Source of the DNA: Phycisphaerales bacterium
GTDB lineage: Bacteria; Planctomycetota; Phycisphaerae; Phycisphaerales; SM1A02
Direction: 5' to 3'
Assembly: GCA_022446795.1 (NCBI GenBank)
Contig: JAKVBX010000009.1
Span: 65,142-129,141 of the forward strand
Length of the DNA stretch: 64,000 bases
Shown here: positions 1 to 64,000 of the stretch, in pieces
Layout: each line of letters opens with the position of its first letter
How positions within the stretch are numbered: position 1 is the stretch's first letter
Notes under the pieces: generated by a model
The model's database searches: none
What the model was told of the DNA's origin: nothing
The model's input: only the letters and a program-made list of their open reading frames with translations
Translations under genes and position numbers: made by a program

Positions 1-512
1 AGTCCCAGCAGCTGCTGCCGCAGGTCACCAAGCGTGTCGAGATCCTCCGGGGGCAGCCAGTCATGATCACGTGAGAAGATGATCGCATCGCATCGACCCT
101 CGAAGCCGGTGAGGTCATGAAGCGACACGTCCGCCGTGTCCCCCACCACGACGCGCCCACCATCCTGCCAATGCCATGGATCGCCCTCGGTACCGAAGGT
201 CGTCGCGAGCGGAACACCATCAATGAGAACCTGGAAGCGCCCGGGTGCACCAGGTGCATTCCATGGTGCCACCCAATCACGCGTCCGCACCCATACCCGG
301 TACTCCCCTGCGGCCGGGAAGTCGACACGGGTCGTGGCATCCGCAACGGGTGTCCCCATGCCATGGGCCAACAGGAAGGGCGAGCCCATGAGATCCATGA
401 ACTGCTGGTCGACGACCCAGCCCCCGGTTTCGTCGAAGGACTCGGCTTCTACGAGTACGGGCGACTCAGCAGCCACGAGTCCTGTCAGCAGGATGGGTAC
501 CAGGAAAAGCAT
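1..512 (-). CDS. Secreted FAD-dependent oxidoreductase-type protein, N-terminal part (cut by window edge)
   Basis: The reading frame starts at an ATG on the minus strand at 512 and runs off the left edge without a stop, so about 170 residues are visible. A short hydrophobic signal peptide (residues 1-14, ending near VAA) is followed by a beta-rich module containing VVDQQFMDLMGSPFLLAHG and YRVWVRTRDWVAPW. From memory, this N-terminal module precedes the FAD-binding domain of secreted FAD-dependent oxidoreductases (PF12831-like) found in Planctomycetes and Bacteroidetes. The flavin-binding part itself is outside the window, so enzyme activity is inferred, not seen. It lies 12 nt downstream of the VOC lipoprotein gene and is probably co-transcribed with it. 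Confidence 0.65.
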   Translation of the reverse strand, partial: MLFLVPILLTGLVAAESPVLVEAESFDETGGWVVDQQFMDLMGSPFLLAHGMGTPVADATTRVDFPAAGEYRVWVRTRDWVAPWNAPGAPGRFQVLIDGVPLATTFGTEGDPWHWQDGGRVVVGDTADVSLHDLTGFEGRCDAIIFSRDHDWLPPEDLDTLGDLRQQLLG

Positions 513-524
513 GTCAGCGACATC

Positions 525-1031
525 CTACCGATGCTGGTCGATGAGAATGACATTGCCATCTGGATCGGCCAGCATGACACTCGCCGGGCCGGTCGTGGTC
601 GCGTCGGCCTCCGCCATCAGCGGCACACCGTTCTTCTTGAGGTGTTCCTGGATCACCCTGATGTCGGTGAACTCATCGAGGTCCTGCGCCTCCGCCGACC
701 AACCGGGGTTGAAGGTCATCATGTTGCCCTCGAACATGCCCTGGAAGAGGCCGATGTTGGTGTCGCCGTTCTTCATGATCAGCCAGTTCTGCGTGATGTC
801 ACCACCATACGCCGTAAAGCCGAGCTTCTCGTAGAACTCCCGCGAGGCATTGATGTCCTTGACCGAGAGGCTGACTGAGAAATTACCGAGTTCCATGACT
901 GGCGATCCTGTGGCCCTTGAGGGTTCCTCGATGCGGTGACTGGATTCAACGGACTTGCAAGATGCCAGAACAATGACAAGGCCAGAGGCAAGCCACGGAA
1001 GGTGTCCGATCACGGTCATCGACGTTCTCAT
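525..1031 (-). CDS. VOC (glyoxalase/bleomycin-resistance fold) lipoprotein
   Basis: The protein has 168 residues. The first 25 form a lipoprotein signal with a lipobox ending LASC, so Cys25 should be lipidated and the protein exported. From about residue 50 a single VOC domain is recognisable: FSVSLSVKDINASREFYEKL at the start and a D-P-D-G-N-V-I-L-I-D end strand. VOC domains are usually cytosolic and bind a metal or small ligand; one copy per chain implies a dimer. The substrate is unknown. It sits between the GYF_2 membrane protein gene (20 nt upstream) and the secreted oxidoreductase gene, all on the same strand. Confidence 0.8.
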   Translation of the reverse strand: MRTSMTVIGHLPWLASGLVIVLASCKSVESSHRIEEPSRATGSPVMELGNFSVSLSVKDINASREFYEKLGFTAYGGDITQNWLIMKNGDTNIGLFQGMFEGNMMTFNPGWSAEAQDLDEFTDIRVIQEHLKKNGVPLMAEADATTTGPASVMLADPDGNVILIDQHR

Positions 1032-1050
1032 GCACCATCCAACGATCTGT

Positions 1051-1767
1051 CTACCATCGAGGCGAGTTCCTCAGGTGCTGCAGGAAGGCAATCAGGCCGA
1101 AGGCTGTTGCGACCAGCATGACCAGGGCCGCCAACCAGGGCCAGAATGTCCACCCGATATCCACGTTGGAAAGCGCCCTGCTGAAATTACCAGCCGTCTT
1201 GAAATTTCCCCAGAGGATTCCGGTAACGGCCCCGAAGGTGATCAGGAAAGCAAGGCCGGATCCAATGAACGTCCAGGGGCGGATCTTGGGCGCCCAACTC
1301 AGACCGAGGGCCAACGCGACCAGGAAACAGGCGATCAGGCCCGGATCAACATCCAGACCCATGACGGACCGAGGGCCGAGAACGGCCCAGGGAAAGAACC
1401 CCAGTACGAGAACGCCGATCAGGCAACCGCGAAAGATCCAACGCACGCGATTGGCCGGCATCCACTCGATGACGGTTTTCACATGGTCCTTGCCCGTCCC
1501 GGTTGCTGGTGCTGCTGCAGGCGCCGCCGGTGCAGGCGCCGTCGGCGCAGCTGCAGGCGCCGCCGGTGGCGGTGCTACGGCTACCGCTGCCCCACCGCCG
1601 CCGGAACCAGCCACGGACTCGATGGGCTGCCAGTTTTCCTCGCCGGCAATGGAAACCTCATCGGTTGTTCGAAGCGAACCACCAGCCAGCATGGCCGTGA
1701 CCTGCTCAAGACTGTAGGAATCCGGACCAACTGCGGCACCGCGCCGAACTTGATACAGCGTTGACAT
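1051..1767 (-). CDS. GYF_2-domain membrane protein
   Basis: This is a 238-residue protein. I chose the ATG at 1767 because the GYF_2 domain begins directly after it (MSTLYQVRRG...) and an AGGAG stands about 12 nt upstream; the open frame extends further but without plausible protein. Residues 1-50 form the GYF_2 domain, a small peptide- or proline-binding fold common in Planctomycetes. Residues 55-95 are a low-complexity Ala/Pro/Gly linker, and four hydrophobic segments follow (roughly 105-125, 137-155, 160-180 and 205-230). The function is not known. By family analogy it is likely an inner-membrane protein displaying the GYF domain in the cytoplasm. Confidence 0.8.
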   Translation of the reverse strand: MSTLYQVRRGAAVGPDSYSLEQVTAMLAGGSLRTTDEVSIAGEENWQPIESVAGSGGGGAAVAVAPPPAAPAAAPTAPAPAAPAAAPATGTGKDHVKTVIEWMPANRVRWIFRGCLIGVLVLGFFPWAVLGPRSVMGLDVDPGLIACFLVALALGLSWAPKIRPWTFIGSGLAFLITFGAVTGILWGNFKTAGNFSRALSNVDIGWTFWPWLAALVMLVATAFGLIAFLQHLRNSPRW

Positions 1768-1981
1768 GACGTCTGCACTCCTGTTTATGACACCCCGATC
1801 TCGACGCGGCCAGCATACCAACCCCAGCCACTGATTGGCGCCTGGTCGCCCGCGAACCTCATCGCACCGCCACCAAGACCGTTGAGAACCGCCCCAACGC
1901 GGGCTGCGGGCCCAGCAGGCCGTGTCCAAGACACGCATCCCGGAATCAATGCACGCGGGAACAGGCGAAGCCCCGGAGCCC

Positions 1982-2902
1982 TCAAAGCAACTGGGCCATC
2001 TCCTGCTCGGTGAACCCGGCGACCTGTGCCGCCTCCTGCCACTTGCCGGTGTCCTCCTGGAATGCCGGCTTGGGCGGATGAACGAAACTGAGATCCTGCT
2101 GCGGCTGGCCGAGGCCCAGCCAGGGGTACAACTCCCCGAAGGTGTCGTTCGGAGATGTCGCAAAGACGTCGTATGAGACGGTTCGGAACGCATCGCCAAG
2201 CAGGCTCGGCCCCTGCGTCGTCATGAAGCGGTAGTGATACAGCCAGTAGGCCAGGAGTCGGATCACCGCGGACTCGCCCATGATGCGATCCGCGTCAAAC
2301 CCGGCCTCCTTCAACAGCAGACCGAACTTGGAATCGGGATGGGCCCCGGTCACCTCGTCTCGACGAAGGCCCGGCGGAAAATCGCGCCGCGTCCAGAACA
2401 TCGACTGGTTGTACCGATCCCTTGCTTTTCGGGCCCAGTTCTGCAGCATGCTCCCCCGGGGCCCCAGGCTTGGCCGCAGGTTCGATGACACGAATCCGCT
2501 GGCGCGTCGCCACAGGTGAATGACGTGTGTTCGCGGGAAGATCCTGGCCAGCGCCGGCAGATGACGATGCAGCCGAATCTCATCCGCCACGACGTGGGAC
2601 TCCAGGTCGAAGATCGAACGAAGGTACTGCTCCTGGGCAGGCGTGAACTCCTGGTCGAGTTCCTCCAGCGGCGACAGCGTCCGGTACATCGACCAGAACT
2701 GCTCCGGCGTCTTGCCATACCGGACGATGTACTCATCGAACGTCTTCTTGCTGTTGTTCTGCGGGAAGCAACTTCCAAGACTTCGAGTAAACGGCTCATC
2801 GAAACAGCTCAACCGATCATCCCGACGGAATGACCGCCAGAACGCCGTCGTTCCGGAATGCCCCAGCCCCAGGATCCACAACTGCAAGGTGTCAGCGCTC
2901 AC
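1982..2902 (-). CDS. Sulfotransferase family protein
   Basis: From a GTG at 2902 the protein has 306 residues and begins with LQLWILGLGHSGTTAFW, the P-loop-like 5'-phosphosulfate-binding segment of sulfotransferases. A second conserved stretch near HVIHLWRRASGFVSSNLRP fits the 3'-phosphate-binding region of PAPS enzymes. Such enzymes transfer sulfate from PAPS to an acceptor, often a carbohydrate; the acceptor here is unknown. A longer in-frame start exists at 3064, but the extra 54 residues look like non-coding translation and the GTG start puts the P-loop near the N-terminus as usual. An extended -10-like TGCTACCAT lies at about 2995-3003 on the minus strand. Confidence 0.8.
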   Translation of the reverse strand: MSADTLQLWILGLGHSGTTAFWRSFRRDDRLSCFDEPFTRSLGSCFPQNNSKKTFDEYIVRYGKTPEQFWSMYRTLSPLEELDQEFTPAQEQYLRSIFDLESHVVADEIRLHRHLPALARIFPRTHVIHLWRRASGFVSSNLRPSLGPRGSMLQNWARKARDRYNQSMFWTRRDFPPGLRRDEVTGAHPDSKFGLLLKEAGFDADRIMGESAVIRLLAYWLYHYRFMTTQGPSLLGDAFRTVSYDVFATSPNDTFGELYPWLGLGQPQQDLSFVHPPKPAFQEDTGKWQEAAQVAGFTEQEMAQLL

Positions 2903-3085
2903 GAGTCCGGTGCCTTTCAGATGCTGCTTGTCACGACGCCCGGTCCCAACCGAATCCCCGCAATGAAGAGACAGGCTCGATACCGTGGTGACGTATGGTA
3001 GCAACGAACCCGTACCGTTCCCCCGTGCCCAGTCACGGCAGCCCGCCGCCAATTCCCCGGTCATGATGACTCATGGACAGGCCGG

Positions 3086-4606
3086 TCACAGCTGGCAAAG
3101 AACGGTCTCCGCGGCAAGCATGCCGGGCAGACCAGTCAGGCCGCCGCCGGGGTGGGACCCGCTGCCGCACAGGTACAGCCCACCGATCGGGGTGGCGTAC
3201 CGACCACATTCGAAGTCCGGCCGGACGATCATCTGATCGAGCGCCTGTTCCACGTGGTGAACATGCCCACCAGTGACGCGGTACCGGGCCTCGAGATCAA
3301 CCGGCGTCCGGACCCGTCGGGACAGGATGAGGTCCCGCACGCCGGGCACAACCGTCGATAGTCGATTGACCACGACGTCCGCCATGGCCGCCGAGTCTTC
3401 CTCACTCCACCCCGACTTCAGATCATGCGGGGCGAAGTGAACCATGATCGACGCCACATGGCATCCCTCTGGCGCCATGGTCGGGTTGCCGAGCGTCGGC
3501 ACGACGACCTCGAGCATGGGTTCGGTCGAGTACTGGCCGTACTTGGTGGCGTCGTAGGCCCGCTCAACTTCATCCAGCGTTCCCACGAGTCTCGCCCGGG
3601 CGACATCCAGTTCCGGTCGGCAGGCGAATCGCAACGGCCCGGACAGCGCCAGGTCGACCATCGCCATCGCTCCCGAGGCTCGCACCGTTCGAATCCGTTG
3701 GCTCATCCTCGGCGCCAGGGCCGTGGGACCGATGAGATCAAGCAGGGTCTGCTTGGGATCACACGAGGCCGCGACGACGGTCGCGTCGATCGTCTCGCCG
3801 CCCTCGAGCGTCACGCCCTGGACACTCCCGCCAACGGTCCGGATACCCGTGACCCTGGTCCCGGTCCGGATCGTGACCCCCTGCCGCCTGGCGTGATCTT
3901 CCAAGGCCCTGATCACGGCTGGTGCATCGCCCGAGATGCCCACGTGCGACAACGCTTCGTACCGCAGGAGATTGGTGGCATTACCAGGCGACCAGGGACC
4001 CGTGCGTGTGCCCGCCAATGCCGGCAGGGCCAGGGTGCTGCTGAGCATCTCGCACTGGAAGTACTCGTTCAGCCAGTCGGCCATGCACATGGGGCCAACG
4101 CGGAGGAACTCCAGCATGTCCGCACGACCAAGACGTCGCAATCGCAGGCCCGGGCCAATCAATGACCAGATCGAGTTCGGTGTCGGAGGACACGTCTCGA
4201 GCAGGCCCCGCAGGAACGGTCGAATGCGATCGATGAAGGCGCGGTAGTCACCATAGCGATGCGCATCCTGTTCCGAGTGCCGGGCAATCTCCTCCGCGGC
4301 CCGCCCCGGGTCATGATGCAGGAGCAGGCCGGGCCCGTCCTCGGCACGCTGCGGGGCGAAGACCGACTCCGGCGACGACGCCACATCCAGGTCGAGCAGC
4401 GACAGCACGCCGGGACTGAGCGTCGAGGCATCATGCCATGGGCCGGCCGATACGAACCCGGGATGGAACTCGTCTCCGACGGCCAGGCCACCCAGTACGT
4501 CATGCTGCTCCAACAGCGTGACCGCCCGGCCTTTCTGGGCCAGGGCCGCGGCGGTGACGAGACCGTTGTGGCCGCCGCCGATCACGATGACATCGCAGGC
4601 CGTCAT
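3086..4606 (-). CDS. PYROXD2/CrtI-like FAD-dependent oxidoreductase (second copy)
   Basis: The protein has 506 residues from the ATG at 4606, which overlaps the stop of the preceding gene in an ATGA. The N-terminus carries the dinucleotide-binding motif VIVIGGGHNGLVTAAAL followed by the acidic strand end LLEQ. The C-terminus has LYLCGSGSHPGGGLTGLPG, the FAD-contacting end motif of phytoene-desaturase/PYROXD2-type amine oxidases. It is a paralogue of the 533-residue protein encoded immediately upstream, sharing the PNxxP-type middle region and the KSGW/IKEG segment. Substrate unknown. Coupling to a folate-type aminomethyltransferase two genes upstream suggests oxidation of an N-methylated or amine compound. 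It is probably the last gene of the operon. Confidence 0.85.
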   Translation of the reverse strand: MTACDVIVIGGGHNGLVTAAALAQKGRAVTLLEQHDVLGGLAVGDEFHPGFVSAGPWHDASTLSPGVLSLLDLDVASSPESVFAPQRAEDGPGLLLHHDPGRAAEEIARHSEQDAHRYGDYRAFIDRIRPFLRGLLETCPPTPNSIWSLIGPGLRLRRLGRADMLEFLRVGPMCMADWLNEYFQCEMLSSTLALPALAGTRTGPWSPGNATNLLRYEALSHVGISGDAPAVIRALEDHARRQGVTIRTGTRVTGIRTVGGSVQGVTLEGGETIDATVVAASCDPKQTLLDLIGPTALAPRMSQRIRTVRASGAMAMVDLALSGPLRFACRPELDVARARLVGTLDEVERAYDATKYGQYSTEPMLEVVVPTLGNPTMAPEGCHVASIMVHFAPHDLKSGWSEEDSAAMADVVVNRLSTVVPGVRDLILSRRVRTPVDLEARYRVTGGHVHHVEQALDQMIVRPDFECGRYATPIGGLYLCGSGSHPGGGLTGLPGMLAAETVLCQL

Positions 4607-6204
4607 GTCTCTCGAGTCCCCAGGATCGCCTCCGCCGCAAGCATGCCCGGGGCGCCCATGATCCCGCCGCCGGGATGCGTTCCGGAACCACACATCCACA
4701 GGCGACGAATGGGCGTCCGGTAGTGCGCCCACCCGGACACCGGCCGCTGGAACAACAGCTGTTCCGGGCTCAGTTCGCCATGAAAGATGTTGCCCTCGGT
4801 CAAGCCGAACTCCTGCTCGAGATCCCACGGGGTCAGGACCTGTCGATAGAGGATCGAGTCCTTGAACCCGGGGCAGTACTCCTCCAGCGTGTCGACCACG
4901 GCATCGCCGAAGGCCTCCCGCCGTTCCGGCCAGTACTGGGCCCCCTCCTTGATGTGGTACGGGGCGTACTGCACGAAACAGGACACGATGTGCTTGCCCG
5001 GTGGCGCCACGCTTGGATCAAGCACGGAGGGAATGACCACGTTGATGTACGGACGGCGTGAGAAATCACCGTACTTGGCCTCGTCGTAGGCCTTCTCCAG
5101 GTATTCGATACTCGGCGCGATCGCGATATCGCCGCGCAGGTGTTCCGCTCGACCATTCTCGTTGGGTCGGCAGGCGAATTCCGGAAGCCGATCGACGGCG
5201 AGGTTCACCTTGCCTGAACTGCCTCGATACTTGTACCGCCGCAGCCGGGTGACGAACTCGTCCTCGAGATGATCCTCGCCGACCATGCCGAGGAAGGTCC
5301 GCCGGGGGTCGACGCCGGAGACAACGATCTTCGCGCGGATCTCGTCCCCGTTCTCAAGCACGACCCCCTGGGCCTCGCCATCGTGGAGCAGGACCCGCTC
5401 CACCGGCGAATCAGCGCGGATCTCGGCCCCGAACGACCGTGCTGCGGAGGCGACCGCGTTGCTCAATTGGCCGGTACCGCCCTTCACGAAGCCCCACGAC
5501 CGAAAGGCTCCATCGATCTCGCCCATGTAATGATGCAGGAGCACGTAGGCGGTTCCCGGGGATCGGACCCCCAGGAAGGTCCCGATGATGCCACTGACTG
5601 ACATCGGCGCCTTGAGCACATCCGACTCGAACCAGAGATCCAGGAATTCACTGGAACTCATGGTGAGCAACTGCATGTTCAGCTGCATCATGTCCGGCCC
5701 GAGCGAACGCATCTGGTTGCCCAGTCGCAGCAATCGATGCAGATCCTTGATCTTGAGCGAGGTCGGGTCCGGAGCTGGCTGGTCGACCAACTCGCGGGCG
5801 AAGAAGGCCATCTTGGCCATCGCCATGCCGAACTCGGGATAGACGTCCGCGTCCCGCTTGCTGAAGCGGGCAATCTCACGCCTCGTGCGATGCCACTCCG
5901 GCCATCGGCACAACGACCGGCCATCCGGCAACGGCGTGAACGAGCTCTCCAGCGGCAACATCTCAAGGCCATGCCGAGCCAGGTCGAGATCCCGGATGAT
6001 GCGTGGCCGGAAGAGACTGACGACATACGAGCAGACCGAGAAGTGAAAGCCCGGATGCAGCTCCTCGGAGACGGCCGCGCCACCGAGCACGTGCCGACGT
6101 TCCAGAACCAGCACCTTCCGCCCGGCCCTCGCGAGATAGGCCGCGCAGACGAGTCCGTTGTGGCCGCCGCCGACGATGATTGCGTCATACTGCTTCGTCG
6201 TCAT
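4603..6204 (-). CDS. PYROXD2/CrtI-like FAD-dependent oxidoreductase (first copy)
   Basis: The protein has 533 residues, the usual size for the PYROXD2 family. The Rossmann motif AIIVGGGHNGLVCAAYLARA is at residues 8-27, followed by LVLERRHVLGGAAVSEE. The C-terminal FAD motif is LWMCGSGTHPGGGIMGAPG. Both its start (ATGA with the GcvT-like gene, 6201-6204) and its end (ATGA with the second copy, 4603-4606) overlap neighbouring genes, so translation of the three is coupled. The two PYROXD2-like proteins may form a heteromeric flavoenzyme or act on successive substrates; the sequence alone does not decide. Confidence 0.88.
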   Translation of the reverse strand: MTTKQYDAIIVGGGHNGLVCAAYLARAGRKVLVLERRHVLGGAAVSEELHPGFHFSVCSYVVSLFRPRIIRDLDLARHGLEMLPLESSFTPLPDGRSLCRWPEWHRTRREIARFSKRDADVYPEFGMAMAKMAFFARELVDQPAPDPTSLKIKDLHRLLRLGNQMRSLGPDMMQLNMQLLTMSSSEFLDLWFESDVLKAPMSVSGIIGTFLGVRSPGTAYVLLHHYMGEIDGAFRSWGFVKGGTGQLSNAVASAARSFGAEIRADSPVERVLLHDGEAQGVVLENGDEIRAKIVVSGVDPRRTFLGMVGEDHLEDEFVTRLRRYKYRGSSGKVNLAVDRLPEFACRPNENGRAEHLRGDIAIAPSIEYLEKAYDEAKYGDFSRRPYINVVIPSVLDPSVAPPGKHIVSCFVQYAPYHIKEGAQYWPERREAFGDAVVDTLEEYCPGFKDSILYRQVLTPWDLEQEFGLTEGNIFHGELSPEQLLFQRPVSGWAHYRTPIRRLWMCGSGTHPGGGIMGAPGMLAAEAILGTRET

Positions 6205-7409
6205 GCCGGCGCTCCGATCACGGACCGCTTCCGAGGCGGATCAAAGAACGGTTTCTTGCTGACCGTGGCCTTGATGCGGTGGCGTACGTATTCAACCGTG
6301 CACTCGATCTGCAGTTCCTGGCCGACTTCATGCCAGGGACCGTCCACCGTGGCCAGGGCAAGACTTCGCTTCAGCATCGGGGACCAGGCACCGCTTGTCG
6401 CCTGCCCCACCTGCCGGCCGCGCGTCGAATAGATGGGCTTGGGATCCCGCCATGCCGAGGAACACAGTTCGGGCGGAAGACCGTAGCGGGCATGCAGACG
6501 CTCGAATTCATCCCAGTCGATCTCGAGTCCGACGAAGTGCCGAACCGGGCCCTGTTCCTTCTCCAGGCGAAGGGCCTGCTGCCCGATGAAGGGATCTCGC
6601 TCCAGGTTCACGGTCCAGCCAAGACCAGCCTCGTAGGGCGTGGACTTGCGGTTCTCGATGATGCAGTGATTGGCGCTGTAGTAGTCGACCCCGTTCATGA
6701 TGAAACCGGCCTCGACCCGGCACACGTCCAGCGCATCAAGACCCGTGGGCATGATCCCGTAGGGCTGTCCTGCCGACATCAGGGCATCCCAGAGCGGGAC
6801 CGCGTCCTCGCTGTCAACCCAGACCTCGTACCCGAGGTCGCCGGTGTACCCGGTCCGCGTGATGATGGCCGCCCGACCGTCGATCCGGGTTCGCGCCAGC
6901 CAGAAGAACCGAAGTCCGTCCATGTCCGCATCTGAAACCTGCTTGAGAATCTCGCGGGCATTGGGGCCCTGGATCGAGACCGCCGCGATCCGGCTCGTGG
7001 TGTCCTCGATGCTGACGGTGAAGCCGTGAGCGTTGTGCTGGAACCAGGCCAGGCTCGGCTCGGCCGCAGTTACCCGGTAGTCGTTCTCATCCAAGCGCCA
7101 CACGGTGCCGTCATCAAGCAGCTTGCCGTCTTCGTCACACCAGCAGCAATAGGTGATCTGGCCCACCTTGAGCTTGGCGATGTTCTTGACCATCAACCGG
7201 GACAGGAACGCCGTCGCATCCGGTCCACTGACGTCGTACTTGTGCAAGGGCGTCACGTCCATCAGGCCCGCTGAGTGCCGGAAGGCGATGTACTCCGGCT
7301 CATGGCAGGGACCGTACGAGCAGACGGCGTGGTAGCCCGACCAATCCTTCCAACGAAGACCGGTACAGAGTTCCGAGGTTCGGGCATGAAATGGACTGGG
7401 GATCGGCAT
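6201..7409 (-). CDS. GcvT-like aminomethyltransferase family protein
   Basis: The protein has 402 residues of the GcvT fold (folate-binding aminomethyltransferase and C-terminal barrel domains). Recognisable segments are GLMDVTPLHKYDVSGPDA, SIQGPNAREIL, ITRTGYTGDLGYEVWV, GLDALDVCRVEAGF and, near the C-terminus, TSGAWSPMLKRSLALATV. Family members move one-carbon units from an amine or thioether to tetrahydrofolate; examples are the T-protein of glycine cleavage, DmdA, and sarcosine/dimethylglycine demethylases. No glycine cleavage partner genes (gcvH, gcvP) are near, and the gene instead overlaps two flavoprotein genes. A role in demethylating a small methylated compound is therefore more likely than glycine cleavage; this is inference. 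Confidence 0.85.
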   Translation of the reverse strand: MPIPSPFHARTSELCTGLRWKDWSGYHAVCSYGPCHEPEYIAFRHSAGLMDVTPLHKYDVSGPDATAFLSRLMVKNIAKLKVGQITYCCWCDEDGKLLDDGTVWRLDENDYRVTAAEPSLAWFQHNAHGFTVSIEDTTSRIAAVSIQGPNAREILKQVSDADMDGLRFFWLARTRIDGRAAIITRTGYTGDLGYEVWVDSEDAVPLWDALMSAGQPYGIMPTGLDALDVCRVEAGFIMNGVDYYSANHCIIENRKSTPYEAGLGWTVNLERDPFIGQQALRLEKEQGPVRHFVGLEIDWDEFERLHARYGLPPELCSSAWRDPKPIYSTRGRQVGQATSGAWSPMLKRSLALATVDGPWHEVGQELQIECTVEYVRHRIKATVSKKPFFDPPRKRSVIGAPA

Positions 7410-7420
7410 CGCCGGTCGGA

Positions 7421-7450
7421 AGTCTATCCGGCCCGGCCTTGGGGCCGCAA
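7421..7450 (-). promoter_or_regulatory. Candidate promoter of the GcvT/PYROXD2 operon
   Basis: On the minus strand there is TTGCGG at 7450-7445, an 18-nt spacer, then TAGACT at 7426-7421. Only 11 nt separate the -10 element from the ATG at 7409, so a transcript starting here would have almost no leader. Sequence match only. Confidence 0.4.
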
Positions 7451-7475
7451 ACGCCCCCCCGCGGCCGCCGAACCG

Positions 7476-8450
7476 TCACCGGCTCGGCCCTGGCATTGCG
7501 CCGGGGTACTCCTTCGTCCGGCACAGATCGATCATGGCTCGCCCCATCCCCTCGCCGATCAGGTAGTACGTCTCGGCATTCCCGTTCCAGTGGTACTGCT
7601 GGCCGGAAGGTGACCGCTCCGGCGAACGGTAGAACCCACGGGTCGGGACGAATCCGACGTTGCCCTCGAACTCCTCCCGTTCCGCCACTGCGGCCTGGGC
7701 GGCCATCAGCGAAAGTGCCCGGGGGTGCTTCTCGTCATGACCACTCATGCCGGTCTCGGCGATCACGAAGGGCAGCCTGGGCAGCCCCAGCTCGTGGCGG
7801 ACATCCCGGATGAAGTTGGAAAGATTCTCCTCGTAGGCATCATTGAAGGCCTGGTTCACCCGATCATTCCAGCCCTGGTGCCAACCGATCCCCATCAACT
7901 GGACCGCTCGCCCGTCGAGCTCCGGGAAGTGCTCACCCGCGTCGCGAAGCACCTCCTTCGTCGTGTCCACGAGGATCCTGTAGTTCGGACCGACTTCGCC
8001 GCCGGAACTGGGCGGACGGAAGTCCTGCGCGATGCTCTTGCCCCCCCAGGCGATCTTGATCAACAGCACCGGTTCGTCATAGGCCTCTCCCACCACCGAC
8101 CCAAAGCCCAGTTCCGGACCGATCCTGGTCTCGTTGGCACCGAAGCCCGGGGCAAGATCGCCGGTGCGCCCGAGGGACCAGATCTTGACGTCATCGCGCT
8201 GGACCCATGTTCCATTCACGTTGCGAAGGTGTGCGTAGCGGGCCTTGTCCGGAGAGGCATCGACCAGCCACTCCAGTGAACCCATGCCGTCATGGCGATC
8301 AGGATTGGCCTTGACCTGGCCGGCACCGACCATGTTCGACTGGCCCGCCAGCAGGAAGACACGGACCGGGGGCTTTTGCTCAGCGCTGACGTCGTCAGCA
8401 CCAGCGACCATGGACAGCAGCAGGAAAAGGACGGAAAGACACGTCGTCAT
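7476..8450 (-). CDS. Secreted SASA-type carbohydrate esterase (sialate O-acetylesterase-like)
   Basis: From the ATG at 8450 the protein has 324 residues with a signal peptide (MTTCLSVLFLLLSMVAGADD). The nucleophile motif FLLAGQSNMVGAGQV puts Ser38 in the GQSNM block typical of the SASA/DUF303 esterase family. GIGWHQGWND matches the second conserved block, and the remaining triad His is likely near the C-terminal QQYHWNG. Such enzymes remove O-acetyl groups from sugars in the periplasm or outside the cell. Planctomycetes carry many of these for polysaccharide use. No sulfatase or glycoside hydrolase is adjacent, so the substrate remains open. A 23-residue longer frame exists but has no signal-like start. 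Confidence 0.85.
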   Translation of the reverse strand: MTTCLSVLFLLLSMVAGADDVSAEQKPPVRVFLLAGQSNMVGAGQVKANPDRHDGMGSLEWLVDASPDKARYAHLRNVNGTWVQRDDVKIWSLGRTGDLAPGFGANETRIGPELGFGSVVGEAYDEPVLLIKIAWGGKSIAQDFRPPSSGGEVGPNYRILVDTTKEVLRDAGEHFPELDGRAVQLMGIGWHQGWNDRVNQAFNDAYEENLSNFIRDVRHELGLPRLPFVIAETGMSGHDEKHPRALSLMAAQAAVAEREEFEGNVGFVPTRGFYRSPERSPSGQQYHWNGNAETYYLIGEGMGRAMIDLCRTKEYPGAMPGPSR

Positions 8451-8534
8451 GACGGCAGCACTCCCTCTCGGAACCCGATCACCGCCGCATGCTAGTCGAG
8501 TTTCCCGCTGGACCATCAACCACCATGATCATGG

Positions 8535-8562
8535 CTGACATCGCCACCGCTGCGGGTATCAT
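8535..8562 (+). promoter_or_regulatory. Candidate promoter for the PDZ/DUF6288 gene
   Basis: CTGACA at 8535-8540, a 16-nt spacer and TATCAT at 8557-8562 stand 48 nt before the ATG at 8611. The same TATCAT -10 occurs before the cupin gene (11128-11133). Confidence 0.5.
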
Positions 8563-8610
8563 CGATGCCATCGGCCGGACATACCGGCCCCTCATCCCGC
8601 GGAGATCGTC

Positions 8611-11022
8611 ATGCCCACGAGGCCCTCATTGCAGTCACTGCTCACGATGGCGTTCGCGATCGGCGTCCTGGCCATGGCGACGACGGCCGCTCCGACCTCG
8701 TCCACGGACAATCCCGACTTCACCGAGGGCGCCGCGATACCCGAGGGCGCCACGCACGACTGGAACCTGGGGCCGACCGGCGCCCGTGGCTGGATGTACA
8801 GCAACAAGCTGGAGACCACCGAAGCCCGGCAGATCATGGTCACCAGTGTCGACGAGGGCTCACCCGCAGATGGTGTCCTTGAGGTCGGTGACGTGATCCT
8901 CGGTGTTGGCGGAACCAAGTTCCGCTTCGACCCGCGGACCGAGTTTGGCCAGGCCATCACCAAGGCCGAGGCCACCAAGGGACAACTGCGACTCATCCGG
9001 TGGCGGGACGGGCGCCAGCAACGTGTCGCCGTCGACCTTCCCGTCCTCGGGGCGTACAGCTCAACCGCCCCCTTCGACTGCGACAAGTCACGGCAGATTC
9101 TCGAGGCAGGGTGCGCCGTGCTGGCGAAGCGAATGGCAGAGGACCCCGGCAAGGGCAATCCAATTGAACGTTCCTTGAAGGCACTGGCCCTGCTCTCCAG
9201 CGGTAACCCCGAGTACCTCCCGCTTGTTCGACAGCAGGTGGAGCAGGTCTCGACCTACTCGGATCTCGAGCGTCGCGCCCTGCACTCCTGGTGGTACGGC
9301 CCCATCAACATGCTGATGGCCGAGTACGTCCTGGCCACCGGGGACCAGACCTTCATGCCGGACCTGGAACGCATCACCATGGAGATCGTCCGCGGGCAGA
9401 GCGATGTCGGTTCCTGGGGGCACCGCTTCATCCAGGGCAATGGACGCCTCGCGGGGTACGGCATGATGAACGCGCCGGGGCTTCCACTGGTCATCTCGCT
9501 CGTGCTGGCTCGCGAGGCCGGGGTCCGGAACGCCGAAATCGACGAGGCGATTGCCAAGAGCGCCCGGCTGATCCGTTTCTATGTCGGCAAGGGCAGCGTC
9601 CCCTACGGCGATCATCATCCGTGGATCGAGGCCCATGACGACAACGGAAAGAACGGCGCCGCCGCCGTACTGTTCAATCACCTGGGGGACGTCGAGGCGA
9701 CCGAGTACTTCTCCCGCATGAGCGTCGCCTCGCACGGCAATGAACGGGACAACGGACATACCGGCAACTACTTCAACATGCTCTGGGCGATGCCGGGCGT
9801 CGCGATGTCGGGCCCCCGGGCCAGCGGTGCCTGGATGGACGAGTTCGGCTGGTACTACGACCTCGCCCGCCGCTGGGACGGTTCCTTCCCGCACCAGGGC
9901 GCGCCGCAGGCCAAGCCCGACAGCTATCGTGGCTGGGATGCCACGGGCGCGATGCTCCTCGCCTACGCCCAGCCGCTGGGCAAGATCCATCTCGCCGGGC
10001 GTCGTCCTCGCATCGCACCGCAGGTTGATCGCCGGACAGCCTTGTCACTCATCCGGGACGGTCGTGACTGGGGATCGCGTACCAAGCTGGAGACATGGGC
10101 CGATCGCTCCGAGCGCACGCTGCTGCTCAATCTCCAGAGTTGGTCGCCCGTGGTCCGGGAACGAGCCGCCACTGAACTGGCTCGCCGGGATGATGTTCCG
10201 ACGGCCGCGCTGGAACGGACGCTCCGTCGCGGCCCCCTGTACTCGCAGATCGGTGCCTGCCAGGCCGCGATCATGCTGAAGGATCGAGCCGCACCCTTGC
10301 TGCCTGCGCTCCGCAAGACACTCGACGCGGACGATCTCTGGCTTCGCGTCAAGGCTGCCGAAGCCATCGCCGCCATCGGACAACCGGCGATGCCGGCGAT
10401 GCCTGACCTGCTGGAGATGGTGGCCGAGGAACCCGACGAGGCGGATCCCCGAGGCATGCAGCAACGCTACCTGTGTTTCGCGCTCTTCGATCAACGGAAC
10501 GGAATGCTCGGCCGGTCGCTCGAAGGCGTTGATCCCGAGGCCCTGCAGACGGCCGTGATCGCCGGACTTCAAAATGAAGATGCACGCGCCCGGGGCAGCT
10601 TCGAATCGGTCTATCGAAACCTCCCCTATGAGTCGATCGAACCCCTGCTCCCCGCTATTCACCAGGCCGTGGCGGAACCCGCCCCCAGTGGAATCATGTT
10701 CGCCGATGGCATCAGGCTTGCGGGCCTGGAGATCCTCGCCAAGCACCGGATCGCCGAGGGCGTGCCGTTGTGCTCGATGATGATTGACCCACCACGATGG
10801 GGCCAGGACAACCGTATCAAGCGATGCCTGAACATACTCCGGATGTATGGCGGTTCCGCACGATCGGAACTGCCACGGCTTCGAAGGCTGGCGTCGGAAC
10901 TCGAGGCACAACGCTGGAAGCCGGACAAGATCAACGCCCTCAATATTCCCGAGTTGATCCGCGAGATCCAGGACGACACGGAGCCGCCAGAACTCCGACC
11001 ATTGGCGGCCGCTCGCCAGTAA
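8611..11022 (+). CDS. Secreted PDZ-containing DUF6288-type protein with HEAT-like repeats
   Basis: The protein has 803 residues. A signal peptide (about 1-26) is followed by a PDZ-like domain (about 70-145) with ITVTS/VDEGSPADG and LEVGDVILGVGG. Residues about 160-480 form a helical toroid-like region with KALALLSSGNPEYLPLVRQQ, SWWYGPINMLMAEY and GYGMMNAPGLPLV. The C-terminal 300 residues look like HEAT/Armadillo repeats (VKAAEAIAAIGQPAMPAM). I recognise the arrangement as the DUF6288 family of Planctomycetes, whose function is unknown; the middle part resembles alpha/alpha-barrel hydrolase-like folds. It is the first gene of a short rightward unit that ends with the cupin lipoprotein gene. 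Confidence 0.8.
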   Translation: MPTRPSLQSLLTMAFAIGVLAMATTAAPTSSTDNPDFTEGAAIPEGATHDWNLGPTGARGWMYSNKLETTEARQIMVTSVDEGSPADGVLEVGDVILGVGGTKFRFDPRTEFGQAITKAEATKGQLRLIRWRDGRQQRVAVDLPVLGAYSSTAPFDCDKSRQILEAGCAVLAKRMAEDPGKGNPIERSLKALALLSSGNPEYLPLVRQQVEQVSTYSDLERRALHSWWYGPINMLMAEYVLATGDQTFMPDLERITMEIVRGQSDVGSWGHRFIQGNGRLAGYGMMNAPGLPLVISLVLAREAGVRNAEIDEAIAKSARLIRFYVGKGSVPYGDHHPWIEAHDDNGKNGAAAVLFNHLGDVEATEYFSRMSVASHGNERDNGHTGNYFNMLWAMPGVAMSGPRASGAWMDEFGWYYDLARRWDGSFPHQGAPQAKPDSYRGWDATGAMLLAYAQPLGKIHLAGRRPRIAPQVDRRTALSLIRDGRDWGSRTKLETWADRSERTLLLNLQSWSPVVRERAATELARRDDVPTAALERTLRRGPLYSQIGACQAAIMLKDRAAPLLPALRKTLDADDLWLRVKAAEAIAAIGQPAMPAMPDLLEMVAEEPDEADPRGMQQRYLCFALFDQRNGMLGRSLEGVDPEALQTAVIAGLQNEDARARGSFESVYRNLPYESIEPLLPAIHQAVAEPAPSGIMFADGIRLAGLEILAKHRIAEGVPLCSMMIDPPRWGQDNRIKRCLNILRMYGGSARSELPRLRRLASELEAQRWKPDKINALNIPELIREIQDDTEPPELRPLAAARQ

Positions 11023-11036
11023 GCCTGGTCAACACG

Positions 11037-11052
11037 CCGGTTGTACAACCGG
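11037..11052. repeat. 16-nt perfect palindrome between the DUF6288 and cupin genes
   Basis: CCGGTTGTACAACCGG is perfectly self-complementary. It lies 15 nt after one gene and about 75 nt before the -10 element of the next. It has no T-run after it, so it is a poor terminator and a better candidate for a dimeric repressor or activator site. Confidence 0.5.
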
Positions 11053-11124
11053 AGCCCGCCATGCTTTCAAAGGGCGATCTATTTGTGCACGCTACCGTCG
11101 ACGAAAAGTCTCGCGGAGACTGAC

Positions 11125-11133
11125 TGGTATCAT
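11125..11133 (+). promoter_or_regulatory. Extended -10 promoter candidate for the cupin lipoprotein gene
   Basis: TGGTATCAT gives a TGn-extended -10 element 18 nt before the start codon at 11152. No good -35 box is visible, which is common with extended -10 promoters. Confidence 0.4.
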
Positions 11134-11151
11134 GCCCCCAGGGAGGCACCC

Positions 11152-11607
11152 ATGAACACAGACAACCCTCATGTGCGATCAATCACCGGATTCATCGCCG
11201 TACTGGTACTGGCCCAGCTCATGCTCGGCTGCGCGTCCAACCGTGCCGTGACGTCGGTGACCACGCGACAGGTCGACATGCTCAAGCAACAGGCATTGGC
11301 TGAACAAATCGCGCCCGGACGCGAGGCCGTCGTCACCTCCGTGGAGAGCCCGCCGAACATGACCGGCAAGTGGCACTGGCATCCCTCCGAGACCTTCCAC
11401 TACTACCTGGCCGGTCGTGTCGAGATCGAGTTCCGGGATGGATCGAAGATTGTCGGCGTCCCTGGCCGAGTCAACCACGTGCCCTACGGCGCCTGGCATC
11501 GGGCGACCACCGGCGAGGAGGGCGTGCGACTCATCATCTTCCGCGTGCACCAGACCGGCGAGCCGGTCCGTCATCTCGAAGAGCACGCACACGCGACCGA
11601 GGAATGA
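11152..11607 (+). CDS. Cupin-domain lipoprotein
   Basis: From the ATG at 11152, chosen because AGGGAGG lies just upstream and the signal peptide starts there, the protein has 151 residues. The signal ends in the lipobox LMLGC, making Cys27 the lipidated residue. The remaining part is a single small cupin: GKWHWHPSETFHYYLAGRVE supplies the HxH-E/Y first motif, and GRVNHVPYGAWHRA supplies the second motif with its His. Cupins bind metals and may be enzymes or sensors. This one has export and lipid-anchor signals, which is unusual for the fold. A longer frame from 11041 lacks any start signal. Confidence 0.8.
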   Translation: MNTDNPHVRSITGFIAVLVLAQLMLGCASNRAVTSVTTRQVDMLKQQALAEQIAPGREAVVTSVESPPNMTGKWHWHPSETFHYYLAGRVEIEFRDGSKIVGVPGRVNHVPYGAWHRATTGEEGVRLIIFRVHQTGEPVRHLEEHAHATEE

Positions 11608-11654
11608 CACCGCTGCCTCTCGCCCCTCCCACCTGACAGCAGCCAAAACGAAAC

Positions 11655-11680
11655 AACCCTCTCCGCACGCGGAGAGGGTT
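11655..11680 (-). terminator. Rho-independent terminator of the tRNA gene (possibly bidirectional)
   Basis: A perfect 11-bp stem (AACCCTCTCCG / CGGAGAGGGTT) encloses a 4-nt loop. Read on the minus strand it begins 14 nt after the tRNA 3' end and is followed by TGTTTCGTTTTGG. On the plus strand it would also follow the cupin gene, but with a poorer T tract. Confidence 0.7.
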
Positions 11681-11694
11681 GGCTTCAGGGTGAA

Positions 11695-11768
<74 letters not shown>

Positions 11769-11780
11769 GTAGAGCGGCAC

Positions 11781-11808
11781 AGTATACGTCGAGCCGAAGC
11801 AGGGTCAA
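11781..11808 (-). promoter_or_regulatory. Sigma-70-type promoter of the tRNA-fMet gene
   Basis: The minus strand carries TTGACC (11808-11803), a 16-nt spacer and TATACT (11786-11781), twelve nt before the mature 5' end of the tRNA. This is the closest match to the housekeeping consensus in the window. Confidence 0.8.
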
Positions 11809-11903
11809 GGTGAGCACGAATTGCCGTTCTCCCAGGCTGCACGGACGATCTGGATCCGTCACAATACCCAGCAGGGCCCCGATAACGCCCCAGGGAGAGG
11901 TTC

Positions 11904-13658
11904 GTGAGCAAACGCCCCGTCGCCGTATTGCTGCAGCAGGCCCAGCAGGCCACCCATGGTGGCGATCATGGCAAGGCGATCAAACTGCTCCGCAAGGCGG
12001 CCAAGGACCAGCCCAACTCACCGGAGATCGCACAACACCTCGCCGACGCACTGGTCGCCTCCGGCCAGGGCGCCGAGGCCGTGACCATCCTGCGACGCGC
12101 CCTGGCACGCTCGCCGGAACAGGTTCCCCTGCATGCCAGCCTCGTCGCCGCCGAGAGAAGCACTGGCAACATGTCGCAGGCCCTTCAGGCCGCGCACGAT
12201 CTGGTTGAACTGGCCGGTGATCGACCCGACTCCTGGCAGTTGCTGGGCCAGACGCAGATGGCCGCTTCCGATATCCCTGCCGCCTACCAGTCGCTGGAAC
12301 ACGCGCATGGCCTGGAACCGGACAACCTCGAGATCCTCGGGTTGCTCGCTGACGCCCAGGTCAGTCACGGCACCTACCCGGTTGCCATCACCCACGCCGA
12401 AGACCTGGCTCGGCTTCAGCCCAATCGATCACGAAATCACTCCCGGCTCGGCAACGGACTTCGCATGAACAATCGCTTCGACGAGGCCATCGCCTCGTTC
12501 GACCAGGCGCTGGCACTCGATCGACACAATCTCGAGGCGGTCGCCGGCAAGGCAGAAGTCCTGGAATCGCAGGGGCGGACCGAGGAGGCCATCGACCTCG
12601 TCAAGCCGCGGGTGTACACCGGCCAGACCTCCTTCCTCCTGCTGTCCTGCTGGACCCGCCTCTGCCAACGGACACGGGACTACGCCGCGGCCATCGGTCC
12701 GCTTGAACAGTTCATTGCCGCAGGCCGTGCTTCCGCCTGGCACCGAAGCCACCTCCTGATCCGGCTCGGCCAGTTGTACGAGAAAGTCGGCCGCCACGAC
12801 GAGGCCTTCCAGGCCTGGACCGTAGGCAATCGGCCCCACCGCGGCCGATGGAACGCCGATGCCCATGAGCAACTGGTCGACACCATCATCGAGACGTTCT
12901 CCGCCGAGGCCATGAACACGCTGCCACGCAGCACCCTGGAGACCACGCAACCGGTCTTCGTCCTGGGCATGTTCCGCAGCGGCACGACCCTCACCGAGCA
13001 GATCCTGTCAGCCCATCCCCGGATCGCCGGCGCCGGCGAACTCGGGCAGATGCTCCAACTGACACACCAACTCCCCGAGCACCTGGGCAGCCCCTACCCC
13101 GGCTGCATCAGTAGCGTCACGAGCGAACTGCTCACCACGCTTGCCCAGTCCTACTGCGACGACACCCACCAGATGGCCGATGACGCCGATCGCATTACCG
13201 ACAAGATGCCGATGAACTACCTGCATGTCGGGTTGATCTCACTGCTCTTCCCCAATGCCCGGATCATCCACACCACGCGGGACCCGCTGGACACCTGCAT
13301 CTCGTGCTACGGCAATGCGTTCTCCTCACAGATGGCCTACACCTCGGATCTGACCGACCTGGGCCGGACGTGGCGGCAGTACCGGCGCCTCATGGACCAC
13401 TGGGAAAGCGTCAAGACGATACCGATGATGGAACTCAACTACGAGTCACTGATCGCCGAACCCGAGACCCAGTTGCGGTCCGTCCTGGCGTTCCTTGATG
13501 TCCCGTGGGATGACGCCTGCCTGTCCTTCCACGAGTCCAAGCGGATCAACATCACGCCAAGCGTGGACCAGGTCCGCGAGCCGCTCTATACCGCGTCCAT
13601 CGGCCGAGCCGCCAACTTCCGCGCTCACCTGGGCGAATTGGAATCGGCGCTGCAATAA
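11904..13658 (+). CDS. Tetratricopeptide-repeat sulfotransferase
   Basis: The protein has 584 residues from a GTG at 11904, preceded by AGGGAGAGG. Residues about 5-300 are TPR repeats (for example AYQSLEHAHGLEPDNLEILG and FDEAIASFDQALALDRHNLE). A sulfotransferase domain follows: the 5'-phosphosulfate loop VFVLGMFRSGTTLTEQIL starts near residue 350, and ARIIHTTRDPLDTCISCYGN fits the 3'-phosphate region. TPR-sulfotransferase fusions are frequent in marine bacteria and resemble tyrosylprotein or sugar sulfotransferases with an added protein-interaction arm. The substrate is unknown. It stands alone, convergent with hutF at 13671. Confidence 0.88.
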   Translation: MSKRPVAVLLQQAQQATHGGDHGKAIKLLRKAAKDQPNSPEIAQHLADALVASGQGAEAVTILRRALARSPEQVPLHASLVAAERSTGNMSQALQAAHDLVELAGDRPDSWQLLGQTQMAASDIPAAYQSLEHAHGLEPDNLEILGLLADAQVSHGTYPVAITHAEDLARLQPNRSRNHSRLGNGLRMNNRFDEAIASFDQALALDRHNLEAVAGKAEVLESQGRTEEAIDLVKPRVYTGQTSFLLLSCWTRLCQRTRDYAAAIGPLEQFIAAGRASAWHRSHLLIRLGQLYEKVGRHDEAFQAWTVGNRPHRGRWNADAHEQLVDTIIETFSAEAMNTLPRSTLETTQPVFVLGMFRSGTTLTEQILSAHPRIAGAGELGQMLQLTHQLPEHLGSPYPGCISSVTSELLTTLAQSYCDDTHQMADDADRITDKMPMNYLHVGLISLLFPNARIIHTTRDPLDTCISCYGNAFSSQMAYTSDLTDLGRTWRQYRRLMDHWESVKTIPMMELNYESLIAEPETQLRSVLAFLDVPWDDACLSFHESKRINITPSVDQVREPLYTASIGRAANFRAHLGELESALQ

Positions 13659-13670
13659 CCGCGACGGTCT

Positions 13671-14939
13671 TCAGGGCCGGCCCGCGATCAGCGTTCCCGC
13701 GATCGCCTCTTCCGCTGCACCCAGGACCAGGGCTGAAGCGAGGTCCTCCTCGCGGCAATCCTGCAGCGTCGGTGCGTCCAGGTCGACCAGGACGAAGTCC
13801 GCCAGACGACCGATCTCGATTCGGCCAGCCGCCACACCAAGCGACTCGGCACCATTGATCGTCGCCGCATCAAGGAGCACCCGATCGATTCGACCATGCG
13901 CATCGCGACAGGCACCACGCTGCTGCCCGCGGAGACGCTGCCCGTACTCCATCAGTCGCATCTCCTCCAGCATCGAGATGCGGGCATTGGAATCACTGCC
14001 CAAGCAGATCCGTCCCCCGGCCGCCAGGATGCCCGGGACATCAGCCAGTCCGTCACCGAGATTCGCTTCCGTCAGCGGACAGAGGCAGACCCGGGCACCG
14101 GTCGCCAGGTACCGAGCCATGTCGGCCGGATCGGTATGGGTGTCATGAACCGCGGTGAACCGATCATCGAGGTGAAGATGTTCCAGCAGAACGCCCGTCG
14201 GGGTGGTGCCATAGGCCTCGCGACAGGCCTCGATCTCGGCCAGTTGCTCTTCGACATGCATGTGGAAGACAAGGCTCCGCACCCGGCTTTCCTCATGGAG
14301 GTCTGCCACCAGGTTCGGCGGGACGGCCCGGATCGAATGGGCCACGACGCCAAGACGCTGGCGGTCGCCATCAACCGTGGTCTGCAGTCGATCCATGTTC
14401 GCCCAGTAGGCCTCGAGGCTCCGGCCATCGAATCGCTGCTGGGCCGGCCCCAGGGGCTCATCGATGCCGCCGGAAACGTAGAAGGCATTCAGCAGAACGA
14501 TCCGGAGTCCGACTTCCGCAGCCGCCTCGAGCATGACCTCATCGAAGCCCCAGTCACCGCGCGAATCATGGTGCAGGTAATGAAACTCACCCACCGTGGT
14601 CATGCCCGCCCGACGCATCTCCCGGTAGGCCTGGACCGCGATTCGCTTCATCGAGTCCCGGTCCATCTCCTCGACCAGTTCATACATGGCCTCACGCCAG
14701 GACCAGAAATTCTCCGCCGGTCGCTCGAATCGTTCACCACGCCCTCGAAGCGCCCGTTGAAAGGCATGACTGTGGGCATTGACGAATCCCGGCAGCAGCG
14801 CGATGCGGTCATGCGTTGGTGGCTCGCTGGTCTCCGAAACGGAAGCGATCCGGCCGTCGTCACCGATCCCCACTTCGATTCCTCGACGAAAGTCACCATC
14901 GATCCAGGTCAGTGCGGCACGAATGGACTCCTGGCTCAC
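13671..14939 (-). CDS. hutF: Formimidoylglutamate deiminase
   Basis: From a GTG at 14939 the protein has 422 residues, the usual size for HutF. It is an amidohydrolase: LPGFVNAHSHAFQRALRG supplies metal-binding His56 and His58, EFHYLHHDSRG follows, and HTDPADMARYLATGARVCLC, LTEANLGDG and GSDSNARISMLEEMRLMEYG are strongly HutF-like. The enzyme converts N-formimidoyl-L-glutamate to N-formyl-L-glutamate and ammonia in histidine degradation. Its GTG start overlaps the TGA of the argE-like gene in GTGA, so the two are translationally coupled. No hutH/U/I/G genes are in the window. The lower-coordinate end is 12 nt from the convergent TPR-sulfotransferase. Confidence 0.88.
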   Translation of the reverse strand: MSQESIRAALTWIDGDFRRGIEVGIGDDGRIASVSETSEPPTHDRIALLPGFVNAHSHAFQRALRGRGERFERPAENFWSWREAMYELVEEMDRDSMKRIAVQAYREMRRAGMTTVGEFHYLHHDSRGDWGFDEVMLEAAAEVGLRIVLLNAFYVSGGIDEPLGPAQQRFDGRSLEAYWANMDRLQTTVDGDRQRLGVVAHSIRAVPPNLVADLHEESRVRSLVFHMHVEEQLAEIEACREAYGTTPTGVLLEHLHLDDRFTAVHDTHTDPADMARYLATGARVCLCPLTEANLGDGLADVPGILAAGGRICLGSDSNARISMLEEMRLMEYGQRLRGQQRGACRDAHGRIDRVLLDAATINGAESLGVAAGRIEIGRLADFVLVDLDAPTLQDCREEDLASALVLGAAEEAIAGTLIAGRP

Positions 14940-16093
14940 GATGCACCCCCGCACCAGTTGGCGATGGCCTGGTCCAGCAATCGCCGGCCCTCGAGGAACT
15001 GCTCCACCGAGATGAACTCGTCGGGCATGTGCGCCTGCTCGATGGATCCCGGGCCCCACAGGACGCAGTCCAGGCCCATCCTCGAAAGATGGCCACCATC
15101 ACTGCAGAAGGACACACCGACGCTTCCCTCCTGTCCAACCAGTTCGCACAGCGACTGGTGGATACCCGACTCCTCCGCGGTGCAGAGCGGCGGGTTGTTG
15201 TTGAAACAACCGACCGACCAGTCATCACCCCCGGCCACATCGGATCGGATGCGAGCTTCGATACGGGCCAGGACATCCATCGGATCCTGGTCCGGAAGCA
15301 CGCGAAGACTGCATCGAACCTCGGCTCGTTCCGGAACGACGTTCCAGGCGGCACCCGCTTCGACACCCACCACGCAGAGCACGGGATTGGGAACATCATG
15401 GAAGAAGGCACTGGTTGCCGTGGCCTCGTTCCGGAACTCGCCGGCCATGGTCTCCAGCACCGCCAGCACACCCCCGAGTGAATCCGTGGCATTGCGCCCG
15501 AGGTGAGGACTGCCGCTGTGGGCCGCCTCGCCCTGCCGGGAGACGTGGAACTTCAGGTGTCCCTTGTGCATGCGAACCACCTTGAGCATGGTGGGCTCAC
15601 CGATGATGGTCGCCCGCGGAAGTACCCGCTCACGAGGCCACGCGTCTGCCAGCGCCGCAGCGCCGACCCCGCCCACTTCCTCGTCACAGGTCAGGACGAG
15701 GGCCAGCGGCGATGAGACCTTCTCCTCGGCCGCTCGAGCCATGGCATTGACCGCCAGGGCATCGAATCCCTTCATGTCACAGGAGCCACGTGCGTACAGG
15801 TGATCACCACGCTCTTCCAGGCGGAAGGCATCACCGGTCCATCCGTCACCGGGGGGAACGCAGTCCAGGTGGCCCGACAGGGTCAACCCCGAACCATCCC
15901 CGGCATCCGGGCCAACCTGGGCCACCAGGTTCTCCTTGCCGTCACCGGCCGGAACGCGATCAAGGCGAATACCGGGACGGTCCAGGTAGTCGCAGAGAAA
16001 ATCAATGGCCTCTCGATTGGAACGGCTGCTGGTGGTATCAATGCCCACCAGGCGAGAAAGCAGGTCCCGGTCATCCAGCCGCACGGACGTCAT
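14936..16093 (-). CDS. argE: M20-family deacylase, acetylornithine deacetylase (ArgE)-like
   Basis: From the ATG at 16093 the protein has 385 residues, matching ArgE. The dinuclear zinc site is visible: LSGHLDCVPPGDGW (His75, Asp77), GSCDMKGFDALAV (Asp), LTCDEEVGG (catalytic Glu plus metal Glu) and, near the C-terminus, QAHMPDEFISV (His). A dimerisation lid domain lies between. Classical ArgE hydrolyses N-acetylornithine in arginine synthesis. Here it is coupled to hutF, so hydrolysis of N-formylglutamate is an alternative role. The symbol follows overall similarity and is not proof of substrate. A TATCCT element ends only 8 nt before the start. Confidence 0.8.
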   Translation of the reverse strand: MTSVRLDDRDLLSRLVGIDTTSSRSNREAIDFLCDYLDRPGIRLDRVPAGDGKENLVAQVGPDAGDGSGLTLSGHLDCVPPGDGWTGDAFRLEERGDHLYARGSCDMKGFDALAVNAMARAAEEKVSSPLALVLTCDEEVGGVGAAALADAWPRERVLPRATIIGEPTMLKVVRMHKGHLKFHVSRQGEAAHSGSPHLGRNATDSLGGVLAVLETMAGEFRNEATATSAFFHDVPNPVLCVVGVEAGAAWNVVPERAEVRCSLRVLPDQDPMDVLARIEARIRSDVAGGDDWSVGCFNNNPPLCTAEESGIHQSLCELVGQEGSVGVSFCSDGGHLSRMGLDCVLWGPGSIEQAHMPDEFISVEQFLEGRRLLDQAIANWCGGAS

Positions 16094-16101
16094 GGATGCG
16101 G

Positions 16102-16107
16102 AGGATA
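16102..16107 (-). promoter_or_regulatory. -10-like element placed for a leaderless argE/hutF transcript
   Basis: TATCCT on the minus strand is followed by 8 nt and then the ATG at 16093. No convincing -35 box is present. Part of a set of such elements (see findings). Confidence 0.35.
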
Positions 16108-16110
16108 CCG

Positions 16111-16139
16111 TCGCCACGGATCCCCGGGCGCCGTATAGT
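16111..16139 (+). promoter_or_regulatory. Candidate promoter of the S9 peptidase-btpA operon
   Basis: TCGCCA at 16111-16116, a 17-nt spacer and TATAGT at 16134-16139 precede the ATG at 16178 by 38 nt. An AAGGAG ribosome-binding site lies just before the start codon. Confidence 0.55.
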
Positions 16140-16177
16140 GGCTCTCCCTCCCGAGAAGCTGCACAAGGAGCCTGGCC

Positions 16178-18220
16178 ATGCCACCTGCCGCCCGATCTCG
16201 ATCCAGGACCCCGGTCACCCCGGAGTCGCTTCACGACCTGGTGTTGCTGGGTGCCCCCGCCCTGTCTCCTGACGGCTCGCGGGTCGCCTTCGTGCACAAG
16301 CACATCGGCAAGAAGAACAACTACGTGACGAACATCTGGATGATGGACACCGATCGCGGCGAGCCCTTCCAGTTCACGGCCGGGGACCGAGATGGTGCCC
16401 CGGTCTGGTCACCCGACGGCAAGTCCCTCGCATTCGTCGGCGGACGCGAGAAGGGCGCGCCACAGGTCTACGTGATGCCCTCTGACGGTGGCGAAGCACG
16501 GGCGTTGACCGAGCTTCCGGAGGGTGCCATCTACCAGCTCAAGTGGGCTCCCGATGGCAGGCACCTGGCCTTCTGTTTCCGTGAGCAGGCCGAGGACCTG
16601 ACCCAGGCCGCGAGCAAGGACCGTACGGAAGCCGGCGGCACGACGCCCCCACTGGTGACCGAGGACATCTTCTACCGCCTGGATGGCGATGGTTACTTCG
16701 GGGAGCGCCGCTTCAAGCTCTTCGTCGTTGATGTCGCTGACGGGAAGCACACCATGGTCTACGGCAAGGACACCATGGGCTTCTTTGAATATGACTGGTC
16801 GCCTGATGGCCGTCGCCTGGCGATCGCCACCAACCGTCACAAGAAGGCCTTTCATCGGCCCGATCGATACGAATTGCTGATCCTCGACCTGGCCTCGGGA
16901 ACGCTCACGCCCATCCCCAACATGCCCGAGGGCCCCAAGGCCAGCCCCACGTGGTCACCCAACGGCCGCTTCATCGCCTATGCCGGACGCGTGGGCAAGG
17001 ACTGGACCTACAGCACGGAGAACCTTGGGCTCTGGGTCTGCGATGTCCGCAGTGGACGCGCTCGCTGCCTGACCGACGGAACCGACTGGTGCCTGATGGC
17101 CGCCACGCTGTCCGATACGAGCGAGGCGAGCTTCGATGCCTGGCTGAAGTGGTCCGGCAATGACCGGGTACTGGCCCGGATCGGATGGCACGGCGAAGCC
17201 CATATCGCCCGGTTCGATCGTCGCGGCAACAGCAAGCCCCGGACGCTGACCCTCGGCCGGATCGTGATCGCCCCGACAAACCTCTCCGCCGATGGGCGAC
17301 GAATCGTGATGACGGTGGATCAGCCCACGGCGCCCTCCGAAATCCACGTGGGTCGCATCACGGCCAATGGCATCACGATGAAGAAGCGAACGAGCTTCAA
17401 CGACGACTTCGTCAAGCGACACAGCATCGCCAAGCCCACGACGCACTGGGTCCGGTCAGCGGATGGCACGCGTGTCCAGGCCTGGGTCATGCGACCACCG
17501 ACTGGACGCGGCAAGCGACACCCCGGCATTCTCGAGGTCCATGGTGGCCCCCACGCCCAGTACGGCTGGGGCTTCTTCCACGAGTTCCAGGTTCTCGCCA
17601 ACGCCGGCTACGTCGTGGTGTACTCCAACCCACGCGGAAGCAAGGGCTACGGCCGTGACTTCTGTCATGCGATTCGCGGCGCCTGGGGCACGGTTGACTG
17701 GGAAGACATCCACGCCGTCGCCAAGTGGATGCAGACCCGCGAGTTCATCGATACCAAGCGAATCGGCATCATGGGCGGCAGCTATGGCGGATACATGACC
17801 AACTGGGCCATCGGCAGCACGGACATGTTCACGGCAGCCATTACCGATCGCTGCGTGAGCAATCTTGTCAGCATGGCCGGCAACAGCGACTTCCCGCTGG
17901 AGCCCAACAAGTACTGGCCCGGCAATGCCTGGGACAAGCCCGAGGGCCTCTGGGCCAGCAGTCCCATTCGACTCATGGGCAACGCCCGGACCCCGACCCT
18001 GGTCATCCACTCCGAGGGCGACCTCCGGTGCAACATCGAACAGGGCGAACAGGTCTTCACGGCCCTGAAGCAGCAGAACGTCCCCGCCCGGTTCGTGCGA
18101 TACCCCCGGGAAACCAGCCATGGAATGAGCCGTGGCGGACCACCGGACATGCGGCTGCATCGACTCGATGAGATCCTGACCTGGTGGAAGCGATGGTTCT
18201 CGGGGAAGAAGCGGCGATGA
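16178..18220 (+). CDS. S9-family prolyl oligopeptidase / acylaminoacyl-peptidase
   Basis: The protein has 680 residues with no obvious signal peptide. Residues 20-400 contain WD40-like beta-propeller repeats (APVWSPDGKSLAFVGG, YDWSPDGRRLAIATN, SPTWSPNGRFIAYAG). Residues about 440-680 are an alpha/beta hydrolase: ILEVHGGPHAQYGW forms the oxyanion region, GIMGGSYGGYMTNW holds the nucleophile near Ser535, HSEGD the Asp near 615, and TSHGM the His near 648. Family members cut small peptides at prolyl or acylated N-terminal residues. The stop codon overlaps the start of the BtpA-family gene, implying translational coupling. Confidence 0.92.
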   Translation: MPPAARSRSRTPVTPESLHDLVLLGAPALSPDGSRVAFVHKHIGKKNNYVTNIWMMDTDRGEPFQFTAGDRDGAPVWSPDGKSLAFVGGREKGAPQVYVMPSDGGEARALTELPEGAIYQLKWAPDGRHLAFCFREQAEDLTQAASKDRTEAGGTTPPLVTEDIFYRLDGDGYFGERRFKLFVVDVADGKHTMVYGKDTMGFFEYDWSPDGRRLAIATNRHKKAFHRPDRYELLILDLASGTLTPIPNMPEGPKASPTWSPNGRFIAYAGRVGKDWTYSTENLGLWVCDVRSGRARCLTDGTDWCLMAATLSDTSEASFDAWLKWSGNDRVLARIGWHGEAHIARFDRRGNSKPRTLTLGRIVIAPTNLSADGRRIVMTVDQPTAPSEIHVGRITANGITMKKRTSFNDDFVKRHSIAKPTTHWVRSADGTRVQAWVMRPPTGRGKRHPGILEVHGGPHAQYGWGFFHEFQVLANAGYVVVYSNPRGSKGYGRDFCHAIRGAWGTVDWEDIHAVAKWMQTREFIDTKRIGIMGGSYGGYMTNWAIGSTDMFTAAITDRCVSNLVSMAGNSDFPLEPNKYWPGNAWDKPEGLWASSPIRLMGNARTPTLVIHSEGDLRCNIEQGEQVFTALKQQNVPARFVRYPRETSHGMSRGGPPDMRLHRLDEILTWWKRWFSGKKRR

Positions 18221-19017
18221 GCAGCTTTCCGGAGAAACTCCCCGCCGGCGGACTGCTCATCGGCATGGTGCACCTGCGTGCCCTGCCGGGCACCCCTCGC
18301 CAGGCGGATGGCATGGCGGAGATCGAGGAGATCGCGCTCCGCGAGGCCATGGCGCTCGCCGATGCGGGCTTCGATGCGATCCTCATCGAGAACATGCATG
18401 ACCTGCCCTACCTGAATCGCCAGGTCGGTCCCGAGATCGTGAGTGCCATGACGCGCGTCGCCACCGTCATTCGCAGCGCCGTGGAATGCCCCATCGGCAT
18501 CCAGGTCCTGGCCGGTGCCAACCACGCCGCACTGGCCATCGCGCACTGCTGCGGACTGGACTTCATTCGCGCAGAAGCCTTCGTGCATGCTCACGTAGCG
18601 GACGAGGGCCTGATGAATGCCGACGCCGCCGAGATCCTGCGGGAACGCAAGCGGCTTGGCGCAGAGAACATCGCCATCCTCGCCGACATCTGCAAGAAAC
18701 ACGCCAGCCACGCCATCACGTCGGATCTCTCGCTGGCCGACCATGCCAAGGCCGCGTCATTCTGCGGCGCCGATGGCGTGATCGTCACCGGCAACGCCAC
18801 CGGCGAACCCGTGGACACCAGCGACCTGGACGCCGTGCGGAACGCCTGCGATCTGCCGGTCCTGGTGGGCTCGGGCGCAACGGCCGCCTCGATCCCGGGA
18901 CTGCTTGAGCAGGCCCACGGTGTGATCGTCGGGAGCGACCTCAAGATCGATGGCCAATGGGACAATGACCTGGATCCTGCCAGGGTCGAGGCCGTGGTCG
19001 CCGCGCGTCCCCGGTAA
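18217..19017 (+). CDS. BtpA/SgcQ-family protein
   Basis: The ATG at 18217 overlaps the TGA of the S9 peptidase in ATGA; a longer frame from 18184 is not needed. The 266-residue protein is a TIM-barrel-like BtpA family member: LLIGMVHLRALPGTPR at the N-terminus, DAILIENMHDLPYL, IGIQVLAGANHAALAIA, FIRAEAFVHAHVADEG and LPVLVGSGATAASIP. BtpA was described as a photosystem I biogenesis factor in cyanobacteria, but the family is widespread in non-photosynthetic organisms, where its role is unclear. Complete and of typical length. Confidence 0.88.
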   Translation: MSSFPEKLPAGGLLIGMVHLRALPGTPRQADGMAEIEEIALREAMALADAGFDAILIENMHDLPYLNRQVGPEIVSAMTRVATVIRSAVECPIGIQVLAGANHAALAIAHCCGLDFIRAEAFVHAHVADEGLMNADAAEILRERKRLGAENIAILADICKKHASHAITSDLSLADHAKAASFCGADGVIVTGNATGEPVDTSDLDAVRNACDLPVLVGSGATAASIPGLLEQAHGVIVGSDLKIDGQWDNDLDPARVEAVVAARPR

Positions 19018-19022
19018 CACCG

Positions 19023-20255
19023 TCAGCCGTGCTTGGCCTTCAATTCCGCCAGGGCCTTGATCAGGCGATCCAGGTGGGCCTGTTCATGTGCGGCGGAGAT
19101 CTGAACGCGAAGCCGGGCGGTGCCCTCCGGAACCACCGGGTAGCCGAACCCGATGACGAAGACGCCCATGTCCAGCAGTTCATTGCTCATGGCAATGGCC
19201 TTGGCGGTATCCCCCACGATGATCGGGCAGATCGCCGTGGGACTCTGGATGACCTCGAAGCCTATCTCCCCGATGCCCTTTCGGGCATAGGCCACGTTGT
19301 CGCGGAGTTTCTGGACCATCCCGGGGTCATCCCGGAGCAGTTCGATCGCCCTGTTGGCGGAACACGCCACGGTCGTGGGCAGGGCATTGGAGAACAAGGT
19401 CGGGCGACCTCGCTGGACGATCATCTCGATGCCGGCCTTCGAGCCCGCGATGTAGCCACCGGCGCCGCCGCCAAGTGCCTTGCCCAGTGTCCCGGTGAAG
19501 AAGTCGATCTGATCACCGACCAGGCCGAAGTACTCATGGGTTCCACGACCGGTGTCACCCATCACCCCGGTGCCATGCGAATCGTCCACGACCAGCATCG
19601 CGCCGTACTCGTCACAGACGGCCCGAAGTTCATCGAGCTTGCCCAGGTCACCTTCCATCGAGAATACGCCGTCGGTCACGACCCAGGGAACACCCGTCAT
19701 GTCCGGATTGGCATGGGCCTGCTGCAGAACCTCGCGGAGGTGATCCATGTCACTGTGGCGATAGACCGCCTTGTGCAGACCCTTCTTGATGACCGTCGCC
19801 AACCGCATGCCATCAATGATGCAGGCATGGTTCAGTTCGTCGCTGATGATGATGTCACCGGGCTCGCACAGCGTCGGGAAGATCGCTTCGCTGGCCGTCC
19901 AGCAGGAGACGAACGTGTAGGCGGCCTCGACACCAAGGAAGCCCGCAATGGTGCGCTCCAGTCGCTCATGAGGCTCGAACGTGCCGCAGATGAAGCGGAC
20001 GGAAGCGGTTCCGGCACCGTACTGCTTCAGACCATCGAGACCGGCCTGCACCACCTCGGGGTGATTGGCGAGCCCCAGGTAGTTGTTCGAGCAGAAGCAG
20101 TCGACGGTGCCACGCCCACGCAATTCAATCGACGGCCCCATCGGCCCATCGATCATCTGCAGGTGCTTGAGCTGACCGGAGGACTCCAGTTCAGACAGGA
20201 CGCCAGTCGTTCGTGAGGCGAAGATGTCAGAGCCGCGTTCGTGCGTCATGGTCAT
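19023..20255 (-). CDS. kbl: Glycine C-acetyltransferase (2-amino-3-ketobutyrate CoA ligase)
   Basis: The protein has 410 residues, an alpha-oxoamine synthase of PLP fold type I. SNNYLGLANHPEV, YGAGTASVRFICGT, VVDDSHGTGVMGDTGRGT and FFTGTLGKALGGGAGGY (with the Schiff-base Lys) are all present. It cleaves 2-amino-3-ketobutyrate with CoA to glycine and acetyl-CoA, the second step of threonine breakdown. RGTHEYFGL fits Kbl better than biotin-pathway BioF. It lies 9 nt downstream of the SDR-type threonine dehydrogenase candidate, giving a two-step threonine-to-glycine operon. Confidence 0.93.
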   Translation of the reverse strand: MTMTHERGSDIFASRTTGVLSELESSGQLKHLQMIDGPMGPSIELRGRGTVDCFCSNNYLGLANHPEVVQAGLDGLKQYGAGTASVRFICGTFEPHERLERTIAGFLGVEAAYTFVSCWTASEAIFPTLCEPGDIIISDELNHACIIDGMRLATVIKKGLHKAVYRHSDMDHLREVLQQAHANPDMTGVPWVVTDGVFSMEGDLGKLDELRAVCDEYGAMLVVDDSHGTGVMGDTGRGTHEYFGLVGDQIDFFTGTLGKALGGGAGGYIAGSKAGIEMIVQRGRPTLFSNALPTTVACSANRAIELLRDDPGMVQKLRDNVAYARKGIGEIGFEVIQSPTAICPIIVGDTAKAIAMSNELLDMGVFVIGFGYPVVPEGTARLRVQISAAHEQAHLDRLIKALAELKAKHG

Positions 20256-20264
20256 GATGGTCTC

Positions 20265-21317
20265 TCAGGTCGTCGGGGCGTAGTGCTTGCGGATCGCGGG
20301 CACGATGTACTCCTCCATCGCGGCTTCCAGCCCCCATTTCTGCTGGAATCCCCAGTCGTTCCGGGCGCTGGAACAGTCCACGTCCCGCGGCCAGGAGTCG
20401 ACCAGGGCCTGTCGGCCCTCGTCCGGCTCGAAGGTGATGTTGCCCTCCGGGAAGTACTTCCGGATCAGCGCGGCGAAGTCGCCCGCCGAGGCCGAGAATG
20501 AACCGATGTTGTACACCGCGTGTGGCGGGGTATCGATCTGGGCAATCCGCAGCACCGCCTCAACACACTCGGGCATGGTCATCCAGGGGATCGTGGTGTC
20601 CTCCCGGACGAAACAGGCATAGTCCTCGCCCTTTGCCGCCGCATGCAGCATCTCGGGAACGTAGTCACTGGTTCCGCCCGACGGCCTGGTCTCCGCCGCG
20701 ATCACGCCCGGCAGGCGGAGACAACGGAAGTCCAGCAGGTGTTCCGGCCGCCCCTTGGCCACCTGGCGATAGTGCCGACTGTAGTAGCGGCCCAGCGACT
20801 CGCAGTAGAGCTTGTTGGCGCCGTACATCGTGATTGGTGAAAGGTGCTCGTTCTCACGCAGGGCACCCGCCTGCATCTTGTCCTCGACGGTGCGGATCCC
20901 ATAGACCGCGATCGTGCTCGGGAAGATGAACTTGACACGCGATCCCCAGCTCTCGCTGAGCCGAGCCGCCAACCGGAGCAGGTGGTACGTGCCCTGGACG
21001 TTGACATCGTGAGCAGTCTCGGGCACGTGTTCGGCACGTGAACTGAGCAGGGCCGCGAGATGGTAGATCTCGTTGGTCTCGTGCATCGTCAGCACGTGCT
21101 CCAGGAAGTTCTTGTCACAGACGTCGCCCAGGTGCACGGCATCGCACAGCTTGCGGGTCTCGTCAGGGACCTCGCGGAGATCCATGGCGACGATTGAGAC
21201 ATCATCGGCTCGCATCGAGGAAATCAGGCCGTGGCCGATTTCGCCGGCGGCACCGGTCACGAGAACGGAGCGTCGGGGGGCAGTCGAGGGCGTCATGATC
21301 AGTGGTGGCTCGGGCAT
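20265..21317 (-). CDS. NAD-dependent epimerase-like SDR, probable L-threonine 3-dehydrogenase
   Basis: The protein has 350 residues (or 343 from the second ATG at 21296). It is an extended SDR with VLVTGAAGEIGHGL for NAD binding, YHLAALLSS, IFPSTIAVYG, and the catalytic YGANK motif. Oxidation of L-threonine to 2-amino-3-ketobutyrate by UDP-galactose-epimerase-like dehydrogenases is established for some bacteria and archaea. Here the assignment rests mainly on the 9-nt spacing to kbl. Alternatively it could be a nucleotide-sugar epimerase. A TACAAT element on the minus strand at 21347-21342 may be its -10 box, overlapping the divergent radical SAM gene's promoter. Confidence 0.75.
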   Translation of the reverse strand: MPEPPLIMTPSTAPRRSVLVTGAAGEIGHGLISSMRADDVSIVAMDLREVPDETRKLCDAVHLGDVCDKNFLEHVLTMHETNEIYHLAALLSSRAEHVPETAHDVNVQGTYHLLRLAARLSESWGSRVKFIFPSTIAVYGIRTVEDKMQAGALRENEHLSPITMYGANKLYCESLGRYYSRHYRQVAKGRPEHLLDFRCLRLPGVIAAETRPSGGTSDYVPEMLHAAAKGEDYACFVREDTTIPWMTMPECVEAVLRIAQIDTPPHAVYNIGSFSASAGDFAALIRKYFPEGNITFEPDEGRQALVDSWPRDVDCSSARNDWGFQQKWGLEAAMEEYIVPAIRKHYAPTT

Positions 21318-21342
21318 ATTCTTGGGTCAGGAAGACGGGCCA

Positions 21343-21372
21343 TTGTAATGATTCCCGGGGACCCCCTATCCT
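21343..21372 (+). promoter_or_regulatory. Candidate promoter of the RlmN/Cfr-like gene
   Basis: TTGTAA at 21343-21348, an 18-nt spacer and TATCCT at 21367-21372; the start codon follows after 9 nt, so the mRNA would be nearly leaderless. The TTGTAA box overlaps the minus-strand TACAAT of the divergent gene. Confidence 0.45.
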
Positions 21373-21381
21373 GAGGCGTTG

Positions 21382-22419
21382 ATGGCGACCATGACCCTCC
21401 AGTTTGACGATCTCCTCGCCCGGACCCGGGCCCATTGCCGGGAGGCGGCCCGGGAGGCCTCCATCCCGCAGGACCGGGCGGACGCCGCCTGGCTGGACAT
21501 CCACCGCCACGGACAGCAACGCCCGGAGCCTCGGCCCATCACGCGGACCGTCCGGGAAGGCGAGACCATCAAGTTCACCATGCAACTGGCGGACGGCCAC
21601 GAGACCGAGTCGGTGATCCTCCCGATGCAGGGCCGGACCGGTCGGCCACGGACCACCCTGTGCCTCTCCTCCCAGGTCGGCTGCGCCCTGGGGTGCGGCT
21701 TCTGTGAGACCGCTGCCATGGGATTGGTTCGCAACCTGGAGCCCGCCGAGATTCTCGACCAGTGGCATGCCGCTCGATTTCGACTGGACGCCAAGATCAC
21801 GAACATCGTCTTCATGGGCATGGGAGAACCCATGGAGAATCTCGACGCGGTCCTGGCTGCCATCGAGGTGCTCACGGATCGCTCCGGCGCCGGGATCCCG
21901 GCCTCGCGCATCTCGGTTTCAACCGCCGGCCGAATCGCCGGCATCGACCGATACCGCGAGTTCATGTCACGCGACGACTTCAGACAACTCAGGTTGGCCG
22001 TTTCCGTGAATGCCCCCAACGAGCCGATCCGTCGTGACCTGATGCCCATCACCCGAGCGGAGCCGCTGGAGGAATTGCGCCAGGCGATGAACCGGTGGCT
22101 TCAGTGCGGCGGCCGCACCATCCTCGTGGAGTACGTCCTGATCCCCGGCGTCAATGACGCCGACGATCATCCCGCGATGCTGGCCGCCTGGCTGGACGGC
22201 ATGGACTGCCGCGTCAACGTGATCCCCTACAACCCCCGGCGGGATTCCCCCTGGCCGGCACCGGATGAAGCGCAGGTTGAACAGTTCATCGCCCGGCTCC
22301 GCGACTCGGGATGTCATGTGAATCGACGTCGAACCATGGGGCGGGACGTCATGGCTGCCTGCGGCCAGCTTGGCCGCCCGGACATCCGCCGAAGAGTTCC
22401 ACTGCGTATCCCGTCCTGA
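21382..22419 (+). CDS. RlmN/Cfr-family radical SAM rRNA methyltransferase
   Basis: The protein has 345 residues from the ATG at 21382; ATG 21391 is also possible. The [4Fe-4S] motif is CALGCGFC (Cys101, 105, 108) in SSQVGCALGCGFCETAAMG, followed by NIVFMGMGEPMENLDAV and the C-terminal RRTMGRDVMAACGQL, whose Cys is the methyl-carrying catalytic residue in this family. These enzymes methylate C2 (RlmN) or C8 (Cfr) of A2503 in 23S rRNA. The N-terminal region is shorter than in E. coli RlmN, and sequence cannot separate RlmN from Cfr-like activity here, so no symbol is given. It is convergent with the gene ending at 22435. Confidence 0.85.
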   Translation: MATMTLQFDDLLARTRAHCREAAREASIPQDRADAAWLDIHRHGQQRPEPRPITRTVREGETIKFTMQLADGHETESVILPMQGRTGRPRTTLCLSSQVGCALGCGFCETAAMGLVRNLEPAEILDQWHAARFRLDAKITNIVFMGMGEPMENLDAVLAAIEVLTDRSGAGIPASRISVSTAGRIAGIDRYREFMSRDDFRQLRLAVSVNAPNEPIRRDLMPITRAEPLEELRQAMNRWLQCGGRTILVEYVLIPGVNDADDHPAMLAAWLDGMDCRVNVIPYNPRRDSPWPAPDEAQVEQFIARLRDSGCHVNRRRTMGRDVMAACGQLGRPDIRRRVPLRIPS

Positions 22420-22434
22420 TCGTGCCGGACTGGC

Positions 22435-23976
22435 CTATCGCCCTCGCCCGCCACGTCCGCCGGGACCGCCTCCGCGTCCACCGGGACCACCACCGCGTCC
22501 GCCACGACCGCCACGGCCCTCGGCTCCGCCACGGCCCCCGCGACCTTCCGCACCACCGCGACCTGGAGCAGAACGGACGGATGACAACTTGGAGTACCGG
22601 CTCTGGCCGATGATCCCCTGGAGGCGTTCCATCATGACGGCTTCCCAGGACTGCAACTCCGTCCGGCCATCGGTCCCAGGCTGTGCGAGTTGATCCGCCT
22701 CGAAGTCCACGGCCGGGATCACGCTCTCACCGACCCGTCGGCGAGTGCTCAACAGGCGATTGGTGTCCTGCAACTGCCACTCGTAGGAAGAGCGAACGGC
22801 GAAGTCCAGCATCCAGTCAATAGCCTCGATACGCAGTTCTTCAACAGCCGCACGCTCACCATCCTCGAGGGGTGGCCGAGCAGCCAGGGACTCCTCGATG
22901 GCACGAAGAATCTTGCTGCGGGCAAAGACAGACGGGTAGATCTTCCCGAGGACCACTTCCCTGAAATTCCGGCTGCTCTCGACACTCAGTACGTCGGCGA
23001 TCTGCTGGATATAACTCAGGTTGACATCACGGACCGCCTCACGGAGCGCCAACTCGTGACGAGCCGCATTCATCCAGGTTGGAGCTGAACGACCGCTCCC
23101 ACCGGCGATGTACCCACGGATGACATCATCAAATCCAACCTGTCTCGCCACGATCGCGTCGTTCGCTGCCCGTTTCCATGCCGCGATGACGGGAGCCGCC
23201 GCGGCCTTCTCTTCGTCGGTGAACGGCTGGGCCCGGACATAGCCATCGAGATCGAGGGCCTCGCCATTCAGTTCGCCCCGCTGGATTTCCCGGTTGAGCC
23301 GGATATCGATCATGACCGGCTCCATGTATGCCGCCTGCTCGGGCTCCAGGAAGGCCACGAACTCGGCCTGCAGATCCCCCGCCAGCTGATCCCGCGTGGC
23401 CACCCAGGTCTCGAACAGGCCCAGGTACTCATTGAAGTACCCGCCCCAGTCCATGGCCGCTGCCTTGGCTCGATCAAACTCGTTGATCTGCTGGCGAATC
23501 TCAACCATGGCGTCGCGCAATGCCTGCTGCTTCTGCTGGTAGTCATCACCACCGTTGCGGCGGGCCTGTTGAAGTTCCTGCTGCAGTCGCCTGATGGTGG
23601 CCTGGGCTTCCTTCTTCTGGGCCTCGATGTCCTCGACGCCATCGGAGTCAGGGGTCAGCTTGGACACGGCCTCGCGATACGCGCTGCTGCCTTCTCGAAA
23701 GGAATCCTGGTAACTGGTCAGCATCATCTCGACGACGACCTTCATGGACTCGTCGACACCAAGCCCGGTGACGAATGCATTGAGATCGGCAGTCTGGACG
23801 ATCGGGCGAGCCTGGCCCAGGTCCGGCAACTCCACCGTGCGGACCTGCCGCCCGGCTGGATGCTCCGAAGGCCGGCCCCGCTGGGCCATCGCCGGTGTCG
23901 CCAGGCCCCAGAGCACGAGCAGGCCCATCACGGCCACACTGATCGTGTTCCTGTTCCATCTCCTGCTGTCAACCAT
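22435..23976 (-). CDS. Secreted helical protein with an RGG-repeat C-terminal tail, function unknown
   Basis: From the ATG at 23976 (GGAGAAGG upstream) the protein has 513 residues. A signal peptide ends near ATPAMA. Residues about 80-190 are coiled-coil-rich (QATIRRLQQELQQARR). Residues 290-350 contain REAVRDVNLSYIQQI and FREVVLGKIYP, which align with RTALVDANLDWLE and FRAYALGRIFP of the next protein (24075-25580), so the two look paralogous. The last 42 residues are almost only Gly and Arg with Ala-Glu and Pro interruptions, in short tandem repeats. I do not recognise a family. An exported protein with such a basic tail could bind polyanions or the envelope. Confidence 0.75.
   Translation of the reverse strand: MVDSRRWNRNTISVAVMGLLVLWGLATPAMAQRGRPSEHPAGRQVRTVELPDLGQARPIVQTADLNAFVTGLGVDESMKVVVEMMLTSYQDSFREGSSAYREAVSKLTPDSDGVEDIEAQKKEAQATIRRLQQELQQARRNGGDDYQQKQQALRDAMVEIRQQINEFDRAKAAAMDWGGYFNEYLGLFETWVATRDQLAGDLQAEFVAFLEPEQAAYMEPVMIDIRLNREIQRGELNGEALDLDGYVRAQPFTDEEKAAAAPVIAAWKRAANDAIVARQVGFDDVIRGYIAGGSGRSAPTWMNAARHELALREAVRDVNLSYIQQIADVLSVESSRNFREVVLGKIYPSVFARSKILRAIEESLAARPPLEDGERAAVEELRIEAIDWMLDFAVRSSYEWQLQDTNRLLSTRRRVGESVIPAVDFEADQLAQPGTDGRTELQSWEAVMMERLQGIIGQSRYSKLSSVRSAPGRGGAEGRGGRGGAEGRGGRGGRGGGPGGRGGGPGGRGGRGR
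22438..22566 (-). repeat. Gly/Arg tandem repeats encoding an RGG tail
   Basis: The DNA is a degenerate CCG/CCA/CCT-rich repeat on the plus strand. The encoded units are RGGAEGRGG twice, then GGPGGRG twice, then RGGRGR at the end. Repeat-number variation between relatives would be expected. Confidence 0.75.
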
Positions 23977-24074
23977 GACCTTCTCCTTCCACCAGCCGTG
24001 GCCCGACCCCCTGTACGAGCACTGCTGCTGGTCTCTCCCCGGCAATCCTCGATCTTCCGACCTGACGGGGCCCA

Positions 24075-25580
24075 CTAGGGCGCCGGCACCGTCGGATTTT
24101 CCTTGGCCTTCATCATGTCGTCCCAGTAGACGACGTTGGCGCGTCGCTTCGCGGCGGCCGGGACCGGTCCGCGGGCCGGATCCGCCGGCCGCGCCGAGCG
24201 GAATCGGCCAGGCACCGTACGGTAGACCGTCTCGCCGACGATGTCCCGAACCCGGTGCTGGTAATCAAGGTCAAGCTGCACGCCGGCATCGAGGTGCGCT
24301 CTCCAGCCACGAAGGCTCTGGGGCATTTCATTCAGCCCGTTCATCCAGCCCCGGTAGGCCAGGCCGATGATGCTGCTCTCCACTTCGCGAGTGAGGCGGT
24401 CACGTTCCCAATTGGGCATCAGGATGATGGCGACCTCTCTCCAGGTATCCCGTTCAGAGCGATACTGGTCCTTCAGTTCCGCCAGGATCTTCATCTGCTC
24501 GGCGTCCAGCATCCGCGACTGCATCAGGTGCTCGATCGTGGCCTCGGCAGGATCACCTCGATGCAGATCCGGGAAGATCCGCCCAAGGGCATACGCCCTG
24601 AAACTCGCGCGAGCCTGCTCGTTCTCGATGCCCTCCAGGCAGCGTTCCAACCAGTCGAGATTGGCGTCGACCAGGGCCGTGCGGCTCGCGATCCGACGCT
24701 TGGCCAGTGACAGCAACTCCTCCAACTGGGTTCGATCCCGGGCGTCAAGCACCTCGGGTGCCGTCGAGGCCAGCACCATGTTGCGGTTCTGGAGCAGCTC
24801 GTCATAGATCTCGGCGTACTCGGCTCGCTGGGCATACAGATCCTGGTACTGGGTCGACTCCCGCCCGAAGTGCTCAGCCAGCAGCAGATCGAGATCCGTC
24901 TCCTCGGCACGGAACTCTTCCTTCCAGGCCGTGTTCAACCGCCGAAGGGCCCGCGTGACGGCCGCCCAATGTTCACTGTCGAGCCCGCGGATCAAGTCGA
25001 ACTTGTCCAGCAGTTCGTTCTCCAGTTCCATCCTCCGGGCTGACCAGTCGCGCATGATCGACGTCCGCGGCGAACTTGGCATCGGGTCAACGCCCCCCAT
25101 CTCGATCTCCTCCCGGATGATCTGCTGGACCCGCGCCAGCCGATCCGCAGTCGTGTCCTGGCGGATGACCAACTTGGTGGGATCACTCGAGGGAATCATC
25201 GCCTTTGAGGCACGCTTCCGGACATTCTGCCGATCGGACCAGTTGGACAACTGGTTCTTGGAGGCACCCATGGCTTCCTTGACCTGGGCCTGCACCACCC
25301 GGGCTTCTTCCTCGAACTGCCGGACGTACTCGTAGATGATCTGCTCCACGAGCGCCCGTTCCACATCCGAGAGCCCCAGTTCCTCCGTGATGATCCCCGA
25401 GTCACGTTCCAGGTAGGACGGGTAGTACATCCCTCGTTCCACTTCAGAGAAGTAGGGACCGCCCTGGAATCCCACGGCCGCCGACGCGATGGTGAGTTGG
25501 CCCCCCGCCGCCGAAGTGGCGGACAGGACCATGGGGGTCGCAAGGATGACGGCCAGGAACCGGTGAATGGCGTTCTTCAT
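24075..25580 (-). CDS. Secreted helical protein, paralogue of the RGG-tailed neighbour, function unknown
   Basis: The protein has 501 residues with a signal peptide (MKNAIHRFLAVILATPMVLSATSAA) and a GAGGAGC ribosome-binding region before the ATG at 25580. It is mostly helical and charged, with heptad-like segments (ALVEQIIYEYVRQFEEEARV, LLSLAKRRIASRTALVDANL). It shares length, secondary-structure pattern and the N-L-x5-15-FR-x3-LG-x-I-x-P block with the protein encoded downstream, but has a Pro/Ala-rich end instead of an RGG tail. No catalytic motif is seen. The two genes are 98 nt apart and likely one transcription unit starting at the dyad at 25652. Confidence 0.72.
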   Translation of the reverse strand: MKNAIHRFLAVILATPMVLSATSAAGGQLTIASAAVGFQGGPYFSEVERGMYYPSYLERDSGIITEELGLSDVERALVEQIIYEYVRQFEEEARVVQAQVKEAMGASKNQLSNWSDRQNVRKRASKAMIPSSDPTKLVIRQDTTADRLARVQQIIREEIEMGGVDPMPSSPRTSIMRDWSARRMELENELLDKFDLIRGLDSEHWAAVTRALRRLNTAWKEEFRAEETDLDLLLAEHFGRESTQYQDLYAQRAEYAEIYDELLQNRNMVLASTAPEVLDARDRTQLEELLSLAKRRIASRTALVDANLDWLERCLEGIENEQARASFRAYALGRIFPDLHRGDPAEATIEHLMQSRMLDAEQMKILAELKDQYRSERDTWREVAIILMPNWERDRLTREVESSIIGLAYRGWMNGLNEMPQSLRGWRAHLDAGVQLDLDYQHRVRDIVGETVYRTVPGRFRSARPADPARGPVPAAAKRRANVVYWDDMMKAKENPTVPAP

Positions 25581-25651
25581 GAGCTGAAGCTCCTCGTCTG
25601 CATGGCCGGTCTCCCGGGGGACCAGGCTGGTGCCCCCTGGAGGCCGTTCAG

Positions 25652-25666
25652 GGCATAGTCTATGCC
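25652..25666. promoter_or_regulatory. Dyad overlapping divergent -10 elements
   Basis: GGCATAGTCTATGCC has 7-bp arms around one central base. Rightward it contains TAGTCT, 20 nt before the YpdA-like GTG at 25682; leftward it contains TAGACT for the secreted-protein gene at 25580. A regulator bound here would control both directions. Confidence 0.45.
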
Positions 25667-25681
25667 ACAGGTGAATCGACG

Positions 25682-26701
25682 GTGATACAGGTACTTGTCA
25701 TCGGAGCAGGCCCGATCGGCCTGGAAACGACAGCCGCACTCCAGGGAGGCGGCCTCGATGTGACATGCGTGGATGCGGGCCCCGTCGGCGGGACCATCTT
25801 CTCGTTATTCCCTCCCAACACCCGCTTTTTCAGTTCCCCGGAACGCCTGGCCATTGCCGGCATCGGGCTCCAGGTGCCCGCCCAGGAGAAGGCCACCCGC
25901 GAGGAGTACCTCGCCTACCTCCGCAGCGTCGTCACCACCCTGGACCTGCCGGTACACACCTATGAAACCGTCACGGCCGCTGGGCACGATGACCAGGGCT
26001 GGACCGTGACCACCCGGGACCGCGGCGGCCAGGAACGTCGGAGAACCGCAACGCACGTGGTCCTGGCCATCGGCGGAACACACCGGGTTCGTCGCCTGGG
26101 CGTACCGGGTGAAGATCTCCCACATGTCGACCATGACCTAGGTGACCCTCATCGCTTCTTCCGCCGCCGGGTCGTGATCATCGGCGGCAAGAACAGCGCC
26201 GCGGAAGCCGCCCTGCGATGCTGGCGAGCAGGCGCCGAGGTCTCGATCGTTCACCGTGGAGACGCCCTGCATGAACGTGTGAAGTACTGGATTCTCCCGG
26301 AACTCGAATCGCTGATCGAGGAGGGGCGAGTCACCGCGCACTTCAACTCGCAGGTCAGCCGCATCGAGCCCCATGCGGTACACGTGGACGGCCCGGGCGG
26401 ACCCGCAGAGATTCCCTGCCAGGACGTCCTCATGATGATCGGGTACGAACAGGACCCGGCCCTCTTCGAGCTGTTCGGTGTCACGCGGGAGGGACCGCAG
26501 GACGCACCACAGCACGACGTGACCACGATGCAGACCACCGTCCCTGGCGTCTTCGTCGCGGGTACGGCCGTCGCCGGAACCCAACAGCGATTCCGAACCT
26601 ATATCGAGAACGCACACGTCCACGCGGGACGGATCACGGCCGCCATCCTCGGCCACCCACCACCGCCCGAGGTTCCCGCCCGCATCCTGCCCGAGGCCTG
26701 A
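25682..26701 (+). CDS. YpdA-like FAD-dependent thiol-disulfide reductase
   Basis: The protein has 339 residues starting at GTG. It has two Rossmann motifs, VLVIGAGPIGLETTAAL at the N-terminus and VVIIGGKNSAAEAAL near residue 165. Phrases such as TRFFSSPERLAI, VKYWILPELESLIEEGRV, MMIGYEQDPALFE and the C-terminal RTYIENAHVHAGRI match YpdA, the bacillithiol-disulfide reductase of Firmicutes. The redox CxxC of thioredoxin reductases is absent, as in YpdA. The 3' end overlaps the convergent YraN gene by 68 nt. No bacillithiol synthesis genes are in the window, so the physiological substrate is inferred. Confidence 0.82.
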   Translation: MIQVLVIGAGPIGLETTAALQGGGLDVTCVDAGPVGGTIFSLFPPNTRFFSSPERLAIAGIGLQVPAQEKATREEYLAYLRSVVTTLDLPVHTYETVTAAGHDDQGWTVTTRDRGGQERRRTATHVVLAIGGTHRVRRLGVPGEDLPHVDHDLGDPHRFFRRRVVIIGGKNSAAEAALRCWRAGAEVSIVHRGDALHERVKYWILPELESLIEEGRVTAHFNSQVSRIEPHAVHVDGPGGPAEIPCQDVLMMIGYEQDPALFELFGVTREGPQDAPQHDVTTMQTTVPGVFVAGTAVAGTQQRFRTYIENAHVHAGRITAAILGHPPPPEVPARILPEA

Positions 26702-27098
26702 GGGATCCCGGGCCACTGGCCGTCACGGCATTGGGCAGATGACACACCCGGGCCCGCCGCCACGGCACGAGCTCGATCGTCATCACATCGATGCGCACCA
26801 GGTGATGTGGCCAGCGCGTCGCGAGCCGCCGTGCGGAACGCAGGAGTCGACGCTGCTTCGCCCCGGTCACCCGGTCAAGCAGGTCGCCCGGCGACCGGCT
26901 GGTCTTCACCTCGATACAGGCCAGGACCCGACCGTCGGGGGACTCGGCCACGATGTCGATCTCATCAACACCGACCTGGCGATTCCGCTGCACGATTCGC
27001 CACCCTCGTCGACGCAGCCACCGCCTGGCCACGAGTTCACCGCGGCGGCCTGTACGACGGGCATGCTGTCCCTGCCGGACCTCACCCTCGTGGGTCAA
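26634..27098 (-). CDS. yraN: YraN / UPF0102 family nuclease-like protein
   Basis: The protein has 154 residues. It probably starts at the TTG at 27098, which overlaps the stop of the foldase gene (TTGA) and has AAGGAAGG just upstream; no ATG or GTG is available in the right place. The UPF0102 core is clear: GELVARRWLRRRGWRIVQRN, DEIDIVAES and VLACIEVKTSRS with the PD-(D/E)xK-like D-ExK residues, and VRIDVMTIEL at the end. The last 30 residues extend past the usual family end and overlap the YpdA-like gene on the other strand, so they may be unconstrained. Role in cells poorly known; possibly DNA repair or recombination. Confidence 0.85.
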   Translation of the reverse strand: MTHEGEVRQGQHARRTGRRGELVARRWLRRRGWRIVQRNRQVGVDEIDIVAESPDGRVLACIEVKTSRSPGDLLDRVTGAKQRRLLRSARRLATRWPHHLVRIDVMTIELVPWRRARVCHLPNAVTASGPGSLRPRAGCGREPRAVVGGRGWRP

Positions 27099-28366
27099 CG
27101 ACCTTCCTTGTAGCGGGAGAGCGCAATCGCGATGACACGCATCTGCATCTGGTCAAGGTTGTCATAGATGCCCTCCTGGAGGAGGTCGTCGATGAACTGC
27201 TTCCGGGCCCGGTTCATCCGCTTGCCGAGGATCTCACCCTGCAGGGCCGCCTGCACCTTGGGGTCATACAGGTCCTGGTGTTCCGCCTTGGTGATCTCGA
27301 TCACGCTGACCCAGATGGTGTAGCTCCCCCGGACAAAGGACTTGGAGGTCTCATCCGGCCCAAGCCCCTTGAGATGTTCCTTGTAGAACTCGGCGACCTC
27401 GATATCCGTCACGCCACCGTCGCCCATCTTGAAGGTGTCCCAGGCGCCGTCATCCGGCATTCCGGCCCAGGCGGCCACGACCTCGAACGAGTCACCGGCG
27501 TCGAGCATCTCCTGGACGGTCTTGATCTTCTCCTCGTTGCCCTCGGTCCTGATCCGGATCCGACCGAGCATCACGCTCGGGTCCGGCTGGAACTCGTCGA
27601 TCCGCGCGTTGTAGAGCCGCTCCACATCCTTCCAGGACATCATCACGTTCGGTTGGATCTTTTCCTGCATCAGCGTTCGGATCAACAGCTGATCCTCCTG
27701 CGTCTTGAGGTACTCCTCCCACCCGAGCCCCTCTTCCTGCATGATCTGCTGCTGGGCTTCTCCGAAGACACCGCCGCGTTCACCAACCAGTTCCTCTCGA
27801 AGCTGCTGCATGAAGGCCATGAGACCGGTGCGTTCCTCGGCGTTCAGGGAGGCTCTCGCCTCGGAGAGATACAACTCGTTCAGGACCAGCTCCTGGAGTT
27901 GCGCCCCCACGAGTCGAATCAAGGTCGCCTGGAACTGCTCCCAGTTGGGTGACGAAGCATCCTCCACCAGCGTGGCGTACTCGGCATTCAACTGATCCGC
28001 GAGCGGGCTCAATACCTCGTCCGCATAGATCGGACGACCATTGACCTGGCCGATCAGGCTGTCGACGATCACCGACTCACCGGGCGCCACCTGCACATCG
28101 AAGAACGTCTCCATCGCGTCGTCGGCCGCTGACGGAAAGTACAGCGGAGCTGCAGGACGCAGGCCCGACGCCACCAGGGCCTCGGAAGCCTCGGACTCGG
28201 AGAGTGATACCTGGGACTGGTTGTCCTCGTCGGCGAAGTCTGCAACGGCAAGCTTCGATCCCGACGGCGCAGGCATGACACTCTGCACGAAGTCGCATCC
28301 CGGAATCGCCACGAGCACGATTCCCAGTGCCAGGATCATCCATGAACGATGGTGTCTGGAAATCAC
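27095..28366 (-). CDS. SurA/PpiC-like lipoprotein foldase (peptidylprolyl isomerase family)
   Basis: From the GTG at 28366 the protein has 423 residues. The hydrophobic N-terminus ends in AIPGC, a lipobox-like site. The N-terminal chaperone helices (GQVNGRPIYADEVLSPLADQ onwards, ending near YLKTQEDQLLIRTLMQEKI) resemble SurA. The region VMLGRIRI...LDAGDSFEVVAAWAG...TIWVSVIEI has the strand and helix order of a parvulin domain, though degenerate. It should assist folding of exported or outer-membrane proteins. The start is supported by a TAGAAT element ending 7 nt before the GTG. yraN overlaps its end. An ATG at 28339 would leave a shorter signal peptide. Confidence 0.75.
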   Translation of the reverse strand: MISRHHRSWMILALGIVLVAIPGCDFVQSVMPAPSGSKLAVADFADEDNQSQVSLSESEASEALVASGLRPAAPLYFPSAADDAMETFFDVQVAPGESVIVDSLIGQVNGRPIYADEVLSPLADQLNAEYATLVEDASSPNWEQFQATLIRLVGAQLQELVLNELYLSEARASLNAEERTGLMAFMQQLREELVGERGGVFGEAQQQIMQEEGLGWEEYLKTQEDQLLIRTLMQEKIQPNVMMSWKDVERLYNARIDEFQPDPSVMLGRIRIRTEGNEEKIKTVQEMLDAGDSFEVVAAWAGMPDDGAWDTFKMGDGGVTDIEVAEFYKEHLKGLGPDETSKSFVRGSYTIWVSVIEITKAEHQDLYDPKVQAALQGEILGKRMNRARKQFIDDLLQEGIYDNLDQMQMRVIAIALSRYKEGR

Positions 28367-28373
28367 GCCGCCA

Positions 28374-28379
28374 ATTCTA
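28374..28379 (-). promoter_or_regulatory. -10 element directly before the foldase start (leaderless type)
   Basis: TAGAAT on the minus strand is followed by seven bases (TGGCGGC) and the GTG at 28366, placing the expected transcription start on the start codon itself. Confidence 0.45.
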
Positions 28380-28454
28380 CCCGGACCGACTCGTCGCGAG
28401 CGGATCGGGTACGCTTCTGCAGCGGCGATACACGCCGCGGAAGGGACAATCGCC

Positions 28455-28904
28455 ATGACCGCAGATGAGACCCCCAAGATCCAGGTCGATTCCGACTGGA
28501 AGGCGGAAGCCCAGGCCGAGAAGGAACGGCTGGCGGCTACGGAAGAGAAGCAGGCGGAAAATGGGCCCCGTGGCCTGCCCCCGGCGGACTTCAAGGGACT
28601 CATGGGCATCCTCGCCTCGCAGGCCATGATGGGACTGGGCATGGTCCAGGACCCAGGTGGCAAGGGCGTCATGGTCGACCTGGAAGGCTCCAAGTTCGCC
28701 ATCGACCTGCTTGACGTGCTCCAGCAGAAGACCACGGGCAACCTCAGCGATGAGGAAGACAAGGAAATCAACCAGTTGCTGGTGGAACTCCGGGCTCGCT
28801 TCGTGCAGATCACGCAGTTGATCGCTCAGCAGGCCAGTGGCGCTCCGGCACCGGGCACTCCCGACGATACCTCCCAGCCGGGCAGCCCCATCATCACGCC
28901 CTGA
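28455..28904 (+). CDS. DUF1844 family protein
   Basis: From the ATG at 28455 the protein has 149 residues. The DUF1844 core is DFKGLMGILASQAMMGLGMV followed by DLEGSKFAIDLLDVLQQKT and LSDEEDKEINQLLVELRARF. The N-terminus (about 45 residues) is a charged helix rich in Lys and Glu, and the last 20 residues are Pro/Gly-rich. The family is widespread in Planctomycetes and some other phyla with no established function. It is divergent from the foldase gene and convergent (9-nt gap) with the membrane glycosyltransferase-like gene. Confidence 0.85.
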   Translation: MTADETPKIQVDSDWKAEAQAEKERLAATEEKQAENGPRGLPPADFKGLMGILASQAMMGLGMVQDPGGKGVMVDLEGSKFAIDLLDVLQQKTTGNLSDEEDKEINQLLVELRARFVQITQLIAQQASGAPAPGTPDDTSQPGSPIITP

Positions 28905-28913
28905 CGGCCGCGG

Positions 28914-30245
28914 CTACCACAACCATCGCGATGCCGAGCCCGCCAGGATGGCGGCCATGGCGATCATCTGCAGTCCCCACGTCCACCGCGGCAGCATCTT
29001 CACCCACAGGACCGGCATGGCGATCGTCCAGGCCAGCAGGAACCGATCGAAGACGTAGCCCTGCGTGAACATGTACAGGCCCCAGGCACAGAACATCGTG
29101 AAGAACTGGATGCGTGCCAAGGTCGCCGTCGGCTGATCGCACCGTTCCTCAAGCGCCATGGCCCCCAGCGCGCCCAGTCCCCCGAGCCCGACCATGGACA
29201 GGATGGTGATGACGATCCAGTGCGCCGATTCCGCGCCGGCCACGGCCATGACCAGCGAACGGGTGGGCCCCTGGAAGAGTGAATCGGCCCGGACCTCGCC
29301 CCAGGTGTGAGGATCCACCAGGTCAGGCGAGGCGAAGACGCCCAGCAGGAGTCCGATGAACATGCCCAGTGGCGCCAGGAACCACCAGCACAGGAAACGG
29401 TATCGCCAGAACCAGACCAGCAGGAAGACGGCAAACGGAATCGCGAAGGTCGCCCCCAGGTAGGTCAGGCTCTCCAGTCGCAGGCCGAAGCCATGCATGT
29501 CCTGGTACAGCGGACTGACCAGCCCACCCCAGCGCATCCAGAGTGGAATGCGAAGCAGCCCCGCGATGATTGACGCCACCCACCAGGGCCAACTGCGATG
29601 ACCATCCCGCCACGCCATGGCCAGGCAGACACCGCCGGCGATCGGTACCACGTGAACCCGACTGTGCAGCAGGATCACCAGCAGGATGCCGTAGATCACC
29701 GGGCCGGCGACGCGGGCCGCGACATGATCACGATCACCCGCGCCCCAGAGGACGGCCGCCAACAGGCAGGCGACCCCCAGGACATACGAGGGTTCACCCA
29801 TGACCAGTTCGCAGAGCACGAGTTCAAACGGCAGCAGGATCAACCCGACCGCCACCAGTGGCCACGTCGGTGGCGGCAACCCGCACCGGCCAGCCAGCAC
29901 CAGGAGCGGCACGAGCGTCAGGATGAAACAGAACACCGAGAGCAGCCTGATCGTGTTGAGTGAATCACCGGCCGCGGCGCCCCAGATGGCGTACGGCCAG
30001 ATCATCGCAGGCCCCTTGGCTTCCTGGAAGTCGATCGCGGTCTCGACACTCCACCCCTTCTCGATCAAGTCACGGATCGGGATCAGGATGTACTTCTCGT
30101 CCCAGGTCGGCCCCTTGTCCAGGACACCTGATCCCCACCGGACCCCGAAGATGGCCACGAGCACGACGATGATCGAAACCGTGATCCACGTCCACGACGT
30201 GGAGCCGGCCGGTGATTCGGAACGAAGGCCCGGTGATCCCGTCAT
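28914..30245 (-). CDS. Polytopic membrane protein, GT39/PMT-type glycosyltransferase-like
   Basis: The protein has 443 residues with roughly ten hydrophobic segments. After the first transmembrane helix comes GPTWDEKYILIPIRDLIEKG, placing an Asp-Glu pair in the first periplasmic loop, as in the catalytic loop of lipid-linked-sugar transferases of the PMT/ArnT superfamily. The match is weak and no family is certain. Its start overlaps the stop of the FkbM methyltransferase gene (ATGA, 30242-30245), suggesting a joint role in modifying a surface glycan or lipid. It is the last gene of a hemW-led unit. Confidence 0.65.
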   Translation of the reverse strand: MTGSPGLRSESPAGSTSWTWITVSIIVVLVAIFGVRWGSGVLDKGPTWDEKYILIPIRDLIEKGWSVETAIDFQEAKGPAMIWPYAIWGAAAGDSLNTIRLLSVFCFILTLVPLLVLAGRCGLPPPTWPLVAVGLILLPFELVLCELVMGEPSYVLGVACLLAAVLWGAGDRDHVAARVAGPVIYGILLVILLHSRVHVVPIAGGVCLAMAWRDGHRSWPWWVASIIAGLLRIPLWMRWGGLVSPLYQDMHGFGLRLESLTYLGATFAIPFAVFLLVWFWRYRFLCWWFLAPLGMFIGLLLGVFASPDLVDPHTWGEVRADSLFQGPTRSLVMAVAGAESAHWIVITILSMVGLGGLGALGAMALEERCDQPTATLARIQFFTMFCAWGLYMFTQGYVFDRFLLAWTIAMPVLWVKMLPRWTWGLQMIAMAAILAGSASRWLW

Positions 30246-31126
30246 GGTGCGCCCGACTCCCGCGTCGCCAGGATGTTCACGTAGGACCGCCCCGGGCAGG
30301 CCCGATCGATCTCCTGTGCCGACGCCGATTCCAACACGGCCTCGGCCTCATCCAGCGTCGCCAGCGAGAAGCCGGCCTCGACGAGTTGATCAAGGACATC
30401 GATGGGCGTGGCCTCCGCCTCGCGCAGCATCCATGGTGAATACTCGAGGATGATCGACATGTCCCCCGACGAGGCGATCACGCCCCGCATGCCCTCGAGC
30501 ACCTTGGCCTCGGCGCCCTGCACATCGATCTTCACCATGTCGACCTGCTCGATTCCCTCGGCCCGGCACCACTCGTCGATCGAGACCACCGGTGTCGGTA
30601 CGCCGCCGCCACGATTGCCGCGACCTCGATACAGGCGATGGTCCCCGGTGTTGAAGGGAGAGACCTGCAGTTCCATGTTCCCCGCCTGATCCGAAACGGC
30701 CGCGGGAACGATGGTGACATTGTCCAGGCCATTGCGTTGAACGTTCTCCTGCAACAGGGCTCGATTCCCGGGATGAGGCTCGAAGGCAACGACCCGACCG
30801 GTGGGTCCAACGGCTCGGGCCGCTGGCAGGGCATAGAGTCCGACGTGTGACCCGATGTCCAGGAAGACCATGCCCGGCTTGAGTCGCTCGAGGCAGATCC
30901 CGCGGGCGAAGGGTTCGTAGGTTCCCGTCGAGTGCAGTTCAAGCGTCACCCCGAAGTCCCGAGGATCGACCCGGAAGACCTGGCCATCCAGTTCAACCTC
31001 GCTCGGGTGTCGACGAGACAGGAGCCACAACCCCAGTCCACGGACCGGCGCCACGCCCTCCAGCACGGGGCGAATCACGGGGGCCATCCCGTTGCGAAGC
31101 CTGTTGAAAAAGCGATGTCCGCCCAT
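30242..31126 (-). CDS. FkbM-family methyltransferase
   Basis: The protein has 294 residues. SAM-binding motif I is GMVFLDIGSHVGLYALPAAR, followed by VVAFEPHPGNRALLQENVQ; the FkbM-typical later block is EQVDMVKIDVQGAEAKVLEGM. FkbM enzymes O-methylate sugars or polyketides. It sits 9 nt after hemW and overlaps the membrane glycosyltransferase-like gene, so a glycan substrate is plausible. No odd features; length normal. Confidence 0.88.
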   Translation of the reverse strand: MGGHRFFNRLRNGMAPVIRPVLEGVAPVRGLGLWLLSRRHPSEVELDGQVFRVDPRDFGVTLELHSTGTYEPFARGICLERLKPGMVFLDIGSHVGLYALPAARAVGPTGRVVAFEPHPGNRALLQENVQRNGLDNVTIVPAAVSDQAGNMELQVSPFNTGDHRLYRGRGNRGGGVPTPVVSIDEWCRAEGIEQVDMVKIDVQGAEAKVLEGMRGVIASSGDMSIILEYSPWMLREAEATPIDVLDQLVEAGFSLATLDEAEAVLESASAQEIDRACPGRSYVNILATRESGAP

Positions 31127-31135
31127 GCGTGCCTC

Positions 31136-32398
31136 TCAGCCCTCCGCTGGCGTGGAGGGAGCCAGCAGGTCCCCGATCACGACATTGGCCAACAGCAGGC
31201 CGCGGGTCGTGAATCGAAGTCGGTCTCCCGACCACTCGAGGAGCCCTGACTCCACGTGCTGCGCTATGATCGGCCGTCTGCGCTCTCCACCTTCACCCGA
31301 GAGCATCTCCTCGACCCGAGTCCCTGGCAGACCATCCAGGCATCGCAGGCCCATCATGAAGCCCTCGCCGATGCGTCCATCCTCTTCCAGGTACTCCACG
31401 TCGCGGATGGCCGGCAGTCCATCACCCTCCAGGTACTCACCCAATCGCGGCTGGTTCCGCCATCGGTGACCCTCGACATGGCCGGATGCCGATGGCCCCA
31501 GTGGCCACCAGTTCTCATTTCGCCAGTACAGCAGATTGTGGCGACAGCGATGTCCCGGGCGGGCCCAGTTGGAGATCTCGTACTGCTCGAACCCGGACTC
31601 GGCGAGCCGGTCCCGCGCGATCTCGTACATGCGAGCCTCCAGGTCATCGCCAACGGGCTCGACCTCGCCTCGGTCCCGTCGACCCCGGAGCGGTGTGCCT
31701 GGCTCATAGACCAGTCCATAACAACTGAGGTGATCAGTACCCAGGTCAATCGCTCGCGCCAGGTCGTCCTCCCACTGGCCAAGGTCCTGCCCGGGGATCG
31801 CGAAAATCAGGTCCACGCTGGTACGGGTGATACCCGCCTCACGCAGGTGTTCCAGGGCGACTCCGACTCGGTTTGGATCATGGCGACGTTCCAGGGCGTG
31901 GAGCAGTTCCGGGTGAAATGACTGTGCCCCCAGGCTGACCCGATTGACTCCCCCGGTGACCAGGGCCTCCGCGATCTCCCTGGTGACGGTCTCCGGATTC
32001 GCCTCGACCGTGAACTCGATCGAGCATTCACCCACGAACCGATCATGGAGGGCCCTCAGCAGACGAACCAGGTCCGGTGGAGCCAGGTAGGTCGGCGTTC
32101 CTCCGCCCACGAAGATGGTCTCGATGTCGCCGCCCACCCAGGCTGGTGTCGCAGCCACGTCTTTCTGCATCCGGTCGACGAATGCTGGCCGCTGGTCGTC
32201 ACGACCGGCGACTGTGAAGAAATCACAGTAATGGCATCGATGGGCACAAAACGGGACATGCGCATAGATCCCTCGCACGAGCGGACTTGCGCCGGAATCA
32301 ACCTCAAACAGCGTATCTGCCCGAGTTGAGGCTTCGGACACCCCACCGGACTGCTTGACGGCTGTGGTAGCCTGCTGGAGATGGAGGTCGTTGCTCAT
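31136..32398 (-). CDS. hemW: HemW-like radical SAM protein (coproporphyrinogen III oxidase-like)
   Basis: The protein has 420 residues. The iron-sulfur motif CAHRCHYCDFF (Cys51, 55, 58) is preceded by GIYAHVPF, then IETIFVGGGTPTYL, VTREIAEALVTGGVNRVSLG and HLSCYGLVYEPGTPL, all HemW hallmarks. It ends in a HemN-type C-terminal domain. HemW proteins bind heme and are thought to be heme chaperones rather than oxidases. It lacks the extra Cys of the true CPO HemN motif (CxxxCxxCxC): the residue after CDF is Phe. The N-terminal 40 residues before the barrel are longer than usual. Confidence 0.9.
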   Translation of the reverse strand: MSNDLHLQQATTAVKQSGGVSEASTRADTLFEVDSGASPLVRGIYAHVPFCAHRCHYCDFFTVAGRDDQRPAFVDRMQKDVAATPAWVGGDIETIFVGGGTPTYLAPPDLVRLLRALHDRFVGECSIEFTVEANPETVTREIAEALVTGGVNRVSLGAQSFHPELLHALERRHDPNRVGVALEHLREAGITRTSVDLIFAIPGQDLGQWEDDLARAIDLGTDHLSCYGLVYEPGTPLRGRRDRGEVEPVGDDLEARMYEIARDRLAESGFEQYEISNWARPGHRCRHNLLYWRNENWWPLGPSASGHVEGHRWRNQPRLGEYLEGDGLPAIRDVEYLEEDGRIGEGFMMGLRCLDGLPGTRVEEMLSGEGGERRRPIIAQHVESGLLEWSGDRLRFTTRGLLLANVVIGDLLAPSTPAEG

Positions 32399-32532
32399 GC
32401 AGCAGCGGCACCCTGCGCCGGTTGACTCGCAGGTCGATCGGAAACTGGCTCCAATCGACCCGATGGGCTGAGGCCCGGCGACGAGCCCGCAGGGCAGTCT
32501 ATTCCCTGGGGAGGAAGAGGAGCCCTCGGATC

Positions 32533-32901
32533 ATGCTGAAGTTGATCATGAAGACGGAAGGCGACCGCGAGCGGGTGTTCGCGATGGCCTCCGAGCAGAT
32601 GACCATCGGCCGCGGCCGATCCTGCGATCTTCGAATCCCGCTTCCACAGGTGTCCACGACCCATTGCCGGATCAGCGCCGAGCAGATCGACGGCGGGCCC
32701 CGGCAGGTGCTCGAGAGCCTGGATGATGATGTCGGAACTCATTTGAACGGTGTTCGAGTCCGCAAGGCCGTCCTGGCAGACGAGGATGTCGTCCAGATCG
32801 GCCCGGTCGTCTTTCACGTGGCCATCGCCAAGGGGCCCGATGGCCAGACGTTCGAGATTCATCGCCATGATGCCCCCGGGGACATGCCCGGGACGCCCTG
32901 A
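32533..32901 (+). CDS. FHA-domain protein
   Basis: From the ATG at 32533 the protein has 122 residues and is essentially one FHA domain: MTIGRGRSCDLRIPLPQVST followed by HCRI supplies the GR, S and SxxH-like phosphothreonine-contact residues, and VGTHLNGVRV matches the NG loop. A purine-rich GGGGAGGAAGAGGAG lies 10-25 nt upstream. It probably reads phospho-Thr on a Ser/Thr kinase substrate, a common mode in Planctomycetes. No kinase gene is nearby. Confidence 0.82.
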   Translation: MLKLIMKTEGDRERVFAMASEQMTIGRGRSCDLRIPLPQVSTTHCRISAEQIDGGPRQVLESLDDDVGTHLNGVRVRKAVLADEDVVQIGPVVFHVAIAKGPDGQTFEIHRHDAPGDMPGTP

Positions 32902-32909
32902 GAGGCTGC

Positions 32910-33092
32910 TCACGCCACGACGCGGGCAATCGGCGAACCCTCGGTGCTGTGCAATCGAATTCCCGGGACCCTCAGCGTCGTCGTGCAGTGACGGCAACGA
33001 ACCAGGTGGCCTCTCGCCGCCTTGGGCACTGCCAGCAGGCGACGACAGCACAGGTTGGGGCACCGGACTCGGAATCGTGATGGGCTGTTCAT
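32910..33092 (-). CDS. Small double-CxxC zinc-ribbon protein
   Basis: The protein has 60 residues. The core is VRCPNLCCRRLLAVP followed by VRCRHCTTTLRVP: a zinc ribbon with the first Cys pair degenerate (C-x3-CC) and the second CRHC. Proteins of this pattern (CPNPxCxxxLxVP...CxxCxxxLxVP) are common N-terminal modules or stand-alone small proteins in Planctomycetes. The good fit to this template over most of its length makes it likely to be real despite its size. It is 8 nt from the convergent FHA gene. Function unknown. Confidence 0.65.
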   Translation of the reverse strand: MNSPSRFRVRCPNLCCRRLLAVPKAARGHLVRCRHCTTTLRVPGIRLHSTEGSPIARVVA

Positions 33093-33185
33093 GGGGGCCT
33101 CCAGCAGCCGTGATCGACCAGGGGTCTCTCGGGACCTCGGGCTGTATCGGTGCCCGGAGAGGAGGTCTTGAGCCCGACCCGGTGA

Positions 33186-34703
<1,518 letters not shown>

Positions 34704-34726
34704 ACACGAGGATCGGCATCGTCACG

Positions 34727-35503
34727 ATGGCAGTTCCCGATACCAAGTCCACCCCCCTGACCCTCCCGGGACTCCCGCCGGAGCGGCTGCCTCGCCACAT
34801 CGCCGTCATCATGGACGGCAACGGTCGCTGGGCGGCTGCACGTGACAAGCCCCGGTTCGAGGGGCACCGCGCCGGCGTCGAATCCGCCCGACGGATCGTG
34901 GAGCACTGCGGCCGGCTCGGCATCGGCGCCCTGACCCTCTACTCCTTCAGCCAGGAGAACTGGAAACGACCTGTCACCGAGGTCGATGCGTTGATGCAGT
35001 TGCTGGTGGATGTCCTGCCACCGGAACGCCGGACCCTGATCGACAACAACGTTCGCTTCCGCGTCATCGGCAGTCGCGAGGGCCTCGCCCCCGACGTGCT
35101 CCGTGAACTGGACACGACGTGCGAGGAAAGCGCCCATTGCACCGGGCTGCAACTGAATGTCGCGTTGAACTACGGCTCCAGGCAGGAGATCGTCGATGCG
35201 ACTCGTCGCCTCGCCCAGCAGGCCCGCGACGGAACACTCGATCCAGCCGACATCGATGAGACGATGTTCTCCAATTCGCTGTGGACGGCCGGACTGCCCG
35301 ACCCGGACCTGTTGATCCGGACCGCCGGGGAGTACCGCATCTCCAATTACCTGCTGTGGCAGATCTCCTACGCCGAGATCCACGTGAGTGACCTGTTCTG
35401 GCCGGACTTCGACGAGTCCGCCCTGGAGGTCGCCCTGCGAGACTTCGCCGCGCGGAGCCGGCGATTCGGAGCACTCGACACGGATACCGACGACGCCTCC
35501 TGA
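34727..35503 (+). CDS. uppS: Isoprenyl (undecaprenyl) diphosphate synthase
   Basis: The protein has 258 residues. HIAVIMDGNGRWA (catalytic Asp30), GHRAGVESARRIVEHC, LTLYSFSQENWKRP, LNVALNYGSRQEIV and PDLLIRTAGEYRISNYLLWQ are the cis-prenyltransferase blocks. It makes the C55 lipid carrier for cell-wall and glycan synthesis. Co-directional with purA (23-nt gap). It ends 92 nt before the giant pseudopilin gene on the other strand, with a stem-loop in between. Confidence 0.95.
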   Translation: MAVPDTKSTPLTLPGLPPERLPRHIAVIMDGNGRWAAARDKPRFEGHRAGVESARRIVEHCGRLGIGALTLYSFSQENWKRPVTEVDALMQLLVDVLPPERRTLIDNNVRFRVIGSREGLAPDVLRELDTTCEESAHCTGLQLNVALNYGSRQEIVDATRRLAQQARDGTLDPADIDETMFSNSLWTAGLPDPDLLIRTAGEYRISNYLLWQISYAEIHVSDLFWPDFDESALEVALRDFAARSRRFGALDTDTDDAS

Positions 35504-35510
35504 AAAGCAC

Positions 35511-35554
35511 CGCCCCGTTGACATGCCATGGCAGCGGCGATGTGCAACGGGGCG
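35511..35554. terminator. Stem-loop between convergent uppS and the giant pseudopilin gene
   Basis: A 10-bp perfect stem (CGCCCCGTTG at 35511-35520 / CAACGGGGCG at 35545-35554), extended inward by ACAT/ATGT with one bulged G. On the minus strand it is followed by GTGCTTTTCAGG, so it best serves as terminator of the pseudopilin operon; it may work both ways. Confidence 0.5.
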
Positions 35555-35595
35555 GCTATGGTTCAGCACGGGCGAAGCCGCCCGCGATCGGGTCA

Positions 35596-38500
35596 TCAGT
35601 TCTCGATCTTCTCCATGTAGACGATGCGAGGCTTGTCGCCAGGCCGTTCCACTTCGCTGCGGTCGACCAGCATGACATAGCGGCTGTCGTCCACGATGGC
35701 ATCCGGATCCGTCGCATCCCAGACACCCGTCTCGGGATTCGGCTTGAAGGTCCGCACTCGGAAGTGAACGGTGAACATGTCCGACCGCGTCGTGATCATG
35801 TTCGACATGCCCGAGAAGAGCAGGTTGGCTTCCTCGGCATCGCCTGCCACCATGTCGCCACCGAGCATGCGCTCGCGGCGACGCATGTCATTGGTCGCGA
35901 TCCGGTCCCAGGTGGGCGGACGACCGATGAAACGCTGCACGCCGCCCCCGGATGAGTCGCGAATCTCACTGGTATCCGTGCTCAGCACAGCACCGATGTC
36001 ACCCGTACTCAGGGGATACGCGGGATATCCGAACTGGAAACGATGATCCTGCAACGGCGTCGACGAGCCGTCCAGGCCATCAGCGATGACGTGGAACGGG
36101 CGACGGGCCGCGAAATCGATCTGCCATGACCGGGGATCAGTGAACTCGCCGACCAGGTCGTAGTCATCGCCGACTCGCCGGCCACCAGGTGTCTCCAACT
36201 GGAACAGTTCACCAATACTCTTGAAGCCACGGGTTCCGCGACCGGTGGCGATGCCATCGGGCGGATAGATCACGTCGCTGCCATCGGCCTCCACGTCATC
36301 TGCGAAGCCATCGCCGTCCTGGTCATACTCGTAGTCATTGTCACCCGCGGAGGGCCGGAACGCCTGAGGCCAGACGTGCATGCTCTCCAGGTTCCATCGA
36401 CGATACGAGTTGGCATTGGACTCCGGTGTATGGGAACCACGTGAGCCGTAGTACGGACCGGCGGCGATACCACTGGCCAGGGCCAGTTCAGCCGCTTCAA
36501 TCTCGTCGTCACCATTGGCATCGAGGTCCGGCTCGAATGCCGGCGCCAGGTAGGTATCCCGGGCCCCTGCGAACGGCGCCAGGTCGACCGGTGCACCACC
36601 GGCCGTTCGCAACATGCCCAGGCCATCGCGGTACTGCACCATGGCATCGGCCACCGCCACGCGTGGGTTGCGGTTCGCCGCATCGCCATTGTTGGCATTC
36701 ACATCAAGAACGTTGGACCCGGATCCCTGGTATCCCACGCCACCATGGACGAGGCGATACATGTGCGGGAGCGCCCGCATCACCTCGACCGGCGCCGTAT
36801 TGATGTTCACCAGGCCAGGCGTGCCCTTGCCACTGAAGCCATGGGCATTCATGAAACTCGGATCTCGACCGCGGTAGACCTGGAAGCTGTCTTCCGGATC
36901 GACGATCCCATCCGGGAACACGACCCAGTCAGACGGATCCGACGACTGGGCAATGCTGGCATTGTTGAACAGGTCGTACACACCAGGTCCATCACAGACG
37001 AAAAGGTCAAGGACGCGCTGACCGGCGGGTTGCTCCGGCTCCAGGTGCGACACCTCGCCATTGGGCCGAATCCACGGATCAAGCGTGTTCTGCCCGAGGT
37101 CCAGCGGGACAATCCCCGGGAAGTCCTGGATGGGCTCTCCCACCAGGCTGCTGCGGCCATAGGCACTTGGTGACACTTCCAGTCGACCCACGCGACGCAA
37201 GGCGTCCCGCATCAGGTCGCGATAGCTCCAGAGCCAACTCTCGTCATGACCGAACGTGCCTCCGAACTGCTGCTCCCAGAACCGCCGGGTCAACCAGGGG
37301 CGTGCCGCCCGCTGCGTATCGGACAGTTCACGAGCCAGCGACTCGGAGAACGTTGAGATCGTGTGCACGGGCGCCACCGGATCAGGTCGCGGTTCGACAC
37401 CGGCCTGGCCGGGATAGTGCCCGTCGAGCCAGGGCATGCTCACCAGGTGGGCATGCGTCCACACGTTGAGCACCTCGCCGATCTGCTCGAAGTTGCCATC
37501 CTTGTGGTTCATCTGGAACGAGAAGGGCGCCAGATAGCCCTCGTCCAGTGGATCGGCTCCCCCAACACCCTGCCCAGCAAAGGGTATGGGCCCGATGCTG
37601 GAAATGGGAAGGTCATACCGCGGCATTTCCGCGGTGCTGTACACACCCTTGTCCGGGAATGACCACGGGTTGACCGAGTCGTCATAGGCCGTCCGGCTGT
37701 TTTCGTCGACCTCGTAATTCTCCCCCGCGATCATGTCGAAAGCTGTCGGCTTGCGATTGCGATACACGAACCCGATACGGGGAGTGGTCGGATTGGCGGG
37801 GATGTCCTGGAAAACCCGAGGCATCCGCTGGTTGCGACTCAGCCAGGGGAAGTACTGCGGCGGGTCGCCGACATCATGGAACTGGTCGCCATCCGGATCG
37901 AAGTAGGGAAGCGTACCGCCACCTCCACCACCACCGCCGCCACCGATGCCACCCATGTTGCTGCCATCGAACTGGAGGTAGGGCAAGTCGATGTGAACCA
38001 GGTCGCCGTGGATCCGGGTCACGTCCTTCATGCGGGTCATCTCGGGGTAGTGCGACTGTGTCGTATCGTCCCGCTCCAGGTCCGGGTGAGTGAGGCTCAC
38101 GCCTGCAGGCGGCTGCACCATGTAGAGGTCGTTGTCCTCGATCACCTTGATGTAGACCGAGAGATTGGAACCATTCGTCAACTGCGGCCCGTTGAATTCA
38201 CCCCATTGCGGACGAGGCGTATTCACGTAGTCAACGGTCTGCTCGGCAAAGAGCATGGCCGTGGAGTTGTACTGGGTGCCCATCGCCCCGGCATTCCACT
38301 GGAAGTTGTCATCCTGCTGCGGGAAGTAATTCGGCAGCAGCAAGGGGGCCGTGTTGCCCCAGTCATCAACTGGCTTTGCCGGGGGAACCGTATTCACCGC
38401 CGAGGCCCACTTGCGACCGAATGACTTGGTCACCTGGCCCTCACCCAACACGTATCGAGGCGCCGACCAGTCCATCTGGTGACGAGGCCCGTCGTAGTGA

Positions 38501-41500
38501 TTGAGCGAGGTCACGGCATCGCCAGGCTGCAATACGGCGGAATCATTGGCCGGACCGTGGTAGGGCCAGTCCGGATCGATCCCCCATGGCCTCGCATAGC
38601 GGGACCACTGGATCCAGCGGGTTTCGCCGGCCTTGCGATAACTGTCGCTGGCCAGTTCTGCCGCCTCGACCGCCTCGCCGGGCAGATACATGTTGTTCTC
38701 AGACTTGTCCTTGAACTTGCTCGCCCAGCCCCAGGCCTCCTGGTCTTCGCTGTGGTTGTCGAACAGGTTCCATCGGTATTCCTTGCCGGAATAGGACGAG
38801 AACTCGAAGTCATCATCACTATCCGTGGTGTCCGGCTCGGGCATGTCCGGGAACATGACATCATTCTCGATGATCTGGTCCTCGGTCTGGCCCGGCAGCG
38901 GCGGACAGATGATGGTCGGAAGCGGCCAATCTCCATGACTTCCCAGATCAGCCAGACGCTCTCGCATCAGGCTGGACTCGAACAGCGAGGACACGGAGAT
39001 CGTGTCGACCGTCGAATCACCATCGGCACTGCCCGAGGCCGTGTACGGCCGGCCCCATTCCAGGCCGGTGACGGATCGCAGCAGCGGATCCTCCATCCGA
39101 CCCCGATCGGGATTCCACTGGAGCGTGCGGTCAATGACCACGGCCTTGTCCGGCAAGGGCCCATTGTTGCCTGGAATGGCATCAGCATCCGTGCCGTACT
39201 CGAACGCGAGCGGCGCGCCCTGGTCATTCGTCCCCCAGGTGTCGCCGTAATCGCCATCGCCGTTGAGATCACGGCGGTGATAGCGAACCAGTTCGGCACC
39301 AGCATGGATCGGCGTCAACTGAGTGCCGTTACCAGCGGGCCCCAGCATGAGATCACCCAGGGTGTCCCGGCCACCGACCGCCGTCTCCTCGTATCCCTCG
39401 CCAGGCACGAGCACATCGCCGCCCGCCGTCGCACCGTACCAGCCACCGTCGTAGTAAACGCGGTTGGTGGCCCACACCTCATCCGTGTTGGCCTGGTTGC
39501 CGGGATTGGGACGCAGGACCCAGACGAGATCACCTGGCCGAACCGGGTAGTTCACGCCCTCGAACTCGAAGGACTCGGTCTGCAGCGGCGGCGGGAAATC
39601 CAGCCGCCCATCGCCGGTATTGATCAGGTCGAGAAAATCCAGCCACTGGTACCCCTCTGCACCAGGCTGAAGCGACCACCGCGAGTTGTTTCCAGCGGTG
39701 GAGTCGAAGCGGTCGAAGCGGGCGTTGGGCAGCGAGACGATGGTCAGCGTAAAAGGCCGATCATGAGTCGCTGGCGGCAACACCATTCCATGCGGGCTGT
39801 TGAGCAGCGGCAGGCCACTCCCCGCGGGATTGTCGGAGAAGTTGTTGTTCTCGAGGCTGGATACCGAGACGAGGCGCGAACCAGCGCCACGCTGGGCCGG
39901 CGCCAACGGCAGATCCTGCCCAAAGAGCCGGATGCCGTACTTCGGCAACCAGAAGTACTGGTTGCCATTGCTGCCGGGAACAGCGACGCGATCAAAGAGC
40001 GGCAACGGCCGATCATACGGGTTGGCGATCTGGATCACGGCAACCGTATCGGATGGACGCACGAAATCGGGCAGACCATCACCGATGTCACCCGTGCAGC
40101 CCAGGTCTGCCGGGGGTCCGACCGCACTGCCGCTATACGTGATCTGCCTACCATCGCCCTCGACCAACGCCCACATGGGATAAGTGGATGACCACTGGCC
40201 GTTGACGTAGTTCTCGGGCACCGCATATCCGCCCGTGTACGTGGCTGTTGATCCGGCAATTGGCAACTGCAGCGGTCGCTGCACGTGGGCGACAAAGGCC
40301 TCGGTGATGAAAGGCTGGGGCTCCATACCCATCGCGCCGACGTGGCGAACATGCTGTCGTGTGAGTTGCTCCGGTCCCGTGTACGTGTCGGGCCAGCCGT
40401 CATTATTCGAATCCGTCCCACTGACATCGCCCGGATCGGACCAGGCGCCATCCGTGACGTCTGAAAGGTTGGGGTATCCCGGGCCGTCGAAGTCATCGCC
40501 GACGTAGGGGCTCTCGACATTGGTCGAACCACCAGCAAAGGCGGACATGTCCGAACAGTCAAGTCCCATGCAGGACGTCGCCGGGAACCAGTAGCCCCCG
40601 AGCGCCTCGCAGTTGAACACGGTCAGGGCTCCGGTGCAGGTGCCATTCACGCAGCACGCGCCCTCGAAGGTGTCCGCATCGAAAGGCAGAAAGAGCCCAT
40701 TGTAGATCTGGGTATCGTTGACGCGATCGTCATCCACGCGACCATCGATGAACATGTCCTCGACGAATGGTCGCCACGCGCCATAGTTCTCGTCATGCGC
40801 CGGATCATCCTGGTCCGTATTAGCCACCCAACCATCCAGGCGAGGCAGCATCACCGGCCCCATGTCGCCACGAGGCTGGTTGTTCTGGTCCGTCCACTGC
40901 ATCGAGTACAGCGGCGCGTCCACATCGGAATCACGCCACGCGAGCATATTGGCCGCGAGCATGGCCGCGGTCTGGCGGGACTGCTCGATCCGGTGATCGC
41001 CGGAGTAATGGCGGACGCTGCTGCTCCCGCCGGAGCCACCACTCATCGCCCCGCTGCTGCCGATCTGGACATTGCCGGTGCCATAGACGCTGTCACGCGT
41101 CGTTCGAGAGGCATAGTCCGAACCGCCCTGCAGGTATCGATCGCGCCAGGAGTCATTGAGCTCACCGCTGGTGAGCGCCATGAACAAGGCCATGGGCAAC
41201 CGCTGGCTCAGCGGCATCGGTTCGTAGGAGGTCACGTCGGTGTTCAGGCTCAACGGCCGACCGGGGCTGGGCTGCTCCCACTCACGGAGGTCGATCTTCT
41301 GCCGCATCTGGGCGTGATACTGGTCCCATAGTTCGCGATACCAGGACTCCGGCTGGGATGAACTGATATCGCCATCAGGTGCCCAGGCGGCGGAGGTACC
41401 CACCATCGCCGGCGGCAGGTCCAGCAACTCACGGGCGTAGGGAACGAATCGCGGGAAACCATCGTCGGCCACGCCGTCACGATTGACGTCTCGAAGCGCT

Positions 41501-43791
41501 GGATCGGTATCGATCTCCTCACCCCAGACGCCCCGACGCATCACGGTGTCCGACAGGCTCATGCGGGAGAAACGGTTCTCCGCCCAGAGCCACGGCGGCA
41601 TGGTGTCATTCCGGGCGGAATTGAAGAAGGTCAACTTGCGACGATTGTCCGCCAGGAGCTGCCGGTTGCTCAACTGCTCATGAAGCGGCGAGGTTTCCTC
41701 GCGGTCCTGGCCCGAGCGCAGGAAGGCCGGGCTGGTATCGCCGTTGAACGGACTCCGCGACCACTCGGGATTCATCACCTGCTCGAAGCGACCATAGAGC
41801 CAGGGCAGGTTGTTGCCCTCGTAGGCCCGCAGTTCGATCTCCTCGCCAGTACCGAAGGGCGTGAAGAAGGAACCGGGGTTGAACGGGTCGAGGCCCGCCT
41901 CCTGGAAGTAGAACAGCCGGTTGTCCCGGTCATGGATGTCGCGACCACCGTCGGGGAAGGCCTGGTTGTACTCGATGCCCAGTTCGGACATCAGGTCCTG
42001 CAGGCCGCCGCTTCCAGTGAAGGCCTCGGGATCGAATCCCACGCTGGCCTCACTGGTATCCGTCGATGACGAGGTCCGCTCGATGAAGGCGTCGGGGTAC
42101 GTCAACCAGTCGTCCGAATCGGTATCGCTGTCAAGCAGACCCGACCAGTTGGCCCGGTTGTCAAAGAAACCCACGCTCCAGACATCCAGTTCCGGATCGC
42201 TGTTGGGTTCAAGGAACGCAGCGCTGCTGGCGCCGGTAATGCCCCAGGGATATTCCCATGGCGGCGTCCCCTGTCCCATGAGCGCCAGGTCCGCCGGGGT
42301 CCAGCCGCGCGTCCCTTCCTGGCTGCCGGCGTCATTACGGATCCCACGGGTCGCCACGTTCACATTGAGGCGACTGGAGTTGTCCGTGATCGACACGCCA
42401 ACGACCTGCTTGAGTCCACCCGGAGCCGTGTGTGGCGACAGCCACCAGAACGAGTCGGTGAACCCGTCACCATCGCTGTCCGTCAGAACGCGACCGACAT
42501 GCCAGCGGGCCGTGCCCTTGAGGAACTCATCCTCGGGTTTTTCGCCCAACTTGCCCGAGATCTCCCGGTCGAAGTACTCGCCATCCTGGCCATCACCGTC
42601 CAGGTCGGACAGGTCATAGAAGTTCGGCGGCAGGAGATCACCGTCGGGGAACTCCAGACCATTGGGGCCCGGGTATCCAGCCGCCGCCACCATGTTGTCC
42701 CGGTATCCCCAGGGGTGGAACCAGGCATTCCAACGCGTCCAGAAGTCGACATCATTCGTGAAGACCGACTGGCCCGTGGGCTGGAAGGAATTGGTTTCCG
42801 TTCCAGTGATGCGCTCACCATTGATCGTCGGCGCCTGGACCGGCCACTGCTCCACCGGAATGTCCAGTCGATCGACCAGGCCACCGTGGTAGTGATGGCC
42901 ATCAAGCGACGAGAGCTCCCAATCCGATCCCCAGTCCCAGTTGCCACGGGTGTGAATCTGGAGCACGTCATCCCAGCCCGCATCACCGGATCGAGCGCCG
43001 GTCACGTCCGCGATGTCACGGACGATCCGCCACTCGTTCTCCGGGCGCGAGATATTGGACAGGTGACGGTAGTGACTGAACGCATCGGCAACCTTGTCGA
43101 GAAAGCCGAAGGAACTGCCATCACTCGCGTCCAGGCCGTCGGCCTCGCGAAAGTGATCCGTGGCAAATCGCTGGGGCTCGGTGTCCCGCAGCCAGCGGGT
43201 GTCCGCGATGCCCGGTCCACCGCGGGGATTGGCCCGGGGCGGAACCGCGATCCGGTTGCCCGCCCGCTGGTGCGTCCCCAGCGTGAGGTCCTTCCAGACA
43301 TCATCCGTGGCATAGACGCTGCCGGCCAGGTGCAGTTCCGCCTGCAGACCGGTCTGGTTCTCGTAGGTCAGCCAGTCGGGCGGATTGGTCCAGGGCACCA
43401 CGTCGTAGGGTGCGTGGTTCCAGGCGAAGTTCGGATCGACACCGTATCGACCGGCGTCCTCATCCGGCTGCAGCCGGACCATCTCGTCGACCGGCTCGGC
43501 CAGGACCTCGCCGTCCTCCGTCCGCATCTCGATGGGCCGCACGAAGAGCGAACCGGCGATCTCGGCAGCCAGGTCCTCGGCCACGCTGTCCACGGACAGG
43601 TCACGGACGGTGGACTCGCGGTAGGCCGCGGCCGTCGAGCGGACGCTCTGGGCACGCGTGATGTATGAGATCGCCACGATCAGCAGCAGCATGATCAATC
43701 CCACGACGAGAATGATGCTGTTACCACGTCGTGACTGGTTCGACTGTCCCGCCCCCCGGCTGGCAAAAGTCCTGTAGCTGTTCATTGGCAT
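35596..43791 (-). CDS. Giant GspK/PilX-like pseudopilin (2731 residues)
   Basis: The N-terminus SRRGNSIILVVGLIMLLLIVAI gives a basic stretch plus one membrane helix (about 25-45) without the Glu5 of major pilins, exactly the GspK pattern. NSSRLNVNVATRG (near 473-485) and GLVNINTAPVEVMRALP (near 2325-2341) match the conserved N-x-NTA segment of GspK. Classical GspK has about 320 residues, so this is some eight times larger. Inserted material includes acidic DxDGDG loops, a Cys-rich module (about 1041-1076), a poly-Gly run (about 1945-1958), and many Trp/Asp/Asn-rich segments typical of extracellular proteins. It is the last gene of the pilin operon, overlapping the J-like gene. A second start at 43785 would give an ATGA overlap. 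Confidence 0.85.
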   Translation of the reverse strand: MPMNSYRTFASRGAGQSNQSRRGNSIILVVGLIMLLLIVAISYITRAQSVRSTAAAYRESTVRDLSVDSVAEDLAAEIAGSLFVRPIEMRTEDGEVLAEPVDEMVRLQPDEDAGRYGVDPNFAWNHAPYDVVPWTNPPDWLTYENQTGLQAELHLAGSVYATDDVWKDLTLGTHQRAGNRIAVPPRANPRGGPGIADTRWLRDTEPQRFATDHFREADGLDASDGSSFGFLDKVADAFSHYRHLSNISRPENEWRIVRDIADVTGARSGDAGWDDVLQIHTRGNWDWGSDWELSSLDGHHYHGGLVDRLDIPVEQWPVQAPTINGERITGTETNSFQPTGQSVFTNDVDFWTRWNAWFHPWGYRDNMVAAAGYPGPNGLEFPDGDLLPPNFYDLSDLDGDGQDGEYFDREISGKLGEKPEDEFLKGTARWHVGRVLTDSDGDGFTDSFWWLSPHTAPGGLKQVVGVSITDNSSRLNVNVATRGIRNDAGSQEGTRGWTPADLALMGQGTPPWEYPWGITGASSAAFLEPNSDPELDVWSVGFFDNRANWSGLLDSDTDSDDWLTYPDAFIERTSSSTDTSEASVGFDPEAFTGSGGLQDLMSELGIEYNQAFPDGGRDIHDRDNRLFYFQEAGLDPFNPGSFFTPFGTGEEIELRAYEGNNLPWLYGRFEQVMNPEWSRSPFNGDTSPAFLRSGQDREETSPLHEQLSNRQLLADNRRKLTFFNSARNDTMPPWLWAENRFSRMSLSDTVMRRGVWGEEIDTDPALRDVNRDGVADDGFPRFVPYARELLDLPPAMVGTSAAWAPDGDISSSQPESWYRELWDQYHAQMRQKIDLREWEQPSPGRPLSLNTDVTSYEPMPLSQRLPMALFMALTSGELNDSWRDRYLQGGSDYASRTTRDSVYGTGNVQIGSSGAMSGGSGGSSSVRHYSGDHRIEQSRQTAAMLAANMLAWRDSDVDAPLYSMQWTDQNNQPRGDMGPVMLPRLDGWVANTDQDDPAHDENYGAWRPFVEDMFIDGRVDDDRVNDTQIYNGLFLPFDADTFEGACCVNGTCTGALTVFNCEALGGYWFPATSCMGLDCSDMSAFAGGSTNVESPYVGDDFDGPGYPNLSDVTDGAWSDPGDVSGTDSNNDGWPDTYTGPEQLTRQHVRHVGAMGMEPQPFITEAFVAHVQRPLQLPIAGSTATYTGGYAVPENYVNGQWSSTYPMWALVEGDGRQITYSGSAVGPPADLGCTGDIGDGLPDFVRPSDTVAVIQIANPYDRPLPLFDRVAVPGSNGNQYFWLPKYGIRLFGQDLPLAPAQRGAGSRLVSVSSLENNNFSDNPAGSGLPLLNSPHGMVLPPATHDRPFTLTIVSLPNARFDRFDSTAGNNSRWSLQPGAEGYQWLDFLDLINTGDGRLDFPPPLQTESFEFEGVNYPVRPGDLVWVLRPNPGNQANTDEVWATNRVYYDGGWYGATAGGDVLVPGEGYEETAVGGRDTLGDLMLGPAGNGTQLTPIHAGAELVRYHRRDLNGDGDYGDTWGTNDQGAPLAFEYGTDADAIPGNNGPLPDKAVVIDRTLQWNPDRGRMEDPLLRSVTGLEWGRPYTASGSADGDSTVDTISVSSLFESSLMRERLADLGSHGDWPLPTIICPPLPGQTEDQIIENDVMFPDMPEPDTTDSDDDFEFSSYSGKEYRWNLFDNHSEDQEAWGWASKFKDKSENNMYLPGEAVEAAELASDSYRKAGETRWIQWSRYARPWGIDPDWPYHGPANDSAVLQPGDAVTSLNHYDGPRHQMDWSAPRYVLGEGQVTKSFGRKWASAVNTVPPAKPVDDWGNTAPLLLPNYFPQQDDNFQWNAGAMGTQYNSTAMLFAEQTVDYVNTPRPQWGEFNGPQLTNGSNLSVYIKVIEDNDLYMVQPPAGVSLTHPDLERDDTTQSHYPEMTRMKDVTRIHGDLVHIDLPYLQFDGSNMGGIGGGGGGGGGGTLPYFDPDGDQFHDVGDPPQYFPWLSRNQRMPRVFQDIPANPTTPRIGFVYRNRKPTAFDMIAGENYEVDENSRTAYDDSVNPWSFPDKGVYSTAEMPRYDLPISSIGPIPFAGQGVGGADPLDEGYLAPFSFQMNHKDGNFEQIGEVLNVWTHAHLVSMPWLDGHYPGQAGVEPRPDPVAPVHTISTFSESLARELSDTQRAARPWLTRRFWEQQFGGTFGHDESWLWSYRDLMRDALRRVGRLEVSPSAYGRSSLVGEPIQDFPGIVPLDLGQNTLDPWIRPNGEVSHLEPEQPAGQRVLDLFVCDGPGVYDLFNNASIAQSSDPSDWVVFPDGIVDPEDSFQVYRGRDPSFMNAHGFSGKGTPGLVNINTAPVEVMRALPHMYRLVHGGVGYQGSGSNVLDVNANNGDAANRNPRVAVADAMVQYRDGLGMLRTAGGAPVDLAPFAGARDTYLAPAFEPDLDANGDDEIEAAELALASGIAAGPYYGSRGSHTPESNANSYRRWNLESMHVWPQAFRPSAGDNDYEYDQDGDGFADDVEADGSDVIYPPDGIATGRGTRGFKSIGELFQLETPGGRRVGDDYDLVGEFTDPRSWQIDFAARRPFHVIADGLDGSSTPLQDHRFQFGYPAYPLSTGDIGAVLSTDTSEIRDSSGGGVQRFIGRPPTWDRIATNDMRRRERMLGGDMVAGDAEEANLLFSGMSNMITTRSDMFTVHFRVRTFKPNPETGVWDATDPDAIVDDSRYVMLVDRSEVERPGDKPRIVYMEKIEN

Positions 43792-45716
43792 CGCTCGGGT
43801 AGTTTTACGACGAACTGGATCGTCTGGCCGTTTTCCAGGTGGGTCTCAGGGTCGTGAAGAACCATGGTGAATCGCAGCGCGGTGGGCCACGGGGTATAGC
43901 TGTAGTCCGGATCATCAAAGCCGTCGCCATCCGGGCGGCCGTCCCCATCACCATCGGAACTCAGCATTCCGTTGAGGTTCAGCCAGTCCACGTCGAGCAA
44001 CGGCTTGTCGCGATTGCGACCGAAGACGGCCCAGTACTCGATGGGAACATCCTCCCCACCACCACCGAAGGTCGGCGGGTAGTAGATGTCCTCGATGGCA
44101 TCATCGCGAACCGTCGCAGGCGCCTTGGTGCCGGCTGCCGGCGCATCCGGATTGACGTCCCCGGGATAGACATCAGCGAAGCCGATCCAGCCCAGGTCGT
44201 CCTGGACGGACTGATCGACGCGACCAAAGGGCATCACCTGACGGCCGCGATCGTAGAGGCCGAACCAACGCTGCCCGAGATAGGGATCGCCGTTGGGGTC
44301 ATCCCACCCGTTCGCGGGATCGACCCGAAGACCCTCCCACTCGATCACCCTCGTGCGATCCGTCTGGGGATCGACATAGATGGACTCCGCGTCCCCGATA
44401 CCCTCGTCCCAGGTCCACTCCACGATGAAGGAACTGCAGGCGGACCCCAGCGTCGGGATCGTCAGGTGCTGATCAAAGCGACCTTCACCCGGCGGCACCC
44501 GCTCGGCGCGAGGCCAGCGAACCAGTGACTTGACCAAGTCACGCTGCGAACCGTCGCCGGGAAGATCCGGCCGGCCGCCGACACCATCCTGGTCGAGAAT
44601 GTCGCGATTCAGGGTGCCATCGTCATACTCGTAGAAGTCGCCACTGTCCCAGGACCGATTGGCCGGCAGGACGTTATTGGGATCCTGTGGGTCACGAGAG
44701 ATGGTGAGCGCCTCGGTGACGCCGGACATCCGCATGCCCGCCAGATCCACGCGACCACACTCCAGCAGCGGGATCGTGCTGAAGTGGATGTTGCTGAATC
44801 CCTGGTCCCAGCGAGGATCCACGGGGAACACGGAAGTCGTGCCGAAGGCCCGGCTCATGTAGATCCGCTTGTTGGATGTCCCGGGCAGGTTCTGGTCGTC
44901 ATCGCCCAGCACGGTCTCCTGCCTCGCGAGAATCCAACGACGGGCCTCGGGCTGTGTCCCGAGAATGGGATCAGCCTCGACCTGGGGAAACTGGATCGTG
45001 AAGTGCTCGTAATTGTCGTCGGTAGCCGCCCGCGGATACTGGCGGTAGATCGTCGGCACCGAGGCGTTGATGCCTCCGTCGAACCAGGGCGTGATCTCGA
45101 CACCTTCATCACGCAGCGTGGCGAAGTCCACGTCATGGCCATGCAGGATGGGCGGCTCGGCGGTGTTCGCCGGGTTGTTCACATTGCAGGCCTTCAACTC
45201 CGGAAACTGGATCGCGTGCCCGTAGTAGACCATCGACCCCTCGCCGAGAATCTTCGGGAACCACCCCGGCCGCGGCGTTACGTATCCATCGCTGCCCAAC
45301 TGCTTGACGCGACTGATCCCGTCGGTAAAGAACACCAACTGGTCACAGCGGATGAACGCGGTGGCGTTGAGATTGGGATTGATCAGGCCGGGACGCAGGC
45401 CGACGGAACCGTCGCTTTCCCAGTCCGCGATCCGCTGGTCATTGCGAACCTTCACGCTGTGAATCGCGATGGCACCCTGGGGAGACAACCGGGAGATATC
45501 CTCGCGGATCTGCTTCTCGATGGACGCGGTCTCCTGGAGCACGTCCGCGGCGGCATTGCCGACGTTGGAGACCTGCTGGGCCGTCTGGAAGACACGGGCA
45601 GAGGCCAGGAGAATGGCGATCAGGACACCAACCGAAACGAGAATCTCGGCCAGCGTAAAACCACCGGACCGGGCGGACTGTCGACCATTACTGTGCTGAC
45701 TCAGTCGTACTGGCAT
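43782..45716 (-). CDS. GspJ/PilW-like large pseudopilin
   Basis: The protein has 644 residues, about three times classical GspJ. The prepilin signal is RSGG then FTLAEILVSVGVLIAILLAS, with cleavage after Gly and Glu at mature position 5. The following helix TAQQVSNVGNAAADVLQETA fits a pilin alpha-1. The large C-terminal part contains PWPTALRFTMVLHDPETHLE, as in J-type proteins (prediction of strand-rich head), and an acidic SSDGDGDGRPDGDGFDD loop. The ATG at 45716 shares one base with the preceding TGA. It should be processed by a prepilin peptidase encoded elsewhere and sit in the pseudopilus tip. Confidence 0.85.
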   Translation of the reverse strand: MPVRLSQHSNGRQSARSGGFTLAEILVSVGVLIAILLASARVFQTAQQVSNVGNAAADVLQETASIEKQIREDISRLSPQGAIAIHSVKVRNDQRIADWESDGSVGLRPGLINPNLNATAFIRCDQLVFFTDGISRVKQLGSDGYVTPRPGWFPKILGEGSMVYYGHAIQFPELKACNVNNPANTAEPPILHGHDVDFATLRDEGVEITPWFDGGINASVPTIYRQYPRAATDDNYEHFTIQFPQVEADPILGTQPEARRWILARQETVLGDDDQNLPGTSNKRIYMSRAFGTTSVFPVDPRWDQGFSNIHFSTIPLLECGRVDLAGMRMSGVTEALTISRDPQDPNNVLPANRSWDSGDFYEYDDGTLNRDILDQDGVGGRPDLPGDGSQRDLVKSLVRWPRAERVPPGEGRFDQHLTIPTLGSACSSFIVEWTWDEGIGDAESIYVDPQTDRTRVIEWEGLRVDPANGWDDPNGDPYLGQRWFGLYDRGRQVMPFGRVDQSVQDDLGWIGFADVYPGDVNPDAPAAGTKAPATVRDDAIEDIYYPPTFGGGGEDVPIEYWAVFGRNRDKPLLDVDWLNLNGMLSSDGDGDGRPDGDGFDDPDYSYTPWPTALRFTMVLHDPETHLENGQTIQFVVKLPERCQ

Positions 45717-47029
45717 CAGAGACGCTCCACCATGGCATAGGCCGGAACCAGTTCCCACTGCTGTCCGTTGACCGTGACCACCCGTGGCACGAACCACAGC
45801 CGATCGATCAGGGGAATGTCGATCCCAGGCAACACGGAGTCCTGGCTTTCGCCGACAAAGCCGCCGGCCAGCAGCCCGGGTGTTTCGAAGTAGGCATCGA
45901 TCGTGTTGGTCGGCACCAGTTGCGAGAAGGTCTGCGGCGTCACGTAGGCCGTGCTCCCCTGCTGGAAGAACCGCATGTTGGCACTGAGCCGGACCGGCGG
46001 GATCTCGGAATCCAGCAGGACTCCCTTGCCATCATCGAACTCGTGATTCGGACGCGTACGGCCGCGTGACACGCGGTGCAGCATGCCGAGGTTGTCGGTG
46101 ATGTACTGGCCGGGATACTGCCAGGACTGGTTGGCTGCCGTGGGACTGAAGTCGTCCGTGGTCCCGGGCAGCGGAACCACGGTCACCCCGTCGCCACCAA
46201 GGCCATCGCCCTGGCCCGGGGACCAGTAGTCGCTGGCGTCCAGGACTTCCATGACGGGGACCATGGCCTCGGGCACGTTGGCCCACTCGCTGTTGCCACC
46301 ACCGGCATTCCGCACGCGGTAGACGAAGACGGCCACGTAGACCTCGCCGCCACTGCGACGGAGCATGAAGTCCCAGTAGTACTGCGCGGGCCGGCCTGTA
46401 CCGTCCGCCGGCGGCCAACGCCGGTCATCCTGGCTGAAGATGATCGACGGAGGCTCAAGGCGATCGATGTCATCCTCGTTGTAGAAGGCTGGCCACTTGC
46501 CCTCGAAGCGATAGGGAATGCCCAGGCTGACCAGGCCACCATTGCCGTCGTAGGCCCTCGACTGGAAGAACCGGTAGTAGTCCGAGTCGAGGTCAAGGTC
46601 CGTCACTGTCTGCTGGATGCCGCTGTAGCCCAGCCGATTGAATACATCCACCGAGCCGCGCAGGGGATCATCCGGCCCGGTCGGCACCACCACGGCCGGG
46701 TGCTGCCAGGGCCAGTCACTCTCGCGAAGGTAGTAGGCCGGGTTCTCAAGATCCAGGGAGCCTCCGAAGAGGGAGTCGACCTGTTCATCGGTGTAGAAGT
46801 CGGTCCAGGCGCCGAAGTCCGATTGGGACAGGCGTGACCGGATCACGTCCATGGCCGCCTTGGCGACCGTCGGCCCGTCAACATCGTCCTTGGCCCGCTG
46901 CTGCTGAAGGATGCCCGCGGGGAACAGTGCCGCCACGCTGATGAGCCCGATGCCCAGGATCATGATGGCCATGAGCAGTTCAACCAGCGAGAAACCGCGA
47001 CGCGTCTGGATGGCAGGGTCAGTTCTCAC
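45716..47029 (-). CDS. GspI/PilV-like large pseudopilin
   Basis: The protein has 437 residues from the GTG at 47029, which lies inside the 3' end of the H-like gene (11-nt overlap). The prepilin signal is QTRRG then FSLVELLMAIMILGIGLISV with Glu5, followed by AALFPAGILQQQRAKDD. Classical GspI has about 130 residues. The head region is Trp/Tyr-rich (WPWQHPAVVVPTGPDDP). A longer upstream frame exists but overlaps the H-like gene heavily and adds no signal. Likely part of the tip complex with the J- and K-like proteins. Confidence 0.83.
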   Translation of the reverse strand: MRTDPAIQTRRGFSLVELLMAIMILGIGLISVAALFPAGILQQQRAKDDVDGPTVAKAAMDVIRSRLSQSDFGAWTDFYTDEQVDSLFGGSLDLENPAYYLRESDWPWQHPAVVVPTGPDDPLRGSVDVFNRLGYSGIQQTVTDLDLDSDYYRFFQSRAYDGNGGLVSLGIPYRFEGKWPAFYNEDDIDRLEPPSIIFSQDDRRWPPADGTGRPAQYYWDFMLRRSGGEVYVAVFVYRVRNAGGGNSEWANVPEAMVPVMEVLDASDYWSPGQGDGLGGDGVTVVPLPGTTDDFSPTAANQSWQYPGQYITDNLGMLHRVSRGRTRPNHEFDDGKGVLLDSEIPPVRLSANMRFFQQGSTAYVTPQTFSQLVPTNTIDAYFETPGLLAGGFVGESQDSVLPGIDIPLIDRLWFVPRVVTVNGQQWELVPAYAMVERL

Positions 47030-48026
47030 GCTGTGACACTCCCGTGTAGCGGTTGAGTCGAATGCGAACCCCGGTCTCGTTGATGAAGCCGTTGATGTCC
47101 CGACCACGGCGAGCAGCCCCCGGCTTGTCGCGGGTCCAGGTCGAGATGCCATAGCGTTCCCGGGCGGCCTTCTCGTCGAAGAGCATCAACTCGGTCGCCA
47201 GGACGAGGAATGGCTCATCGCCATCCTGCTGGGCGCAGAACGGAATGCCCTCGTCACCATCGAAGACGACTTCATCTGGATGGATCAAGCCGGTGGGCAG
47301 ACGCTCGTTCAGGACCCAGCAACCATCGGTAGGCGCGAATCCCGGCGTGAACGATCGACGATCCGGCGGACAGGGTTCCTCGGAATTGAAGGACTGCTCT
47401 TCCCAGTGATTGCAGTAATCGATGCCGTTGACCCGCTGGCCGCCGTCACCGTTGAAATCCAGGAAGATCAAGGCCGCATCCGTCTCCTGGTCATAGCTGA
47501 CCGGTTCCCCATCGGGACCAAACATGATCGCGGGAAGAACGCCCGGCGGTTCGTTGGTCTGGTCCACGCGGGACGTCATGACATAGAGCTCGTCATCACC
47601 GAACTGGTGGGCCGGAGTGGCAAAGCTGACATCACGCGGCATCTCACGGGGCTCGATGCCTCGAATGGGCACGAACCGGGCGGCTGGCTGATAGTCCAGC
47701 GGGTCCGAGGACTGCGTGTCGTTGGTCCACAGGAACTGCTCACCGCTGGCCTGGCCCACGACGGCTTCCACGAAGTGCTCACCACCCGAGGTCACCCGCG
47801 AGCGGAAGGCCACGATGGTCGGACGCGAATCACGGATGGCGCGGGAACGAGCCTGCTCCAGGATCGAGCCGACTTCCTGTACGGCTGCGGACATCCGCAT
47901 GTCGGTCGCCACGCCTCGATACGCGACGAGCGTCAAGGCGGTCACGATCACGATGATCGCAATGACAACCAGCAGCTCAAGCAGCGTGAAGGCGGGCCGT
48001 CGATGGGTGGTGGCCGGGCTCACCAT
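47019..48026 (-). CDS. GspH/FimT-like pseudopilin
   Basis: The protein has 335 residues, about twice classical GspH. The prepilin signal is THRRPA then FTLLELLVVIAIIVIVTALT; the residue before the cleavage site is Ala rather than the usual Gly, which peptidases of this family tolerate. The alpha-1 continuation AYRGVATDMRMSAAVQEVGS and the next segment ILEQARSRAIRDSRPTIVAF match FimT/GspH. The insert contains DFNGDGGQRVNG and two to four Cys (YCNHW, PCPPD, GCW, FCAQ) that could form disulfides outside the cell. The start overlaps the previous stop by 7 nt. Confidence 0.85.
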   Translation of the reverse strand: MVSPATTHRRPAFTLLELLVVIAIIVIVTALTLVAYRGVATDMRMSAAVQEVGSILEQARSRAIRDSRPTIVAFRSRVTSGGEHFVEAVVGQASGEQFLWTNDTQSSDPLDYQPAARFVPIRGIEPREMPRDVSFATPAHQFGDDELYVMTSRVDQTNEPPGVLPAIMFGPDGEPVSYDQETDAALIFLDFNGDGGQRVNGIDYCNHWEEQSFNSEEPCPPDRRSFTPGFAPTDGCWVLNERLPTGLIHPDEVVFDGDEGIPFCAQQDGDEPFLVLATELMLFDEKAARERYGISTWTRDKPGAARRGRDINGFINETGVRIRLNRYTGVSQREN

Positions 48027-48853
48027 GTTCGTACCTCGTAGGAGTAGATGTTGTCGAGGGTGTGCTGGTACTCCGGACGCTCCACGAAGTCCGGCTCGTC
48101 GGCCGGCGGGAAATCACCCCCCGCCACGGCCGAGTAGTCGAGGTTGCCGAACCGGCCATCCGGACCGGCACTGACCAGGTAGACCCGCCCGTTCCGGGCC
48201 GGACCGACCATCCGTTCCTCGAAGGTCCGGATCGTGCCGTCCTCGTCCCGCCAGAGGCCCTGCGAGGAGTCTTCTGCATCGTTGTACCCCTCTGCAGCAC
48301 CGTCGGTTCGCCATTTTCGGCCAGGGAAAACGACCATGACCGGAACGCCCCAGGAATCGTGCAGGCACAGGACGCTGGAATCGCCCTCTTCCTCGGCCCG
48401 AAGCAGGTCATCGTCGATCTTCGCCATGATGTTCCGGGCCGCATCATTCCCCTTCAGCCGCCCCCAGACCTGGTGACCAAGTTCCTCCACGGCCTCGTGG
48501 AGTTCCCGCTCCCGGGAGCCCAGCAGGGTGCCGACATCGGTCCCGCCGGCCAGGGGCTCGGGAATGGTGAAGTCGTACTGGTAGGCACTCGAGTCGTTCA
48601 TACCTGTCAGCAGGTAGGACCAGTTCGAAGAGGTCGTTCCATAGGTCGGCTGCCGACCAGCGGTCTCGGTCCATTCGTGCAGGGCGGTGGCCCCGATCTC
48701 GAGGGCCGATCGCGTCTCGTCGGCCTCGCTCTTGCGAAGCACCCGGTTTCCGATGGACAGCGCGATCGTCGCCAGGATGAGGATCACGACGATGGTGATG
48801 GTCAGCTCGATGAGCGTGAAGCCACGTCGGCCTGATGTCGCCACGGCGGTCAT
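48020..48853 (-). CDS. Type II secretion / type IV pilin-like protein (second G-like pseudopilin)
   Basis: The protein has 277 residues from the ATG at 48853 (ATGA overlap with the preceding gene). The prepilin signal is SGRRG then FTLIELTITIVVILILATIA, with Glu5. The mature helix runs through NRVLRKSEADETRSALEIGA. The C-terminal PARNGRVYLVSAGPDGRFGN resembles the G-D-G end of GspG-type pilins, where a loop binds calcium. One of two adjacent G-like genes; which is the major subunit is unclear. Confidence 0.83.
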   Translation of the reverse strand: MTAVATSGRRGFTLIELTITIVVILILATIALSIGNRVLRKSEADETRSALEIGATALHEWTETAGRQPTYGTTSSNWSYLLTGMNDSSAYQYDFTIPEPLAGGTDVGTLLGSRERELHEAVEELGHQVWGRLKGNDAARNIMAKIDDDLLRAEEEGDSSVLCLHDSWGVPVMVVFPGRKWRTDGAAEGYNDAEDSSQGLWRDEDGTIRTFEERMVGPARNGRVYLVSAGPDGRFGNLDYSAVAGGDFPPADEPDFVERPEYQHTLDNIYSYEVRTW

Positions 48854-50091
48854 GGTCCGATCTCCCGGATGTTGTCTCGATTGACTTCCTCGGTGACGCT
48901 CACCGTGTACCACGGCTCGGCGCGGCAATGCGATCCGTTTCCATCCGGGAACCAGGCATCATCCGCGGCGCGATTCGGGAAGTGCCCCACCCAGTCCTGG
49001 AAGCTGGCGCCATCATTGCCGCCCTGGTCGGGATAGTCCGTGCGGTGCCAGTTGAAGATGCGACGATCCGGACCGGCGGACAGGAAGGCGAACTCACCCG
49101 ACTGCAAGGCCGCCGTCGTGGTGGTATCGCCGTTGCTGCCGGCACCGAGTTCATTGAAGTCTCCCCACCGCGATGCCGAGCCACCACCGGGAACGAAGCC
49201 GTAGTCCGTGGCATTCTCGGGCGCGATTTCCCAGGGCCGCAGGGCGATGAACTCAGAGAGCTTCGGGGTGTATCGCCACTCGCTGCTCCGCGGGAAGACC
49301 TGGTAGTTGGCGGGATAGCGACCGTCGAGTGTCCCCGAGGGATAGTTCAGGCGGTAGTACCGGATCGGGGATCCCCAGGCATCAACCAGGACCTTGGGGG
49401 CATTGCGGTCATATCCCGGATCGCCCGGGAAGTAGACCGCCGGCTGATCCGTCGTCGGATCGATGCTGCCCGTGTTCCAGGCGTTGTTGTCGTCATCCCA
49501 GCCAAGCGAACCGAGGGTGTCCTCGTTCTTCAGTTCCAGGTAGGGACCGAAGACCTTGCCGTCGGTAGCGGGCCGGCGATTGGCCAGGGTTGAATTGCAC
49601 GGATCCCAATTGCCCGACCCGTTGTCGCGAGTCGCGCCCCAGACGCCATCGATTCCCGGGGAGCGAATCCCGGGTGAGTCGAGTGTCCCGTTGGGGCCGC
49701 CGCCAAGACCGTCCTCGGCCGAGTTGCCGTAGCCGACGAGATACTCGGCAGGCGAGGTGTACGAGTACCACCCCTGCATGTCATACAGGTAATTGGGCTC
49801 GCCACCGTTGGGCCGGACGGTGCTGGTGATGGGAACCGGCGGCATCAGGCCACGGTCGTTGTCCAGGATCGGCGGCAGGTACCCCACGTCCTCGCGGAAT
49901 CGGCTGGTGGCCTGGGACATGGCGGTCATGAGCGACCGGGTCGTCGCCACGCGGGCGGTCTCCCGGACACCACCGACCGTCACCACCAGGATCGAGACCA
50001 GGATGATGAGGATACCCATCGTCACCAGGAGCTCGGTCATGGTGAATCCCAGGGGTCGATTCGGAATGTCCCGTCGTCGTAACGACATCAT
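48850..50091 (-). CDS. GspG-like pseudopilin (first, enlarged)
   Basis: The protein has 413 residues against about 140 for classical GspG. The prepilin signal is RPLG then FTMTELLVTMGILIILVSIL with Glu5. DAWGSPIRYYRLNYPSG corresponds to the conserved D-x-WG-x-P-Y/F segment of GspG, and EFAFLSAGPDRRIFNW to its C-terminal calcium-loop region. Between them lie insertions rich in Gly, Asn and Pro. It follows pilC by 25 nt and leads the pilin part of the operon. Confidence 0.85.
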   Translation of the reverse strand: MMSLRRRDIPNRPLGFTMTELLVTMGILIILVSILVVTVGGVRETARVATTRSLMTAMSQATSRFREDVGYLPPILDNDRGLMPPVPITSTVRPNGGEPNYLYDMQGWYSYTSPAEYLVGYGNSAEDGLGGGPNGTLDSPGIRSPGIDGVWGATRDNGSGNWDPCNSTLANRRPATDGKVFGPYLELKNEDTLGSLGWDDDNNAWNTGSIDPTTDQPAVYFPGDPGYDRNAPKVLVDAWGSPIRYYRLNYPSGTLDGRYPANYQVFPRSSEWRYTPKLSEFIALRPWEIAPENATDYGFVPGGGSASRWGDFNELGAGSNGDTTTTAALQSGEFAFLSAGPDRRIFNWHRTDYPDQGGNDGASFQDWVGHFPNRAADDAWFPDGNGSHCRAEPWYTVSVTEEVNRDNIREIGP

Positions 50092-50116
50092 GAGGAATCC
50101 TCGGGAAAGGTCCCGG

Positions 50117-51469
50117 TCAGGAGTTGGCCGTGTCGGACACGTTGGTAATGAGCTTGACCAGCGGAAGGAACAGCGAGATGACGATCACGCCGACCGCACC
50201 GCCGAGGCAGACCACCAGCAGTGGTTCCAGCAGGCTCAGCAGCGACTGCACGGCGACATCGACTTCCTCGTCGTAGTTGTCAGCGATCTTCATCAGCATG
50301 ACATCCATGTCGCCGGTCTCTTCACCCACGTCGATCATGTTGACTACGAGCGAGTCGCAGACCTTGGCTTCACGCAGGGGTTCGGCAAAGGTCTCGCCCT
50401 CGCGGATGGAGTCATGGACCCGCGTCAGGGCTCGTTCGAAGACCCAGTTGCCACAGGTATCACGAGTGATGTTGATCGCCTCGAGAATGGGCACGCCGGC
50501 GGAGATGAGCGTGCCGAGCGTCCGCGTGAACCGAGCGACGGTGGTCTTCTCGACCAGGCTGGCGATCACGGGGATATGCAGCAGTGTCCAGTCGGTGGCC
50601 GCTCGGCCGACATTGGTGCGCCGGAAGATCTTCAACACGAAGAACAGGACAAATGGCGCCGCCACGATGTAGATGAAGCCCGGTATGTCCTCTCCCTTTC
50701 CAGCCATCCAGTTACTGGCATCGATCAGCCAACGGGTCAGCTCGGGAAGCTCGGTATTGAAGTCGTTGAAGATCTCTTCGAACTTCGGAATCACGAACAC
50801 CATGATGCCCGTGACGATGACCACGGCGATCAGGATGACGACGATCGGATAGATCATCGCGCCCTTGATGCGGCGGCGCAATCGCTGGGATTTCTCCATG
50901 AAGTTCGCCAGCCGCTGCAGGATGATGTCGAGCACGCCGCCGATCTCGCCGGCGTTCACCATCTTGCTGTACAGCCGATCGAAGGCCTTGGGATGCTTGG
51001 CCATCGACTCGGAGAGCGACGTACCGGATTCGACGTCATCGGAGACATCCCCCAGGACGGTCTTGAGCTTGCCGGCCTTCTGCTGCTGTTCCAGGATCTG
51101 GATGGACCGAAGCAATGGCAGGCCGGCGTCCTGGAGGGTGGACAACTGACGGGTGAACAGCGTGAGGTTCTTCTTGTTGACCCCACCGATGGCCAGCGAG
51201 AAGCCCTTCTTGCGGCCGCCCTTCTTCTCGCCAGCTTCCTTCTTCTTCTTGCCGAAGCTGAAATCGAGCGAGAGGAAACCCTTCTTCTTCTTGCCCCCAC
51301 CGTCGGTGGTGGCCATGGCCTTGCCACGGGCCTGCTGTTCACGAACGGAGGTCGGGAAGAACCCCTGTCCGCGGATCTGCTGGATGGCTTCCTCGGAAGA
51401 GGAGGCTTCCAGGGCGCCGCGTTGGGGCTTTCCGGTGGCGTCTAGTGCTTCGTACTGATAGGTGGGCAT
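50117..51469 (-). CDS. pilC: PilC/GspF inner-membrane platform protein
   Basis: The protein has 450 residues from the ATG at 51469. The N-terminal block MPTYQYEALDATGKPQRG is typical. It has two T2SSF domains, each starting with the helix pattern LTLFTRQLSTLQDAGLPLLR and VARFTRTLGTLISAGVPILE, and three hydrophobic segments (MIYPIVVILIAVVIVTGI, FIYIVAAPFVLFFVLKIF, LLVVCLGGAVGVIVISLFL). Unusual is a Lys-rich linker at residues 50-100 with runs of four lysines, absent from classical PilC. It forms the assembly platform driven by the ATPase encoded 20 nt upstream. Confidence 0.93.
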   Translation of the reverse strand: MPTYQYEALDATGKPQRGALEASSSEEAIQQIRGQGFFPTSVREQQARGKAMATTDGGGKKKKGFLSLDFSFGKKKKEAGEKKGGRKKGFSLAIGGVNKKNLTLFTRQLSTLQDAGLPLLRSIQILEQQQKAGKLKTVLGDVSDDVESGTSLSESMAKHPKAFDRLYSKMVNAGEIGGVLDIILQRLANFMEKSQRLRRRIKGAMIYPIVVILIAVVIVTGIMVFVIPKFEEIFNDFNTELPELTRWLIDASNWMAGKGEDIPGFIYIVAAPFVLFFVLKIFRRTNVGRAATDWTLLHIPVIASLVEKTTVARFTRTLGTLISAGVPILEAINITRDTCGNWVFERALTRVHDSIREGETFAEPLREAKVCDSLVVNMIDVGEETGDMDVMLMKIADNYDEEVDVAVQSLLSLLEPLLVVCLGGAVGVIVISLFLPLVKLITNVSDTANS

Positions 51470-51489
51470 CGTTCTATTCCGCCGAGGGA

Positions 51490-53292
51490 CTATTCCTCGG
51501 AGATCGTCTCCCGGACAACCTCGTCGATCGTGGTTCGTCCGTCGTAAATGGACAGCAGTCCGGTTTCTCGCAGCGTTCGCATGCCACGCCGCCTGCATTC
51601 ATTCCGCAGGGCCGCCGTGGAGGCCTGGTCCATGACCAATTCCCGCAACGAGTCATCCATGAACATCATCTCGAACAGGGCCAGGCGGCCCCGGTAGCCA
51701 GTGCCATTGCACGAGTCGCACCCCTCGCCCCGGAAGAACGTCCGCCCGGATACATCCGAGGGCCTCAGTTCAAGCTCCATGAGCTCCGCTTCGGAGGGCT
51801 CGTATTCCGTCTTGCAACTGGAACAGATGCGTCGCACGAGTCGTTGCGCGATGATGGCCTCGACCGTGGCCGTGATAAGAAAGGTTTCGACGCCGAGATC
51901 GACCATTCGCAGGACGGTGGACGGCGCATCATTGGTATGCAGCGTGGAGAACACCAGGTGGCCCGTCAGCGACGCCTGGATCGCGATCTGCGCCGTCTCC
52001 AGGTCACGAATCTCACCCACCAGGATGGTGTCCGGATCCTGTCGCAGGAACGAGCGGAGCAGTCGACCGAAGGTCAGCTCCTGGTCGGTATTCACCTGGC
52101 ACTGGATCAGGCCATCGATGTCGTACTCCACCGGATCCTCGGCCGTGAGAATCTTCGTCTCCGGCTCGTTGAGTTCCGACAAGGCGGCATACAGGGTCGT
52201 CGTCTTGCCTGAGCCCGTCGGACCGGTGATCAGAACAACGCCATTGGGCCGGCGGATCAGGTCCCGCATCTGCTCAAGCTCGTCGTCCCGGAAGCCCACC
52301 TTGTCAAGGCTCAACTGGACATTCGAACGGTCCAGCACACGCATCACGACCGACTCGCCGAACATGGTCGGAAGCACCGACACACGAAGGTCGATCGGCA
52401 ACTGGTTGACGGTAAGTTCGATACGACCATCCTGCGGCAGACGACGCTCGGCAATGTCGAGATTCGCCATGACCTTGATACGGCTGACGATCGGCAGCGC
52501 CAGGTGCGGCGGCGGCGGAACCATCTCGTAGAGGACGCCGTCGATGCGATACCGCATCTTGAACTCCTCCTCGAAGGGTTCGAAGTGGATATCGCTGGCC
52601 TTGTCCTTGATCGCCTGCAGCAGAACCAGGTTGAGCAGCCGGATGACCTTGTTGTCATCCGCCGCCATCGCGACCTGCTCCAGGTCGACGGAGTCGCCGC
52701 GACCATCGAGCGCTGCCAGCGTCTCGGAGTCATCCAACTGCGACATCATGTCGAGCATGGACGACCCGCCACCGGCGTAGAGCTTCTCGATGGCCTTGTC
52801 GATCTTGTCCGGCTCGGCGACCACGGCATTGACGGAGAAGCCCATCAGCAGCCGGAGGTCATCCACGGCCCGGAAGTTGTCCGGGCTCTTCATGGCAATG
52901 GTCAGCGTCTTCGATCCGGCATCGAAGGACACCGGGATGATCTGGTAGGTCTTGGCGGTCTCGGCAGGCAGTTGCTCGGTGAGTGCCTCGTCGAGGCTCT
53001 CCGGATCGACATCGATCATCTCCATGCCGGCCTGGCCGGAGATCGCCCGAAGGACGTCGGAATCGTTGATGTAGCCCAGGTCCTTCAGGATCTCGCCGAT
53101 CCGGGACTCGTCCCCCTTCTCCTTGCGAGCTCTCTGGATGCTCAATGCCTCGTGGACCTGCTCCCGGGTCACCTTGCCCAGCTTGACCAGGACCCGGCCG
53201 AATCGACGGCCCTTCAGCTCCGCGGCTCCGCCGGAGGATCCACGCCCACTACTGGGCTTGCCCTTGACGGCCTCGGCCTGTGACTTGGCCAT
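51490..53292 (-). CDS. pilB: PilB/GspE-type assembly ATPase
   Basis: The protein has 600 residues. N-terminal GspE_N/MshEN-like domains (about 30-170: FGRVLVKLGKVTREQVHEAL, IGEILKDLGYINDSDVL) precede the ATPase with ASDIHFEP (Asp box), Walker A GPTGSGKTTT at 357-366, an Asp/Glu box PVEYDIDGLIQCQVN, Walker B-like ILVGEIRDLETA, and the His box TGHLVFSTLHTNDA. The tetracysteine zinc site is CSSCKTEYEP with CDSCNGTGYRGR. It powers pilus or pseudopilus extension. It heads the pilB-pilC-pilin operon; the AT-rich 217-nt gap upstream likely holds the promoter. Confidence 0.93.
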   Translation of the reverse strand: MAKSQAEAVKGKPSSGRGSSGGAAELKGRRFGRVLVKLGKVTREQVHEALSIQRARKEKGDESRIGEILKDLGYINDSDVLRAISGQAGMEMIDVDPESLDEALTEQLPAETAKTYQIIPVSFDAGSKTLTIAMKSPDNFRAVDDLRLLMGFSVNAVVAEPDKIDKAIEKLYAGGGSSMLDMMSQLDDSETLAALDGRGDSVDLEQVAMAADDNKVIRLLNLVLLQAIKDKASDIHFEPFEEEFKMRYRIDGVLYEMVPPPPHLALPIVSRIKVMANLDIAERRLPQDGRIELTVNQLPIDLRVSVLPTMFGESVVMRVLDRSNVQLSLDKVGFRDDELEQMRDLIRRPNGVVLITGPTGSGKTTTLYAALSELNEPETKILTAEDPVEYDIDGLIQCQVNTDQELTFGRLLRSFLRQDPDTILVGEIRDLETAQIAIQASLTGHLVFSTLHTNDAPSTVLRMVDLGVETFLITATVEAIIAQRLVRRICSSCKTEYEPSEAELMELELRPSDVSGRTFFRGEGCDSCNGTGYRGRLALFEMMFMDDSLRELVMDQASTAALRNECRRRGMRTLRETGLLSIYDGRTTIDEVVRETISEE

Positions 53293-53509
53293 GACAAATT
53301 GCTCCTAGAGAGGCTGGAATGGGGCCGCTTGACGCCTTGCCAAGCCTTGAGACCCCGAATCCGGGCGCTATATGAAACCGTACATTCTTTTTCGTTATAG
53401 CTGACCGACAGGGGGCCGTTTTTCTTACCGAAATCGGCTGTGCCATCGATCTTATGCAATAAGAACCCATGGCTCCAGGTGGCCCTGGGACCACTGGGCC
53501 AAGTCCAAA
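53293..53509. other. AT-rich intergenic region before pilB, presumed operon promoter
   Basis: The stretch between pilT and pilB is clearly richer in A/T than its surroundings. On the minus strand it has GCTATAAC and CATATAGC as -10-like sequences, but no confident -35 partner and no clear -24/-12 pair. I mark it as the likely promoter region without choosing a site. Confidence 0.4.
53471..53500 (-). terminator. Candidate terminator after pilT
   Basis: An imperfect hairpin (GGC-CCAG-TGG arms around an 8-nt centre with one bulged base each side) begins 10 nt after the pilT stop and is followed on the minus strand by GGTTCTTATT. Moderate support. Confidence 0.35.
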
Positions 53510-54625
53510 TCAGTCCTTGGCGTCTTCCAGATCCAGCTCCGGACGACCCACGGTCTGGCCCGAACGGTGCACCCGGTTGGTGAGCTCACCTGGATCGCGA
53601 GCCTTGTCCACCATCTCCTCGGCCGAGATCATGCCACGCTCGAAGAGGCTGAACAGGTTGTCATCCAGGAGCTGCATGCCGAATTTTCGGCCGGTCTGGA
53701 TGGCCGAATCGATCCGGAAGGTCTTGTTCTCGCGGATCAGGTTCGAGATGGCCGGGGTCACCACCAGGAACTCATAGGAGGCCACCCGGCCGGGCTTGTC
53801 GCACCGGGCCAGCAGGACCTGCGAGAGGACCGCCACCAGCGAGGTGGACAGCTGGACCCGGACCTGGGCCTGCTGGTTGGTTGGAAAGGCATCGATGATT
53901 CGGTTGATGGTGCCCGCAGCACCCGTGGTGTGCAGGGTGGCGAACACGAGGTGGCCCGTCTCGGCCGCCCGAATGGCCGCCTCGATGGTCTCCAGGTCAC
54001 GCATTTCGCCCACCAGGATCACGTCGGGGTCCGAACGCAGCACGCGGCGAAGGGCTTCCTCGAAGGTCGGGACATCCGCCCCCACCTCACGCTGGTTGAC
54101 CACCGACCGCTTGTGCGTGTGGTAGTACTCGATGGGATCCTCGACCGTGACGATATGCCGATCGAACTCGGTGTTGATGTAGTCCACCATCGTGGCCAGC
54201 GACGTCGTCTTGCCCGATCCGGTGGGCCCTGTCACGACGAACAGGCCACGAGGACGACGAATCAACTCCCTGCAGATTGGCGGCAAGCCGATCTGATCAA
54301 AGGTCAGGAATTCATTGGGGATCAAGCGAAGCACGAGCGAGACGTCGCCACGCTGCCGGAAGACCGAGACACGGAAGCGAGCCGCCTCGCCAAAGGCGAA
54401 GCCGAAGTCCGTTCCGCCGATTTCCTGCAGTTCCTGCTGGTTCCGCTCGGGCGTGATCGACTTCATCAGGGCGACGCAGTCATCAGAATCCAGAACCTTG
54501 GTGTCGAGATTCCGAAGCTTGCCGTTCAGGCGCAGCGTCGGTTTCCGCCCCACCGAGATGTGAAGGTCGGAGGCGTCCTGCTTGACGACGGTGTCCAACA
54601 GCCGGTCAATCTGCATGGTGGACAT
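53510..54625 (-). CDS. pilT: PilT-type retraction ATPase
   Basis: The protein has 371 residues, the typical PilT size. Residues 1-110 form the PAS-like N-domain (DASDLHISVGRKPTLRLNG). Walker A GPTGSGKTTS is at 133-142; the Asp/Glu box VEDPIEYYHTHKRSVVNQRE, Walker B ILVGEMRDLETIEAAIRAAE and the His box TGHLVFATLHTTGA follow. The AIRAAETGH segment is the PilT signature that distinguishes it from PilB. It depolymerises type IV pili. Its presence argues that the locus encodes, at least in part, a retractable pilus and not only a secretion pseudopilus. It lies 34 nt after the second ATPase gene. Confidence 0.95.
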   Translation of the reverse strand: MSTMQIDRLLDTVVKQDASDLHISVGRKPTLRLNGKLRNLDTKVLDSDDCVALMKSITPERNQQELQEIGGTDFGFAFGEAARFRVSVFRQRGDVSLVLRLIPNEFLTFDQIGLPPICRELIRRPRGLFVVTGPTGSGKTTSLATMVDYINTEFDRHIVTVEDPIEYYHTHKRSVVNQREVGADVPTFEEALRRVLRSDPDVILVGEMRDLETIEAAIRAAETGHLVFATLHTTGAAGTINRIIDAFPTNQQAQVRVQLSTSLVAVLSQVLLARCDKPGRVASYEFLVVTPAISNLIRENKTFRIDSAIQTGRKFGMQLLDDNLFSLFERGMISAEEMVDKARDPGELTNRVHRSGQTVGRPELDLEDAKD

Positions 54626-54659
54626 GGGTCAAGAACTCCTTCGCAAATCAAACACGGGA

Positions 54660-56396
54660 TCACGCCACATCGATGTTGGCCCCTACGAGCGTATCTGCCT
54701 GAGCGAACTTGGCGACCTCGCCAGGCGTGGTCGTTCCCTTGAGGATCTTCAATCGTCCATCTCCAAGCAAGTCCCGCATGCCGTTTCTGATCGCCGATTG
54801 GCGAATATCCGACACCGGGGCCCGTTCGAAGGCCATTTCCCGGATTTCCGTGGTCATTATCATCAGCTCGAAGATCGCCTGACGACCTCGGAACCCCAGC
54901 CCATTGCACTTGGGACAACCCACTGGGTCCATGATCTTGCCCTGGGCCTCCGACTCGGAGATGTTCATGAGCTTGAGCATCTTCTCGTCGAAGGACTCCG
55001 CCTCACGCTTGCAGGAACTGCAGAGCACCCGGATCAGCCGCTGGGCCATGATGGCCTGGATCGAACTGGCTGCCAGGTAGGGCTTCACACCCATGTCGAT
55101 CAGTCGAGTGATCGCTGACGGGGCATCATTGGTATGCAGGGTGGAGAACACCAGGTGGCCCGTCAAGGCGGCCTGGACCGCGATGTCGGCCACTTCCCGG
55201 TCACGGATCTCACCGATGAGAATCACGTTGGGAGCCTGTCGCAACATCGAGCGGAGAATGCTGGGGAAGGTCAGGCCGATCTCATCATTGACCTGGCACT
55301 GGTTGATCCCGGCGAAGCTGTATTCGATCGGATCCTCCGCCGTGATGATCTTGCGATCCGGCCGGTTGAGGACGTCCAAGGCGGAATACAAGGTGGTCGT
55401 CTTGCCTGAGCCGGTAGGACCGGTGACCAGGAAAATCCCGTTGGGACGGCGAATCACCCGGTTGAAGACATCAAGGTGATCCTGCTCGAAGCCCAGGGAC
55501 AGCAGACCCACCCGAGCGGAATCGGGGCGGAGAATACGCAGAACGACGGACTCACCGTGGTAGGCCGGGCAGCAGGAGACACGGAAGTCCACCTGCGATT
55601 CATCGATGAACATCTTGATTCGGCCGTCCTGGGGAACACGCCGTTCCGCGATGTTCACGCCGGCCATCAACTTCATGCGGGCCAGCAGGGCCGCCTGCAT
55701 CCGCTTGGGCAGCTTGTCCCGCACCACGCACACGCCGTCGATGCGATACCGGAGGACGACGCGGTCGGACATCGGTTCGATATGGATATCCGAGGCCCGT
55801 CCGCGAACGGCCTCGTGGATGATCTTCGTTGCCAACCGGACGATCGGAGCATCGTCTTCGCCACCGGAGATGTCCACCGAGGCATCCACGGAACGATCGA
55901 CCGTCACGTCGATCGATTCGGTCACCAGCGACTCCTGGGAGACGGCCTGGCCACCGCCCATCTGCGCGTCGATGAACTCCTTGATCGCGCTGCGGGGCGC
56001 GATGATCGTGTCCACTTCCATGTTCAGTCGGAAGCGAAGCAGATCGAGTAGTTCCAGATCCATTGGATCGTGGATGATGACCTGCATCCGGCCACTCTTC
56101 TGACCCGCTGGCAGCACGAGGTGCTTGCGAATCAGGTCCGTAGGCGCGGCATCGAGATCGACGTCCGCAACGTCCTCCGGCTCGGTGAGGCCGTTGAACT
56201 CCATGTCAAACTGCTCGGCGAGGGCCTCCGCAATCTGGACGTCGTTGCAGAAGCTCGCCTCGACGATGGCTTCGCCCAACCGCCGACCGGAGCCACGAGC
56301 CAGCGATAGCGCCTGCTCGAGTTGCTCGTCAGTGATCAGTTTCTGGCGGACGAGAATCTCGCCCAGCTTCAGTCGAACTCGGGGCTGCCTGGCCAT
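54660..56396 (-). CDS. Second PilB/GspE-type ATPase
   Basis: The protein has 578 residues. The N-domain (LKLGEILVRQKLITDEQLEQ; LGEAIVEASFCNDVQIAEAL) is MshEN-like. The ATPase part has ASDIHIEP, Walker A GPTGSGKTTT at 326-335, EDPIEYSFAGINQCQVNDEI, VILIGEIRDREVADIAVQAA, TGHLVFSTLHTNDA and the zinc site CSSCKREAES with CPKCNGLGFRGR. It is a divergent paralogue of the ATPase at 51490 and heads the pilT unit, so this bacterium has two extension ATPases close together, perhaps for different conditions or machines. It is divergent from coaB; a minus-strand CATACT at 56490-56485 could be its -10. Confidence 0.92.
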   Translation of the reverse strand: MARQPRVRLKLGEILVRQKLITDEQLEQALSLARGSGRRLGEAIVEASFCNDVQIAEALAEQFDMEFNGLTEPEDVADVDLDAAPTDLIRKHLVLPAGQKSGRMQVIIHDPMDLELLDLLRFRLNMEVDTIIAPRSAIKEFIDAQMGGGQAVSQESLVTESIDVTVDRSVDASVDISGGEDDAPIVRLATKIIHEAVRGRASDIHIEPMSDRVVLRYRIDGVCVVRDKLPKRMQAALLARMKLMAGVNIAERRVPQDGRIKMFIDESQVDFRVSCCPAYHGESVVLRILRPDSARVGLLSLGFEQDHLDVFNRVIRRPNGIFLVTGPTGSGKTTTLYSALDVLNRPDRKIITAEDPIEYSFAGINQCQVNDEIGLTFPSILRSMLRQAPNVILIGEIRDREVADIAVQAALTGHLVFSTLHTNDAPSAITRLIDMGVKPYLAASSIQAIMAQRLIRVLCSSCKREAESFDEKMLKLMNISESEAQGKIMDPVGCPKCNGLGFRGRQAIFELMIMTTEIREMAFERAPVSDIRQSAIRNGMRDLLGDGRLKILKGTTTPGEVAKFAQADTLVGANIDVA

Positions 56397-56535
56397 TGAT
56401 CATCCGTGGCTTGGGGAAGGGAAGGGCCCTGCCTGCTGGGGTCTCAGCAGCCGAAAACGCACCGGCCACCTCCTGAACAGGGTAGTATGGCGGCCCGCCT
56501 GACGCATCGCAACACGCGATTTCGCAGGTCTCGCC

Positions 56536-57267
56536 GTGGCGGATATACCGATGCCACCCCCTCCAGGCCCGACGCCCGAATCCGACCCGTCAACCAGTGC
56601 CATGCCACGGCTGCTGGTGACTGCCGGTCCCACTCGAGAACCCATCGATGCGGTCCGTTTTATCGGGAATCGATCCTCGGGACGGATGGGTCATGCCATC
56701 GCCACGGAAGCCGCTCGCCGTGGCTGGCCGACCACGCTGCTGCTGGGACCGGTGACCACGCCTGCACCCGATGGACCCCGGATCGAGCGATTTCAAACTG
56801 GAACTGAACTGCAGGACCTGCTCACGCACCACTGGCCCAGCCATGACATGCTGATCATGGCCGCCGCAGTAGCCGACTTCGTCCCGGAATCCCGACATGC
56901 CGGAAAACTGTCCCGCCGGGACGGCGACCTGGTGCTGACACTGAAGCCTGCACCGGATCTGCTCACGGCGCTGGCCAAGTCGCGTCGCCCCGACCAGACC
57001 ATGGTCGGATTCGCCCTCGAGGAAGCCGCCGACCTGCCCGAACGAGCCGCCGCCAAGCTTCAGCGCAAGAACCTGGACGCGATCGTCGCCAATCCACTGG
57101 CCGCCATGGAGGCCCCGGATGTCGATGCCACGCTGCTGACCCGGGATGGCGCCTGCATCGAGGCCCCCCCCGGCCTCTCCAAGCCGGCATTTGCCGCCTG
57201 GCTGCTGGATCACCTGGCCACCATCCACGACGGCACGCGAAGCTCCACGGACCGGTCGCTACCATGA
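56536..57267 (+). CDS. coaB: Phosphopantothenate-cysteine ligase (stand-alone CoaB)
   Basis: The protein has 243 residues from a GTG at 56536. The CoaB blocks are RLLVTAGPTREPIDAVRFIG followed by NRSSGRMGHAIA, MAAAVADFVP, LTLKPAPDLLTAL, VGFALEEA and KNLDAIVANP. The usual N-terminal CoaC flavoprotein half of CoaBC is missing; the start is preceded only by a Pro-rich 20-residue stretch. CoaB joins cysteine to 4'-phosphopantothenate in coenzyme A synthesis. A separate coaC must exist elsewhere. A TAGTAT element at 56483-56488 overlaps the minus-strand CATACT of the divergent ATPase gene. Confidence 0.9.
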   Translation: MADIPMPPPPGPTPESDPSTSAMPRLLVTAGPTREPIDAVRFIGNRSSGRMGHAIATEAARRGWPTTLLLGPVTTPAPDGPRIERFQTGTELQDLLTHHWPSHDMLIMAAAVADFVPESRHAGKLSRRDGDLVLTLKPAPDLLTALAKSRRPDQTMVGFALEEAADLPERAAAKLQRKNLDAIVANPLAAMEAPDVDATLLTRDGACIEAPPGLSKPAFAAWLLDHLATIHDGTRSSTDRSLP

Positions 57268-57274
57268 CGCCCTC

Positions 57275-58888
57275 ATGTCGATAACCGAGCACGACAACTC
57301 GCATCCCACCCGACCCCGAACCACCGCCGCCGTGTTCAGCATCGTCGCCTCGATCCTGATCGCGATCCTGCTCGCCGTCAGTCTCGCCGGTATCGGGGCA
57401 CACCACGATGATGACCATGGCCACGGCGATGACGCGGTTCACGCCGAGGTCGCCGCCGAGACCGCCGACGGCGAGTTGCCCAAGCCCGGTGACATCTATC
57501 CGCAGACGGCTGTCACCGCGGAAGACACCCAGGACGCCACGGCTGCCCAGAACAAGATGCCGGCCCTCTGGGGCCTGGGCATCATTCCCTTCGTGCTGCT
57601 GCTGGGGTCCATCGCGGTCCTGCCCCTCATCCCGGCCACGGAACACTGGTGGCACAGCAACCTGAGCCGCTACCTCGTCGCGATGGCACTGGCCCTCTGC
57701 ACGATCGCGTTCTACTGGCTGGTGATGGATTTTGGCCGTGTCGGGCACATGCTCGACCATGCGCTGCTGGAGGAATACATCCCATTCATCGTGCTGTTGT
57801 TCAGCCTGTACGTCATCAGCGGCGGTATCCACCTCGGCGGCGACGTTCATGCCTCACCACGCACCAACACGTCGTTCCTCGCCATCGGGTTCCTGATCGC
57901 CTCGTTCATCGGCACGACCGGCGCCAGCATGCTGCTGATCCGACCGCTGCTCAAGACGAATCGCGAGCGTCGCTACAAGGTCCACACCGTGGTCATGTTC
58001 ATCTTCCTGGTGAGCAACATCGGCGGCACGCTGCTTCCGATCGGCGACCCACCGCTCTTCCTGGGCTACCTCCAGGGCGTCCCCTTCTTCTGGACCTTCG
58101 GCCTCTGGTTCGAATGGATCGTTGCGGGCGTGATTCTGCTGGTGGTGTACTACGTCTGGGACTCCATCCTGTTCCGGCGTGAAGCCGAGGTGGTCCGGGT
58201 GTTCTCCCGAGCCAACGTGCAACCCCTGCGAATCTCCGGCGGACTGAACTTCCTCTGGCTCGTGGGCGTCATCTGCTGCGTGGCCTTCATCAATCCGCAG
58301 AACCCGCTGCCCTTCTTCAACTGGACACCATTCCCCTTCCTTCGTGAACTGGGCATGATGGCCCTGGTCGCGATATCCCTGGTGGCCACGCGGAAGGCGA
58401 TCCGCGAGGCCAACCAGTTCGACTACCACGCCATCATCGAGGTTGCCGCGATCTTCGTCGGGATCTTCATCACCATGCAGGTACCCCTCGACGTCCTGAA
58501 AGCCGCCGGAACCGAAATCACGACGGTGATCAACGAACCCTGGCAGTACTTCTGGATCACCGGCGGACTCTCCAGCGTCCTGGACAACGCGCCCACCTAC
58601 CTGGTCTTCTTCAAGCTGGCCGAAACCGGTGTCAACCCGGAAGGCACGCTGATGCTCATGCTGCTTGGCGGCGAATCCATTCCCGTTGATCTGCTGGTCG
58701 CGATCAGCCTCGGCGCCGTGTTCCTGGGCGCCATGACCTACATCGGCAATGGCCCCAATTTCATGGTCAAGGCCATCGCCGAGCAGGCGGGCGTGCAGAT
58801 GCCGTCCTTCTTCGGGTTCGTCTTCAAGTACAGCATCCCGGTGCTGCTGCCCGTATTCATCCTGATCACGGTGATCTTCCTGCTCTAG
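57275..58888 (+). CDS. NhaD/CitMHS-type sodium:proton antiporter
   Basis: The protein has 537 residues from the ATG at 57275, 7 nt after coaB. About twelve hydrophobic segments are visible. FLVSNIGGTLLPIGDPPLFLGYLQG is the NhaD/ArsB hairpin motif, and SSVLDNAPTYLVFFKLAE in the second half is its counterpart with the conserved D-N-A-P. These transporters exchange sodium for protons. After the first transmembrane helix there is an exposed HHDDDHGHGDD cluster (residues 43-53) followed by an acidic loop, not typical for the family. Probably co-transcribed with coaB, thiS and thiG. Confidence 0.87.
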   Translation: MSITEHDNSHPTRPRTTAAVFSIVASILIAILLAVSLAGIGAHHDDDHGHGDDAVHAEVAAETADGELPKPGDIYPQTAVTAEDTQDATAAQNKMPALWGLGIIPFVLLLGSIAVLPLIPATEHWWHSNLSRYLVAMALALCTIAFYWLVMDFGRVGHMLDHALLEEYIPFIVLLFSLYVISGGIHLGGDVHASPRTNTSFLAIGFLIASFIGTTGASMLLIRPLLKTNRERRYKVHTVVMFIFLVSNIGGTLLPIGDPPLFLGYLQGVPFFWTFGLWFEWIVAGVILLVVYYVWDSILFRREAEVVRVFSRANVQPLRISGGLNFLWLVGVICCVAFINPQNPLPFFNWTPFPFLRELGMMALVAISLVATRKAIREANQFDYHAIIEVAAIFVGIFITMQVPLDVLKAAGTEITTVINEPWQYFWITGGLSSVLDNAPTYLVFFKLAETGVNPEGTLMLMLLGGESIPVDLLVAISLGAVFLGAMTYIGNGPNFMVKAIAEQAGVQMPSFFGFVFKYSIPVLLPVFILITVIFLL

Positions 58889-58906
58889 GGCGGCTACCAT
58901 GCCTCG

Positions 58907-59104
58907 ATGCAGGTGACGATCAACGGCGAACCGAAACAGCTCGCGGGCGAGACGATCGAGGCGGTCCTGGCGGAGTTGGGACTTCTCGACAAGCCCTGCG
59001 CCGTGGAGGTCAACCGACAGCTCGTGCCGGCCCGTGATCGCAGCGAGCATCGCCTCGCGGACGGGGACTCGATCGAGATCGTCACCCTCGTCGGCGGTGG
59101 ATGA
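58907..59104 (+). CDS. thiS: Sulfur carrier protein ThiS
   Basis: The protein has 65 residues and the beta-grasp pattern: MQVTINGEPKQLAGETIEAV, CAVEVNRQLVPARD, DGDSIEIVTLVGGG. The C-terminal Gly-Gly is thiocarboxylated to donate sulfur for the thiazole ring. It is 18 nt after the antiporter gene and 24 nt before thiG. Confidence 0.93.
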   Translation: MQVTINGEPKQLAGETIEAVLAELGLLDKPCAVEVNRQLVPARDRSEHRLADGDSIEIVTLVGGG

Positions 59105-59128
59105 GGATCCAGGGAAGGAGACGGAGAC

Positions 59129-59992
59129 ATGGTGACAGAAGTGGACATCGACACCCGGGAAGCCACGCCGATCCAGATCGGCCCGTGCACGCTGACCAGT
59201 CGCCTGATTGCCGGCACCGGGAAGTACGAGAACTACGAGATCATGCAGGCGGCCCTGGCCGCCTCCGGATGCAGTGCCGTCACCGTCGCCGTGCGCCGGG
59301 AACGGCTCGTCGACGACCAGGGGCGTTCCATCCTGGACTTCCTGGATCTCGACCGATACACCATCCTCCCCAATACGGCCGGGTGTTTCAGTGCCGACGA
59401 CGCGATCCGCGTTTCCCGCCTGGGACGTGACCTGCTGGAACAACTGGACAACGCCGGGCAACACTGGGTCAAGCTCGAGGTCCTGGGTGATCGCACGACA
59501 CTGCTGCCCGATCCGGTCGGCACGCTCGAAGCCTGCCGCGAACTCGTGGCCGATGGTTTCCAGGTGCTGTGCTACACCAGCGATGATCCGATCATCGCGG
59601 CCCGGCTTCGTGACGCAGGCGCCGCTTGTGTCATGCCGGCCGGCAGTCCCATCGGTTCCGGCCGCGGCATCGCCAATCCACCGGCCATCCACCTGGTACG
59701 ACAGGTCCTCAAGGACCCGGAGCATGGTGGCGATCCCGACTACCCGCTGATCGTGGATGCCGGCGTGGGCACACCCAGCGACGTCACCGTCGCGATGGAA
59801 CTCGGTGCCGATGGCGTGCTTCTCAATACCGGGATCGCCCATGCTGAAGATCCCGTGAGAATGGCAACCGCCATGCGACTGGCCTGCCTGGCTGGATACC
59901 ACGGTGCCCGGAGCGGGCGGATTCCGCGCAAGCTGCATGCCACGGCCTCGAGCCCATGGGAAGGCATGATCACCACCATTCCCGGCGAGTGA
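59129..59992 (+). CDS. thiG: Thiazole synthase ThiG
   Basis: The protein has 287 residues. [57 protein letters not shown] (Schiff-base Lys), [15 protein letters not shown] and [20 protein letters not shown] followed by [11 protein letters not shown] are diagnostic. It builds the thiazole phosphate from deoxyxylulose phosphate, dehydroglycine and ThiS thiocarboxylate. ThiH/ThiO and ThiF are not in the window. A strong terminator follows. Confidence 0.96.
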
Positions 59993-60053
59993 GCATGGCG
60001 CACAGCCGGCTGGTACCCTGCCCGCGTCTCCGCTGTGGTAGGTGGACGACCTT

Positions 60054-60086
60054 CGCCCCGGGCTTCGGCCCGGGGCGTTCTTTATT
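60054..60086 (+). terminator. Rho-independent terminator after thiG
   Basis: A perfect 10-bp G/C stem (CGCCCCGGGC / GCCCGGGGCG) with a stable TTCG tetraloop is followed by TTCTTTATT. It stands 62 nt after the thiG stop and faces rightward; on the minus strand there is no T tract. Confidence 0.85.
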
Positions 60087-60110
60087 CTGGTGATTCAATC
60101 CGGTCGCCCG

Positions 60111-61502
60111 CTATTCCTCGACCCGCTCCCCGAGCAAGGCCGAGACGTCGGTCACCTTCTCCGCAACCGTGTCCGCATCGGGCCCCTCGAGATTCAGTCG
60201 GAGCAGTGGTTCCGTGTTGCTCGCTCGCACGTTGCACCACCACTCGCCCAGGTCCACGGTCACCCCGTCGAGGGTATCCGTCTTGGCATCGGGATAGGCC
60301 GCCACCAGGGATGCCATCGCAGCGTCCTTGTCCGGCGTCTCGAAGTTGATCTCGCCGGACTGCAGGTACCGACGAGTCGGGGCGATGGCCTCGCTCATCG
60401 TGCCATCGAAGTCCAGCAGGTTCGAGATCACCGCGGCAAACGCCATCGCGCCGGAGTCGGCAAAGAAGTTGTCCCGGAAGTAGAAGTGACCCGACAGTTC
60501 GCCGCCGAAGATCGCATTGGTCTCCCTGGCCTTTCCCTTCATGAACACGTGGCCGACCCGGGAGCGATGCGGCTCGCCGCCATGTTCCATGATCATCTCC
60601 GGCACCGAGTGACTGGACCTCAGGTCGTAGACGATGCTGCCGCCGGGATCCTGCGCCAGGAAGCCCGCCGCCAGCCAGGCGGTCAGCAGATCGCACCCGA
60701 CCGGCGTTCCGAGTTCGTCAACCACCATGCAGCGATCGGCATCGCCATCGAAGCAGATCCCCACCGCGGCCCCTTCCGCCACGACGCCGTCGCGGACCTG
60801 GCGAAGATTGGCTTCCACGAGTGGATTGGGCTCATGGACGAACACGCCCTTGTCATTCTCGAAGTTGATGGGCACGACCTCCAGGCCCGGCACATCCCCG
60901 AAGACCTTGGGCATGAAGGTCCCCGCCATGCCGTTGGAGGCATCCACGACGACCTTGAGGTGCTGCTTCCCACTCAGCAGGTCGGGATGCAGGAAGCGGT
61001 GCACGTGATCCGTGTAGGCCGCCCACAGGTCCTCGGAGGTTTCCCCACCGTTGCCATCACCATGACCATCGCTCTGCTCGGCGTATTGCTGGATGATTTC
61101 CAGGCCGCTGCCCTTGCCCACGGGCTTGGCTTCCACCCGGCTGATCTTGAATCCGTTGTACTGGATCGGATTGTGCGACGCGGTCGTCTGCACACCACCG
61201 GCGGCATCCAGGTGATTCACGGCGAAGTAGATGAAGGGCGTATCCACCAGGCCCACGTCCACGACGTCGGCACCGGCCGCACGCAATCCCGCCTTGAGGG
61301 CCGCCACCAGTTCGGGCGAATGGGGCCGCATGTCGTGTCCGACGACGATCCGGCGGGCGCCATCCCCCGTCCGACCGGCGGCCTCCGACTCCTCCAGCAG
61401 CAAGCGGCCGGTTCCGAATCCGATCCGACGGGCGACGTCTGCATTCAACGGGTCCGGAACGGTGGCCCGCACGTCATACGCTTTGAAAACCTTGTCAAGC
61501 AT
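60111..61502 (-). CDS. Phosphomannomutase/phosphoglucomutase
   Basis: The protein has 463 residues of the alpha-D-phosphohexomutase family. FKAYDVRATVPDPL at the N-terminus, the phosphoserine loop QTTASHNPIQYNGFKIS, the magnesium loop ICFDGDADRCMVV, the sugar-specificity loop GGELSGHFYFRD (GEMSGH in PMM/PGM) and the phosphate loop RASNTEPLLRLNLE are all visible. It interconverts hexose 1- and 6-phosphates for surface polysaccharide precursors. An insert around 145-157 (SDGHGDGNGGETSE) is unusual. Single gene, 19 nt after the helicase gene and possibly in the same unit. Confidence 0.92.
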   Translation of the reverse strand: MLDKVFKAYDVRATVPDPLNADVARRIGFGTGRLLLEESEAAGRTGDGARRIVVGHDMRPHSPELVAALKAGLRAAGADVVDVGLVDTPFIYFAVNHLDAAGGVQTTASHNPIQYNGFKISRVEAKPVGKGSGLEIIQQYAEQSDGHGDGNGGETSEDLWAAYTDHVHRFLHPDLLSGKQHLKVVVDASNGMAGTFMPKVFGDVPGLEVVPINFENDKGVFVHEPNPLVEANLRQVRDGVVAEGAAVGICFDGDADRCMVVDELGTPVGCDLLTAWLAAGFLAQDPGGSIVYDLRSSHSVPEMIMEHGGEPHRSRVGHVFMKGKARETNAIFGGELSGHFYFRDNFFADSGAMAFAAVISNLLDFDGTMSEAIAPTRRYLQSGEINFETPDKDAAMASLVAAYPDAKTDTLDGVTVDLGEWWCNVRASNTEPLLRLNLEGPDADTVAEKVTDVSALLGERVEE

Positions 61503-61521
61503 GGGCGAAGTCTACCCGGTC

Positions 61522-63523
<2,002 letters not shown>

Positions 63524-63534
<11 letters not shown>

Positions 63535-64000
63535 CCCGTCCCCGTGGCGGCGTGTCTTCGCATCCCAGTGGTCGTCGCTTGGGTTCACCGCTGCGACGCG
63601 GGTAGGCCCGTGGTGTGGACCCATTCTTCTGAACCAGGAGGATGGTCCCGGTCGAGGTCCGCTGTTGATCCACCACCTCGCATCGCAGGGTCATCATGGC
63701 CGCCTCGGCCGCCACTACTTCCGCTCCCGCCCGCTCGCCCTTGATCGCCGCAACGATGCCCCCGACGCGGGCGAATGGAATGGTGAGTTCCAGGAGCACC
63801 GGCAGTGGCCCGACCGCCCGGGCCGTGACCAGGTCGAACGAGCCGCGGTGGGCACTGCCATGGGCCGCGGCTTCCTCCGCCCGTGATGACACGATCCGGA
63901 CATTGTCCAATCCCAACTGCTCGACAACCTCCTGCAGGAAGGCCGCCTTCTTGCCGGTCGCTTCCAGCAGGACGAATCGAGCGGATGGCGTCACGATCGC
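63524..64000 (-). CDS. rsmG: 16S rRNA (guanine527-N7)-methyltransferase, C-terminal part (cut by window edge)
   Basis: The frame enters from the right edge; 158 residues are visible. AIVTPSARFVLLEATGKKAA is the strand after motif I with the GKKAAFL signature of RsmG. VRIVSSRAEEAA, FDLVTARAVGPLPVLLE and the end TPRAYPRRSGEPKRRPLG, which is the usual RsmG C-terminus, follow. It methylates G527 of 16S rRNA. The SAM motif proper lies outside the window. The 3' end overlaps the helicase start by 11 nt. Confidence 0.9.

Follow-up and report, generated by a model that had tools for sequence, protein, structure and literature searches.

The known proteins Spy, CpxP, ZraP, and CnrX each consist of one small module. 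Among the titles and abstract openings of 13 papers that mention LTXXQ, we found no description of a multi-module LTXXQ protein, and we found no paper that brings together three or more of the four topics Planctomycetes, ECF sigma, EF-hand, and LTXXQ. Here we describe a pair of genes from a Phycisphaerales bacterium, A and B, and we are confident that the core of each protein is made of three successive copies of a Spy/CpxP/CnrX-type helical module. (The genes lie in a 64,000-nucleotide stretch of contig JAKVBX010000009.1, which we analyzed as a whole and call the window.)

A and B belong to an exported family of Phycisphaerales

The original prediction described a tandem pair of exported, helix-rich paralogues, and this description held up. 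Both genes are where they had been placed (Table 1), and the predicted models of both proteins are helical (mean pLDDT of 82 for B and 73 for A). The open frame of gene B begins with a GTG at 24075; the ATG at 23976 is the likelier start (513 aa), and a stretch that resembles a ribosome site, GGAGAAGG, lies ahead of it. Both proteins have a hydrophobic N-terminal stretch. Such a stretch precedes the core in 145 of 148 family members, 135 of which have an AxA-like site. (This hydropathy test is a proxy for export; as a control, module 2 passes it in only two members.) The cores are acidic, with a net charge of -18 in both A and B and a family median of -18.

Table 1. Features of the A-B gene pair, in window coordinates
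Feature	Coordinates	Strand	Details
Gene A, upstream member of the pair	24075..25580	minus	ATG, 501 aa; exported triple-LTxxQ-type; family model E 2e-79
A module 1, residues ~44-223	24912..25451	minus	alignment to B
A module 2, residues ~225-338	24567..24908	minus	superposes on CnrX sensor domain
A module 3, residues ~340-455	24216..24563	minus	alignment to B; module-3 model E 1.6e-19
A C-terminal segment, residues 456-501, without R/G repeat	24078..24215	minus	RGPV...NVVYW conserved in congeners
Gene B, with R/G tail	22435..23976	minus	513 aa; exported triple-LTxxQ-type; family model E 5e-86
B signal peptide (predicted, Sec-type), residues 1-31, ends AMA-Q	23884..23976	minus	sequence reading and family hydropathy proxy
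B module 1, residues 55-235, LTxxQ-type, helical insertion ~106-176	23272..23814	minus	motif columns, profiles, model helices
B module 2, residues 238-350	22927..23265	minus	superposes on CnrX sensor domain; profiles
B module 3, residues 352-471, LTxxQ-type	22564..22923	minus	motif columns, profiles
B Gly/Arg tail, residues 472-513, 36/42 G or R	22438..22563	minus	composition; low pLDDT from residue 470

Orthologues of A and of B are each found in 5/5 congeneric genomes. These five congeners retain the pair together with the flanking genes (divided between two contigs in one of them), and A and B are probably co-transcribed. An old tandem duplication probably gave rise to the pair. A second A-like/B-like pair appeared in a congener assembly, but its contig (L069) is probably a contaminant, since it is 99.98% identical to a contig of another genus (L307).

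The two proteins had been thought to share one block and little else. The block is there (A 290-340 against B 302-351, 29% identity, E = 4e-5 in a pair comparison), but homology runs along the entire core, at 16% identity, and both proteins match the family model strongly (Table 1). Neither matches a Pfam or NCBIfam model at or above its cut-off. (Single-sequence family scans gave only helical matches below the cut-offs, such as OmpH at 0.003 for B, which we dismissed as coiled-coil noise.) Scanning contigs with the B sequence alone found no relative, nor did a plasmid search.

Profile searches found the family in at least 74 of 151 Phycisphaerales genomes. Because only 5 to 9 candidates were scored per genome, we treat the numbers of copies and of genomes as minimum values. 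A and B are members of an unnamed, multicopy exported family of this planctomycete order. For family-wide counts we used 150 non-redundant ORFs (8 of them open-ended) that the family model recognizes at E = 1e-10. These came from loci that were fetched by searching with A/B-type proteins, so the set is biased towards close relatives. The pair alignments, A6 and A7, have 56 and 26 rows, and the family tree is a quick one, with SH-aLRT support only and some long branches.

Three LTxxQ-type modules

In the alignment of the 150 members, four columns show a recurrent LTxxQ-like motif (92/149, 106/144, 65/148, and 112/147 sequences, versus about 1.4 expected). These columns delimit three modules of about 113-120 aa. 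Paired family-wide columns, at B74/B210 and B370/B456, flank a long helical hairpin, and in the model of B each of the six motif positions (74, 210, 252, 330, 370, and 456) falls at a helix-helix junction. The motifs are degenerate in A and B themselves. A module comprises a short helix, an LTxxQ-type turn, a long hairpin, and a second LTxxQ-type turn.

Profiles of the three modules are related to each other (hhalign E-values for single comparisons: 1e-12 for modules 1 and 3, 5e-9 for modules 1 and 2, and 2e-7 for modules 2 and 3). We built these profiles from 80 rows chosen under 45% identity, or for module 1 from only the 45 rows that lack the insertion. Reversed profiles gave 0.0026 or weaker, and profiles of unrelated helices (ECF sigma, anti-sigma, and coiled insert) gave 3e-4 or weaker.

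The modules also resemble LTXXQ proteins (PF07813 matches plus Spy, CpxP, and ZraP from E. coli), at E = 6e-12 for module 1, 8e-9 for module 3, and 5.5e-7 for module 2, while reversed controls were at 0.03 or weaker. (For this set, 19 of 21 loci over the cut-off were taken, omitting two partial ones; 18 were used, as one was at a contig edge, and the three E. coli proteins were added.) Against the E. coli proteins alone, the values of 3e-5, 2e-4, and 0.009 for modules 1, 3, and 2 are not clearly better than that of the best-scoring negative control (3e-4). A similar set for Metal_resist held 8 of 9 loci over the cut-off, but five of these also belong to the LTXXQ set, which means that the two comparisons do not count as independent evidence. 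Within the same genome, a single-module LTXXQ/EF-hand protein matches the module-1 model at E = 8e-11.

The Pfam cut-offs for LTXXQ and Metal_resist were reached by none of A, B, and ten further members, whose best scores were 20.5 versus 24.3 bits for LTXXQ and 25.4 versus 29.2 for Metal_resist. In their own genome, no match was over the LTXXQ cut-off either. Searches of PDB sequences with profiles for the whole family and for modules 1 and 3 returned no Spy, CpxP, or CnrX chain. (The matches were designed helical bundles, apolipoprotein, and the like, with no LTxxQ chain among them.)

In the predicted models, the middle module has a CnrX-like sensor fold. A fold search aligned residues 240-348 of the B model to 107/111 residues of CnrX (2y3d_A; rmsd 2.5, Z 8.3) and residues 224-338 of the A model to 109/111 residues of 4wwf_A (rmsd 2.5, Z 6.1). 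Across both models, 107-110 of 110-111 CnrX residues were aligned, with rmsd of 2.5-3.2 and Z of 6-8, which is modest for helical models. Only module 2 matches the four-helix sensor fold. Foldseek matched the A model to 2y39 (probability 0.94, target TM 0.75), but none of its E-values was under 0.001 for either model, and there was no CnrX row among the 50 matches listed for B. Spy and CpxP chains did not appear among the fold matches listed, which says nothing either way. (The best-E rows of Foldseek, coiled-coil pore proteins that superposed at rmsd over 20, were dismissed as length-driven. Fold matches of B with Z above that of CnrX covered a hairpin of 67-69 residues or had rmsd of 7 or more, and were dismissed as hairpin matches.)

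The original prediction was that the proteins match no family. This is still true at curated cut-offs. However, profile-profile and fold comparisons assign the modules to the LTXXQ / Spy-CpxP-ZraP-CnrX superfamily, which is the kind of link to a characterized family that had been named as counting against that prediction.

The R/G tail of B and the EF-hand tails of its relatives

Within the pair, only B has an R/G tail, as had been noted, but 65 of the 150 family members are R/G-rich at the same position. The tail of B has 26 G, 10 R, 2 A, 2 E, and 2 P (P ~4e-23 given B's own composition). Because all four glycine codons and three arginine codons are used, we ruled out that it is a fresh DNA microsatellite. 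The C-terminal part of B has a net charge of +8 and is disordered in the model. As to whether relatives keep the tail, all 6 of the congeneric B proteins have an R/G-rich end, and its length varies from 14 residues past position 468 (in two congeners) to 46.

An EF-hand loop (DxDGDGxLxxxE) is present in the tails of 48 of the 150 members, mostly as one loop and not a pair, and 6 of 50 members match the Pfam model EF-hand_1 (at E = 0.01). There is no such loop in A or B. Most likely, the EF-hand was lost from both, and the R/G tail of B is probably the remnant of a longer tail that carries the EF-hand motif in relatives. What was left over would be the R/G linker that had joined the EF-hand to the core.

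The tail had been suggested to bind polyanions. Of the 124 family tails that are at least 20 residues long, just 71 carry a net positive charge, so, judging from sequence, the tails are unlikely to share polyanion binding as a general function. R/G runs occur as well in three unrelated exported proteins encoded by this genome, and a search of the genome with an R/G pattern gave 25 matches, versus 10 for the reversed pattern. (We judged 20 of the 25 by eye for real genes; four of the other 5 are within the window.)

Possible functions and comparison with known systems

In 8 of 58 neighborhoods (57 distinct ones, as L069 and L307 are the same stretch), a triple-module paralogue is in divergent orientation to the genes for an ECF sigma factor and for a single LTXXQ/EF-hand protein. 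The genome of A and B has such a locus: the single-module LTXXQ/EF-hand gene lies together with genes for an ECF sigma factor and a zf-HC2 protein, and they diverge from the gene of a triple-module paralogue. The sensor at the ECF sigma loci is likely a separate single-module protein. In the A-B window, the models built in this analysis found no sigma or anti-sigma gene.

On balance, we lean towards A and B being triple-module family members that work as envelope-stress scaffolds. They would act outside the cytoplasm and may act together. More tentatively, they could be ATP-independent holdases or adaptors, whose concatenated hairpins would bind partly unfolded or surface proteins, and the disordered tail of B might be an electrostatic tether or a solubility tail. 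The client surface of Spy is described as basic (PMC8144458); the acidic core of A and B counts against the holdase explanation.

A broader scenario, which we find rather doubtful, is a CnrYXH-like response. A membrane-anchored single LTXXQ/EF-hand sensor would read envelope state and calcium through the anti-sigma factor, and the triplicated Spy/CnrX module would provide exported multivalent scaffolds, with the triple-module EF-hand proteins as output or titrating partners of the sensor. The A-B branch would have moved away from this locus and lost its EF-hand, with the R/G linker persisting as a free tail.

It seems unlikely that A and B are instead cation sensors or buffers, with modules that sense or store divalent metal as CnrX or ZraP do and an EF-hand that adds calcium sensing in relatives. 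The CnrX-like fold of module 2, the weak Metal_resist matches of relatives, the resemblance of the 8 sigma-factor neighborhoods to the CnrYXH arrangement, and the EF-hand in 48 of the 150 members all point this way, but no sigma factor was found in the A-B window, and A and B lack the EF-hand loop. His or Cys is present in at most 25% of members in any core column, and B has two His and no Cys. CnrX signaling is described as requiring a Met ligand (PMC7689651), yet there is no Met among the conserved columns.

Also unlikely is that these are surface or matrix proteins whose acidic core serves as a spacer and whose R/G tail attaches to acidic polysaccharide, LPS, or extracellular DNA. A lacks such a tail, two congeners have only 14 residues of it, and just 71 of the 124 family tails are net positive. 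Still, the charge, disorder, and codon diversity of the B tail, its R/G-rich character in all six congeneric proteins, and the R/G runs on three unrelated exported proteins are what would be expected.

Finally, it is very unlikely that the LTxxQ resemblance is just convergence of helical coiled-coil proteins and implies nothing about descent or function: A and B do miss the Pfam cut-offs, Foldseek gave no E under 0.001, and helical profiles can score by composition (module 1 matches the coiled insert at 3e-4), but the motifs are in register at helix junctions, the reversed and unrelated helical controls are many orders weaker, and the genome also encodes the single-module protein, which is matched by LTXXQ as well as by module 1.

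A family that has three modules in a chain, is multicopy within genomes, and often includes a calcium motif would illustrate how a stress module was elaborated in planctomycetes. Through the superfamily link, an order-wide set of proteins outside all current family models gains relatives and a function that can be tested.

Like the LTXXQ proteins (PF07813; Spy, CpxP, and ZraP), A and B are exported and are built from a helical module with two LTxxQ-type turns, and the profiles of all three modules are similar to those proteins. They differ in having three modules per chain of ~500 aa, versus one in 141-166 aa for the E. coli proteins, and their family has R/G and EF-hand tails on an acidic core and stays below the Pfam cut-off. 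With CnrX/NccX (Metal_resist, PF13801), they share the sensor fold of the middle module in both models, and some paralogues are beside an ECF sigma / anti-sigma / LTXXQ operon, as in the CnrYXH system; however, the family has no conserved His/Cys column and the A-B pair has no sigma factor nearby. The tail loop of their relatives is that of EF-hand proteins (PF00036 and relatives), although A and B lack it and the relatives mostly have a single loop instead of a pair. The tail of B has the composition and repeat of RGG-box proteins, but B is exported and has no RNA-binding domain in the Pfam scan. The position and probable history of this tail are those of a linker to an EF-hand; as the remnant of such a linker, an RGG tail would be less puzzling on an exported protein.

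Core modules and their relatives

The original prediction held that the exported, helix-rich proteins A and B match no known family. Indeed, neither matches any Pfam or NCBIfam model above its cut-off, but they belong to a recognisable kind of family: profile and fold comparisons link it to LTXXQ proteins and CnrX. Among 41 genomes (their own included), B has matches in 30 and A in 19. A profile built from 50 members has matches in at least 74 of 151 genomes from the order and, across the phylum, in at least 22 of 294; in this wider set the long matches are all from the same order and the remainder are partial. When 50 members were scanned against Pfam, no family matched more than 6 of them, and the recurring matches were to EF-hand_1 (6), LTXXQ (4, best 6e-4), EF-hand_7 (3), Metal_resist (2, best 1.7e-5), and EF-hand_5 (2). 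(In G086, a genome from outside the order, a weak family match and an LTXXQ match above its cut-off share one open frame.)

We counted a loose LTxxQ-like pattern in each column of an alignment of 150 members (about 1.4 expected). Numbered on B, it recurs at B74 (92/149; LDDTQ and similar), B210 (106/144; LTPEQ), B370 (65/148), and B456 (112/147; LTPEQ), and a weak middle pair lies at B250-252 and B330 (14-17 of about 150). Beyond these, counts exceed 20 only in the EF-hand loop, two columns away from B74 (40), and at B400 (45), a helical column in which the final letter is E instead of Q. AlphaFold models B (mean pLDDT 82, pTM 0.74) with all six LTxxQ-like positions at helix junctions, and the chain passes three times from a short helix through a motif, a long hairpin, and a second motif to another short helix. 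Cut at the motif positions, modules 1-3 are about 120, 113, and 120 amino acids long in members without the insertion described below. Their profiles match each other (modules 1 and 3, 1e-12, 97.8%; 1 and 2, 4.6e-9, 96%; 2 and 3, 2.4e-7, 93%), and the controls are weaker (reversed profiles, 0.0026 to 0.24; sigma, anti-sigma, and coiled-insert profiles, 3.4e-4 to 0.41). The family core is therefore a triplication.

Profile-profile search, a check proposed with the original prediction, ties the modules to a characterised superfamily. Modules 1-3 were compared with a set made up of 18 planctomycete proteins passing PF07813 and E. coli Spy, CpxP, and ZraP; they score 6e-12, 5.5e-7, and 8e-9 (no reversed profile does better than 0.03). 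When the set is cut down to the E. coli proteins, the matches are weak (3e-5, 0.009, and 2e-4). In both predicted models, CnrX from Cupriavidus metallidurans aligns over almost its full chain to module 2. Residues 224-338 of A superpose over 109 residues with an rmsd of 2.5 (Z about 6) and residues 240-348 of B over 107 with the same rmsd (Z 8.3), although a Z of 6-8 alone is not decisive for helical proteins, and the two models, built from the same nine sequences, are not fully independent. Foldseek with the A model gave CnrX a probability of 0.94; among the matches listed, all others were at or below 0.13 except two further CnrX entries. The case for module 2 is a joint one: in the models the target is fully covered and in the same place twice, and the sequence comparisons agree. 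We conclude that the family, which extends across the order and is missed by current models, is a triplicated variant of the LTXXQ/CnrX superfamily. We do not place it inside PF07813, because it scores below the Pfam cut-off and has three modules where PF07813 is of single-module size; we take it as a new variant related to PF07813.

The gene pair and its history

A and B are true paralogues. The original prediction described a shared block and little else. That block, which falls within module 2, is the sole BLAST alignment between them (E 4e-5), but "little else" does not hold, as one family model scores both at 2e-79 or better. In a tree of the 150 members, 6 A orthologues plus 1 row and 6 B orthologues plus 2 rows form sister groups, nested in a 15-row set with support 99. 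Among the additional rows is a tandem pair, one A-like and one B-like (L050/L069), whose B-like protein retains an EF-hand. The contig with L069 (G001 C29) is filed under a congener, yet it is 99.98% identical over 16.2 kb to L307 (G409 C41), from another genus of the family. So this contig is probably a contaminant in the congener's assembly, and the A/B duplication probably predates the genus. Other members of the order also have tandem copies, with at most three in a row. (At L298-L301, from other families of the order, there are runs of three triple-LTxxQ genes in tandem on the same strand.)

A lies upstream of B, with 98 bases between the A stop codon and the B ATG, which is preceded by a ribosome-site-like stretch. 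In the 4 congeners with the pair on a single contig, A and B either overlap or are separated by a short gap, so they most likely form one transcript. The pair is flanked by a convergent, rlmN-like radical-SAM gene on one side and a divergent FAD oxidoreductase gene on the other. A, B, and both neighbours are conserved in 5/5 congeners, one of which has the pair split across two contigs. Identity with congeners is 66-73% for the neighbours, 43-51% for A, and 31-42% for B. Another conserved neighbour is 67-75% identical in congeners, and at E 1e-5 no Pfam family matches it.

Locations of the genes and of the sigma-factor arrangement
Feature	Location	Strand or orientation	Remarks
A	24075-25580	minus	501 aa
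B	22435-23976	minus	513 aa
Conserved neighbour gene	27095-28813	minus	572 aa by longest frame
Three-gene row, own genome (contig C1)	L068:6532-8368	divergent	EF-hand paralogue opposite
CnrYXH-like arrangement	L068, L071, L076, L273, L274, L284, L285, L286	divergent	triple-LTxxQ EF-hand paralogue opposite

Arginine/glycine tails and EF-hands

The original prediction was right that only one of these tandem exported helical proteins has an R/G tail. The last 42 residues of B are R/G-rich beyond chance and codon-diverse. As for whether relatives keep the tail, all 6 congeneric B proteins have an R/G-rich end, with 14 to 46 residues beyond position 468; it is absent from A and its orthologues. Downstream of the core, 65 of the 150 members have a 20-residue stretch with at least 12 R/G, and 48 have an EF-hand loop, often in the order R/G, EF-hand, R/G. 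A helical insertion in module 1 divides the members into 66 rows with it and 84 without. It is present in 48/48 EF-hand members, as well as in A, B, and their orthologues, and none of the 84 rows without it has an EF-hand. EF-hands are also found in the nearest relatives of B outside its orthologue group. In the simplest history suggested by these sequences, the R/G-EF-hand tail would be ancestral to the insertion branch; the B line would have lost the EF-hand and the A line both.

In the same genome (contigs C1 and C23), R/G runs (RGGRGG) occur in three unrelated exported proteins: a trypsin-like protein (L108), a redoxin-like protein with EF-hands (L118), and a YHYH protein (L121), where the run is the C-terminal tail. 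Therefore, R/G tails are a habit of exported proteins in this genome, not a mark of RNA binding. (A small basic protein at L113, on contig C12, which resembles ribosomal protein S21, also ends in a Gly/Arg/Pro-rich tail.)

Proposed function and sigma-factor loci

The analysis shows that A and B have acidic cores of three hooked-hairpin modules, that B ends in a disordered basic tail, and, by a proxy measure, that both have an export signal. We infer that A and B may bind other proteins along their hairpins outside the cytoplasm, as Spy does. Spy has a basic client surface (PMC8144458), whereas the cores of A and B are at about -18, so the charge speaks against their being a simple copy of it. 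The missing basic charge could come from the tail of B; alternatively, this tail could anchor A and B to the acidic envelope. The lack of a conserved His or Cys column makes a role as a metal sensor less likely.

At L068, in the same genome, an EF-hand paralogue is divergent from three consecutive genes. These encode an ECF-type sigma factor, a zf-HC2 protein, and a protein of 258 aa. The last of them has a hydrophobic anchor at its N-terminus, a single module resembling LTXXQ/Metal_resist (below both cut-offs), and two EF-hands. Such a row is divergent from a family member in 8 of the 58 neighbourhoods scanned, in eight genomes (in one, the anti-sigma gene was undetected). In the other 50, which include A-B in four congeners, such genes are absent beside the family member, and two of them have a sigma factor more than 4 kb away. 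The same models find no sigma or anti-sigma gene in the window. In Cupriavidus, CnrYXH is a trio of a membrane-bound anti-sigma factor, the CnrX sensor, and an ECF sigma factor (PMC4803752, PMC7689651). The eight paralogue loci are CnrYXH-like in their row of ECF sigma factor, zf-HC2 anti-sigma factor, and single LTXXQ module with two EF-hands.

Follow-up and report, generated by a model that had tools for sequence, protein, structure and literature searches.

GspK-type tip-capping pilins are usually about 300 residues long, and PilY1, the usual pilus-tip adhesin, is present in diderm T4aP and not in all type IV pili. Type IV filaments grow tip first, with an HIJK complex capped by the subunit that lacks Glu5, and the known tip effectors are either PilY1 or modules grafted onto pilins (PMC10191384; PMC8179133). 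In GspK and ComZ domains are inserted into the pilin sheet itself, and modular type IV pilins, among them S. sanguinis PilB/PilC, CofB, TcpB and ComZ, carry an effector module that is shown by the filament and function as adhesins (PMC8179133). The protein described here resembles them in carrying what would be an effector module on a pilin and, as in ComZ and GspK, in carrying it inside the pilin sheet. Modules described so far are far smaller (the InterPro survey of PMC8179133 names 860 residues as its most extreme case), the carrier here is the K subunit without Glu5, which the motif of that survey may miss, and no domain could be identified in the body. With the PilY1/PilC tip adhesin (PF05567) the proposed likeness is one of role, a large effector seated on the HIJK complex at the tip; PilY1/PilC is not a pilin, and we saw no homology between it and the giant K.

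The window, the whole 64,000-nucleotide stretch of a Phycisphaerales genome that was analysed, contains a minus-strand frame that begins with ATG and stays open for 2,731 codons; the plus strand of the same segment has many stops. Its features, as predicted, are as follows.

35596-43791 (stop codon included), minus strand: giant K-type minor pilin, 2731 aa
43549-43722, minus strand: residues 24-81, where the prepilin leader ends (RRG^N) and a long N-terminal helix follows (helix 25-81 in the model), Leu at +5 and no Glu5
42352-42486, minus strand: first GspK anchor block, residues 436-480, with a calcium-type loop DSDGDGFTDSFW, a beta hairpin and VGVSITDNSSRLNVNVA
36862-42324, minus strand: inserted body between the GspK anchor blocks, about residues 490-2310
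40555-40656, minus strand: small Cys-rich insert, residues 1046-1079, with six of the nine Cys of the giant K
36757-36831, minus strand: second GspK anchor, residues 2321-2345, GKGTPGLVNINTAPVEVMRALPHMY
36193-36231, minus strand: counterpart of the GspK F-x-S-x-GEL segment, residues 2521-2533, RGFKSIGELFQLE
35599-35874, minus strand: C-terminal strands, residues 2640-2731, TTRSDMFTVHFRVR ... RYVMLVDRS

The mature form would comprise about 2708 aa (298.7 kDa, pI 4.4, net charge about -199). At 8.9 times the 307 positions of the NCBI GspK model, the protein bears out the estimate of roughly eight classical lengths made in an earlier, sequence-only reading of this DNA. That reading had also described a GspK-type N-terminal helix without Glu5 and two N-x-N-x-A segments, and both were found again. 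A prepilin-type leader ending RRG^NSIILVVG... precedes the helix (RRG^NSIILVVGLIMLLLIVAISYITRAQ, with Leu at +5), and Glu at +5 is absent from all homologues with a readable N-terminus. The first segment, LNVNVA, lies at residue 475 and the second, VNINTAP, at residue 2328 (VNINTAPVEVMRALP). Most of the extra sequence lies between these two motifs, both standard for GspK, and a lesser part ahead of the first. No tandem repeats were found in the frame, and a tandem-repeat origin of the body was rejected on that ground. The body matched no Pfam or NCBIfam domain, and no adhesin, lectin or carbohydrate-binding domain could be recognised in the giant K with these two collections.

Across the family the anchors follow the order LNVN, NINTAP, AxxxxYRD, FKSIGEL, RSDxFTV and VDRS; the large insertion separates LNVN from NINTAP, and conservation peaks at these anchors. 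The first anchor block is the most conserved block of the N-terminal part; it has invariant columns and aligns with K proteins that carry T2SSK. The inserted body differs in length among homologues. The Cys-rich insert within it (CCVNGTCTG...C..LGGYW...SC) is missing in nearly all aligned homologues, and its likeness to ADAM17, which a second look (VIA) put at Z 3.7 and 3.2 for two chains, is not meaningful.

Membership in the GspK family could not be read from a direct search. Pfam gave no match for the whole giant K, and the C-terminal 464 residues reached 15.9 bits (E 0.017) against T2SSK (PF03934), below its cut-off of 24.2 bits. NF037980, the NCBI GspK model, gave no match, leaving the giant K itself short of the curated cut-off of either model; standard T2SSK searches miss it because its core is split by the insertion. 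Among homologous ends, 15 of 32 matched T2SSK (best E 9e-4). The class also has K proteins of about 875-1,340 residues, which come last in the same kind of cluster, and several of them score above the T2SSK cut-off, with up to 44 bits for L095, a bridging homologue that also matches NCBI GspK at E 9e-17. In profile-profile comparisons the C-terminal profile of the giants (A1) matched these proteins of about 1,000 residues (A3) at 99.7% (E 4.5e-27) and the N-terminal part matched them at E 2.7e-29. The A3 set in turn matched a GspK set of classical size at 99.0% (E 4.9e-18), and A1 matched the classical set directly at 98.3% (E 2.6e-14). An HMM built from the ends found 65 of 2,991 forward frames; the reversed ones gave no hit, even up to E 10. 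The T2SSK profile check that the sequence-only reading had proposed thus yields a weak direct match only, and the family assignment is settled through the profile-profile comparisons and the bridging homologues, in agreement with the GspK-type identity put forward there. With high confidence, based on these alignments, we assign the giant protein to the K-type (GspK) minor pilins, as a member enlarged by a very long insertion.

Compared with GspK/XcpX (PF03934, NF037980; 3ci0_K, 5vtm_X), the giant K shares the absence of Glu5, the position as last gene after G-H-I-J, and the order of motifs: the helix, a hairpin with D-[EN]-x-x-x-L-N-x-N, then N-[IV]-N-T-A-P ... Y-R-D ... F-x-S-x-G-E-L ... R-S-x-x-F-x-V ... 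V-D-R. It differs in the roughly 1,800 additional residues between two motifs, in the PilT encoded alongside and in scoring below the curated cut-offs.

A second described family touches on this one. The 1,296-position model TIGR02600 (Verru_Chthon cassette protein A) matches the C-terminal ends of the giant-K family and the N-terminal ends of the K-like frames of family f5, and Verru_Chthon cassette proteins B, C and D resemble the pilins that neighbour the giant K. Cassette protein A is uncharacterised and about half as long as the giant K, which matched the model at one end only, with 15 bits, in a whole-protein HMM search. As the family ends score 15-30 bits and the curated cut-off is 332.3 bits, membership of the giant K in TIGR02600 was rejected. 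No literature on a 'Verru_Chthon cassette' or on a giant GspK was found in a search that took in few subscription papers.

Structure models gave modest evidence in the same direction. A 1,016-residue homologue was modelled with a mean pLDDT of 35, about 65-80 in most of the core and poor outside it. This model aligned to 3ci0_K with Z 8.0 over 145 residues, at the large rmsd of 8.6, and to XcpX 5vtm_X, 6utu_C and 9a1f_T with Z 6.8 each (rmsd 8-11); all these alignments spanned both ends, and four of its top six rows belong to the GspK family. The NINTAP region of this homologue by itself aligned to ComEA with Z 8.1. The top Foldseek match was 9a1f_T of the XcpGHIJK filament, at an E of 0.37 that alone is not significant. 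For the protein in the window, residues 1-1120 were modelled with a mean pLDDT of 57.7 and a pTM of 0.62, the conserved parts confidently, with a helix at 25-81 and a hairpin at 447-456/460-465; Foldseek found no PDB match for this segment at E up to 10. The giant K would be read as a usual GspK pilin core, comprising an N-terminal helix, one beta hairpin, a helix-hairpin-helix (SAM-like) segment and C-terminal strands, into which about 1,800 residues are inserted between two standard GspK motifs, after a smaller expansion before the first.

The sequence-only reading had raised the possibility that the assembly had wrongly fused several genes; a frame error, or N-x-N motifs that occur by chance in a large secreted protein, would be related artefacts. 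The window does come from a draft assembly of 78 contigs, and the direct Pfam T2SSK score of its protein is below the cut-off. The same long frame in the same gene place nevertheless recurs in about 35 loci of other assemblies, and alignments of both parts to K proteins have E values under 1e-26. In other assemblies several homologues, 2,300-2,900 codons long, each lie within one contig and in the same gene order, and for this reason an assembly join is rejected; we consider the probability of an artefact of either kind negligible.

Relatives in the same gene place were found in about 35 genomes and measure 1,211-2,894 residues, a few being cut by contig ends. A protein search of 61 genomes gave matches in 49, and a phylum-wide sample in 40 of 294. 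An independent scan of named genomes confirmed 123 relatives; the best 80 of the 123, which were retained, come mostly from Phycisphaerales and other Planctomycetota and include 45 complete frames with a median of 2,020 and a maximum of 2,910 residues. No phage relatives were found. The cluster with an enlarged K is present in this marine planctomycete and in nearly all of its relatives in the family. The earlier reading had known of no characterised example of this size; great size is no peculiarity of this gene, however, as a large K is general in the family, and NCBIfam already contained a relative, the 1,296-position TIGR02600. One draft genome of the same genus (G001) has two complete giant-K clusters, L035 and L036, encoding proteins of 2,879 and 2,395 aa; its estimated contamination is 9%, and one of the two clusters may therefore be foreign.

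A G-H-I-J-K series of pilin genes ends with the giant K, and genes for the motor and platform come before it.

43782-45797, minus strand: J-like minor pilin, 671 aa, with weak gspJ / Verru_Chthon C matches and a conserved place
45716-47152, minus strand: I/PilV-like minor pilin, 478 aa, TIGR02523 PilV (E 2.8e-7) and N_methyl
47019-48026, minus strand: H-like minor pilin, 335 aa, TIGR01708 gspH (E 8.5e-8)
48020-48928, minus strand: G-like pilin (G302), 302 aa, TIGR02532 and TIGR01710
48850-50091, minus strand: G-like pilin (G413), 413 aa, TIGR01710 (E 3.8e-5)
50117-51598, minus strand: platform protein PilC/GspF, by family matches
51490-53292, minus strand: PilB-like extension ATPase with an MshEN domain and a c-di-GMP-binding (MshE-related) motif
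53510-54625, minus strand: retraction ATPase PilT, TIGR01420 (448 bits, cut-off 319.1)
54660-56396, minus strand: second PilB-like ATPase with an MshEN domain

Where the contig is long enough, most loci share the order PilB2-PilT-PilB-PilC-G413-G302-H-I-J-K. PilB scored 642 bits, slightly below its equivalog cut-off of 675.65. At 51490-56396 PilT is flanked by the two PilB-like ATPases, both with MshEN/c-di-GMP motifs. The five pilins encoded upstream of K (43782-50091) are all enlarged relative to classical G-J, at 302-671 aa, the J-like one most. Downstream of K, the ORF at 34577-35596 had no family match, and similar frames adjoin K in relatives in either orientation; it is probably not a real gene. 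Elsewhere in the window, positions 11904-13655 encode a TPR protein with a C-terminal sulfotransferase domain (Sulfotransfer_3).

The sequence-only reading had called the protein a pseudopilin, a label that probably names the wrong machine. PilT exceeds its curated cut-off, which favours a type IV pilus that can retract over the pseudopilus of a type II secretion system (T2SS), and a separate cluster of the same genome encodes a GspK of normal size (503 aa). The genome also has a GspD/GspG cluster, a prepilin peptidase and three secretins. A PilM and a PilQ-like secretin, the sole PilM-PilQ set seen, lie on another contig beside their own GspE/GspF; secretin and PilM/N/O are absent from the giant-K cluster. 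We considered that the giant K might instead sit on a short T2SS-like pseudopilus as a cargo receptor, its body gathering periplasmic exoproteins that are then pushed out. HIJK complexes of T2SS interact with secreted effectors (PMC10191384), G-H-I-J-K is the T2SS gene order and classical GspK is a T2SS part. However, PilT, which T2SS lack, sits in the conserved cluster, no GspC/L/M/D was found there, and the genome already has another system with a GspK of normal size, so that we regard a cargo receptor as unlikely.

One secretin of this genome is itself a giant: a minus-strand frame of at least 4,270 residues (contig C12, L119:7092-19901) has 44 Secretin_N domain stretches followed by one C-terminal secretin domain. 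Some 15 relatives have frames of about 3,600-5,100 aa that end in a secretin domain; stacked in this way, the domains could bridge a periplasm of great width. A coupling of giant K and giant secretin as a rule is unsupported, as G001, with its 2,879-aa K, has secretins of 1,008 and 695 aa among the matches listed.

The reading we favour, with a probability of roughly 55%, is that K caps a retractable type IV pilus and that its insertion is a built-in tip effector, used in adhesion or polymer capture, that does the job of PilY1. Within the tip complex of minor pilins the protein would be the GspK-type K subunit and, lacking Glu5, should cap the growing tip, together with I, J and H. PilB would push K out first and PilT could pull it back. 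The acidic, loop-rich body would thereby be displayed at the tip, where it would most likely serve adhesion or the binding of extracellular polymers in place of PilY1. We infer its surface exposure, its effector role and the class of its ligand; the sequence-only reading had offered adhesin, cargo receptor or plug as roles for an extracellular body. Against the tip-effector reading count the failure to recognise an effector domain or to match residues 1-1120 to a PDB fold, and the absence of secretin and PilM/N/O from the cluster. A separate PilY1 gene was not found: a search with a single Pfam family (PF05567) gave no match in this genome and in 39 of 40 relatives. Pili-like fibres of the planctomycetes Planctopirus and Gemmata, members of another class, bind dextran, apparently with no gene named for them (PMC5394234), and this observation suggested polymer capture as a possible task of the K body. 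An alternative task would be the capture of DNA by a competence pilus. The ComZ insertion of Thermus, also a large domain in a pilin sheet, is thought to bind DNA (PMC8179133), but the strong acidity of the giant K (noted above) is unfavourable for DNA and makes this role very improbable.

How the body would leave the cell bears on the same question. If compact, a protein of about 299 kDa is at least 8.8 nm wide. A body of such width is a tight fit for known secretin channels; it may pass the secretin, be elongated, or stay behind as a plug. The last case, in which a body too wide for the secretin remains periplasmic and gates or primes the channel as a plug or ratchet, draws on this minimum diameter and on the enlargement of all five cluster pilins, which would give a bulky tip. 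A gate, however, would not call for a body whose length differs so much between relatives (about 1,200 to 2,900 residues), and the body may be elongated; we hold a plug to be improbable.

For a tip effector on K, the sizes of the partners offer a further indication. Genomes with a longer K tend to have longer mature J, I and H, and longer G-like pilins of both kinds (Spearman 0.64-0.88). With independent contrasts the link to K length held for I (p 0.006) and G413 (p 0.008), was marginal for J (p 0.057) and was not significant for H and G302, and the sizes of PilB, PilC and PilT showed no link. As five pilins were tested in samples of 23-26, we take this scaling as supporting evidence only; that of I is in keeping with the capping of the filament tip by K with I and J, as the sequence-only reading had stated for GspK. 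Together K, J, I and H would amount to about 4,070 mature residues, or about 0.45 MDa.

Modular minor pilins and large inserts in GspK and ComZ were already known; what is new to us is the extreme size, together with a core split so widely, a PilT in the cluster and partners that are enlarged as well. With the giant K, pilins reach several times the largest size known before, and the protein indicates that even the subunit with which the filament starts, the K cap, can bear an insertion of very great length. As an example of a split core, it also gives a reason why such proteins are missed by standard T2SSK searches. It provides a named gene and a clear prediction of how an effector could be held at the tip of a type IV pilus that has no PilY1, and bears on how planctomycetes bind and take in large polymers. 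More speculatively, one planctomycete lineage may have built the tip effector into the K cap itself and expanded the entire complex at the tip into a retractable 'grabbing head' for polymers; if true, this would provide a genetic basis for the polymer-binding, pili-like fibres of planctomycetes.
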